A stretch of DNA of 36,717 nucleotides from an uncultured Colwellia sp. GTDB lineage: Bacteria > Pseudomonadota > Gammaproteobacteria > Enterobacterales > Alteromonadaceae. The notes under the pieces are model-generated. The model was not told the origin of the DNA. It ran no database searches and saw nothing but the letters and a program-made list of their open reading frames with translations. Location: contig CAJXUN010000046.1 in assembly GCA_913061475.1 (NCBI GenBank), positions 1-36,717 on the forward strand. The letters run 5' to 3'. Shown here in pieces: positions 1 through 36,717 of the stretch. The translations under genes were made by a program, and so were the position numbers. Position 1 is the stretch's first letter, and every line of letters starts with the position of its first letter.

Positions 1-99
1 ACATAACAAGAATTTAAAGCGGGACTGCTAACAGTTTGCTCGGTTTCGCTTCGCTCAAGTTTAGCCCACTATTTTTAGCCTGTTAATTGGGCGTTAGCT
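1..99 (+). repeat. attC site A
   Basis: The site opens with ACATAAC (1-7) and closes with the core GTTAGCT (93-99). Between them is an imperfect hairpin around the GCTTCGCTC loop region. It ends a cassette whose gene lies outside the window. Its central stem differs from the ACAGTTGGCT family that follows. Confidence 0.75.
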
Positions 100-114
100 G
101 TACAAGGAGTACTC

Positions 115-309
115 ATGGAATCATCATCAAATAAAAAACTAACTCGTGGTTCAACTTTTATTGCGGGTGGGGTTTGTGCTGGGTTGGCACAATATTATGG
201 AATTAGTAAAGGTGGTGTACAAGCTGGTTTTGTTATCGGTAGTTTGTTTTTTGGCGCAACTATTTTAATTTACTTAATCCTCTGGGGTATTTTACCTAGA
301 GAGGCATAA
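115..309 (+). CDS. PspC-domain small membrane protein (cassette 1)
   Basis: This 64-residue protein matches the PspC family pattern: basic start, a GGVCAGLAQYYGI-type segment (about 18-30), then one hydrophobic helix (about 38-59) ending in ILP. Full PspC proteins pair such a domain with PspB and the phage-shock regulon; stand-alone short PspC-domain proteins of this size are common membrane proteins of unclear role. The start is supported by AAGGAG about 8 bases upstream. The gene fills an integron cassette between attC A and attC B with no evident promoter of its own, so expression probably depends on read-through. Domain recognition is from sequence pattern only; the role is not known. Confidence 0.85.
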   Translation: MESSSNKKLTRGSTFIAGGVCAGLAQYYGISKGGVQAGFVIGSLFFGATILIYLILWGILPREA

Positions 310-322
310 TCACTATAAATAC

Positions 323-422
323 AGCTAACAAGGCACTCAAAAGGACAAAAAACAGTTGGCTTTTTGCTCCTTCGTCGCTAAGTTTAGCCAACAATTTTTT
401 GCCTCTTAGTGAGGCGTTATAC
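323..422 (+). repeat. attC site B
   Basis: AGCTAAC (323-329) opens the site and core GTTATAC (416-422) closes it. The central arms ACAGTTGGCT and TAGCCAAC pair around a TGCTCCTTCGTC loop region. It follows cassette 1 and its opening is complementary to the start of cassette 1. Confidence 0.88.
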
Positions 423-447
423 GTTTCTAGAGTTTGGTGAAAATTAA

Positions 448-741
448 ATGTCTGAAGAAGCAATTAAACTTGCGAAGAAATTACTTGAGAGTGACGCTGA
501 TTTTTTAGATCACGTAACTGCATTATGCTACATCGGTAATGAGTTGCACGATCAATGCTGGAATACTGATTATCATATTTTTGCATTACTATCGTCAGAA
601 CTAGATCATCTTCCATTAAGTCATGTAAGACCGCAATGTTCAGATGATTTTCTTGCTAAGTCAGATAAGGAAATAGCTGAAAATATAGAGTTTTATCGGG
701 CAGATGTTGTTAGTGCTTGTAATAAAATACTACAGCAATAA
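448..741 (+). CDS. Hypothetical protein, possibly DUF2489-like (cassette 2)
   Basis: This 97-residue soluble acidic protein fills cassette 2. It is predicted mostly helical, with a central DHLPLSHVRP segment (about 53-62) and conserved-looking Cys, Trp and Tyr residues. The pattern of a helical bundle with a 'LPL..R' centre resembles DUF2489 proteins, but this is a weak recognition from memory. No signal peptide or membrane helix is visible. No strong ribosome site is seen before the ATG. The function is unknown; being a lone gene between attC sites is the only contextual clue. Confidence 0.75.
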   Translation: MSEEAIKLAKKLLESDADFLDHVTALCYIGNELHDQCWNTDYHIFALLSSELDHLPLSHVRPQCSDDFLAKSDKEIAENIEFYRADVVSACNKILQQ

Positions 742-742
742 A

Positions 743-840
743 ACGTATAAGGCATTCAAACGGACTAAAAACAGTTGGCTGTTTTCACTCCGTTCAACAT
801 TATAGCCAACAATTTTTAGCCGCTTAATGTGGCGTTAGCT
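743..840 (+). repeat. attC site C
   Basis: The opening ACGTATAAGG region (743-752) mirrors the TTATACGT start of cassette 2. The core GTTAGCT is at 834-840. The central arms are ACAGTTGGCT and TAGCCAAC. The opening repeat reads GTATAAG rather than the consensus ending in AAC, a single-base decay. Confidence 0.87.
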
Positions 841-865
841 GCTTAGTCGCACATTAGAGGTCAGC

Positions 866-1273
866 ATGAATATTAAATTTAGCGATGTTTTAGATCTATT
901 TGAACTCGTCAATTTTGGTTCACCATTTGATCATGAAGGATACATTTGTAAGGAATCCGGCAAAACATATTTTTATTCTGAGTTTGGTGATAATGAAGAG
1001 GAATTACCAGACGATATTAATGATGAAAAATATTTGGCGATCCCTCATAAAAATGAATTGAATCTAGGTAATAATCTCGCTTACGATTTTACTCTAGAAT
1101 ACTTACCAACAGAATATGAAAAAGTACGTTCAATCTTTAACCGTAAAGGTGCTTATGCAAGGTTTAAGTCTTTACTAGAGAGCGCAGATCAAATTGAAGA
1201 GTGGTATAAATTTGAAGCAAAGCGCACAGAGGAAGCGTTACGAGAATGGTGTATAGAGCAAGGTATTATATAA
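866..1273 (+). CDS. UPF0158-like protein (cassette 3)
   Basis: This 135-residue acidic protein resembles UPF0158 proteins: a tract of acidic residues near the middle (about 43-54), a segment FNRKGAYARFKSLL (about 91-104), then WYKFEAKR and a C-terminal 'W.E..I' ending (REWCIEQGII). Family function is not established. The protein is soluble, without signal or membrane segments. GAGGTCAGC precedes the ATG by a few bases and serves as the ribosome site. It occupies cassette 3 alone. Family assignment is from motif memory and should be read as likely, not certain. Confidence 0.82.
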   Translation: MNIKFSDVLDLFELVNFGSPFDHEGYICKESGKTYFYSEFGDNEEELPDDINDEKYLAIPHKNELNLGNNLAYDFTLEYLPTEYEKVRSIFNRKGAYARFKSLLESADQIEEWYKFEAKRTEEALREWCIEQGII

Positions 1274-1275
1274 TC

Positions 1276-1378
1276 AGCAGCTAACAAGCTGTTAAACAAG
1301 GACAATGAAACAGTTGGCTTTTGTTCCTTCGTCACTATTTTAGCCAACAATTTTTTGCCTGTTAACAGGGCGTTATGT
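1276..1378 (+). repeat. attC site D
   Basis: AGCAGCTAAC (1276-1285) complements the cassette 3 start. The core GTTATGT is at 1372-1378. The central ACAGTTGGCT and TAGCCAAC arms are present. A GTTAACAGGGC segment forms the right inner repeat. Confidence 0.88.
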
Positions 1379-1402
1379 ATTTATATGAATTTTGGAGATA
1401 CC

Positions 1403-2065
1403 GTGAAGAATGTAATCTTAGGGATAATATTTGGAGTAATTATTTGCACTGGAGCCGTCGGAGGTTACTTTTGGCATTTTGACAGAAGTACTTCGGACAT
1501 CATAGAAAAGAAAGAAATCGAAAGTATTTCGGATGTTTTTAACTTTATTCCTTTAGGTCAGAATGTTTCATCTTTGCCTAAAAAGTTTATAAGGGAAAGT
1601 AACAATAAATACTCTTCGTTCATTGATGGTTACACAGTAAATATTATTGTAAAAAATAATAAAACAATAAAAATAAGGGCAGAAAAATATTACGATCCGG
1701 TTGAAAATCAGAAATATTTAAATGAGTGGAAGAAATTACGCTCTGAGATATTTGTCAAACTAAAAAGTAAATCACATATACCTTTCCATCAAGATTACAT
1801 AGATCCGAATGGAACAAGCAAGACAAAATATAGGCAAAACCCCGATCGTTTTTGCTATACCACCAAACTTTCTTTTGCAGGTGTTGCGCTTGACTTAATT
1901 CCCAGCCCTAAGGACGAATCTGAACTTATAAAGATGATTTATCAACGAGGTATCAAAAGTGGGCATTGTGATAATGATTCTGAAGCTTTAAAATTTGGCT
2001 ATGATAATGTTTTTGTCGCAGAGAATGGCTCTATCACTATAATAAAATACATAACAAGAAATTAA
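1403..2065 (+). CDS. Membrane-anchored hypothetical protein (cassette 4)
   Basis: This protein of about 220 residues has one N-terminal hydrophobic segment (VILGIIFGVIICTGAVGGYF) followed by a polar, lysine-rich domain probably outside the cytoplasm. I do not recognise the family. Cysteines appear near residues 160 and 200. I chose GTG 1403 because GGAG sits five bases upstream; ATG 1385 is an in-frame alternative without a ribosome site, and an upstream TTG would lie inside attC D. The stop codon falls inside the following attC (2049-2146), so the last residues are encoded by the recombination site. The coding strand is strongly AT-rich. Confidence 0.72.
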   Translation: MKNVILGIIFGVIICTGAVGGYFWHFDRSTSDIIEKKEIESISDVFNFIPLGQNVSSLPKKFIRESNNKYSSFIDGYTVNIIVKNNKTIKIRAEKYYDPVENQKYLNEWKKLRSEIFVKLKSKSHIPFHQDYIDPNGTSKTKYRQNPDRFCYTTKLSFAGVALDLIPSPKDESELIKMIYQRGIKSGHCDNDSEALKFGYDNVFVAENGSITIIKYITRN

Positions 2066-2146
2066 ACAAGGACAAAAAACAGTTGGCTTTTGCTCCTGTA
2101 TTGCTTATTAGCCAACTGATATTTTCCTTTTTTCGAGTCGTTATGG
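2049..2146 (+). repeat. attC site E
   Basis: ACATAAC (2049-2055) complements the GTTATGT start of cassette 4. The core GTTATGG is at 2140-2146. The ACAGTTGGCT arm is kept, but the partner arm reads TAGCCAACTG and the right inner sequence differs from sites B to D. It overlaps the 3' end of the cassette 4 gene by 17 bases. Confidence 0.82.
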
Positions 2147-2180
2147 TGCTTTATATATCACCATCTAATAAGGAAGTTGC

Positions 2181-3197
2181 ATGTACTACTCAATCCCTCA
2201 TTTTAGGTTATTTAAATTAATATCAGTTTTACTTTCAACCGTAATATTCTCTTCAATTGCTCAATCAAAAAGCCTTGAAATAAATGCGGAACAACGTAAA
2301 GAAGTGGTCGAAAATATTTCTCAGATCATTATTGAAAATTACATTTTTCCTGAAGTTGCAGCACAAAATGCTGCTTATATTCAAAAGCAATTAAAAACAG
2401 GAGAATATAGTAATATTATTGATGTTGATAAATTTGCGACCAAATTAACTTTAGATTTACAACACATAAACCACGATAAACACATGGAAGTTCGAGTTAA
2501 CAAACCTGAAAAAGAACAATCAGAGCAAGTACAAGCAAATAATCCGCATTTGGAATATTTAAAGCAGGAACAAAAAGAAAACTATGGCTTTAAAGAAATT
2601 AAAATACTAGAAGGTAATGTAGGGTATGTTGATTTCCGATATTTTAGTGGTTTCGATTCAGCAAAAGCAACAGTTGATGACGTATTACAACGCATTAAAA
2701 ATACGGATGCCATTATTTTTGATTTACGAAAAAATGATGGAGGCTCACCTGAAATGGTGCAATATATTTGCAGTTACTTTTTTGGTGAAAAGACTCATTT
2801 AAATAGTCTATATTGGAGAAAAGGGGATTTAACTCAAGAGTTTTGGACTCTTGATGAATTACCGGGTAAACGTATGCCTAATGTGCCGTTATTTATTTTA
2901 ACAAGTAAATATACTTTTTCTGGTGCTGAGGAGTTTGCTTATAACTTTCAAACTCGTAATAGGGCAACAATAGTAGGTGAAAGTACTGGCGGTGGTGCAA
3001 ATCCGGGTGGACCGATAAAAGTAAATAAATACTTTAGTATTAATGTTCCTACAGGTCGTGCTATTAACCCTATCACTCAAACTAACTGGGAAGGAACAGG
3101 TGTTTTACCAAATATTAAAACAACATCAACAAATGCTTTTGATAAAGCTTATCTCTTAGCTAAGAGTTCAGCAGAAAAATATCGTAAAGATAAATAA
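2181..3197 (+). CDS. S41-family (C-terminal processing type) peptidase, cassette 5
   Basis: This 338-residue secreted serine peptidase has an N-terminal signal-like hydrophobic segment (about 10-28), an S41 N-terminal helical domain (about 35-100), then the catalytic domain. Visible family marks are GYVDFRYFSG (about 148-157), IIFDLRKNDGGSP (about 178-190) and TFSGAEEFAY (245-254) with Ser247 as the expected nucleophile, followed by GESTGGGANPGG. No PDZ domain is seen, as in the interphotoreceptor-retinoid-binding-like branch of S41. AAGGAAG precedes the ATG. It is the largest gene in the visible array and lies in the last recognisable cassette. The substrate is unknown. Confidence 0.88.
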   Translation: MYYSIPHFRLFKLISVLLSTVIFSSIAQSKSLEINAEQRKEVVENISQIIIENYIFPEVAAQNAAYIQKQLKTGEYSNIIDVDKFATKLTLDLQHINHDKHMEVRVNKPEKEQSEQVQANNPHLEYLKQEQKENYGFKEIKILEGNVGYVDFRYFSGFDSAKATVDDVLQRIKNTDAIIFDLRKNDGGSPEMVQYICSYFFGEKTHLNSLYWRKGDLTQEFWTLDELPGKRMPNVPLFILTSKYTFSGAEEFAYNFQTRNRATIVGESTGGGANPGGPIKVNKYFSINVPTGRAINPITQTNWEGTGVLPNIKTTSTNAFDKAYLLAKSSAEKYRKDK

Positions 3198-3218
3198 TGG
3201 CGAGAGCAGGCTAAAACT

Positions 3219-3307
3219 AGCACCATACAAGTTACTCAAAATAACATTTTCAACTCCTTAAAGGAGCGCTATTTGTTGGTAACATAGATTTATAACGGCG
3301 TATTATT
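3219..3307 (+). repeat. Degenerate terminal attC site F
   Basis: AGCACCATAC (3219-3228) is the reverse complement of the cassette 5 start, so this was its attC. The central stem family is lost; only a short ACTCCTT/AAGGAG hairpin remains. The expected core reads GGCGTATTAT at about 3298-3307 instead of GGCGTTRRRY. It is probably inactive and marks the end of the recognisable array. Confidence 0.6.
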
Positions 3308-3332
3308 AGCTGGAGTTAAATAAAATAGACCC

Positions 3333-3464
3333 GTGGACGTCACGAAACGTAGATTAGAAAATGCGGTTAAGAAAAGAAAACCGCCCGGTGATTTAAGACT
3401 CCATACTGATAGAGGCGTAGAATATCGTTGATACATTTATCAAATGAGAAATCTGTGCTGTTGA
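3333..3464 (+). pseudogene. IS3-family transposase (OrfB) remnant
   Basis: Translation from 3333 gives about 32 residues containing KKRKPPGDLRLHTDRGVEYR, typical of the DDE integrase core around the second catalytic aspartate (H-[ST]-D-R-G). A stop (TGA, 3429-3431) interrupts just where family members continue with SYEYQ; here YIYQ follows the stop. Both the upstream catalytic part and the downstream part are missing. It is a decayed fragment between the degenerate attC F and the tRNA-Pro terminator. No terminal inverted repeats are visible. Confidence 0.75.
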
Positions 3465-3492
3465 GTGTTTTAATCTTATGAAATTTCGCGTT

Positions 3493-3525
3493 AAAAAAAG
3501 CCCTGCAATCGCAGGGCTTTTTTTT
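3493..3525 (-). terminator. Original rho-independent terminator of the tRNA-Pro gene
   Basis: A perfect AGCCCTGC/GCAGGGCT stem with a four-base loop is flanked by A and T runs, so it works in either direction. On the minus strand it lies directly behind the tRNA 3' fragment. It was probably the terminator of tRNA-Pro before the island separated them. Confidence 0.85.
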
Positions 3526-3526
3526 G

Positions 3527-3590
3527 AATTGGTCGGAGTAGCAAGATTCGAACTTGCGACCTCACGTCCCCCAGACGCACGCGCTACCAA
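3527..3590. repeat. Left attachment repeat (tRNA-Pro 3' fragment)
   Basis: This is an identical copy of 23530-23593. It holds the anticodon loop, T arm and CCA end of tRNA-Pro on the minus strand but lacks the first 16 nucleotides of the tRNA, so it cannot be a functional tRNA. After 3590 the sequence diverges into island DNA. Confidence 0.92.
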
Positions 3591-3668
3591 ATACCCTTTA
3601 AAAACAAAGTATTATATTGTAACGTGTTACCTGGTTGGGTGTTTTTTTGTGGTATTTACCGCTAATAT

Positions 3669-3687
3669 GTTAGCCATCGGTTAGCCA
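3669..3687 (+). promoter_or_regulatory. Left integrase arm-type sites
   Basis: GTTAGCCA occurs at 3669-3676 and 3680-3687, direct copies with an 11-bp period, just before the integrase start. The same pair with the same spacing recurs at 23447-23465 near the other end. Arm-type binding for the integrase is inferred. Confidence 0.6.
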
Positions 3688-3695
3688 AAATAAGC

Positions 3696-5108
3696 GTGAC
3701 TATGCAAATATCAATTGAAAATATAGACCTCTTAAAATTTCCGCAACAAACACTTAATAGCACTGCAACATTCACAAATAAGTTTATTAAGCATGTACTA
3801 CCTAAAGCGAAACGTTTTGTAATTAACGATACCGAAGTCACTGGTTTAAAGTTGCGCGTTTCACCCAATGGTCGAAAGCGCTTTATAGCGGTAGGAAAGG
3901 TCAGAAAATCTAAAAAAGTTCGAACAAAAACGTTAGGTGATGCAAATATCATTTCTTTAGATGATGCACGTATTGCCGCTCGTCAGTTTTTGACGCAATT
4001 GCAATCCGGAATAGACGCCAATGAACTCGATGCACTACAAAAAATTGAAGCGTCAAAAAAAGCTTTAACTTTAAATGATGCTTTGAATAATTATGTTACG
4101 GACAGACAACTAAAACCAAAGACTGTGGCTAGTTATCATTACGAAATACCTAAATATTGCAAACTATTCCTGTTTAAGAACGTTTGTAACATTACCGAAA
4201 ATGAGATTTGCGAATGGTATTTGGAAAATAAGCATAGGCCAACAAGTATAGATAAGGCATTTAGATCATTAAGAGCTATATTTGAATATTTATTGAGTAC
4301 TAAGGTTATCTCACATAATCCTTGTACTGCTGTTACAGCACGTAAGCTTAGATATAAAATAAAGCCTAGAACTAGACGTATCGAAACTTATGACCTAACA
4401 AAGTTTATGGACGCATGGTTGTACTTATTGCAAAAGGGCCGAATTGGTACATTACAAGGTGATTTCGTACTTTGGTTATTAATGACCGGTTGTCGACTAA
4501 ATGAAGCAAGGACCATACGATGGTCAGATCTTGATATTGAACAACTTGCCGTAACAATCATTGATACTAAAAACAATCACCCACATGTTTTACCCTTAAC
4601 ACCGCTAATGAATGATTTATTGGACAGACGAAAATTTGATAATCCTAGCGCTAACCCCTATATTTTTGTTGCTAAAAAAGGGAAAGGGTACTCAGATAGT
4701 AAACACTTAATTGACTGTCGAAAAACGCTAGACAAAATAACGACGACCGCTAACATACCTCAAATTAGGCCTCATGATTTACGTCGAACTTTTACTACAA
4801 TACTTGACGAATTAGATGTCAGTGAAAGTAATATTAAAGCGTTACTTAACCATAATGACGGCACGGTAACAAGGAAGCATTATTTGCAAGCTACTAACCT
4901 CGAGGTAAAGCGACGAAACTTGTGGGCTGTGGGAAAGTATTTGGAAAGAGCTGTTACTGTTGACGGAATAAATCAAGAAACAGGTCAATTATGTATATTT
5001 TCATGCGTCGGTTCTATTAGACAATTTATTTATGGCACGGCTACTTGTGACTTTAGTGAAATTAAAGGTAAACGTACTGCTAAAGAAATACTTGATGCTA
5101 TGCGATAG
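3696..5108 (+). CDS. int: Tyrosine recombinase (island integrase)
   Basis: This 470-residue integrase has an N-terminal arm-binding region (DUF4102-like, about 35-110), a core-binding SAM-like domain (about 125-215) and a catalytic domain. Visible catalytic residues are Arg267 (TGCRLNEA), His360 and Arg363 (HDLRR), His386 (LLNH) and Tyr396 (RKHY). It probably integrates and excises the island at tRNA-Pro. The first start is GTG 3696, with ATG 3702 two codons later; neither has a strong ribosome site. About 70 residues follow the catalytic tyrosine, longer than most relatives, and are cysteine-containing and of unknown role. It is the first island gene, reading inward from the left attachment repeat. 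Confidence 0.93.
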   Translation: MTMQISIENIDLLKFPQQTLNSTATFTNKFIKHVLPKAKRFVINDTEVTGLKLRVSPNGRKRFIAVGKVRKSKKVRTKTLGDANIISLDDARIAARQFLTQLQSGIDANELDALQKIEASKKALTLNDALNNYVTDRQLKPKTVASYHYEIPKYCKLFLFKNVCNITENEICEWYLENKHRPTSIDKAFRSLRAIFEYLLSTKVISHNPCTAVTARKLRYKIKPRTRRIETYDLTKFMDAWLYLLQKGRIGTLQGDFVLWLLMTGCRLNEARTIRWSDLDIEQLAVTIIDTKNNHPHVLPLTPLMNDLLDRRKFDNPSANPYIFVAKKGKGYSDSKHLIDCRKTLDKITTTANIPQIRPHDLRRTFTTILDELDVSESNIKALLNHNDGTVTRKHYLQATNLEVKRRNLWAVGKYLERAVTVDGINQETGQLCIFSCVGSIRQFIYGTATCDFSEIKGKRTAKEILDAMR

Positions 5109-5191
5109 AAAATGCTTAATATTTTAAAGCCCATTCGTAAATTTTTACCTTCATTTTAAGTGATTTTAGATCAATCATTATGAATTAAACT

Positions 5192-5221
5192 GCCCATTTT
5201 ATATTTTATTCAGAAGTGGGC
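5192..5221 (+). terminator. Weak hairpin after the integrase gene
   Basis: GCCCATTT and AAGTGGGC pair (one G-T pair) around a 14-base loop, 83 bases after the integrase stop. No long T run follows, so termination is uncertain. Confidence 0.35.
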
Positions 5222-5307
5222 TTATATTGATTGGAGATTTTTGTTTTAAATTTAAACAACTCTTGCTCATCAAATAATAATTTTCAAAAAAATATGAAAA
5301 AAAATTA

Positions 5308-5495
5308 GTCCCGTTTGACGGGACACCGCGCCATGTATTGGTTTTGTTAACAAGTCCCGTTTGGCGGGACAGTGCTTTTTATGTAGTTTCTATACACAAT
5401 GCGTAAATATTGAAGTGTTTCTGGTGAACCAGTTTTGACGAGTCCCGTTTGACGGGACAGTGAAAATGTACTAGTGCTACACGTAAAGTCCCGTA
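5308..5495. repeat. Array of GTCCCG palindromes (operator or origin iterons)
   Basis: Three 17-bp palindromes of the form GTCCCG-TTTGR-CGGGAC lie at 5308-5324, 5354-5370 and 5442-5458. A left half site GTCCCG follows at 5488-5493. Start-to-start spacings are 46, 88 and 46 bases. The half site ends seven bases before a TTGACA box. The 5109-5761 gap is otherwise very AT-rich and contains no convincing gene. The array may be operator sites for an island regulator, or iterons of a replication origin next to the replication genes. Confidence 0.75.
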
Positions 5496-5500
5496 TGCTG

Positions 5501-5530
5501 TTGACAAAAAAAAAGTGAAAAAATTTTATT
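5501..5530 (+). promoter_or_regulatory. Candidate promoter for the alpA-primase-repA operon
   Basis: TTGACA (5501-5506) matches the -35 consensus and TTTATT (5525-5530) is an AT-rich -10 candidate at 18 bases. It lies just behind the last GTCCCG half site, so a protein bound there could activate or block it. The leader to the alpA start is about 225 bases. Confidence 0.45.
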
Positions 5531-5691
5531 TTTTTTAGCTATTGAATTAATTCTTTATTCGAGTAACTTTTAAAAGGTCAAAACGCATCGAGAAACGCGA
5601 ATTGATGAAGTTAACCATTTGTTAAATCACCGCTTGAATTGTTGTTTTATTATACGATTTGAGGTTTTAATTGATTTGATAGGTGGTAGGT

Positions 5692-5730
5692 GTTCCCCCC
5701 CAAAGACGGCAATCTTAGATAGGGGGGAAC
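5692..5730 (+). repeat. C-rich leader inverted repeat upstream of alpA
   Basis: GTTCCCCCC (5692-5700) and GGGGGGAAC (5722-5730) are perfect nine-base arms around a 21-base loop. It ends about 30 bases before the alpA start, in the 5' leader of the likely transcript. Possible roles are attenuation or a binding site. There is no T run directly after it. Confidence 0.6.
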
Positions 5731-5761
5731 GGGTCTTACAAACAAACAGGAGTCACTAACG

Positions 5762-6178
5762 ATGACACCCAGCACAAATGTAACTGATCGCGGAAATCAG
5801 GTCAATGGCCTTGCCGGTCAACAAAACAACAGTAAGAATTTTCAAGTTAACACATCAAAAAATGTGCCAGAAATAGTTAATATTCAAGATGACTTGTTCA
5901 CATGTATTGGCACTCTCCGATTAATCAAAAAGGACGAAGTTTTGGCTTTGTTTAAGCTGTCAAAAAGTACCTTTTACGTACGGATTAATAACGGTTTAAT
6001 GCCTCCTTCAGTGCCACTTGGCGAGCGTGCTGTCGCATTCGTTCAGCATGAAATACAGCTAGTGCTAGCAGCTCAAGTAGCAGGTCGCAGTAACGAGGAG
6101 ATAAAGCAACTCGTTAGTGATCTAGTTAGTTTTCGCCAAGACATCTATGAGCGAGCGGTAAAGTCATGCAATATGTAA
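5762..6178 (+). CDS. AlpA-family DNA-binding regulator
   Basis: This 138-residue protein has a low-complexity, asparagine-rich N-terminus (about 1-48), then an AlpA/MerR-like winged helix: RLIKKDEVLALFKLSKSTFY (about 53-72), 'GLMPPSVPLGERAVAFVQHEI' spread over about 78-98, and a helical tail. AlpA proteins act as transcription activators or excisionase-like factors in P4-type satellites and PICIs. AGGAG nine bases upstream supports the ATG; no later methionine precedes the domain. The unusual part is the extra 50-residue N-terminal stretch. It overlaps the primase start by 13 bases, indicating one operon. The GTCCCG palindromes upstream are possible targets. Confidence 0.85.
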   Translation: MTPSTNVTDRGNQVNGLAGQQNNSKNFQVNTSKNVPEIVNIQDDLFTCIGTLRLIKKDEVLALFKLSKSTFYVRINNGLMPPSVPLGERAVAFVQHEIQLVLAAQVAGRSNEEIKQLVSDLVSFRQDIYERAVKSCNM

Positions 6179-7071
6179 ATGAAATGATTGCAGCAATGAC
6201 AAGCGATGGCTTACTTGTTGATAATTTAATTTTTGATGATCTAATCCACCGTGTTCCCACGATAGCGAAGCCGAATCAAAAAGATGGCTATTATGTCGCT
6301 TTTTCGGGGGGGAGCTTAGTGTATTACGGTAACTGGCTTACAGGGATTGAGAAGGCGCATTCGCTTCAAACCCAAGTTACTGCTCGTGATAATTCTTTAG
6401 CCCTTAGATCGGCTAAAGCAGCATATAAAGAAGCACGGCGTACGAAACAACTAGCAAGTGCAAAGCAATGTATATATCAATGGGAAAATGCTTTTAAAGT
6501 GTTAACTCATCCATACCTCATGAGTAAACAGATTAACCCATACGCCATTCGTGTAGACAAACACAATAATTTGCTTGTACCAATCATGGATGAACAAGGT
6601 GAGTTAATTAACCTGCAATATATTTTTCCTCAAGGTAATAAACGTTTTAAGGCTGGAGCGCGTGTTAAAGGTGGCGCTTTACAGTTAGGTACATTAACAG
6701 AGCAAACTACGCTATTAGTGTGCGAAGGCTATGCTACCGGCTGCTCTTTACATGAAGCTACAGGTTTACCCGTCGTAGTGGCGTTTAACGCGGGTAACTT
6801 GGAAAGTGTTTGTATTCGTGTAAAACAGATAAACCCAAGATTACGTATAATACTTTGTGCCGATAATGATCATCAAACTAAAGTTAAAACCGGTCACAAT
6901 ATTGGCCTAGAAAAAGCTCAATCTATTGCTGACAAAATTAATGTTCAAGTCTTGTGGCCAAATTTCGATAGTGATAATTCAGGTAGCGACTTTAACGATA
7001 TTCATTGCCAATTTGGATTAGACGCACTTCGTAACATGCTGTTACCAGCAATTAACGGAGGTGCGAGGTAA
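6166..7071 (+). CDS. TOPRIM-domain primase-like protein
   Basis: This 301-residue protein has a C-terminal TOPRIM domain. The conserved glutamate is in LLVCEGYATG (Glu187), and the aspartate pair is in ILCADND (Asp233, Asp235). The N-terminal half resembles the region before TOPRIM in phage and mobile-element primases, but I see no zinc-binding cysteine set. It probably makes primers for island replication, working with the RepA-like ATPase that follows with a TAATG overlap. ATG 6166 lies inside the alpA end; ATG 6184 is an alternative. No separate archaeo-eukaryotic primase domain is visible, so priming activity itself is inferred. Confidence 0.82.
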   Translation: MQYVNEMIAAMTSDGLLVDNLIFDDLIHRVPTIAKPNQKDGYYVAFSGGSLVYYGNWLTGIEKAHSLQTQVTARDNSLALRSAKAAYKEARRTKQLASAKQCIYQWENAFKVLTHPYLMSKQINPYAIRVDKHNNLLVPIMDEQGELINLQYIFPQGNKRFKAGARVKGGALQLGTLTEQTTLLVCEGYATGCSLHEATGLPVVVAFNAGNLESVCIRVKQINPRLRIILCADNDHQTKVKTGHNIGLEKAQSIADKINVQVLWPNFDSDNSGSDFNDIHCQFGLDALRNMLLPAINGGAR

Positions 7072-8408
7072 TGGCCGTTAAGTTCAAAATGGTATACGCG
7101 GACGAAATGAAGAAACGTGGCTTAGAACATATGCTTCAACCAACATCTAATTCAAATGCCGAGCTTGTTCCTAATCAAACTGAAACTGAATCATCACAAG
7201 TAACTATTGCAAATATCCCATCGCTTGGTGAAATTCCGCCCCAAAATTTGGGTATGAGAACAATACCTAACGACTTTAACCCCGCGGATATTCCCCCGCG
7301 AAATTGGATCATAAACAAATATATTCAAGGTAATTACATAACACTTATAGCCGCCGCTGGTGCAACGGGTAAGTCTATATTTACATTAACTTTGGCCGTA
7401 TCTGTAGCACTCGGTAAAGATTTACTCGATATAGGAACTACCGTGCAAGGTAATGTGCTTGTAATCAATAATGAAGATGATGACGTTGAATTAGATCGCA
7501 GGTTAGCTGGGATTTTTAACCTTTATCGGATTAGAAACCATGAAGTCAATAATAGGCTTTTTTTGAAAAGTGGTTATGGTAAACGTATTACGATTAGTAC
7601 TAAGAATGGGCAAACGATGATTAGGTCGCCTGACGTAGATAAAATAATAGCCGAGATTAAGCGTTGTGACATTAAGGTTCTGATTATTGACCCATTTGTT
7701 AGTACCCACCAAGAGCAAGAGAATGACAATTCAGCACTTGATGAAGTAATGAGTTACTACCGACAAATTGCGAGTGAAACAGGTGTGGCGATTGTACTTG
7801 TTCACCATACTAGAAAAAATGGTGATGAATCCGATAGGTTCGCGGGGGATGTAGATTCAATGAGAGGTGCAAGCTCGACTAAGGATGCAGCAAGACTGTG
7901 CTTCACGTTATCTAAAATGAGTGAAAAGTCAGCTGATAAGTATGGTATTGATTGGCGCGAACGTCACCAGTTAATACGTTTAGATGATGCAAAAAACAAC
8001 TTCACTTTAAACGCAGGTAAGCCTCGGTGGTTAAAGCTAGAAAGTGTTCGCATTGCCAATGGTGAATGGCTAGGTGTACCTAGGCCTTATAATTTACCTG
8101 AGCCCGCAACCTCTCAAAAGGCTACAGCAGAATCAAAAGAGCATACCATTTTTAGCTATATCGTTCGTGGGGTACTTGCATTAAATGGTAATGAAGGTGG
8201 TGCTGTAATTCGCCCTGAGCTTAAAAAGCAATTGTTAAAGGAAACCGATAATGAGAAATCAAAAATCGATAAAGACTTAAAAACATTGCCGAACGGTTCA
8301 TCAAAAGCTAGACGGGTGAAAGTTGACGGTACGTTTTATCGTATTTATCAAGTCGATGGTACACATGCCAAGGCAGCTAAGACTATTTATGTGATTGTTG
8401 ATCAATAG
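7071..8408 (+). CDS. RepA-like AAA ATPase (replicative helicase type)
   Basis: This 445-residue protein has a variable N-terminus (1-65), then a RecA-fold ATPase of the AAA_25/RepA type. Walker A is AAAGATGKS (94-102), a NNEDDD segment follows, and Walker B is KVLIIDPFVS (about 201-210). A VLVHHTRK sensor-like motif comes next. RepA of RSF1010 and relatives are hexameric helicases that unwind mobile-element origins. The C-terminal 90 residues look like a winged-helix DNA-binding region. ATG overlaps the primase stop (TAATG), so translation is coupled. The TACCC-rich region directly downstream may be its origin. Confidence 0.87.
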   Translation: MAVKFKMVYADEMKKRGLEHMLQPTSNSNAELVPNQTETESSQVTIANIPSLGEIPPQNLGMRTIPNDFNPADIPPRNWIINKYIQGNYITLIAAAGATGKSIFTLTLAVSVALGKDLLDIGTTVQGNVLVINNEDDDVELDRRLAGIFNLYRIRNHEVNNRLFLKSGYGKRITISTKNGQTMIRSPDVDKIIAEIKRCDIKVLIIDPFVSTHQEQENDNSALDEVMSYYRQIASETGVAIVLVHHTRKNGDESDRFAGDVDSMRGASSTKDAARLCFTLSKMSEKSADKYGIDWRERHQLIRLDDAKNNFTLNAGKPRWLKLESVRIANGEWLGVPRPYNLPEPATSQKATAESKEHTIFSYIVRGVLALNGNEGGAVIRPELKKQLLKETDNEKSKIDKDLKTLPNGSSKARRVKVDGTFYRIYQVDGTHAKAAKTIYVIVDQ

Positions 8409-8410
8409 AT

Positions 8411-8600
8411 ACCCAGTTACCCGTATTTAACCCAATTATATGCGGGTAACGTGTTTTTATTGGCCTAGGGGATAGTTTACCCGCTTACCCACTAAAAATA
8501 CAGGGTAAGCCCGTGAAACATACCGTGAAACCACTGTGGATGCTGAATACCCACGTACCCACTTACCCGTCTACTACGTAGATGAGCCTAAGGTGGGTAC
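8411..8600. repeat. TACCC/GGGTA motif cluster, candidate replication origin
   Basis: At least eight TACCC or GGGTA motifs fall in 190 bases on both strands. They include GTTACCCG (8416-8423) facing CGGGTAAC (8443-8450), TTTACCCG (8476-8483), CTTACCC (8484-8490), GGGTAAG (8503-8509), TACCCAC (8548-8554), a second TACCCAC just after it, CTTACCCG (8562-8569) and GTGGGTAC (8593-8600). The gap 8409-8665 has no convincing gene. Position beside the primase and helicase genes suggests iterons of an origin, or operators for terS. Which of these it is cannot be told from sequence. Confidence 0.6.
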
Positions 8601-8665
8601 GGCTCAACTGCCGTAGTACATGAATAATAAGAGTATCAAATGAATATTGAAAGTAGAGGTGGACC

Positions 8666-9124
8666 ATGCAAGAGTTAAACACTAAACAAACGCGTTTTGT
8701 TGAAGAATTTACGGTTGATTTTAACGCGAGTCAGGCAGCCGTTCGCGCTGGTTATTCTGAAAAGTCATCTCGTGCTATTGGTTGTGAGTTGTTGACAATA
8801 CCTAACATCAAAAAGGCAATCCAAACACGCGTTAAAGAGCTATCTAATGATGCTTTAGTTAACCGAGAACTCATTATTAGTGGTTTGCTAGCTGAAGCGA
8901 TGAACTATGGCGATAAGAGCTCACATGCCGCGAGGGTCAGTGCTTGGTCACAGCTTGCCAAAGTGTCGGGACTTAACATAGAAAGCAAGCCTCATGATGA
9001 CGTTCAGCAGTTATTGCGAGATATTACCGCGAACAATGCGGCGACTCGCAATGGTTTGCTACCTAAAGATAACATACCTCAGTACCAGCTCGATGCATTA
9101 AGGGCGAATGTTGATGACTATTAA
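8666..9124 (+). CDS. Phage terminase small subunit (TerS)
   Basis: This 152-residue protein matches the Terminase_2 family at its N-terminus: LNTKQTRFVEEFTVDFNASQ (4-23), then AAVRAGYSEKSSRAIGCELL, a helix-turn-helix that recognises pac/cos DNA, followed by a helical oligomerisation part. AGAGGTGG precedes the ATG. There is no large subunit, portal or capsid gene in the island. In PICIs a lone TerS redirects a helper phage's packaging machine to satellite DNA, which is the likely role here. It ends the rightward replication/packaging core and is followed by a C/G-rich hairpin at 9138-9176. Confidence 0.88.
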   Translation: MQELNTKQTRFVEEFTVDFNASQAAVRAGYSEKSSRAIGCELLTIPNIKKAIQTRVKELSNDALVNRELIISGLLAEAMNYGDKSSHAARVSAWSQLAKVSGLNIESKPHDDVQQLLRDITANNAATRNGLLPKDNIPQYQLDALRANVDDY

Positions 9125-9137
9125 AAACTAAGTATTA

Positions 9138-9176
9138 CCCCCCCCCATGGACCAAATTCAAGAACATGGCGGGGGG
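9138..9176 (+). terminator. C/G-rich hairpin after terS
   Basis: Twelve-base arms (9138-9149 and 9165-9176) pair with one mismatch around a 15-base loop; the arms are a C run ending in CATG and CATGG followed by a G run. It lies 13 bases after the terS stop. There is no clear T run, so it may be a weak terminator or a 3' stabilising hairpin. Confidence 0.55.
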
Positions 9177-9398
9177 CATTTATATATACGAAGGGATAAT
9201 TCTAAGTAATTGTGCTATTTATTAACGTCCCGCCTAACTGGTTGATTAGTGATGGTTTCTTTTACAGTGAAAATCATGGTACTAACTTAAGCCTCTGATA
9301 AATGGTGGTTTCATTTTTGGTGTGATTTTTGCTTATGGGTTTTGTGTAATACAATTTATTATTTCACTTGACTAAATTTAAATAAAAAGGAACTTTAA

Positions 9399-9962
9399 AT
9401 GAAAATTTTACCAACGCTTGCCGCCGCTGCTTTTACCCTTATGAGTTTTGGATCAAACGCGAGCATGATTTACACCTTTGACGTTTCTGACACTTCAACC
9501 TCTGGTTTTGGTGGGGGTAATTTTATCGGTGTTTCTTACATCATACAGTTTAAAGACGGCGTTAATTATAACAACGTTCAAGCAAGCGACATATATAACT
9601 TTGGCTTTGTCTCACCAACAAATAGCGGTTCTACTTCTGACTTTTATACCACTTCTACTGTTCATCGACTATTTTCATTAGTGGGCGGCAATGTGTTTTT
9701 AAATGTTGGCAAAGCAATTGATGATCGCAGTAGCTTGCTTCATGCAACTTTTAATAACATGACTTTACTAGCGGGGCAAGAGGAGCATCACGGATTGTAC
9801 TTTAGGGATGAATTCGGCGTACATAATACGGCCTATGAGTCACCGACTACCGTAAGTATGTCTTTTGCTGGTGTTGGTGTAGAAGTGCCAGAGCCGTCAA
9901 CACTCGCTATCTTAGGTTTAGGTATTATGGGCTTAGTATCACGCCGATTTAAAAAACAATAG
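9399..9962 (+). CDS. PEP-CTERM sorting-domain protein
   Basis: This 187-residue exported protein has a signal peptide (about 1-21, ending SNA), a glycine- and threonine-rich beta-type body, and a classic PEP-CTERM tail. The tail has VPEPST (163-168), a hydrophobic helix ILGLGIMGLVS and a basic end RRFKKQ. Such proteins are cut and anchored or secreted by exosortase (EpsH/XrtA) and are linked to exopolysaccharide and floc formation. AAGGAA precedes the ATG. No exosortase gene is in the window, so it must rely on a host system elsewhere. Its presence in a satellite-like island is unusual. The body gives no further functional clue. Confidence 0.88.
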   Translation: MKILPTLAAAAFTLMSFGSNASMIYTFDVSDTSTSGFGGGNFIGVSYIIQFKDGVNYNNVQASDIYNFGFVSPTNSGSTSDFYTTSTVHRLFSLVGGNVFLNVGKAIDDRSSLLHATFNNMTLLAGQEEHHGLYFRDEFGVHNTAYESPTTVSMSFAGVGVEVPEPSTLAILGLGIMGLVSRRFKKQ

Positions 9963-9990
9963 CGAATAGCTTCATTTTAAACATGATGTT

Positions 9991-10015
9991 AAAGCACCTT
10001 AACCGGTGCTTTTTT
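9991..10015 (+). terminator. Rho-independent terminator after the PEP-CTERM gene
   Basis: AAAGCACC and GGTGCTTT arms enclose a six-base loop, followed by a T run. The stop of the small minus-strand gene at 9999 lies inside it, so it probably serves both directions. Confidence 0.85.
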
Positions 10016-10193
10016 GTTGGTGTTCGTTAATTGGCAGTGGAAGTAGGGCGTGACCACTTAGTAGGTTGAACTCAACAGTGTCATTCCAAAGTGACAACAA
10101 TAAGCTTAACTCATTAAGTTCCTTAACTGACGCGACTTGATTATGTGCTTTTTCAGCTAGAACGTTGAGCCGGTCGGAACCTTGGTTAATCAT
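9999..10193 (-). CDS. Small hypothetical protein
   Basis: This protein of about 64 residues is mainly helical and soluble, starting MINQGSDRLNVLAEKAHNQV and ending in a polar tail. I do not recognise it. The longer start at 10199 leaves only two bases after the GGAAG ribosome site, whereas ATG 10193 has six, so I chose 10193. It shares a terminator with the convergent PEP-CTERM gene and probably forms a leftward unit with the membrane protein at 10275-10649, 81 bases upstream. Confidence 0.5.
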   Translation of the reverse strand: MINQGSDRLNVLAEKAHNQVASVKELNELSLLLSLWNDTVEFNLLSGHALLPLPINEHQQKSTG

Positions 10194-10274
10194 ATTCATC
10201 TTCCGTGATTATAGTGCTTACTTAAGCTTAGACGATAAACAGTTATATGCAGACAGGTTATTTAACAAAACTCA

Positions 10275-10649
10275 CTAATAAATAGTAATACTCGTTAGTG
10301 AAAACAGCCCTATAAGCCCTAAAGTTATCGATATAATACCAACACCTAATGCAACGTCTAAACTATTATCCATGCCTTCAATAGCACGCTGAATTGTTTC
10401 TAATTCATCACCGGTATAGTCATCACTTATACGCTTATACATAAGCTCTAATGACACTTTTCGGCTTTTCAAAGACTCATAAAGTAAAGCCATGACGAAA
10501 GTAAAAATTAGAAATATTAATGGCATCACATGAAATATAGTCATGTCAAACGTCGAGGCTAAAAAGTTACCACTAAAAAATAGCATTATAAACAAAATAG
10601 CAATTATACCAGTGCCCAAACGCTTTGCTCTTGTTATGATTTCGTCCAT
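10275..10649 (-). CDS. Small membrane protein of unknown function
   Basis: This 124-residue protein has three hydrophobic segments (about 13-32, 39-59 and 101-122). Between the second and third is an amphipathic cytoplasmic or periplasmic stretch with SRKVSLELMYKRISDDYTGDE. GAGGTG seven bases upstream supports the ATG. I do not recognise the family. It is divergent from hsdR across a 207-base region with an inverted repeat. Possibilities include an accessory defence membrane protein or a passenger; the sequence does not decide. Confidence 0.7.
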   Translation of the reverse strand: MDEIITRAKRLGTGIIAILFIMLFFSGNFLASTFDMTIFHVMPLIFLIFTFVMALLYESLKSRKVSLELMYKRISDDYTGDELETIQRAIEGMDNSLDVALGVGIISITLGLIGLFSLTSITIY

Positions 10650-10736
10650 GTATCACCTCTTATTATCTGTAAATAGCCATTAATAGTTTGCACTGCCAAT
10701 GGTTTGTTTTTTGCACACTACTCCAAACTTTAAAAT

Positions 10737-10759
10737 TCAGTCAATAACTTAGTGACTGA
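10737..10759. promoter_or_regulatory. Inverted repeat in the hsdR upstream region
   Basis: TCAGTCA (10737-10743) and TGACTGA (10753-10759) are perfect seven-base arms nine bases apart, in the divergent region between the membrane protein and hsdR. TATAAT (10766-10771) follows closely, so the repeat would overlap the -35 region of that promoter. It is a candidate operator; no matching regulator gene is adjacent. Confidence 0.5.
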
Positions 10760-10856
10760 TTGTCTTATAATTTATTTCAAATCAGTTGACAAAAAATAAC
10801 AATAACTGCACCTTATATGTTGCATAATGGACACGCCGACGTTGTAAGGGACTACC

Positions 10857-13295
10857 ATGGACAAAAGAAAGCTTAGCGAAACAGATATAATCACAAAATT
10901 TATCATGCCAGCGGTGAAAAATGCCGGTTGGAATGTTATGACGCAAATTCGCCAAGAGGTGAAGTTACGTGATGGCAAAGTGATTGTTCGTGGCCAGCTT
11001 GGTGTTCGCAAAACGGTAAAGTCGGCTGACATTGTGCTTTATCTTAAGCCTAATATTCCACTGGCTGTCATTGAAGCTAAAGCGAATAAGCATGAAATAG
11101 GTAAGGGCATGCAACAAGGGCTTGATTATGCTCGCTTGCTTGAGGTGCCTTTTGTCTTTGCCTCTAATGGCGATGGCTTTGTCTTTCATGACAAAACTAA
11201 CCCAATGATGCTTGAATCAGAAATACAATTATCCGACTTTCCAAGCCCTGAACGACTTTGGCAAAAATACTGCGCCTATCGTGAATTTAAAGCCGAACAG
11301 CTGCCATTAATAACTCAAAGCTATCACGATGATGGTAGTGGCAAAGCACCGCGCTATTATCAACTACAGGCGATTAATAAGACCATTGAAGCGGTATCGC
11401 AAGGTAAAAACCGTATGTTGTTGGTGATGGCAACCGGCACTGGTAAAACCTATACCGCCTTTCAAATTATTTGGCGCTTATGGAAGTCACGGCAGAAAAA
11501 GCGCATTTTGTTTTTAGCCGATAGAAACATACTGGTCGATCAAACCCGTATTAATGACTTTCAGCCATTCGGTCAAGCCATGACCAAAGTAACAGGTCGT
11601 AAAGTAGATCCTGCTTACGAAATTCATCTTGCCCTTTATCAAGCGCTAACTGGGCCAGAAGAAAGTCAGAAAGCCTTTAAACAAGTAGACCCAGATTTTT
11701 TTGACTTGATCATCATTGACGAGTGCCACCGTGGTAGCGCCGCAGATGACAGCGCATGGCGAGAAATTCTTGAGTATTTTAGTTCTGCCACGCAAATAGG
11801 CTTAACCGCTACGCCAAAAGAAACAGACGAAGTATCTAACATCGACTACTTTGGCGAGCCGGTTTATACCTACTCACTTAAAGAAGGCATAGAAGACGGC
11901 TTTTTATCGCCATATAAAGTGGTGCGCGTTGACCTTGATATTGACCTACAAGGCTGGCGACCTGAAAAAGATCAAACTGATGATAACGGTGAATTAATTG
12001 ATGACCGTATCTACAATATTAAAGACTTTGATCGCACTATCGTGATCAAAAATCGCACCGACCTTGTCGCGCAAACCATTACCAGCTACTTACAACGCAC
12101 CGACCCCATGGCCAAAACCATTGTCTTTTGTAATGACATTGACCATGCCGAGCGTATGCGTCGAGCTCTGATAAATTTAAACCCTGAACAAGTGGCGAAA
12201 AATGATAAGTACGTGATGAAAATCACCGGCGATGATGAAATAGGCAAGGCTCAGCTAGACAATTTTATTAACCCGAAAAAAGCTTACCCTGTTATCGCCA
12301 CAACGTCAGAGCTTATGACCACAGGTGTTGATGCTAAAACCTGTAAATTGGTCGTGCTAGATCAAAACATACAGTCGATGACCAAGTTTAAGCAGATCAT
12401 TGGCCGTGGCACACGTATTGACGATAAATACGGTAAGTTATGGTTCACCATTCTCGACTTTAAAAAAGCAACGGAATTGTTTGCTGATGAACGTTTTGAC
12501 GGTATACCTGAGAAAGTCATGGTAACTAAACCAGAGGACATTATTACCGGCGAAACGGAAGACGGTAGTTTTATTGATGAGCTTAGCGATGCAAATACTG
12601 ACGCCGATGATGCAAGTACTGATGGTGCAAACGAACCTGAACAAGACTATGTTAACAGCAAAAAAGAAGGCGCTGAAATTGACAGTGACTGGGGTAATGA
12701 CGAAGAAGAAAAGCGTTTCGTTAAATTCAAAGTCTCGGGAATTGACGTTAAAAAAATGGCCGAACGAGTGCAATATTACGATACCGACGGCAAGCTTGTA
12801 ACCGAGTCATTTAAAGATTACACCCGTAACACCATTAAAAAGCAGTTTTCTTCGCTAGATGATTTTACCCGAAAGTGGCAAAATGCCGACCGCAAGCAAG
12901 CGATCATAGATGAGCTGGCCAATGAAGGGGTTATTTGGCAAGCATTAGAGCAAGACGTGAGCAAAGATTTAGACCCTTTCGATCTTATTTGCCACGTAGT
13001 TTACGACCAACCGGCGTTAACGCGAAAAGAACGTGCTGAGAGCGTTAAAAAGCGCAATTACTTTACCAAGTATTCAGATGTTGCCCAGAAGGTATTAAAT
13101 GCCTTGCTTGATGGTTATGCCGATGATGGCGTTAAAGCGATTGAAGGCAAAGACGCGTTAAAGGCTAATACTATTGTTGATTTTGGTCGACCACTCGAAA
13201 TAGCAAAAAAAGCCTTTGGTGGCAAAGATGAATATAACAATGCGATCACTGAGTTAGAAGAGTTATTGTACGAATCGCCCAACAAATCAGCATAA
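10857..13295 (+). CDS. hsdR: Type I restriction enzyme R subunit
   Basis: This 812-residue HsdR is of the EcoAI/EcoEI length class. An N-terminal PD-(D/E)xK nuclease domain shows Asp58 (SADIVL) and VIEAK (Glu73, Lys75). Two RecA-like motor domains follow: Walker A ATGTGKT (192-198), DECH box IIIDECHRG (about 285-293), LTATPKETD, and motif [12 protein letters not shown]. An acidic linker (about 570-625) precedes the C-terminal domain that binds the methylase. In the complex with HsdM and HsdS it translocates and cuts unmodified DNA. AAGGGA precedes the ATG. It is followed by hsdM after 149 bases, so it may be transcribed with or apart from it. Confidence 0.96.
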
Positions 13296-13444
13296 TGCCC
13301 TTTAAATCGAGTTAAGCAACTAAACAGATAAACGTTAATAGATACAAATAACTTAAAACAACCAAATACGAAAAGTCATGGCTAAGCTAATAGACGAATT
13401 TAGCAGCCGTGACTTCACAAAATAAATAAAACAAAGAGAAGTTC

Positions 13445-14938
13445 ATGTCAGTCAGTTCAGTAATAAAGTCCATTCAAGATATTATGCGTAAAGATGCCGG
13501 TGTTGACGGCGATGCTCAACGATTAGGGCAAATGTCTTGGTTACTGTTTTTGAAAATATTCGACGCACAAGAAGAAGAACTAGAGTTTGAACAAACGGAT
13601 TACCAATGCCCGTTACCTGAGCAATACCTTTGGCGCAATTGGGCTGCCGACAACGAAGGCATAACCGGCGACGAGCTTCTTGAATTTGTTAACGACCAAT
13701 TATTCCCAGATCTTAAAAACCTCACCGCACCTATTAAGTTAAACCCACGTGGTTATGTTGTCAAAGAAGCGTTTAGCGACGCGTTTAACTACATGAAAAA
13801 CGGCACACTACTGCGCCAAGTGATCAACAAGCTTAATGAAATTGACTTTACCGACTCAGCAGAGCGCCACCTGTTTGGTGATTTATACGAGCAAATATTA
13901 AAAGATTTACAAAGTGCCGGTAATGCGGGCGAGTTCTATACCCCTCGTGCAATTACACGCTTTATTGTTGACCGTGTGGACCCTAAGCTGGGCGAAAGTA
14001 TTATGGACCCTGCATGTGGCACTGGGGGCTTCTTAGCTTGTTCGTTTGATCATGTGAAAAACAACTATGCTAAAACCGCTGATGATCACCAAACCTTGCA
14101 ACAGCAAATTCATGGCGTTGAGAAAAAGCAATTACCGCACTTACTGTGTACCACTAACATGTTGCTACATGGCATTGAAGTACCGGTGCAAGTTAAACAC
14201 GGCAATACCTTAAACAAGCCGCTAGCAAACTGGGACGATGAGCTTGACGTTATCGTCACTAACCCTCCGTTTGGCGGCACTGAAGAAGACGGTATCGAAA
14301 AGAACTTTCCGGCCGATTTACGTACCCGCGAAACCGCTGATTTATTTTTACAGCTTATTATAGAAATATTAGCTTCTCCAAAAAACGGTAAAAACGGTGG
14401 CCGTGCAGCCGTGGTGTTACCCGACGGCACTTTGTTTGGTGAAGGCGTTAAAACCAAGATCAAAAAGTTGTTAACCGAAGAATGTAACCTACACACGATT
14501 GTACGTTTACCTAACGGCGTATTTAACCCGTATACCGGCATTAAAACCAACATACTCTTTTTCACTAAGGGCAAGCCAACCGAAAAAGTCTGGTTTTACG
14601 AACACCCGTACCCTGACGGCGTTAAAAACTACAACAAAACCAAGCCAATGAAGTTTGAAGAGTTTCAAACCGAAATTGACTGGTGGGGTAACGAGGCAGA
14701 CGGTTTTGCTTCTCGCGTTGAAACCGAACAAGCATGGCAAGTCAGCATTGACGAAATTATTGCGCGCAACTTTAACCTTGATATTAAAAACCCGCATGTT
14801 GGCGAACAAATAAGCCACGACCCACAAGAGCTATTGAATGACTACGCTAAACAACAAGCGGATATTCAAGCCTTACGCGATCAGCTTAAAAGTATTTTAG
14901 CTAATGCCTTATGTAATAAAGAGCAGGGCGCGAAATAA
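13445..14938 (+). CDS. hsdM: Type I DNA adenine methyltransferase M subunit
   Basis: This 497-residue N6-adenine methyltransferase has an HsdM N-terminal helical domain (about 5-150), the GEFYTPRAI segment (about 162-170), the SAM-binding motif DPACGTGGF (188-196) and the catalytic NPPF (273-276). With HsdS it methylates the recognition site to protect self DNA. AGAGAAG lies upstream of the ATG. The stop overlaps the hsdS start (ATAATG), so the two are translationally coupled and kept in ratio. All key motifs are intact, so it should be active. Confidence 0.96.
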   Translation: MSVSSVIKSIQDIMRKDAGVDGDAQRLGQMSWLLFLKIFDAQEEELEFEQTDYQCPLPEQYLWRNWAADNEGITGDELLEFVNDQLFPDLKNLTAPIKLNPRGYVVKEAFSDAFNYMKNGTLLRQVINKLNEIDFTDSAERHLFGDLYEQILKDLQSAGNAGEFYTPRAITRFIVDRVDPKLGESIMDPACGTGGFLACSFDHVKNNYAKTADDHQTLQQQIHGVEKKQLPHLLCTTNMLLHGIEVPVQVKHGNTLNKPLANWDDELDVIVTNPPFGGTEEDGIEKNFPADLRTRETADLFLQLIIEILASPKNGKNGGRAAVVLPDGTLFGEGVKTKIKKLLTEECNLHTIVRLPNGVFNPYTGIKTNILFFTKGKPTEKVWFYEHPYPDGVKNYNKTKPMKFEEFQTEIDWWGNEADGFASRVETEQAWQVSIDEIIARNFNLDIKNPHVGEQISHDPQELLNDYAKQQADIQALRDQLKSILANALCNKEQGAK

Positions 14939-16650
14939 TGGCTGGCGTCGAAAAGTTAATCACTGAGCATATTGATGTCTGGACTAGCGCGATTAAAAAG
15001 CGCAATGCCACAGGCCGCGGCTCAAATAAGAAAATTGAATTAACCGGCATTAAAAAATTACGTGAACTTATTTTAGAGCTCGCAGTACGCGGTAAATTAG
15101 TACCGCAAGATGCTAGTGATGAACCGGCAAGCGTATTGCTTGAAAAAATTGCTGAAGAAAGATCGCAATTGAGCGAGGACAAGAAGATCAAAAAGCAAAA
15201 GCCATTACCTGTGATAACGGATGAAGCAAAACCGTTTGAACTACCGCTAGGTTGGGAGTGGGCAAGACTACAAACTATTATTCAAATATCATCTGGAAAT
15301 GGTCTAACTTCTACGCAAATGAATAAAAGTGGTAAAGTTCCTGTTTACGGTGGAAATGGTGTTACGGGCTATCATGACACTCCAAATGTAAATAAACGCA
15401 CTTTGGTAATAGGTCGTGTTGGTTTTTATTGTGGCTCTGTACACTTAACGCCAGAAAAAGCGTGGGTTACTGATAATGCATTTATTACTACTTTTGCTGA
15501 AAAAAACATAGATATTGATTACTTATCTTGGCTTTTAAAAGCAACTAATTTGAACGAGAATGATAGTGCTACAGCTCAACCGGTAATTTCTGGTCGTAAG
15601 TTATACCCTATAGTTATTTGTTTACCTCCACTAGCAGAACAATACAGGATCGTCGCTAAAGTAGATGAGCTGATGGCCTTGTGTGACCAGTTAGAGCAAC
15701 AAACTGAGCAAAGTCTTACTGCACAACAAACCTTAGTTGAAGTGCTGCTAGCGAGCTTAACAAGCGACATATCGACAGACGATGATAACAAAGAAGAGTT
15801 CCAAACCAGCTGGCAACGTATCGCTGAGCACTTTGACGTACTGTTCACCACCGAAGCAAGCATAGAGCAGTTAAAGCAAACCATTTTACAGCTAGCGGTC
15901 ATGGGTAAACTCGTCCCGCAAAACCCCAACGACGAACCGGCAAGTGTACTACTTGAAAAAATTGCCGAAGAAAAAGCCCAGCTCATTGCTGATAAAAAAA
16001 TCAAAAAGCAAAAGCCATTACCAGCGATTACGGACGAAGAAACGCCGTTTGAACTGCCAACAGGTTGGGAGTGGGCTAAGTTAGGGAACGCATTAAACAA
16101 AATAACTGATGGTACGCATCACTCGCCTATTAATGGTGATAGCGGTGAATACCTTTATATATCAGCAAAAAACATTAAAAATAATGGTGTACAACTTAGT
16201 AATGCAACTTACATTACTAAAGAAATGCACGATGAAATTTATAGTCGTTGTGATCCAGAATATGGCGATATTCTTTATATTAAAGATGGTGCTACTACTG
16301 GAATAGTTACAATCAATGATATTGATGAACCATTTTCAATGTTATCTAGTGTTGCACTACTTAAATGTCCCGCAGGGATACTCAATCGCTACCTGCTTCT
16401 TTCATTGAGGTCACCATTTTTTTATAAGGAAATGCGTGCGGGAATGAGCGGTGTAGCGATTACACGTGTAACGCTTAAAAAGTTAAATGTAGCTTCTTTC
16501 CCATTACCGCCACTAGCCGAACAACACCGCATCGTCGCTAAAGTCGATGAACTGATGGCCTTATGTGAACAACTCAAAGCTCGCCTAGCTGACGCCCAAA
16601 CCACTCAACTTCACCTCGCCGATGCCGTGGTTGAAAATGCGTTAACTTAA
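14938..16650 (+). CDS. hsdS: Type I restriction specificity S subunit
   Basis: This 570-residue HsdS has two target-recognition domains (about 111-228 and 383-535), each preceded by a near-identical block. Residues 41-111 and 312-382 share KLVPQ, DEPASVLLEKIAEE and KKIKKQKPLP. Each TRD is followed by an AEQ-RIVAKVDELMALC helix. The two TRDs read the two halves of a bipartite site. Length is above the usual 400-470 residues because of the long N-terminal (1-40) and central spacer (about 250-310) regions. The repeats are also similar at the DNA level and could recombine to swap TRDs. The zorA-like gene starts 51 bases downstream. Confidence 0.95.
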   Translation: MAGVEKLITEHIDVWTSAIKKRNATGRGSNKKIELTGIKKLRELILELAVRGKLVPQDASDEPASVLLEKIAEERSQLSEDKKIKKQKPLPVITDEAKPFELPLGWEWARLQTIIQISSGNGLTSTQMNKSGKVPVYGGNGVTGYHDTPNVNKRTLVIGRVGFYCGSVHLTPEKAWVTDNAFITTFAEKNIDIDYLSWLLKATNLNENDSATAQPVISGRKLYPIVICLPPLAEQYRIVAKVDELMALCDQLEQQTEQSLTAQQTLVEVLLASLTSDISTDDDNKEEFQTSWQRIAEHFDVLFTTEASIEQLKQTILQLAVMGKLVPQNPNDEPASVLLEKIAEEKAQLIADKKIKKQKPLPAITDEETPFELPTGWEWAKLGNALNKITDGTHHSPINGDSGEYLYISAKNIKNNGVQLSNATYITKEMHDEIYSRCDPEYGDILYIKDGATTGIVTINDIDEPFSMLSSVALLKCPAGILNRYLLLSLRSPFFYKEMRAGMSGVAITRVTLKKLNVASFPLPPLAEQHRIVAKVDELMALCEQLKARLADAQTTQLHLADAVVENALT

Positions 16651-16701
16651 AATGGTTATGAAATTTAATAAAATATTTACAACAATAAAAAGGAAAAATA
16701 G

Positions 16702-18474
16702 ATGAGCAGTTTTTTAGAAGGACTTTTAAGGGGGCTTAAACCCGAAATGGTTACCAGTATTATCATTTTTATTATGATTGCTGTGTTCATAGTATCTTGC
16801 GTGTTATCGAAGAAAAACAAAGCAGTAGAGTTTGTGCATTATACGCCTACCTTGTTAACAACATTAGGTATTTTTGGGACATTTGTCGGCATTGTTATTG
16901 GTTTACTTGACTTTGACCACACAAAAATAGACGCGAGTATTTCTTTGTTATTAGATGGTCTTAAAACCGCTTTTATTACTAGTCTCGCCGGTATGCTTTC
17001 ATCTCTATTATTTAAAAGCCTTTTAACTACACCGCTCTTAAGACCAAAATTACAGCAGGATGAGGTAATTAGTGCTTCACCAGAGCAAATTTTATCGGCT
17101 ATGCAGAGTCAAGTTAAAGAGACACAAGCGCTTAAAGAAGCCATTGTTGGTAATGAAGAATTTACTTTGTTTGGCCAATTGAAGTTAATGCGTAGCGATA
17201 TGAACGATAATGCTAAGCTTGCCAAGAAGTTAACTGAAGAAAATGCAGAAAAGCAGCTTGAAAGTTTTACTGCTTTTTCTGACAAGTTATGGATAAAACT
17301 TCAAGACTTTGCGGATACATTGTCCAAGTCAGCTACAGAGCAAGTTATAGAAGCTTTGAAGCAAGTTATAACCGATTTCAATAATAATTTAACTGAGCAG
17401 TTTGGTGAAAACTTTAAACAACTGAATGCAGCGGTGATTAAGCTCGTTGATTGGCAAGAAAATTACAAACAACAACTTGAGCATATGCACACTCAATATG
17501 AACATGGTGTACAAGCTATTACGTTAACTGAAAGCTCGGTAGCGAATATCAGCGAACAGTCAAAAGCGATACCTCAAACCATGAATGATTTGCAACTTGT
17601 TATGGAAGTGAATCAACATCAAATAAGTGAACTAGAGAATCATTTAGAAGCCTTTAAAGATATTCGTGACCGAGCAGTAGAAGCGGTGCCTGAAATTCGT
17701 CAACAGGTTGAAAATACCGTGACAGAGATCACTAAAGCCGTTGGTGTGGCTAGTGCGCATTATGAAAAAGTTGTGGCTGAGTCAGATGTGTTTATCAAAG
17801 AAACGTTAACGGCAACCGATAATTTAATTGAAAACTTTGTTACAAAATCAGAGCAAAGTGCTTCGTTAGTTGCAGATAAACTGATTGAAAGCTCGGAAAC
17901 GATTGGCAAAAACATTGATTTAGCGGGTACTGAGTTTACTAATAATACCGCGAGAACCAATGGTAGCTTACAAACGGCTTCAGACCACTTACAAAGTCAA
18001 ACAGAGTTGATTAAGCAGCACCTAAACGATGCGGTAATTGACTTAAACAATAACATGAGAGAAATGATAGCGACGTTAGTTGATGACGCTAAGAGTATGA
18101 GTACAACGCTAAGTGACGCTAATAAATCACTAGCTTCTGATACTAATGAAGCCCGAGAAGCCTTTGTGGGCTCTAACGAGAAGTTACAGCAGCAAATGCA
18201 AGCAATGCTTGAGGAAGCAGCGTCACAACAAGTTAAACAAGCACAACGTACTTTTGATGCAATGGCAGAGCAAATAAAACAACAAGTAGGTTTGACTGGC
18301 GAAGCCGTAGAAAAACAAGTGGGTATTATTGACCAAGCTATGCAGCAAGAAATTAACCGAGTAATGAATGAAATGGGTACATCGTTAGCGCAAATTGCCG
18401 GTCAATTTACCCGTGATTATAAAAACTTAACATTAGCGATGCAGAAAGTAGTTAAAGAGCAGGTAAGTGCCTAA
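16702..18474 (+). CDS. zorA: ZorA-like MotA/ExbB-type channel protein with long coiled-coil tail
   Basis: This 590-residue protein has a MotA/TolQ/ExbB-like membrane part with helices at about 17-36, 51-70 and 86-106 (the second contains LLTTLGIFGTFVGIVIGLLD). About 470 residues of almost purely helical, Gln/Glu/Asn-rich coiled coil follow. This layout is that of ZorA in Zorya anti-phage systems, where a ZorA pentamer and ZorB dimer form a proton-driven complex with an intracellular tail that senses phage entry. AAGGAAAAATAG precedes the ATG. The stop overlaps zorB (TAATG). A MotA-family protein in another cell-envelope system is the main alternative; the partner genes make Zorya most likely. 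Confidence 0.82.
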   Translation: MSSFLEGLLRGLKPEMVTSIIIFIMIAVFIVSCVLSKKNKAVEFVHYTPTLLTTLGIFGTFVGIVIGLLDFDHTKIDASISLLLDGLKTAFITSLAGMLSSLLFKSLLTTPLLRPKLQQDEVISASPEQILSAMQSQVKETQALKEAIVGNEEFTLFGQLKLMRSDMNDNAKLAKKLTEENAEKQLESFTAFSDKLWIKLQDFADTLSKSATEQVIEALKQVITDFNNNLTEQFGENFKQLNAAVIKLVDWQENYKQQLEHMHTQYEHGVQAITLTESSVANISEQSKAIPQTMNDLQLVMEVNQHQISELENHLEAFKDIRDRAVEAVPEIRQQVENTVTEITKAVGVASAHYEKVVAESDVFIKETLTATDNLIENFVTKSEQSASLVADKLIESSETIGKNIDLAGTEFTNNTARTNGSLQTASDHLQSQTELIKQHLNDAVIDLNNNMREMIATLVDDAKSMSTTLSDANKSLASDTNEAREAFVGSNEKLQQQMQAMLEEAASQQVKQAQRTFDAMAEQIKQQVGLTGEAVEKQVGIIDQAMQQEINRVMNEMGTSLAQIAGQFTRDYKNLTLAMQKVVKEQVSA

Positions 18475-19190
18475 TGAATGCGATATTTGGTAGCCGTAAA
18501 AGTAATGGTGAATCAGGTGAGCATTGGTTAACAATTTCTGACTTGATGGCTGGTTTAATGATGGTGTTTTTATTTATCGCTATTGTTTTTATGCGCCATA
18601 CCATGAAAGAAAACGAAAAGATTAAGAATGTAGCAATTGCCTTTCAAGAAAACCAAGTGGCAATATACACAGCTTTAACTAAAGAATTTCAATATGATTT
18701 AGCTGACTGGGGGGCAGCGATAGATAAAGATACGCTTGCGTTTAATTTTAATTCACCGGATGTGCTTTTTGATAATGGTGAAATAGAACTTAAGCCAACG
18801 TTTACAAATATTTTGAATGACTTTTTTCCTCGGTACCTTAATGTATTGAAGCCATTTCGAGATTCGCTAAATGAGGTGAGGATCGAGGGGCATACTAGCA
18901 GTGCATGGAATATTGCAAGTACTGACAGTGAAGCTTATTTCAATAATATGCGTTTATCGCAAGGAAGAACTCGTTCGGTGTTGTCATATCTGTACGGCTT
19001 AGTGCCAGATGAAACAGATTGGATAAAACGTAGTATTGCGGCTGTCGGCTTTTCATCTTCAAGGTTAATTTTTAACGAAGACGGTACAGAGGATGCTGAA
19101 CAATCAAGACGTGTTTCATTTAGAGCGATCACCAATGCTGATATTCAAATAAAACGGATTTTGGAAGGTACTAATGAAGCTAACGGTTAA
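18474..19190 (+). CDS. zorB: ZorB-like OmpA/MotB-domain protein
   Basis: This 238-residue protein has one N-terminal membrane helix (about 22-40) beginning SDLMAGLMMVFLF. Asp23 is placed like the proton-carrying aspartate of MotB and ZorB. The periplasmic domain is OmpA-like: VRIEGHTSS (about 135-143) and a LSQGRTRSVLSYL helix (161-173), expected to bind peptidoglycan and hold the complex fixed. It is coupled to zorA by a TAATG overlap and to the HNH gene by a 17-base overlap, so the three are one operon. The proton path residue and OmpA motif are both present. Confidence 0.82.
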   Translation: MNAIFGSRKSNGESGEHWLTISDLMAGLMMVFLFIAIVFMRHTMKENEKIKNVAIAFQENQVAIYTALTKEFQYDLADWGAAIDKDTLAFNFNSPDVLFDNGEIELKPTFTNILNDFFPRYLNVLKPFRDSLNEVRIEGHTSSAWNIASTDSEAYFNNMRLSQGRTRSVLSYLYGLVPDETDWIKRSIAAVGFSSSRLIFNEDGTEDAEQSRRVSFRAITNADIQIKRILEGTNEANG

Positions 19191-20316
19191 CTTTGGTCAA
19201 CTGCATCACTGTGTGCAGCTTATGGGGGCAGAAGAGGCCGATTTTGAGTTAGGACTTGCCTTTAAAGATATTGACCCGATTGATGCGGCCCTCAGAGATG
19301 GCCAAGAACTTGGTAAAGATATAGACCTGACTGAAATAGAACATAGTAAAGGCGTTCTTAGCTATATGGGGCGGCAAGTCATGCTCTATATTCCAGATCA
19401 AGGCTCTAATATACTTGAAGTGCTTCGTAATGGTGAAGAAGGGCGTCGTATACATATTGCGGAATGCAGCTCGTTGGAACATATGAGAGCTACTGGTCGC
19501 TTCCCACGTTACCAAGTGACAGCAGATACCAGTGGTTATTTACCTGTTTACGGTATCAATAGTGATAATAATCAAAGTATAGATGATAAAAAAGCCAAGT
19601 TGTTTGTATGTAAAAACTGCATAACAACACTCAATTATCAAGGTTATGCAATAAAGTCAGGTGCAGAAAAAAGAGATATTTTTATAAATTTTAATTTAGC
19701 GAAGTTTTTCAAACATTATAGTTCTTACTTTAAAAGTTTACCTAAACCTAGTGGCTCTGAAAAGTCAGCTAGTTATACCCCAGATTGGAAAGAGATTTCA
19801 GCCAGGTTAAAAAAACAATCGAATTATATGTGTGAGCAATGTGGTGTTGATTTAGATTCTGAAAAAAAACTACTTCATGTTCATCATGTTGATGGTGTTA
19901 AATCGAATAATCAAAACAGCAACCTTCGAGTTCTGTGTGCAGATTGCCATAAGAAGCAGCCACACCATGATCACTTGTATATCAAAGCGTCTGACGTTTT
20001 AACTATTAATAGATTGCGACGAGAACAGCATAAATTTGATAATACTACTTATAATCAGCTTATTGGTTGTGCGGATACTGCGCTTGAAGGACTCTTGTTA
20101 AAGTGCAAAAGTTCACGTTTACCTATTGCTGAGTTGGGTATTGCTGTTCAGTACGAGCATACATCAGTGTCATTCGACTTGTGCTGGCCACGGAAAAAAG
20201 TTGCTGTACTGATAGATATGAGAAACGAAATGCTTGTTAAAAAACATGGTTGGACTGTGTTTTCAGCAACGCAAGCTCTTGAACAGTTCCAAGACTTTCA
20301 ACGTTATGTTAGATAG
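19174..20316 (+). CDS. HNH endonuclease, ZorE-like effector
   Basis: This 380-residue protein has an N-terminal region of unknown type (1-140) and a CKNC pair (146-149). A zinc-linked HNH nuclease follows: CEQC (220-223), HVHH (235-238), N (about 249) and CADCH (255-259). The C-terminal part has SFDLCWPRKKVAVLID (about 333-348), a pattern that resembles the core strand of PD-(D/E)xK-like domains, but catalytic residues look incomplete. In type II Zorya the effector ZorE is an HNH protein encoded after zorAB, matching this position. GGAAGG precedes the ATG. I cannot confirm ZorE homology beyond the HNH and context. Confidence 0.8.
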   Translation: MKLTVNFGQLHHCVQLMGAEEADFELGLAFKDIDPIDAALRDGQELGKDIDLTEIEHSKGVLSYMGRQVMLYIPDQGSNILEVLRNGEEGRRIHIAECSSLEHMRATGRFPRYQVTADTSGYLPVYGINSDNNQSIDDKKAKLFVCKNCITTLNYQGYAIKSGAEKRDIFINFNLAKFFKHYSSYFKSLPKPSGSEKSASYTPDWKEISARLKKQSNYMCEQCGVDLDSEKKLLHVHHVDGVKSNNQNSNLRVLCADCHKKQPHHDHLYIKASDVLTINRLRREQHKFDNTTYNQLIGCADTALEGLLLKCKSSRLPIAELGIAVQYEHTSVSFDLCWPRKKVAVLIDMRNEMLVKKHGWTVFSATQALEQFQDFQRYVR

Positions 20317-20374
20317 TTTAAGTTTTTTCTCGGTGGTAAAAAGTTAATGAAATGTATATTGGAAGTAATTTGTC

Positions 20375-20998
20375 ATGGATGAGCTATTAGAAAAGTCAGA
20401 AGCCCTTAGCAGTGAATTTAGCCGTATATTTGACTATGGTCCTGTTGATGACAGTAGACGAATTACGTCGAGTTGGGTTATGTGTTTAGTTGCATTAGAG
20501 CACAGTGGAAGCACACGTCAATTAGCTATGTGTGGCCACTATACTTCGGCTATTTGTATTATTCGCTCTCAGTTTGAGGCGTTAACACGAGCGATGTGGC
20601 TATGTTATGCCGCTAGTGATTCAAAAATTGAAAACACCATGAAAACGTTAAGCGAGCTTTCGCAAAATGCTGACCAAAAACCGAGTAACAGCGAAATGAT
20701 TAAAGCGTTGAGTGGTAAAGCACCAGAGCAAGCGGTCTTAATGCTAACAGAATTTAGAGAGGTTCAATGGAAAGCGTTGAACTCATACGTTCACGGTGGT
20801 GTTCACGCACTACAGCGTCATGGTGCTGGTTATCCTGAACAATTGATAAAAGATATTGTTAAATCGTCGAATGGCTTGTTGTCAATGACGGCTATGATGG
20901 CGGCTATTTTAACCGGTAATGATGTTATAGCTAAAGACGTCGCAAAAATTCAACGTCGTCATGAAGCGTGCTTACCGACATTACTTGAGCCTAATTAA
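20375..20998 (+). CDS. DUF6988/DUF5677-like helical protein
   Basis: This 207-residue, all-helical, soluble protein has a segment around 'ICIIRSQFEALTRAMWL' (about 61-77), then 'WKALNSYVHGGVHALQRH' (about 131-148). The Arg, Glu and His residues of these two helices resemble the DUF5677/DUF6988 families, often found near defence genes and suspected of nuclease-like (HEPN-like) function. It starts 58 bases after the HNH gene on the same strand with GGAAGT upstream, so it may be a fourth gene of the Zorya-like operon. The family call is tentative and no activity is known. Confidence 0.7.
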   Translation: MDELLEKSEALSSEFSRIFDYGPVDDSRRITSSWVMCLVALEHSGSTRQLAMCGHYTSAICIIRSQFEALTRAMWLCYAASDSKIENTMKTLSELSQNADQKPSNSEMIKALSGKAPEQAVLMLTEFREVQWKALNSYVHGGVHALQRHGAGYPEQLIKDIVKSSNGLLSMTAMMAAILTGNDVIAKDVAKIQRRHEACLPTLLEPN

Positions 20999-21020
20999 CA
21001 CTTGAGCTTTTTTCATACTG

Positions 21021-21065
21021 ATTACCCTACTAAGGTCGTCGACTGATGAAGTTACTAAGGGTAAT
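21021..21065. repeat. Inverted repeat ATTACCCT/AGGGTAAT
   Basis: Perfect eight-base arms (21021-21028 and 21058-21065) are separated by 29 bases, just after the DUF6988-like gene. The arms contain the same TACCC/GGGTA word that is clustered at 8411-8600. It may be a weak terminator or a binding site. Confidence 0.4.
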
Positions 21066-21406
21066 GCTATTAAAACATTGCGCTTAGTTCCCCCCCTGGT
21101 TCTTACCTAAAATTCAAAATTCCACCTAAATAGCGTCACTTTGGCGCACCAAAAAAAGGGTTACGTTTGCTAAAAGTGGAGTAACTTGGCTTTTTCTCAA
21201 GGTGACACTTATTTCAATATTCACTGTTATTTGCTTGTAGCCCACTAAGGGCGCGGGGTGACACTGTTGACGGTCTGGTTGCTTGAGTGGTCGCTGATAA
21301 AAACTTAGAGTAAATACTTTAAACGTGGCTGTAGGCGTTGATATATAAGGGGTTGAGTTTAGAATAGTAGGGGTATCAGAATTAGATCGGTATTACTTGA
21401 GAAGTG

Positions 21407-21477
21407 TACTTTTGACAAGCTCCGCTTGTTGTTCGTGTCAAGTCTGGGCGTCCCGCCCTTTGACTACGACAAAAGTA
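21407..21477. repeat. 71-bp nested palindrome (three-way junction)
   Basis: The outer arms TACTTTTG (21407-21414) and CAAAAGTA (21470-21477) enclose two hairpins. The first is ACAAGC-TCC-GCTTGT (21415-21429). The second is a long stem (21433-21469) built from TCGT, GTCAA and GGGCG pairing with CGCCC, TTGAC and ACGA, with a TCC loop. Both hairpin loops are TCC. Candidates are a structured RNA, a single-strand recombination site or a miniature mobile element. Confidence 0.6.
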
Positions 21478-21674
21478 TCACAGAATACAAAGTGATTACA
21501 AGCTTTACACTTGTGTTTTAATAATTATTTTTTGTACCAAATTTGTCGAAATTGTCAAAATACTAGCGTGAATAAAATTATTTTTCGCGAATGTTGAATA
21601 GTGCGTTTGCTTAAAATTTTGCTCTGTTAGAGGTATAATTTGTAATGACTACCTTTTAGTAAAATTCTCGACTA

Positions 21675-21694
21675 TACTGGCTTTATATACAGTA
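21675..21694 (+). promoter_or_regulatory. LexA (SOS) box of umuDC
   Basis: TACTGGCTTTATATACAGTA has the CTG-N10-CAG form of gammaproteobacterial LexA operators with TA-rich centre. It ends 13 bases before the umuD ATG. A TATACT -10 candidate overlaps its left edge, so LexA binding would block the promoter. Confidence 0.88.
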
Positions 21695-21707
21695 TTTATT
21701 GTGATCT

Positions 21708-22121
21708 ATGAAAATTATTCCCGTTTATATCGAGGCTGGCATTTCTGGCTTTGAATCACCAGCCGCTGAGTACAAAGAGTTAGGCCTATCACTTGACCAG
21801 TTGTTGATTGCTCACCCTGATGCAACGTTTATTGGTTTAGCGCAAGGGCAGTCAATGCAAGACGTTGGCATTTTTGACGGCGATTTATTGTTAGTTGATC
21901 GTAGTGAACAAGTAAAAGATGGTGACATAATTGTCGCTAATTACAATGGCTGCTTTACCTGTAAGTTTATTGACAAAAAACACGCACGGCTTGTATCAGC
22001 GTCAGCTTTGCATCAACCCGTTAATATTACCCCAGAAGATGAATTTCAAATCGAGGGCGTTGTAACGCGCTCAATTCGTTTACACCGGCCAGTGAAGGAG
22101 TTTAACGCGTGTATGCGTTAG
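21708..22121 (+). CDS. umuD: UmuD-like translesion polymerase subunit (RumA-type)
   Basis: This 137-residue S24-family protein is processed by self-cleavage after RecA contact to activate DNA polymerase V. The catalytic pair is Ser49 (GQSM) and Lys86 (FTCK), 37 residues apart as in E. coli UmuD. The N-terminus AGISGFESPAAEY (10-22) aligns with the cleavage region; the E. coli Cys-Gly bond would be Ser13-Gly14 here, with Ala10-Gly11 as a LexA-like alternative. The N-terminal arm is shorter than in E. coli UmuD and is closer to the element-borne RumA/ImpA type. A LexA box sits just upstream. Confidence 0.93.
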   Translation: MKIIPVYIEAGISGFESPAAEYKELGLSLDQLLIAHPDATFIGLAQGQSMQDVGIFDGDLLLVDRSEQVKDGDIIVANYNGCFTCKFIDKKHARLVSASALHQPVNITPEDEFQIEGVVTRSIRLHRPVKEFNACMR

Positions 22122-23365
22122 TTGATGCAGTGTCGTTCTACGCTTCTTGCGAAAAGGTGTTTGATCCATTTATTAGAAACAAGCCGGTAGTCGTACTGAC
22201 CAACAATGATGGTTGTATTTGTGCTGTGTGCCCAATAGCAAGACGTTTGGGAGTTCCGAAATTTAAACCGTATTTTCAAATCAAACACTTTTTGGCTAAG
22301 CACAATGTAGTTGTTCGTTCGTCAAACTACGAACTTTATGCCAGTCTTAGCGATAAGATGATGAATGTGATCGGCAGATTTTGCGATAATCAGTATGTTT
22401 ACTCGATTGATGAGTCGTTTTTACAGTTTAAGAATTACCAGACGATGATCAACGATTGGCATGCATACGGCGCTGAAATACGCCGTGCAGTTTGGAAAGA
22501 AACACGTTTACCAGTAGGGGTAGGCTTCGGCTCTACGCCTACATTAGCAAAAGCGGCTAATCATGCAGCTAAAAAATTAGCGGGGTATAACGGTGTGGCT
22601 GTTGTTGATGATGTAGTGTCGCGTAAAGAAGTGCTATCAAAAATGGCAGTAACTGACGTTTGGGGTATAGGCAGTAAATTAGGCAAGCGTTTAAACGTAT
22701 TGGGTATAAATAACGCTTGGGAATTAGCAAATCGGTCACCAAAATCTATGCGTAGCCAATTTAGCGTAGTAGTTGAGCGGACTGTTAACGAACTTAACGG
22801 CATTGTTTGCTTAAATTGGGATGAGGTTAAGCAAGCTAAGAAAGAGATATTTTCGACAAGAAGTTTTGGTCAGCGTGTTAATGACGAACACTCGTTAAAA
22901 ACGGCTCTTGTGAGCCATGGCGTTATTGTTGGTCGTAAAGTAAGGCGACAGCAGTCGTTAATAAAACGGATCGTAATATTCGCAGCAAGTTCGCCTCACG
23001 ATGATAATTATTATAACAAGTCTATCGTTTATGAATTTCCCGTGGCCACTGATAATACCTTAAACATTGCAAACGCTATATCTGCCGCTTTTAGTGGTGT
23101 TTATGTAAGCGGGGTAAACTTTTATCGTTGCGGAGTAGGGGCAATTACGCTTGAAAATAGCCAGTTTCAACAGCACGACTTGTTCATCCCTAGTGAAGAT
23201 AGTTCAGAGCTGATGCACTGTTATGACGGCATCAACAATCGTTACGGCAATGATACTTTGCAGCTAGCTGCGCAAGGTAGAGTCGAGAAGTGGCGTATGC
23301 GTCGCGACTTTCTCTCGCCAAGTTATACGAGTAAATGGCGAGATATACCGAAGATCAGTTGTTAG
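22109..23365 (+). CDS. umuC: UmuC-like Y-family DNA polymerase V catalytic subunit
   Basis: This 418-residue protein carries Y-family motifs: Asp6 in DAVSFYASCE and Asp101-Glu102 in YSIDESFL, the metal-binding acids. Helix-hairpin-helix DVWGIGSKLGKRL (about 190-202), a little-finger domain and a UmuC C-terminal region follow. With UmuD' it copies damaged DNA. The start is GTG 22109, eight bases after GAAGGAG, overlapping the umuD end by 13 bases, so the two are coupled. It is the last island gene; the right integrase sites begin 82 bases after the stop. All catalytic residues are intact. Confidence 0.95.
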   Translation: MYALVDAVSFYASCEKVFDPFIRNKPVVVLTNNDGCICAVCPIARRLGVPKFKPYFQIKHFLAKHNVVVRSSNYELYASLSDKMMNVIGRFCDNQYVYSIDESFLQFKNYQTMINDWHAYGAEIRRAVWKETRLPVGVGFGSTPTLAKAANHAAKKLAGYNGVAVVDDVVSRKEVLSKMAVTDVWGIGSKLGKRLNVLGINNAWELANRSPKSMRSQFSVVVERTVNELNGIVCLNWDEVKQAKKEIFSTRSFGQRVNDEHSLKTALVSHGVIVGRKVRRQQSLIKRIVIFAASSPHDDNYYNKSIVYEFPVATDNTLNIANAISAAFSGVYVSGVNFYRCGVGAITLENSQFQQHDLFIPSEDSSELMHCYDGINNRYGNDTLQLAAQGRVEKWRMRRDFLSPSYTSKWRDIPKISC

Positions 23366-23446
23366 TTATCCACCGAGTGAAACCTGCATTTTAATAACCT
23401 GTGTATATAGTTCTGGTTAAAAATTATTTTGAAAAAGTTTGATATG

Positions 23447-23465
23447 GTTAGCCATGGGTTAGCCA
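23447..23465 (+). promoter_or_regulatory. Right integrase arm-type sites
   Basis: GTTAGCCA at 23447-23454 and 23458-23465 repeats the left-end pair (3669-3687) with the same orientation and 11-bp period. It is 65 bases inside the right attachment repeat. Binding by the integrase is inferred. Confidence 0.6.
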
Positions 23466-23470
23466 GACAT

Positions 23471-23514
23471 AAAAAAGCCACTTGAACAGTTATTAAAACT
23501 ATTGCTAAGTGGCT
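23471..23514 (-). terminator. Island-supplied terminator for tRNA-Pro
   Basis: Arms AGCCACTT (23476-23483) and AAGTGGCT (23507-23514) form a hairpin whose minus-strand exit is followed by a T run (the A run at 23471-23476). It lies 19 bases beyond the tRNA CCA end and replaces the original terminator at 3493-3525. Confidence 0.75.
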
Positions 23515-23529
23515 AATTTATATTACTTT

Positions 23530-23593
23530 AATTGGTCGGAGTAGCAAGATTCGAACTTGCGACCTCACGTCCCCCAGACGCACGCGCTACCAA
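23530..23593. repeat. Right attachment repeat
   Basis: This 64-bp sequence is identical to 3527-3590. It forms the 3' part of the intact tRNA-Pro gene plus three flanking bases. Divergence begins at 23594 on one side and 23529 on the other. Confidence 0.92.
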
Positions 23594-23609
23594 GCTGCGC
23601 TATACCCCG
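23533..23609 (-). tRNA. tRNA-Pro (anticodon GGG)
   Basis: The 77-nucleotide minus-strand gene folds into a normal cloverleaf: acceptor CGGGGTA pairing with TACTCCG, D stem GCGC/GCGC, anticodon loop CTGGGGG with GGG at 23573-23575, T arm GCAAG-TTCGAAT-CTTGC, and encoded CCA. It is the integration target of the island; its 3' 61 nucleotides are repeated at 3530-3590. The gene stays intact because the island carries an identical 3' end. Confidence 0.95.
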
Positions 23610-23707
23610 AATATAAGCTTAATGGGAATTAAAGCTTATGTGCGTTATATTAATGCATTATGCATCTAATGCAATGAAAAAACACACCATCGCGGTCAAG
23701 CGACTAA

Positions 23708-25405
23708 TTATTGTACGTTATTCTCTTGTTTACTGAATTGTTTGATAAAATGTACACCATCTATCATCAATGGAAAGTCTGGTTTTACCGTAATGGGCGC
23801 GGCCAGTTGTATAGAATAACTTTGAAAATTACCATTTTGATCGACAAACATAGATTTATCTTTATTAAAAACCGCGATGCCGTTGTCCATGGTATTAGCA
23901 ATGATACGATCATTTTCTAGGTGCTTAATGTCGTTACCATTACTATAAGTTTTAGTGGCAATGTCACACGTGAGCCACTGTTTAATCAAGGTGGGTTGCA
24001 CGTCCATATGACTGGTCAGTTCATCAACAGACTTACTTTTGCTGTTTGGCAATACCAATAGCGCAGGTTTAATTGATAAGCTTGTTTCGGTTGAACTGTT
24101 ACCAATTGAACTGATCCAAAGAATATCTTTTTGTTGCTTCTTATTTTGAGCTGAAATTAAGGCATCTAAAAACAATTCAAATTGATAACTATTGTTACCT
24201 TTAAAATAAAATACATGTAAACCAGGTGTGTAACTATTAAGTTTATCGGCAAATATTAAACTGGAAATATCATCTAATTTACTTGTTACTGGAAATAGTT
24301 GCTCGGTAATACTGGCTAAACCATTAGCGTTTACAATCGAGTTTTCACTGTTATCTTCACCGACAACCGTAAATGATTTAGTCAGTTTTTTCTTGGCTAT
24401 TATTTGCAGTAACAAGGGCTGAGCTTGTTGTGCCATAACACCATCTTTGTAAATGCTCGGTAAGCTGAAAAACAAGTTAAACCACGCATCTTTTGGTAAC
24501 GCGTTATCAATGTGGTTATCAAGTGAGAGCTTGCCACGCTTGATTCTTTGCTTAATTTTATCTAATTGCTGTATTTGTAAGGTTTGGTCAGTGATTATCA
24601 TAAAAACAGACTGTTCTATGCTGCTTTCACTTGAACATTGCCCTTGATAAAGTGGATATTGAGGTACCGCGTCAGTAAAAGCAAGTGGGCTGGTGCGGCG
24701 AGCAATATAGTCAACTTCATCGAACATACCATATTTGGTTAATAAGGTTTTTGCCGTTGAAGGATACGACAGCGGTAAAACAGTATCTTGGCGTAATACG
24801 TCATATTCAAGGTTTGCGTCTGCCCATATGTGTACGATATGACTTAAAAAGAAAAATGCGACTAACGGTATGACAATAAAACGAGCAAAGATGGTTTTTT
24901 GTAATTCTTTAAGGTGTTTCCAGGCGTAATTTGAAGTGATAAGTTCAAAAGATAAGATCACCATAGTCAACACTAAACTGACAAACCAAAAGGCTCGACT
25001 ATTTTGCTGAATTTCATTGCTAATAAGTTCGAGTATTTGTGCACTCGATGAAATATTTAAATGATAACCTAATTGTGTGTATATATAGGCGTCGAGTAAT
25101 AATAGCAGTAACTCAACGGTAAAAATGATAGAAGCGACAACCCGAATAAACCGTGTGCGCGGAAATAATATGATGATCGGGAACAAAATGAGTACAAAAC
25201 TCATAAAAGTTAAGAACGCCATATGGCTTAACCAAGTGGTCACCAAATAGGTTTTACCTAACAAGGTGTTAGGCATTGATTCACTTAATATATAAATTGA
25301 CGATAATAATATCGCCGCAATAATATTAAAAAAAGTGAACCAGTGGCTCCAGCTAACTAATTGTAATAGGCGCTTACTATAGGGTTTTGATTCAAATGAA
25401 ACCAT
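23708..25405 (-). CDS. yejM: YejM/LapC-like inner membrane protein (DUF3413 and sulfatase-like domain)
   Basis: This 565-residue protein has five N-terminal membrane helices (DUF3413, about 1-190) and a periplasmic alkaline-phosphatase/sulfatase-like domain (about 245-540). YejM (PbgA, LapC) senses lipopolysaccharide at the inner membrane and controls LpxC breakdown through LapB, so it is essential in E. coli. The periplasmic domain here lacks an evident sulfatase catalytic Cys/Ser signature, in keeping with a sensing role. It is slightly shorter than the E. coli protein. It follows yejL by 56 bases on the same strand, the enterobacterial order. Confidence 0.92.
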   Translation of the reverse strand: MVSFESKPYSKRLLQLVSWSHWFTFFNIIAAILLSSIYILSESMPNTLLGKTYLVTTWLSHMAFLTFMSFVLILFPIIILFPRTRFIRVVASIIFTVELLLLLLDAYIYTQLGYHLNISSSAQILELISNEIQQNSRAFWFVSLVLTMVILSFELITSNYAWKHLKELQKTIFARFIVIPLVAFFFLSHIVHIWADANLEYDVLRQDTVLPLSYPSTAKTLLTKYGMFDEVDYIARRTSPLAFTDAVPQYPLYQGQCSSESSIEQSVFMIITDQTLQIQQLDKIKQRIKRGKLSLDNHIDNALPKDAWFNLFFSLPSIYKDGVMAQQAQPLLLQIIAKKKLTKSFTVVGEDNSENSIVNANGLASITEQLFPVTSKLDDISSLIFADKLNSYTPGLHVFYFKGNNSYQFELFLDALISAQNKKQQKDILWISSIGNSSTETSLSIKPALLVLPNSKSKSVDELTSHMDVQPTLIKQWLTCDIATKTYSNGNDIKHLENDRIIANTMDNGIAVFNKDKSMFVDQNGNFQSYSIQLAAPITVKPDFPLMIDGVHFIKQFSKQENNVQ

Positions 25406-25461
25406 TGCGTCGTCTAATTCTCTTATTATTGTTAATAATTGTCGCTTTAAAGTTATACGAT

Positions 25462-25683
25462 TTATTTAGATTTTTGTATAGATTGTTTTAATGCACTGGT
25501 AAAATTGTTTACTATGACTTCTCGTTGCTTTTCTGGCACATTATTTATAATAATTTCTGTCAGGGTATTTCCTAGGCACATCAGCGCTAGATCGGGGGTT
25601 GCAGACTCTTTTACGAGTACGTCATGCAATTCTTTAATAATTTTTTCTACACGTTCGTTGGAATACTTGGATACAATAGGCAT
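25462..25683 (-). CDS. yejL: UPF0352 family protein YejL
   Basis: This 73-residue protein begins [19 protein letters not shown], the conserved UPF0352 start, so ATG 25683 is preferred over an in-frame GTG three codons upstream. A central LALMCLGN segment matches the family. UPF0352 proteins are small helical dimers of unknown function. It is in the usual yejL-yejM unit and divergent from yejK, with 78 bases between the two starts holding both promoters. Confidence 0.92.
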
Positions 25684-25761
25684 CTTAAACACTTAATGGT
25701 AATTTAATAAACAGACTTAAGTTTATCAAATGCCCGAACAATATAATACTGACCTTTATCT

Positions 25762-26856
25762 ATGAGCTTAATAATTTCGAACATTGCACTGCATTTTTTA
25801 ACAAAAAAAGAAGAAACCGGTGAAGTTTTACTCAGGTTAGGTCCTGAAAATGTTGCAGCTAGCAGCAAAATAGAAAGCTTTGTCGATGCCCTACATAAAA
25901 TTTACAACAGTAAAGGTAGTAAGGCATACGGTCATTTCTCTTCAATGCCAGCTGAGGGTGAAAGTGCTCGGTTTGTTGACATTATGGAAAGTTATTTAGG
26001 TGATGTTCAAAGTTTTCACCAATTTAGCAGTCAAGCAGCAAATTTACTGAAAAATGAATTAGAAAAATACGACCTTGCTGAAACTGGCTATCTGATTGTT
26101 TGTCATTATGAATATATGGGCGGTCGCTATTTATTGGCGGCGATAATTCCGATTTCAGAACATTATTCTGTCGACGGCGAATTGAATATTTCTGCTGATC
26201 AGCATTTAGATACCAATAAACTGCAACTAGCCGCCCGTATTGACTTGTTCGACTACCAAGACAATGCCGAAGGTAATCGTTATATTTCGTTTATTAAAGG
26301 TCGAGCGGGTAGAAAGGTATCTGACTTTTTCTTAGACTTTTTAAGTTGTGAAGAAGGCTTAAACTCAAAAGAGCAAACGCAAACGTTAGTTCAAGCCGTA
26401 GAAGACTTTGTGGCCGTTAATCAGTTTGATGCCAATGAAAAGCAGCAAACGCGCAAAGAGCTATTAAGCTATTGCAAAGAACAAAAAGAATCCGCACAAG
26501 ATGTTTCGTTACAAGAGCTTGGTAATGTCATAAAAACTGAAGAAAGCGGGCAAGACTTTTACAAATTTTGCCAAGATCAATCATATCCTATTGAAGAATC
26601 CTTCCCTCATGATCAAGCGGTTGTGAACAAGGTAACTAAGTATTCGGGTTACGGTAACGGTATTAGCTTAAGCTTTGAGCGTAGTCATTTTGGTCAAGAT
26701 GTGGTTTATAATCAGGCCAACGAAAGCATTACCATATTTAAAGTGCCACCAAACTTAAAGGCGCAATTGCTGGCCTTGTTAGAAAATAACGCCAAGCAAA
26801 GTCAGCCACCATCAATGGCAATTGAGTCACATGATGACTCAGAAAACGAATTTTAA
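25762..26856 (+). CDS. yejK: Nucleoid-associated protein NdpA/YejK
   Basis: This 364-residue protein fits the NdpA/YejK family through its start (MSLIISNIALHFLTKKEE), the RLGPENVAAS segment, YEYMGGRYLLAAIIP (about 112-126) and FIKGRAGRKVSDFF. It is a cytoplasmic protein that associates with the nucleoid; its exact action is not known. It is about 30 residues longer than E. coli YejK, mostly through a polar C-terminal tail. It is divergent from yejL, the conserved arrangement in gammaproteobacteria. Confidence 0.93.
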   Translation: MSLIISNIALHFLTKKEETGEVLLRLGPENVAASSKIESFVDALHKIYNSKGSKAYGHFSSMPAEGESARFVDIMESYLGDVQSFHQFSSQAANLLKNELEKYDLAETGYLIVCHYEYMGGRYLLAAIIPISEHYSVDGELNISADQHLDTNKLQLAARIDLFDYQDNAEGNRYISFIKGRAGRKVSDFFLDFLSCEEGLNSKEQTQTLVQAVEDFVAVNQFDANEKQQTRKELLSYCKEQKESAQDVSLQELGNVIKTEESGQDFYKFCQDQSYPIEESFPHDQAVVNKVTKYSGYGNGISLSFERSHFGQDVVYNQANESITIFKVPPNLKAQLLALLENNAKQSQPPSMAIESHDDSENEF

Positions 26857-26945
26857 CGCTAAAGCAATATCAGCGAAGTTAAAAATACATTAAATGTTGC
26901 CAGAAAACGGCAATAGCAAACGCATAGCATTAATTAGGAAAGAAA

Positions 26946-27977
26946 ATGACAACAATTACAATCACGCGTCCCGACGATTGGCATGTACATTTGCGCGATG
27001 GCGCAGCTTTAAATAACACGGTAGCGGACATTAGTCGCTATTTTGGTCGCGCGATTGTTATGCCAAATCTTGTGCCACCGGTAACTAACGCAGAGTTAGC
27101 AAAGCAATATCATCAGCGCATTATGGCGGAAAAACCAAGCGCTCAGTTTCAACCGTTAATGGTCTTGTATTTAACCGATCAAACCACTGCAGAGGATATT
27201 ACAGCCGCGAAAGCATCAGGTATTGTGTATGCGGCTAAGCTTTACCCCGCAGGTGCAACAACGAACTCATCTTCGGGTGTGACGAATGTTGATAATATCG
27301 CTTCGGTATTAGCGGCAATGGAAGAAGTCAATATGCCGCTATTGGTGCACGGTGAAGTGACTGATCACGATATCGACATTTTCGATCGTGAAGCGGTGTT
27401 TATCGACACCATTTTGCGTCCATTAGTTGCTAAATATCCAACATTAAAAATCGTGTTAGAACACATCACCACTAAAAACGCGGTTGATTTTGTTAAAGCG
27501 GCCAGTGATAACGTAGCTGCCACTATTACCGTTCACCACTTATTATTTAACCGAAATCATATGTTAGTTGGCGGTATTCGTCCTCATTTTTACTGCTTAC
27601 CCATACTTAAGCGTAATATTCATCAGCATGCGTTAATTGAAGCGGCTACCAGTGGTAGTGCGAAATTTTTCTTAGGTACAGATTCAGCGCCGCATCCACA
27701 AAGTGCTAAAGAGTCAGCTTGTGGTTGTGCTGGTGCTTATACCGCACACGCGGCTATTGAATTATATGCAGAAGCATTTGAACAAGCCGGTGCGCTTGAT
27801 AAACTTGAAGCATTTGCCAGCTTAAACGGTCCAAGGTTTTATAACTTACCAATTAACAATGATAAAATTACCTTAGAAAAAGCAGCATGGCCAGTCCCTG
27901 CAACGATGGCGTTTGGTGATGATATTGTTGTGCCTATTCGTGCAAGTGAAACGATTGCTTGGCAAGTGAAAGTTTAG
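26946..27977 (+). CDS. pyrC: Dihydroorotase (class II)
   Basis: This 343-residue enzyme interconverts carbamoyl-aspartate and dihydroorotate, the third step of pyrimidine synthesis. Metal ligands are visible: His13 and His15 (DWHVHLRDG), Lys98 (AAKLYPAG, carboxylated in the family), His135 (LVHGEV), His173 (LEHITT) and Asp246 (GTDSAPH). Length equals E. coli PyrC. AGGAAAG lies just before the ATG. The gene downstream starts ten bases after the stop, so they are probably co-transcribed. Confidence 0.97.
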
Positions 27978-27987
27978 GAGATTACAC

Positions 27988-28869
27988 ATGCAGTTATTTG
28001 TAAATGATTTGACCGTAATCGACTTTTCTTATTGTTGTCCGCAGCGCGGTATTGTTGGTGAAAGCTGGATAGTTGATGTTTTACTTGACGGTAGCTTAAA
28101 TGAAATGAGTATGGTGCTTGATTTTGCCGTGGTTAAAAAGCAAATTAAAGCCATCATTGATGACGCGGTTGATCATAAATTGTTGCTACCAATGCTTGAT
28201 AGCGCAATAAGCGTTGCAGACTCTACTTATCGAGCAGGTCATGACTTTGTTGATTTTACCTCAAAGCAAGGTAACTACTACTTACAATCGCCAAGTTGCG
28301 CCTTTGCGAAAATAGCGTGTGAGCAAATTGATATTACCTCAGTAACCACATACTTAACCACTATTATTCTTGCGCAATTGCCGAAGAATGTTCAAGGCTT
28401 AACGCTAAACTTACGGGCAGAAAACATTGACGGGGCATACTATCATTACACCCACGGTTTAAAACTGCATGATGGAAACTGCCAGCGTATTGCCCATGGT
28501 CACCGTTCAAAAATTCATATCTATAAAGATGGCAAGCGCTCTGAAGCATTGGAAGAGGTTTGGAGTCTACGTTGGCAAGATATTTATTTGGCCAGTGAAG
28601 CGGATCGCATCGCGTTATCTGATATTGAACTATCAGCCACTGCGCTGGCTAATTTAGTACCCGATCAGCAATTATTTTCATACTTTGCGCCACAAGGTAG
28701 ATTTGATATTGCCGTACCAGGTAAAATTTTAGATGTGGTTGATTGTGATTCCACCGTTGAATTACTTGCTGATTTTATTTTGCGTCAACTTAAGCAGCAA
28801 TCGCCCAATCATGAATTTAAAGTTGTTGCTTTTGAAGGTGTGGCAAAAGGAGCTATTGCTAATGGCTAA
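27988..28869 (+). CDS. Tandem 6-pyruvoyl-tetrahydropterin synthase/QueD-like protein
   Basis: This 293-residue protein resembles a duplicated PTPS/QueD fold, about twice the length of a single QueD. The first half has DFSYCCPQRGIVGESW (about 12-27), where the family has a zinc-binding His. The second half has YYHYTHGLKLHDGNC (about 151-165) and AHGHRSKI (about 169-176), with the histidines expected for metal and catalysis. Related proteins occur next to pyrC or M23 peptidases in Alteromonadales. The true substrate is unknown; the first half seems to have lost metal ligands. AGGAG precedes the ATG and it overlaps the next gene by eight bases. Confidence 0.75.
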   Translation: MQLFVNDLTVIDFSYCCPQRGIVGESWIVDVLLDGSLNEMSMVLDFAVVKKQIKAIIDDAVDHKLLLPMLDSAISVADSTYRAGHDFVDFTSKQGNYYLQSPSCAFAKIACEQIDITSVTTYLTTIILAQLPKNVQGLTLNLRAENIDGAYYHYTHGLKLHDGNCQRIAHGHRSKIHIYKDGKRSEALEEVWSLRWQDIYLASEADRIALSDIELSATALANLVPDQQLFSYFAPQGRFDIAVPGKILDVVDCDSTVELLADFILRQLKQQSPNHEFKVVAFEGVAKGAIANG

Positions 28870-29689
28870 AACGTTTTCATCGCTAATAAGTGCCACGTTT
28901 ATCTGTGTATTGATGTTATCGACTACATCAGCGCATGCACAATTAACCAAGCAATTTTTTCAAGGCGCATTAATTGTTGGCAAAACCGCACCTGAAAATA
29001 AAGTCATGCTTAATGGTAAGGCTATTAAAGTGTCTGCAAACGGTGATTACGCGCTAGGCTTTAGTCGCGATGAAAAAAACAATAGTGAATTAGTGATCAT
29101 TAGTCCGAACGGCCAACGAGAAAAAACCACCTTAACGCCGCTAAAACGTGAATACAATATTCAAAAAGTGGAAGGTATCGCTAAAAAAATAATGAACCCC
29201 AATAAAAAAGCTAATATTCGTGCGGGAGAAGATAATAAAAAAATCTCCGCAGCGCGAACAGTTGATAGTGATTTAACGGCTTTTGCACAGGGATTTGTTG
29301 CACCTATTGACGGTATAATTACCGGTATTTATGGCAGCCAACGTTATTATAATGGCGTGCCTAAACGACCTCATTATGGTTTAGATTATGCAGGTAAAAA
29401 GGGCGATCCGGTAAAATCGCCTGCTGATGGCATCATACTTATGTACGTGCCTGATATGTTTTATTCTGGCGGCACCATGATCATAGACCATGGTCACGGG
29501 GTAAGCTCAACATTTTTGCATTTGAGCGATTCATATGTCAAAGTTGGCGATAAAGTAAACAAAGGGCAACTTGTTGCAGCTGTCGGATCAAGCGGAAGAG
29601 CTACAGGCCCTCATCTAGATTGGCGCATAAATTGGTTTAATATGAAACTCGATCCTGCGTTAGTATTAAAACTTAAGCCTTTAAAATAG
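28862..29689 (+). CDS. Secreted M23-family metallopeptidase
   Basis: This 275-residue protein has a signal peptide (about 1-26, ending AHA), a beta-rich domain (about 30-100) and an M23/LytM domain (about 140-260). Zinc and catalytic positions are His171 and Asp175 (HYGLD), His220 (FLHLS) and His251 (PHLDW). The canonical HxH is HLD here, placing Asp253 at the third zinc-ligand position, a variant I recall in marine relatives. It should cut peptidoglycan crosslinks. The start at 28862 is chosen from AGGAG at about 28847 and the signal peptide; longer frames upstream run through the previous gene. Confidence 0.88.
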   Translation: MAKTFSSLISATFICVLMLSTTSAHAQLTKQFFQGALIVGKTAPENKVMLNGKAIKVSANGDYALGFSRDEKNNSELVIISPNGQREKTTLTPLKREYNIQKVEGIAKKIMNPNKKANIRAGEDNKKISAARTVDSDLTAFAQGFVAPIDGIITGIYGSQRYYNGVPKRPHYGLDYAGKKGDPVKSPADGIILMYVPDMFYSGGTMIIDHGHGVSSTFLHLSDSYVKVGDKVNKGQLVAAVGSSGRATGPHLDWRINWFNMKLDPALVLKLKPLK

Positions 29690-29723
29690 CAATTCCATTA
29701 ACAAAGGCGATATTAGGGGCTGT

Positions 29724-30479
29724 ATGAAAAAATTTATTATCGTCTTTTGTCTCTTCATTAGTTTCGCCAGTCATACTAAAGATCTACAAGTAGGCTGGGA
29801 ACTTTGGTATCCCTATCAATATCGTAATAGTCAGCAAGAATTACTTGGCTTGGACATTGAAATATTTAACGCTGTTTTTGCTAAAGCGGGTTATACAACA
29901 GGGTTAACAGAACTCCCATGGAAGCGGCATTTACACTACATTAAAACCGGCGAAATGGACGTTGCGATGGGCGCATCATTAAGCGAAGATAGATTGCGTT
30001 ACGCTATATTTAGTCAACCTTATCGTAAAGAAATTGTTAAGTTGTATGTTAGAAAAGGCCAAGCAGATACTATTACGATTAAAAACCTCTCAGAGTTGAC
30101 AACGAGTAAATTCATGTTGGGTATTGAAAGCGGATATTATTATGGTGAGCAATACCATGAGCTAATGAAAACTAGCCAATTTCAAGAACATATAGTTGAA
30201 GTCGTTGATATTGAAGAAAATGTTACATTACTATTGGCTGGGCACATTGATGGTTTTCTTGTTGATCCCGCAACCATTAAAGCTTTTTCTAGTAAATACC
30301 AAATGAATGGAGAATTTGAACAGCATCCTTTAAATATCTATCAAGCAGGAATTCATTTTATGTTCAGTAAAAAGTCGGTAAGCCCGAAAGTGGTAAAAAA
30401 TATTGATCAAGCCATTACTGACTTAGCAGCATCGGGGGAGCTAGACAGAATTATTAATAAATGGAGCGCATTAAATTGA
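29724..30479 (+). CDS. Periplasmic solute-binding protein, family 3
   Basis: This 251-residue protein has a signal peptide (about 1-18) and the SBP_bac_3 layout: VGWELWYPYQYRN start, LLGLDIEIFNAVFAKAGYT (about 39-57), WKRHLHYIKTGEMDVAMGAS and a C-terminal helix ending LDRIINKWS. Such proteins bind amino acids or similar small polar solutes in the periplasm. No transporter permease or ATPase is adjacent, so it may be an orphan or sensor-type binding protein, as is frequent in Alteromonadales. AGGGG precedes the ATG. Confidence 0.88.
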   Translation: MKKFIIVFCLFISFASHTKDLQVGWELWYPYQYRNSQQELLGLDIEIFNAVFAKAGYTTGLTELPWKRHLHYIKTGEMDVAMGASLSEDRLRYAIFSQPYRKEIVKLYVRKGQADTITIKNLSELTTSKFMLGIESGYYYGEQYHELMKTSQFQEHIVEVVDIEENVTLLLAGHIDGFLVDPATIKAFSSKYQMNGEFEQHPLNIYQAGIHFMFSKKSVSPKVVKNIDQAITDLAASGELDRIINKWSALN

Positions 30480-30619
30480 TCTTCGGTTGAAGTTAGACCG
30501 CATAATATCGCTTGAGGTTACTATCAAATATCGCCGCAGGTTCTAGCTACGTTGACTTGTGGTTGTTTAGAGACTGTAGAGTTTTCAAAATACCCCCGTT
30601 AATGTCGAGCATAGTGCTA

Positions 30620-30645
30620 AATTTCATCGATAAATAGATGAAATT
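30620..30645. repeat. Inverted repeat AATTTCATC/GATGAAATT
   Basis: Perfect nine-base arms surround an eight-base loop in the 254-base gap after the solute-binding protein gene. No T run follows on the plus strand. It may be a weak terminator or operator. Confidence 0.35.
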
Positions 30646-30733
30646 GAAATACGCTTTCATGGCAAATAACAATACCACCTCTTCAGCAAAAGCCGATATT
30701 TTTCAAAGGACTCAATAATTTAATTTATAAATT

Positions 30734-31030
30734 ATGTTGATAAAAAAACACCTAAGAAAGGCTATGTGGCAATTTTTCATCATAGCAATTTTATATCAAA
30801 TACTATGGCAGTGCGCCTTTTGGTGGTTATTTCACCATGATGTTCTACTTGCCAATGCTCAAGTCATTATTTTGTTTAAATTGACGGCAGAGTTAGCTTT
30901 GTATTTGTTTTTTACTTTATATTTTATTATCTTAACGCGTAGTGATCAAAAGCGTATAAAATTACTGATATATTGCCCTATGGTAATGTTATGCGCTATT
31001 ACACTGCATGCGTGTATGAAATATTTATAA
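30734..31030 (+). CDS. Small membrane protein of unknown function
   Basis: This 98-residue protein is predicted to have three membrane helices (about 12-33, 41-67 and 76-94) with a basic loop RSDQKRIK between the last two. I do not recognise a family. There is no clear ribosome site before ATG 30734. It starts a run of small plus-strand genes that continues with the TM2 protein 26 bases later, so they may be co-transcribed. Confidence 0.6.
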   Translation: MLIKKHLRKAMWQFFIIAILYQILWQCAFWWLFHHDVLLANAQVIILFKLTAELALYLFFTLYFIILTRSDQKRIKLLIYCPMVMLCAITLHACMKYL

Positions 31031-31056
31031 TAACTGACGACAAATAAGGGAATAGC

Positions 31057-31383
31057 ATGAATACAACGGTTTTTTGTCGTTACTGTGGCGATCATATCAA
31101 TGATAGCGCTAAAAACTGCCAACATTGTGGTGCAGAGCAACACTTACCCAGTGCTTTTGGCGGTGTTGCCAGTAAAAATGCTCAAGGCATATTTGCCTTC
31201 ATATATTGTTTATTACTGGGGGTATTTGGCGTTCATCGTTTTGTTTATGGCAAAAAACGTAGTGGATTTGTTATGCTCTTTACCTTAGGTGGTCTTGGTA
31301 TTTGGTGGTTAGCTGATTTAATTACTATACTAGCTGGCCGATTCGAAGATGCCGACGGCAATATTTTGAGCCCAATATTTTAA
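31057..31383 (+). CDS. TM2-domain protein with N-terminal zinc ribbon
   Basis: This 108-residue protein combines a zinc ribbon, CRYC (8-11) and CQHC (21-24), with a TM2 domain of two helices (about 44-59 and 72-91). The family marks are GVFGVHRFVYGKKRSGFVML and GIWWLADL. The TM2 family is widespread and its bacterial function is not established. AAGGGA upstream supports the ATG. Confidence 0.87.
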   Translation: MNTTVFCRYCGDHINDSAKNCQHCGAEQHLPSAFGGVASKNAQGIFAFIYCLLLGVFGVHRFVYGKKRSGFVMLFTLGGLGIWWLADLITILAGRFEDADGNILSPIF

Positions 31384-31420
31384 ATTACATAAACAAGCAG
31401 CAAAGACTGCAAAGGAAATT

Positions 31421-31579
31421 ATGAAAAAATTATCATTAGTACTATTAACCGTATTTTTAACCACCGCTTGTGCACCAGAGGTTGGTAGTGAAGATTGGTG
31501 TAATCAGTTAAAAGAAAAACCAAAAGGTGATTGGACAACAACAGAAGCGAAAGATTACACCAAACACTGTATCTTTTAA
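31421..31579 (+). CDS. DUF3012 small lipoprotein
   Basis: This 52-residue lipoprotein starts MKKLSLVLLTVFLTTAC, with a lipobox ending at Cys17. The mature part GSEDWCNQLKEKPKGDW then ends KDYTKHCIF, the DUF3012 pattern with two further cysteines. AAGGAAA precedes the ATG. It is followed by a clear terminator (31626-31660). Its function is unknown. Confidence 0.88.
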   Translation: MKKLSLVLLTVFLTTACAPEVGSEDWCNQLKEKPKGDWTTTEAKDYTKHCIF

Positions 31580-31625
31580 TTCTTATCTACTTGAGTTTAA
31601 TAACTTAAATAAAAATTTAATACCA

Positions 31626-31660
31626 ACCGATAGCATGTTAACCCTGTTATCGGTTTTTTA
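31626..31660 (+). terminator. Rho-independent terminator after the lipoprotein gene
   Basis: ACCGATA (31626-31632) and TATCGGT (31648-31654) pair around a 15-base loop, followed by a T run. It separates the small-gene run from the radical SAM gene and argues against a radical SAM start upstream of it. Confidence 0.85.
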
Positions 31661-31718
31661 TTATTTTAAACCACTAAATTCAGCGGCTTTAGCTGTTGTG
31701 CATTTCGAGACTTTTTCC

Positions 31719-32609
31719 ATGTATCCATTAAATTATATTGAACCGGTATTTCGTCCGCCCAGTGAATGGAAAAGCCTAATATTACAAGTCACTAACGGTT
31801 GTTCTTGGAATAAATGCACTTTCTGCGATATGTATACCAATGACAATAAAAAATTTAAACCGAAGAAACCTGAGTTGATAGAACAAGAGCTGCTCACTAT
31901 AGTGGCTTCGAAACTGCCGGTTGGTAGGGTGTTTTTAGCTGATGGCGATGCCATGATGCTGCCATTTAATCGTTTGAAAGAAATTCTATTACTGATCAAA
32001 AAGCATTTACCACAAGTGACTCGCGTATCGAGTTATTGTTTACCGCGAAACTTAGGCAACAAAACGGTTGAGCAATTAGCCGAGCTTAAAACCTTAGGCT
32101 TAACATTAATGTATATCGGTTGTGAAAGTGGTGACGACGAAGTGTTAGCCTTGATTGAAAAAGGTGAAAGTTATCAAAGCTCTTTAACCGCACTCAATAA
32201 AATAAAACAAGCGGGTATAAAATCATCAGTAATGATTTTAAATGGTCTCGGTGGACCTGAGCTTTCACAGCAACATGCGATAAATTCCGCCAAGTTAATG
32301 AATGCTGCACAACCTGACTTTCTGTCAACGTTGGTGGTGTCATTTCCATTAGGCGAAGCGCGCTTTGCCAAGAATTTCAATGGCCGTTTTCGGCAGTTAA
32401 ATCAGCAAGAATTATTTCAAGAAATGGCGACGTTGTTAATCACATTAAACTTGGATAAAACCATTTTTCGCTCTGATCACGCGTCAAATTATCTCGTGCT
32501 AAAAGGTGTTTTAGGTAAAGATAAGCAAGTGTTACTCGACAAAGTGAATATGGCTATCACTCAACCACAAACAATTGCGCTTAGGCAAGAGTGGCAAAGG
32601 GGTCTGTGA
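31719..32609 (+). CDS. Radical SAM protein
   Basis: This 296-residue protein has the iron-sulfur motif in NGCSWNKCTFCDMY (about 26-39): Cys28, Cys33 and Cys36, a CX4CX2C spacing instead of the usual CX3CX2C. I recall this in a subfamily of B12-independent radical SAM proteins of the COG1032 type. VFLADGDAMML (about 68-78) and LTLMYIGCESGDDEVL (about 127-142) are typical SAM-binding strand regions. The start at 31719 is chosen because the family begins near MYPLNYIEPVFRPPSEW and longer reading frames run through the terminator and the lipoprotein gene. The reaction is unknown. Confidence 0.87.
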   Translation: MYPLNYIEPVFRPPSEWKSLILQVTNGCSWNKCTFCDMYTNDNKKFKPKKPELIEQELLTIVASKLPVGRVFLADGDAMMLPFNRLKEILLLIKKHLPQVTRVSSYCLPRNLGNKTVEQLAELKTLGLTLMYIGCESGDDEVLALIEKGESYQSSLTALNKIKQAGIKSSVMILNGLGGPELSQQHAINSAKLMNAAQPDFLSTLVVSFPLGEARFAKNFNGRFRQLNQQELFQEMATLLITLNLDKTIFRSDHASNYLVLKGVLGKDKQVLLDKVNMAITQPQTIALRQEWQRGL

Positions 32610-32643
32610 ATTTTAATATGATAATAAGTGACGTTAATAATGA

Positions 32644-33384
32644 TCACGCGTTACTTTTTTCTTCAATTATTTTTAACATTTTAGACTCAGACAGCAGTAA
32701 AAATATGACCGCAGATAATATTGATGAAGCGAATATCATGCACATCACGATGATTTGATATCTAGCCGCAATTAAGGGTGAAACACCTGATAATATTTGC
32801 CCGGTCATCATGCCAGGAATTGACACAAGACCAACTGCAAATAAAGAATTAATCACCGGGATAGTCGCCGCATTAAGCGCATGTTTTCGTGCGAGTGCAT
32901 AGGGTGTCTTATTGTCAATTTCAGAAAATATTCGCTCAGCACTTAAACTAATACTATTCATTGCTGTGGCGAATATCATGCCCGCCAAAGGAATAATCAC
33001 TTGTGGTTGATACCAAGGTGTTATCGATAATGCGCCTTGGCTGATGACAAATAGCGTAAAGCCACCACCACATAATATGGCAATAAAACCGTGTTTAAAT
33101 AGCACTAAACGATATTCATTTAATGTACGAAGCGCGATCCAGCAAGAAATACTGACCATAGCCAATAAAATAACGGCAATTAGCCCCGCATTATCAGAAT
33201 AAAAAATATAGCTCAGCACATAGCCAATGAGTAATAACTGCACCAGCATGCGTGAAAGGGCATAACTGGCTTGTTTTACATTTAATGACCATAAATATAA
33301 AAAAACCATTGCGATAAGCACAGGGATAAAAGCAATAGAAAGGTCAGCTAAGCTGATTATTTGCAGCGTTTCATTCATCGGCAT
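32644..33384 (-). CDS. fetB: FetB-like iron export permease (UPF0014)
   Basis: This 246-residue membrane protein has about seven helices and the UPF0014 pattern: LARKHALNAATIPVINSLFAVGLVSIPGMMTGQILSGVSPLIAARYQI region (about 167-214) with its PGMMTGQILSG core. In E. coli FetB pairs with the ATPase FetA to export iron under oxidative stress. No fetA is next to it in this window, so the partner is missing or elsewhere. It is convergent with the radical SAM gene. ATG 33384 and ATG 33378 (third codon) are both possible starts. Confidence 0.85.
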   Translation of the reverse strand: MPMNETLQIISLADLSIAFIPVLIAMVFLYLWSLNVKQASYALSRMLVQLLLIGYVLSYIFYSDNAGLIAVILLAMVSISCWIALRTLNEYRLVLFKHGFIAILCGGGFTLFVISQGALSITPWYQPQVIIPLAGMIFATAMNSISLSAERIFSEIDNKTPYALARKHALNAATIPVINSLFAVGLVSIPGMMTGQILSGVSPLIAARYQIIVMCMIFASSILSAVIFLLLSESKMLKIIEEKSNA

Positions 33385-33587
33385 TGATAGATATGATATA
33401 AAAGAAAGCTATTATTTATTATTTTTGTCACCGGGTACAGAGCCTAAAGCAACATCGTCTTTAAATAGCGTAACTATTTGCTCTACGCAAAAATATTTAC
33501 CTAATAAACTAATTATATTCACTTTGCAGGTAAGCATAGTGTATAAACAGTCTGTTAAAAAAACCTAGCTAATACAAGGATCACTTA

Positions 33588-34283
33588 GTGAATAAAATGG
33601 TTAAAAATTCAATGTCGTTATTACTGATGATCATAGGTTTATTTGCCTCATTTTCATCATTAGCGCACGGTGTAGACGAGACAACAAAGCAATTTTTAGA
33701 GGCCAACCAAGGCGCAGCTATATTTCCGTTTATTTATATTGGCGCTAAACACATGGTAACCGGCTACGATCACTTGTTGTTTCTTGTCGGTGTGGTGTTT
33801 TTTTTGTTTCGTAGCAAAGATGTCATCCTCTACGTTAGCTTATTCACCTTAGGCCACAGTGTAACCTTACTCTACGGCGTATTTAGCCAAATCAACATCA
33901 ACCCTTATATTATCGACGCCATTATTGGCTTGTCAGTAGTATATAAAGGTTTTGATAATTTAGGTGGCTTCAAGCGACTATTTAATTACCAGCCCAATAC
34001 TAAAATTGCGGTAATGATTTTTGGTTTGTTTCATGGCTTTGGCTTAGCCACTAAAATACAAGAGTTTCAATTACCCAGTGACGGATTAGTCAGCAATATT
34101 ATTGCATTCAACGTTGGTGTTGAAATAGGCCAGTTCTTAACGTTGGCTATGGTGTTAATTATTTTAAGTTTTTGGCGCAGGCATCTTAGCTACTTGCACT
34201 TTGCGACGATTACCAATACCGCGTTAATGAGCGCAGGTTTTATGCTGATGGGGTTACAACTGACCGGCTATTTTATAACTTAA
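33588..34283 (+). CDS. HupE/UreJ-family membrane protein
   Basis: This 231-residue protein has a signal-like first helix (about 7-26) then about six helices. The HupE/UreJ-2 marks are HMVTGYDHLLFLVGVVFFL (about 55-73), LFTLGHSVTLL (about 85-95) and FGLFHGFGLA (about 145-154), with conserved His and Asp residues suited to metal binding. Relatives are linked to nickel or cobalt uptake. GTG 33588 has AAGGA eight bases upstream; ATG 33597 is the alternative. It is followed by a membrane-anchored periplasmic protein after 84 bases, a common pairing. Confidence 0.87.
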   Translation: MNKMVKNSMSLLLMIIGLFASFSSLAHGVDETTKQFLEANQGAAIFPFIYIGAKHMVTGYDHLLFLVGVVFFLFRSKDVILYVSLFTLGHSVTLLYGVFSQININPYIIDAIIGLSVVYKGFDNLGGFKRLFNYQPNTKIAVMIFGLFHGFGLATKIQEFQLPSDGLVSNIIAFNVGVEIGQFLTLAMVLIILSFWRRHLSYLHFATITNTALMSAGFMLMGLQLTGYFIT

Positions 34284-34367
34284 TCGTATGACAGTTAAAT
34301 CAATGTCAGTAACGCTAACCGCAATAAATGCTTGAACCCTACATACAAAGAAAAAGCTGGATAAAAA

Positions 34368-34904
34368 ATGAATGAATTTAAAATACCTGTTCACACCACA
34401 CGCACATTAACTAAAGCGGGCATGATGGCGATTATAGTGGCCATTGTATTGCTTATTACCTGCATTTTGCCTGCAGAATACAATATTGATCCAACAGGTG
34501 TGGGTAAAGCATTAGGCTTAACCGCTATCGCACAAGCGTCAAAAACGTCACCTAGCTTGGTGGTTGAGCGCGGTCAACAAATCGACATATTACGTAGTGA
34601 CAGCATTGATATTATTATCCCTGCCGGCAAAGGCTTGGAGTATAAATTCTATATGAATAAATATGCTCACCTAACATATGAATGGGTAACTGATGGCGAC
34701 GAGCTTTATTTTGACTTTCACGGTGAGCCAGAAGGTGACACCACAGGCTATTTTGAAAGTTTTGCCATTACTACATCAAACAATATGAAAGGCTCATTAA
34801 CAACGCCTTTTAAAGGTGTTCACGGTTGGTATTGGAAAAACAAAAGCCAGCAACCGATTACCGTATCGTTAACAACGAAAGGCTTTTATACCATTAAGGG
34901 GTAA
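34368..34904 (+). CDS. Membrane-anchored periplasmic protein paired with HupE
   Basis: This 178-residue protein has one N-terminal membrane helix (about 17-36) and a periplasmic beta-rich domain with EYKFYMNKYAHLTYEWVTDG (about 85-104), YFDFHGEP and a GVHGWYWKN segment (about 149-157). It resembles the 'transmembrane anchor' proteins encoded after HupE/UreJ genes. The role is not known; metal handling is suggested only by its partner. A terminator follows at 34927. Confidence 0.8.
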   Translation: MNEFKIPVHTTRTLTKAGMMAIIVAIVLLITCILPAEYNIDPTGVGKALGLTAIAQASKTSPSLVVERGQQIDILRSDSIDIIIPAGKGLEYKFYMNKYAHLTYEWVTDGDELYFDFHGEPEGDTTGYFESFAITTSNNMKGSLTTPFKGVHGWYWKNKSQQPITVSLTTKGFYTIKG

Positions 34905-34926
34905 TTGCCCGAGTGTTAGCAAAAAT

Positions 34927-34965
34927 AAAGCCGTTAACAACATTATTGTTCGCGGCTTTTCTTTA
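34927..34965. terminator. Bidirectional rho-independent terminator
   Basis: AAAGCCG (34927-34933) and CGGCTTT (34953-34959) form the outer stem with an inner AACAA/TTGTT stem. T-rich sequence follows in the plus direction. It lies between the anchor protein gene and the convergent MATE gene. Confidence 0.8.
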
Positions 34966-34982
34966 ATTTTAACCTTGAGCAC

Positions 34983-36443
34983 TTAATTTTTTGTATCTTG
35001 TTGTGGTGCTGACGCTTGGTTAAATACATCACGACAATCATTAGCTTCTTGGCAATCAATGCGTTCGTTTAAACTCGGATCATGTACGGGTATTTCTTCA
35101 GCGTAAACACCTTTAGTACGCCATTTTCCGCTATTCCAGCGCTTGAATGCAATAATGCCGCGTATACATTCATCTAAACTTGTTGCTAACCAAATACCCA
35201 CTAAACCATAGGCATAATGAAGGCCTAATAGCCAAGCTAAGGGTAGTGCGATAAACCACATAAGTACAAAGCCAACAATCGACACATAACGCGCATCACC
35301 TGAAGCACGTAACGATGAACCAACGATCAAATTAAAACTTCGGCCAAATTCGCCCATGATTGCCACCAGTAATATCAGTTTACCCAGTGACCAAATATCG
35401 ACATTATCGGTAAATATCGCAAACAACTGATCCGAAAAAGCCAATAAAGTAAAAACAAAAAACATAGCACCGGCAATACCAAGCTTTAGGCCAAGTATCA
35501 GTTGCTTGTGCGCATCATCAAACCGTTTAGCACCAATATAATGAGCGACTTTAATTTGTACGCCAGAGCTGACCGCAAAACCGTAAAGAATAGCGGTAAA
35601 AAGCAAATTGAAGCTGTAAATACGGGTAGCTAACGCAAGTTCACCCATAGTAACGATCATCACGGTCATCAGTATTTGAGTTAATTGCCATGACATCGGC
35701 TCTAACACTGACGGCATCGATATTTTTAAAATAGGCGCGCTGTCTTTTTTAAACAATAACCAACGGCTAGGCAAAGCAATTTTGATCTTTAAATGCTTGA
35801 TAATAATCACCAAGGTAAAACATAAGCTAACCGCCCAAGCAATCACTGACGCATAAGCAACACCTTGCACACCTAAGGCAGGAAAACCAAACTTGCCATC
35901 AATTAATAGATAATTAAAAAGAATATTAACTATGGTCATCACGAACGTTGACCACATGTTCCAATGGGTTTTACCTTGAGAGGTTAATACCGCCGCAGCG
36001 GCAAATCTTATGGCTAATATCCATGTGCCCATGCCGATCGTTTTTAAATAGATACTTGCCATACTAGCCATATCATTATTTAACCCCATCCATTGTGCGA
36101 AAGTAGGGGCAAACGAAAACATCATAATGGTTAAAAACATACCGCCAGATAATAGAATTATAAACAAAGCGCCATAGGTTGTTGCGAGCTTTTTGTGATC
36201 GCCAGCACCAATGCGTTGTGAAGCAACACTGCTACCACCTTGGTGCAATGTACTATACAGCGCAAAAGCGATGCCTAATATCGGCATAACAGCACCGACA
36301 GAAGCAGCAGCCGAATCTGAAATACGACTTAAAAACCAAGCATCAGTAACGTTGATCATAAAAATAAAGAACAAATCGATAAAAATAGGCCACGTTAAAC
36401 TTAACAGGCTACGATCAGCCACAGATTGGTTGGTTTTAGGCAC
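34983..36443 (-). CDS. MATE-family multidrug/cation efflux protein
   Basis: This 486-residue protein has about twelve membrane helices and the MatE pattern: LTWPIFIDLFFIFMINVTDA (about 16-35), SDSAAASVGAVMP (about 42-54), GGSSVASQRIGAGDHKK (about 69-85) and the matching second-half repeat with GVQIKVAHYIGAKRFDDAHK. MATE proteins export drugs or metabolites against sodium or protons. The start is GTG 36443, closely preceded by AGGAGG. The 3' end adds about 45 polar residues. The sequence right of it (36444-36717) shows no gene. Confidence 0.93.
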   Translation of the reverse strand: MPKTNQSVADRSLLSLTWPIFIDLFFIFMINVTDAWFLSRISDSAAASVGAVMPILGIAFALYSTLHQGGSSVASQRIGAGDHKKLATTYGALFIILLSGGMFLTIMMFSFAPTFAQWMGLNNDMASMASIYLKTIGMGTWILAIRFAAAAVLTSQGKTHWNMWSTFVMTIVNILFNYLLIDGKFGFPALGVQGVAYASVIAWAVSLCFTLVIIIKHLKIKIALPSRWLLFKKDSAPILKISMPSVLEPMSWQLTQILMTVMIVTMGELALATRIYSFNLLFTAILYGFAVSSGVQIKVAHYIGAKRFDDAHKQLILGLKLGIAGAMFFVFTLLAFSDQLFAIFTDNVDIWSLGKLILLVAIMGEFGRSFNLIVGSSLRASGDARYVSIVGFVLMWFIALPLAWLLGLHYAYGLVGIWLATSLDECIRGIIAFKRWNSGKWRTKGVYAEEIPVHDPSLNERIDCQEANDCRDVFNQASAPQQDTKN

Positions 36444-36717
36444 AATACCTCCTGGAAAATATGCAGTTGCACAGTATAACAGTTCAATAACGAATTACTG
36501 ATAGTTACGATTGTTACAAATCGTACAGGTAAACCGTGGCTATAAACACAGCGAAAGGGCAGATATAAATAGATATTTGATGGTTTATTCAGCACTTAAT
36601 CAAAAAAAATAGATAAAATGCCAAATAAGCGCAATTAGCACTTTACAAAACCACGCACAGTATTTAATATTCGCCTCGTTCTGAAGCAGCAATGCTTTTT
36701 AACTTCAGGTGAGATGG

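Follow-up and report, generated by a model that had tools for sequence, protein, structure and literature searches.

The 20-kb island described here is probably a phage satellite of a PICI-like kind, best regarded as a PICI-like variant and not as a proven PICI. It lies in a window of 36,717 nucleotides (the whole stretch of Colwellia DNA that was analyzed), where two 67-bp direct repeats, identical at 66 of 67 positions, are spaced 20,003 bp apart, and the right-hand copy makes up the 3' portion of an intact tRNA-Pro(ggg) gene (Table 1). A satellite core in this island had been proposed in the first-pass annotation, and several lines of evidence now point the same way: occurrence in a second tRNA gene and a second species, a small terminase (TerS) of the Terminase_2 family that is under selection and has a phage-type tail, and iterons located 3' of rep. 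Against this, just one further genome was found to have the five-gene order.

Core genes and candidate cis sites

The 16 main ORFs of the island, a set that excludes small and overlapping ORFs, were scanned by Pfam, with nine of these scanned by PHROGs and nine by PADLOC. Matches from Pfam and PHROGs bear out the five-gene core named earlier (integrase, AlpA, primase, RepA-like ATPase, and TerS), and with it the integrase-regulator-replication module expected of Gram-negative PICIs. It had also been claimed that the 20 kb contain no structural phage genes and a small terminase without a large one. Both statements hold for the 16 main ORFs, among which Pfam found no capsid, portal, tail, large terminase (TerL), or relaxase family; the absence of structural and lytic genes in this set is a further feature of Gram-negative PICIs. 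The small terminase belongs to Terminase_2 and not to a non-terminase helix-turn-helix family, and it matches a small terminase in the PDB (8.8e-11), as would be expected of a SaPI-type TerS that is homologous to a true terminase family.

The ATPase has 28.5% identity to plasmid proteins that are annotated as RepA-family helicases and adjoin IncQ-type repC. Matches to it come from 802 plasmid records, none reaching 60% identity and one extending over at least 80% of the protein. Among phage records TerS has 238 matches and the primase 95, again with every identity under 60%. Pairwise counts against the related element in a second species of the genus (G010) give dN/dS values of 0.106 for terS, 0.167 for the primase, and 0.191 for the ATPase; these three genes are under purifying selection.

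Several candidate cis sites accompany the core. The palindromes GTCCCGTTTGRCGGGAC are located between the integrase gene and alpA, and none of 100 shuffles reached their six strand matches; no alignment was obtained between this interval and the int-alpA interval of G010. The 257 bp before terS are likely to be a PICI-style origin and/or packaging site, a candidate suggested by the density of TACCC/GGGTA words, 10 in all compared with a mean of 2.2 and a maximum of 7 in shuffles (0 of 1000 reached 10). This region includes 15-nt repeats at 8410, 8478, 8548, and 8556, and shares 95.3% of 257 aligned bases with G010. The origin of Gram-negative PICIs is described as lying immediately 3' of rep, with two sets of iterons around an AT-rich stretch (PMC6092414). 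Iterons 3' of rep are common to both; in the candidate origin of the island, the spacer is only mildly AT-rich. None of 200 shuffles folded as well as the hairpin after terS, which is 90% identical to G010 over 51 columns. A leader hairpin upstream of alpA, seemingly conserved on the basis of two sequences, was set aside.

Table 1. Positions of the island's features within the window.
Feature	Position	Strand	Evidence
Left att repeat (tRNA-Pro 3' fragment)	3524..3590		Direct repeat of 23527-23593
Tyrosine integrase with Arm-DNA-bind_3 domain	3696..5108	+	PF00589 1.5e-19, PF13356 7.6e-10
Three 17-bp palindromes, candidate operator or origin	5308..5458		6 strand matches
AlpA-type excisionase/regulator	5762..6178	+	PF05930 2.2e-9
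Stand-alone TOPRIM primase, 301 aa	6166..7071	+	PF13362 2e-12, phrog_2249 4e-66
AAA_25 RepA-type ATPase/helicase	7071..8408	+	PF13481 2.6e-39
Candidate replication origin and/or pac site	8409..8665		10 TACCC/GGGTA words, between ATPase gene and terS
TerS	8666..9124	+	Terminase_2, PF03592 5.5e-20, phrog_51 1.5e-21
TerS parts	residues 1-104; 113-137		Terminase_2 head; helper-type tail
Hairpin after terS, conserved, candidate terminator or cis site	9139..9176	+	Fold z -3.29
PEP-CTERM protein, island	9399-9962
Type I RM hsdR-hsdM-hsdS	10857..16650	+	PADLOC REase_I, MTase_I, Specificity_I
Zorya type II (zorA, zorB, zorE)	16702..20316	+	PADLOC ZorA2 2.4e-251, ZorB2 3.8e-99, ZorE2 3.2e-138
DUF6988/PDC-S52 candidate defence protein	20375..20998	+	PF22491 1.4e-62; PADLOC PDC-S52 7e-77
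umuD-umuC, candidate element member, right end	21708..23365	+	PF00717, PF00817
Intact tRNA-Pro(ggg) (23533-23609) with right att repeat	23527..23609	-	Right att repeat at 23527-23593

Relatives and known satellites

The full core was found in two genomes, that of the window and G010. A search for the five-gene order had been suggested, and in G010 int-alpA-primase-ATPase-terS indeed recurs in a tRNA-Leu gene with other cargo, within an element of 24.2 kb whose repeats match at 71 of 72 bases; the order was seen in that genome only, and its integrase and AlpA are far more diverged than the rest. Identities are 24-25% for the integrase and 51-52% for AlpA, compared with 89% for the primase and 91% for the ATPase. 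No structural genes were found among the scanned ORFs of this element, which are part of its total. DNA of the primase-ATPase-terS module is 91.1% identical over 2862 columns, and the chromosomal flank to the right of tRNA-Pro 81.7%, which indicates that the module moved between species and rules out its vertical inheritance. Synonymous divergence is 0.27-0.65 across primase-ATPase-terS, 1.5 for alpA, 1.9 for the integrase, and 1.1-2.5 for umuDC. By this measure alpA and the integrase gene lack the recent history common to the other three core genes.

Satellites of the cfPICI kind carry their own capsid and a packaging module that includes TerL, and P4-like satellites carry psu, sid, and a P4 alpha-type primase. 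Membership of the first was ruled out by the absence of any capsid or packaging-module gene of that kind among the 16 main ORFs (Pfam), and of the second by the absence of psu, sid, and an alpha-type primase from the Pfam and PHROGs matches. Loci in Psychromonas and Psychrobium (G367, G413, G386) also have AlpA (43-45% identity) followed by a stand-alone primase (37-40%), but with DUF5906 or DUF3631 in place of AAA_25. In G367 an integrase lies upstream beside tRNA-Ser and a type I RM system downstream. No TerS was found in the three loci, G386 being a 6.6-kb contig. In Endozoicomonas, an AlpA-primase-TerS element occurs with a type I RM system and a serine recombinase.

The Gram-negative PICIs of the EcCICFT073 group, as described in PMC6092414, have in common with the island a rightward int-AlpA-primase/rep-origin order, accessory genes, and the absence of structural genes, and some PICIs have terS. 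They are typically 12-15 kb, a range exceeded by the island (20 kb) and by the G010 element, and the island differs in its stand-alone TOPRIM primase with an AAA_25 ATPase, its two defence systems, and umuDC. That account also gives as a criterion an att site never used by prophages (PMC6092414); in G012, a 54-kb stretch lies between repeats of the same tRNA-Pro, with umuDC outside it. The EcCICFT073 element that was studied relies on Rpp and the TerS of the phage (PMC6739421), whereas the island encodes its own. In this it resembles pac-type SaPIs, in which the own TerS is likewise expected to bring the helper TerL to island DNA; SaPIs carry an Stl repressor where the island has AlpA, and the island differs further in having Gram-negative kin and no recognized capsid-size gene (PMC5052747). 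PICMIs of Vibrionaceae are likewise satellites with int, AlpA (their key switch), and a primase, but PICMI115 is 6.1 kb, PICMIs sit beside fis, and no terS homologue is identified in that account (PMC10803314). The PICMI search model requires a DUF3987/DUF5906 primase and Fis (PMC10803314), and membership was ruled out for an island with a TOPRIM primase, AAA_25, and a tRNA-Pro site. AH14b, a satellite of an Antarctic Pseudomonas, shares AlpA and a primase of its own, and its authors report finding no terminase gene (PMC4936722), whereas the island has TerS. That relatives carrying AlpA, such as PICMIs and AH14b, can dispense with TerS counts against the satellite reading, as does the size of the island.

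A two-part small terminase and the search for a helper

The island TerS appears to be chimeric, a finding new here, with a head of Vibrio-phage type joined to a tail that matches TerS proteins of other phages. The head matches TerS of Vibrio 1.119, Hafnia, Cronobacter, and two from G052 (0 of 1000 shuffles each), with no match to G017 (830/1000) or L203 (179/1000). The tail matches at 17 of 25 residues the TerS of a prophage from a different genus (G017), whose gene adjoins TerL, portal, and major head genes, and that of a metagenomic phage; for residues 105-152, none of 2000 shuffles equalled the match to the TerS ends of G017, L203, or L205. The mosaic is clean in only two phages, because the L205 head is weakly related to that of the island (1/1000 shuffles). 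No tail match was found for L303, a phage with a 62%-identical TerL (267/1000 shuffles), or between the G010 TerS tail and L205 (335/2000 shuffles). The design would follow SaPI logic, we infer, with the head recognizing DNA of the element itself and the tail being of helper type.

That the element is induced and packaged, that its TerS tail plays this part, and that the defence genes move along with the core are inferences; the life cycle might run as follows. On infection by a helper phage, the integrase, aided by AlpA as excisionase or activator, would excise the element between the tRNA-Pro repeats. The primase and the RepA-type ATPase would then replicate it from the iteron region. The N-terminal helix-turn-helix head of TerS may bind the element's own packaging site while the C-terminal helper-type tail recruits the helper's large terminase, directing element DNA into helper particles.

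A helper with a matching pac, for which the first-pass annotation had suggested looking, was not found, the best blastn match of a shared packaging site with candidate helpers having an E of 2.1. A Terminase_2 search of the 88 contigs of the window's own genome returned the island TerS only, giving no sign of a resident helper. TerL of the G017 type occurs in none of 17 genomes of the genus and in five of 395 of the family (E 1e-40). A phrog_2 search gave four weak matches in G000 and two in G010 (best E 2.8e-8, 33.1 bits), which were not counted as TerL because a control search also matched in 11 of 14 named genomes. Among viral contigs, neither TerS nor 27 bases taken from the iteron region turned up a close relative, and the primase turned up two (33-34% identity). 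An ATPase scan of the genome collection supported none of 43 candidate stretches, a result that says little because the known G010 element was not returned by the same scan.

Defence genes at the tRNA-Pro locus and alternative readings

The proposal of a helper-mobilized, satellite-borne arsenal is supported only in part. Its satellite core gained support; as to mobilization of the defence genes by a helper, no matching TerL was found in the 17 genus genomes, and the relative G001 has a core-free Zorya-DUF6988-umuDC block. Near the tRNA-Pro of G001 the genes follow the same order (ZorA 94% identical, ZorB 91-93% in two ORFs, ZorE 76%, DUF6988 67%, umuDC 90-91%), with a 56-nt piece of hsdR fused to the end of hsdS and no TerS or ATPase match found. 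It is possible, if on the whole doubtful, that the island is a composite, in which a satellite core sits beside an RM-Zorya-DUF6988-umuDC block belonging to the tRNA-Pro locus and movable without the core, for example through homologous exchange that follows lateral transduction; the defences would then be neighbours and not cargo. Lateral transduction of nearby defence islands by phages and PICIs has been published (PMC12829572). Besides G001 with its hsdR scar, this reading is favoured by the higher synonymous divergence of umuDC than of primase-ATPase-terS, and by DNA just left of each repeat that resembles chromosomal DNA downstream of tRNA-Pro, in different relatives for each. It is also favoured by umuDC itself, which is found at tRNA-Pro in six of the 15 relatives with that region read, beside the tRNA in five, including relatives where no element was found there. 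The distance from umuC to tRNA-Pro is 20 kb in G001 and 5 kb in G009, and in G006 a PEP-CTERM ORF lies between umuDC and the tRNA. However, in the window the att repeats flank the defence block on both sides, and the integrase should therefore remove it together with the core; umuDC also ends the G010 element; and the G001 block may be a relic of such an element. A UmuC tree places the window together with G001 and the G010 element, with support of 0.906 (0.343 for the window and G010 element alone).

With the PICI-like satellite reading retained, a tentative extension is that TerS is an adaptor made by recombination, its head specific for the element's own packaging site and its tail taken from the TerS of a group of helper phages, in which case the helper could be read off from the tail. 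Packaging from the site beside terS could run on into RM-Zorya-umuDC and spread the defences even when the core is absent, and the G001 block, in which no core was found, would be accounted for in this way.

An integrative island that is no satellite, replicating after excision and moved by general transduction, conjugation in trans, or natural transformation, with the TerS-like protein as a DNA-binding regulator, is unlikely: although no helper was found by G017-type TerL in the 17 genus genomes, there are related AlpA-primase elements with no TerS found in them, and intY genomic islands, some with alpA, are described as moved by jumbo-phage transduction (PMC12595487), TerS is a strong Terminase_2 match under purifying selection, and elsewhere its tail occurs on TerS proteins encoded next to TerL. 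A decayed prophage in which the genes for integration, replication, and TerS survived was rejected as very improbable: each of the five core families does match phage families, but the same gene set occurs at two different tRNAs with the five core frames open, selection acts on terS, primase, and ATPase, and structural genes or remnants were unseen among the scanned ORFs of either element.

If the satellite reading is true, the island would be a Gram-negative case of packaging by an own TerS, best known from staphylococcal islands. The helper phage would be predictable from the 25-residue tail of a satellite terminase, making direct an experimental search that is usually slow, and the gathering of Zorya and restriction systems at a tRNA locus would have a concrete route behind it.

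The island and its five-gene core

The 20-kb island in the window lies between two copies of a direct repeat, the right-hand copy being the 3′ portion of an intact tRNA-Pro(ggg) gene on the minus strand, which is the sole Rfam match at gathering score in the window. The five genes that the first-pass annotation had named as a satellite core, encoding an integrase, AlpA, a primase, an ATPase and a small terminase subunit (TerS), are confirmed by clear family matches. Other island genes encode a type I restriction-modification (RM) system, Zorya type II, a DUF6988/PDC-S52 protein and UmuDC. A Pfam scan of the 16 main open reading frames (ORFs) of the island found no structural, large-terminase (TerL) or relaxase families.

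Features of the window and their coordinates
Feature	Position	Remarks
Sequence left of left repeat	3300-3480	By eye, resembles a transposase remnant
DNA left of left repeat	3494-3529	Resembles tRNA-Pro downstream DNA of relatives G004, G011, G012, G016
Left island repeat	3524-3590	67 bp
Palindromes GTCCCGTTTGRCGGGAC	5308-5324, 5354-5370, 5442-5458	Three near-identical copies of 17 bp, between int and alpA
Hairpin, loop CGGCAA	5686-5740	5′ of alpA
15-nt repeats	8410, 8478, 8548, 8556	ATPase-terS interval
PEP-CTERM protein	9399-9962	3′ of terS
LexA-like box CTG-N10-CAG	21677-21692	Directly 5′ of umuD
DNA left of right repeat	23445-23526	Resembles tRNA-Pro downstream DNA of relatives G006, G008, G010, G013, G014
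Right island repeat	23527-23593	67 bp; copies 20,003 bp apart
Right end of window	36663-36717	Matches start of tRNA-Ser region in same-genus genome G001, 94.5% over 55 bases

Several smaller elements accompany these genes. The number of palindromes between int and alpA was reached by none of 100 shuffles, and the corresponding interval of a second element, in a species of the same genus (G010), is not alignable to it. The hairpin 5′ of alpA, possibly a leader RNA, has a counterpart with a changed stem in G010, and its shuffle control is weak (9/200). The LexA-like box suggests that umuD may be under SOS control.

Composition of the small terminase subunit

The island TerS appears from its alignments to be chimeric, a new point of the present analysis. 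Residues 113-137 match the C-terminal end (17/25) of a 236-aa protein in a prophage of another genus (G017), identified as TerS by phrog_51 (3.4e-16) and followed by TerL, portal and major head genes; a metagenomic phage (L203), with a TerL 80% identical to that of G017, gives 17/24. With the tail (residues 105-152) as query, the scores for L203, G017 and a further phage TerS end, L205, were each reached by 0 of 2000 shuffles. Against nine other TerS ends, seven were reached by 238 to 1996 of 2000, Hafnia by 36 and Flyfo by 109. When the head (residues 1-104) was used, none of 1000 shuffles reached the scores for Vibrio 1.119, Hafnia, Cronobacter and both proteins of genome G052, and eight did so for Pseudomonas 222; the counts were 830 for G017 and 179 for L203. 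L205 gave 1/1000, indicating a head weakly related to that of the island, so that only G017 and L203 show the clean head/tail mosaic.

The tail of the G010 TerS matches G017 and L203 (0/2000 shuffles) and not L205 (335/2000). In two family genomes with TerL at 62-64%, one locus (L304) aligns with the tail in the way that L205 does (0/1000) and the other (L303) has no tail match (267/1000). A search with 51 tail residues across 394 genomes of the order found, besides its own, only G017 (2.4e-5) and a weak match in G048 (0.008), and the phage collection gave one match, at E 1. Lambda TerS contacts TerL via its C-terminal portion (PMC6739421), and pac SaPIs recruit phage TerL with their own TerS (PMC5052747); by inference, the tail would dock on TerL in this element. 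TerL of the G017 type is present in 5 of 395 family genomes and absent from the 17 genus genomes, and a helper would thus be a phage arriving from outside, one not yet sequenced or one with another TerL. No packaging-site sequence common to candidate helpers and the island was found by blastn.

A shared module and the tRNA-Pro locus

Searches for TerS in 60 genomes (its own and relatives) matched four: its own, G010 (89%), G052, where the match covers only the head, and G017, where it covers only the tail. Of 295 family genomes, six have an ATPase match: its own, G010 (91%) and four others at 28-33%. G010 carries the same int-alpA-primase-ATPase-terS order within tRNA-Leu, between flanking repeats 24.2 kb apart that agree at 71/72 bases; its far end carries umuDC, with umuC broken into two ORFs. 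Its cargo is unlike that of the window: the ORFs scanned include DUF4145, DUF4238, Endonuclease I, an HNH protein, a 1089-aa protein with LTD and Exo_endo_phos domains, and further ORFs without a match. The primase-ATPase-terS DNA is 91.1% identical over 2862 columns, and the chromosomal flank of tRNA-Pro 81.7%. Divergence is far greater in alpA (52%) and the integrase (25%), so what the two elements shared recently is the three-gene module, not the full set of five. Simple pairwise counting gives dN/dS values of 0.106 (terS), 0.167 (primase) and 0.191 (ATPase).

The 257-base interval between the ATPase gene and terS is 95.3% identical in the two elements, above the genes on both sides; the window has 10 TACCC/GGGTA words there and G010 has 11 (shuffles: mean 2.2, maximum 7, 0/1000 reaching the observed count). 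According to PMC6092414, a PICI origin directly follows the replication gene on its 3′ side and has an AT-rich stretch between two sets of iterons; the spacer in the window is only mildly AT-rich. The interval is a candidate origin of this type, and could equally be a TerS target.

The tRNA-Pro gene is a hotspot: in 15 relatives a DUF3413 gene stands on its right side and the left side is variable. At least 55 nt of a second tRNA-end copy (at least 95% identity) occurs, among 17 genus genomes, only in the window and in G012, where two copies of the 3′ end lie 54 kb apart (C29 2354-56680). DNA to the left of each repeat resembles that downstream of tRNA-Pro in relatives, a different set of them for each repeat, so both junctions look chromosomal on their left side, as if the right end of the element had been picked up from a chromosome. 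The umuDC genes occur at tRNA-Pro in 6 of the 15 relatives; in G001 and G009 the distance of umuC from tRNA-Pro is 20 kb and 5 kb.

Zorya, DUF6988 and umuDC stand in the window's order in G001 (loci L213/L209), with a 56-nt hsdR piece fused to the hsdS end as a scar 5′ of Zorya, so a G001 ancestor held RM-Zorya-DUF6988-umuDC near the tRNA-Pro locus. Its zorB is split over two ORFs. Either this block is the relic of an element like that of the window, or it belongs to the tRNA-Pro locus and the core arrived later; no TerS or ATPase matches were found in G001. In PMC12829572, PICIs are reported to mobilise nearby defence islands by lateral transduction, which would let such a block move on its own. 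Sequence evidence supports a PICI-like satellite core well. The further proposal, that the defence genes are satellite-borne, helper-mobilised cargo, is possible but unproven.

Lone-TerS loci in the wider family

Some Gram-negative PICIs carry terS (PMC6092414). The window element differs in its TerS from PICMI, which are described without terS (PMC10803314), and from AH14b, in which no terminase was found (PMC4936722). PMC12595487 reports jumbo-phage transduction of intY-bearing genomic islands, some with alpA. Among the papers listed from the open-licence literature none describes this element, and none was returned on satellites in Alteromonadales or on Shewanella with terminase.

The primase matched at E 1e-20 or better in 19 of 394 order genomes, its own included. 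Seven of eight such loci examined have a stand-alone primase with AlpA or an integrase nearby; one query found no TerS in these seven. Two loci (G509) end just after the primase and one (G386) is a 6.6-kb contig. TerS was present in 2 of 82 viral-contig loci (80 kept of 598 and two from a separate primase search), both with a fused primase. A pattern scan of 84,980 species gave 368 genome loci; among the best 80, many interrupted by contig ends, 78 had local hits and 19 a stand-alone primase, and TerS accompanied one of these 19 and one locus with a fused primase. The locus with TerS and a stand-alone primase belongs to Endozoicomonas sp. SESOKO1 (L279, 2046-14011) and is apparently another lone-TerS satellite; its order is type I RM, 219 aa, AlpA, primase, 587 aa, 128 aa, TerS (1.4e-20) and serine recombinase. 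Satellites with a lone TerS may thus have more than one origin.
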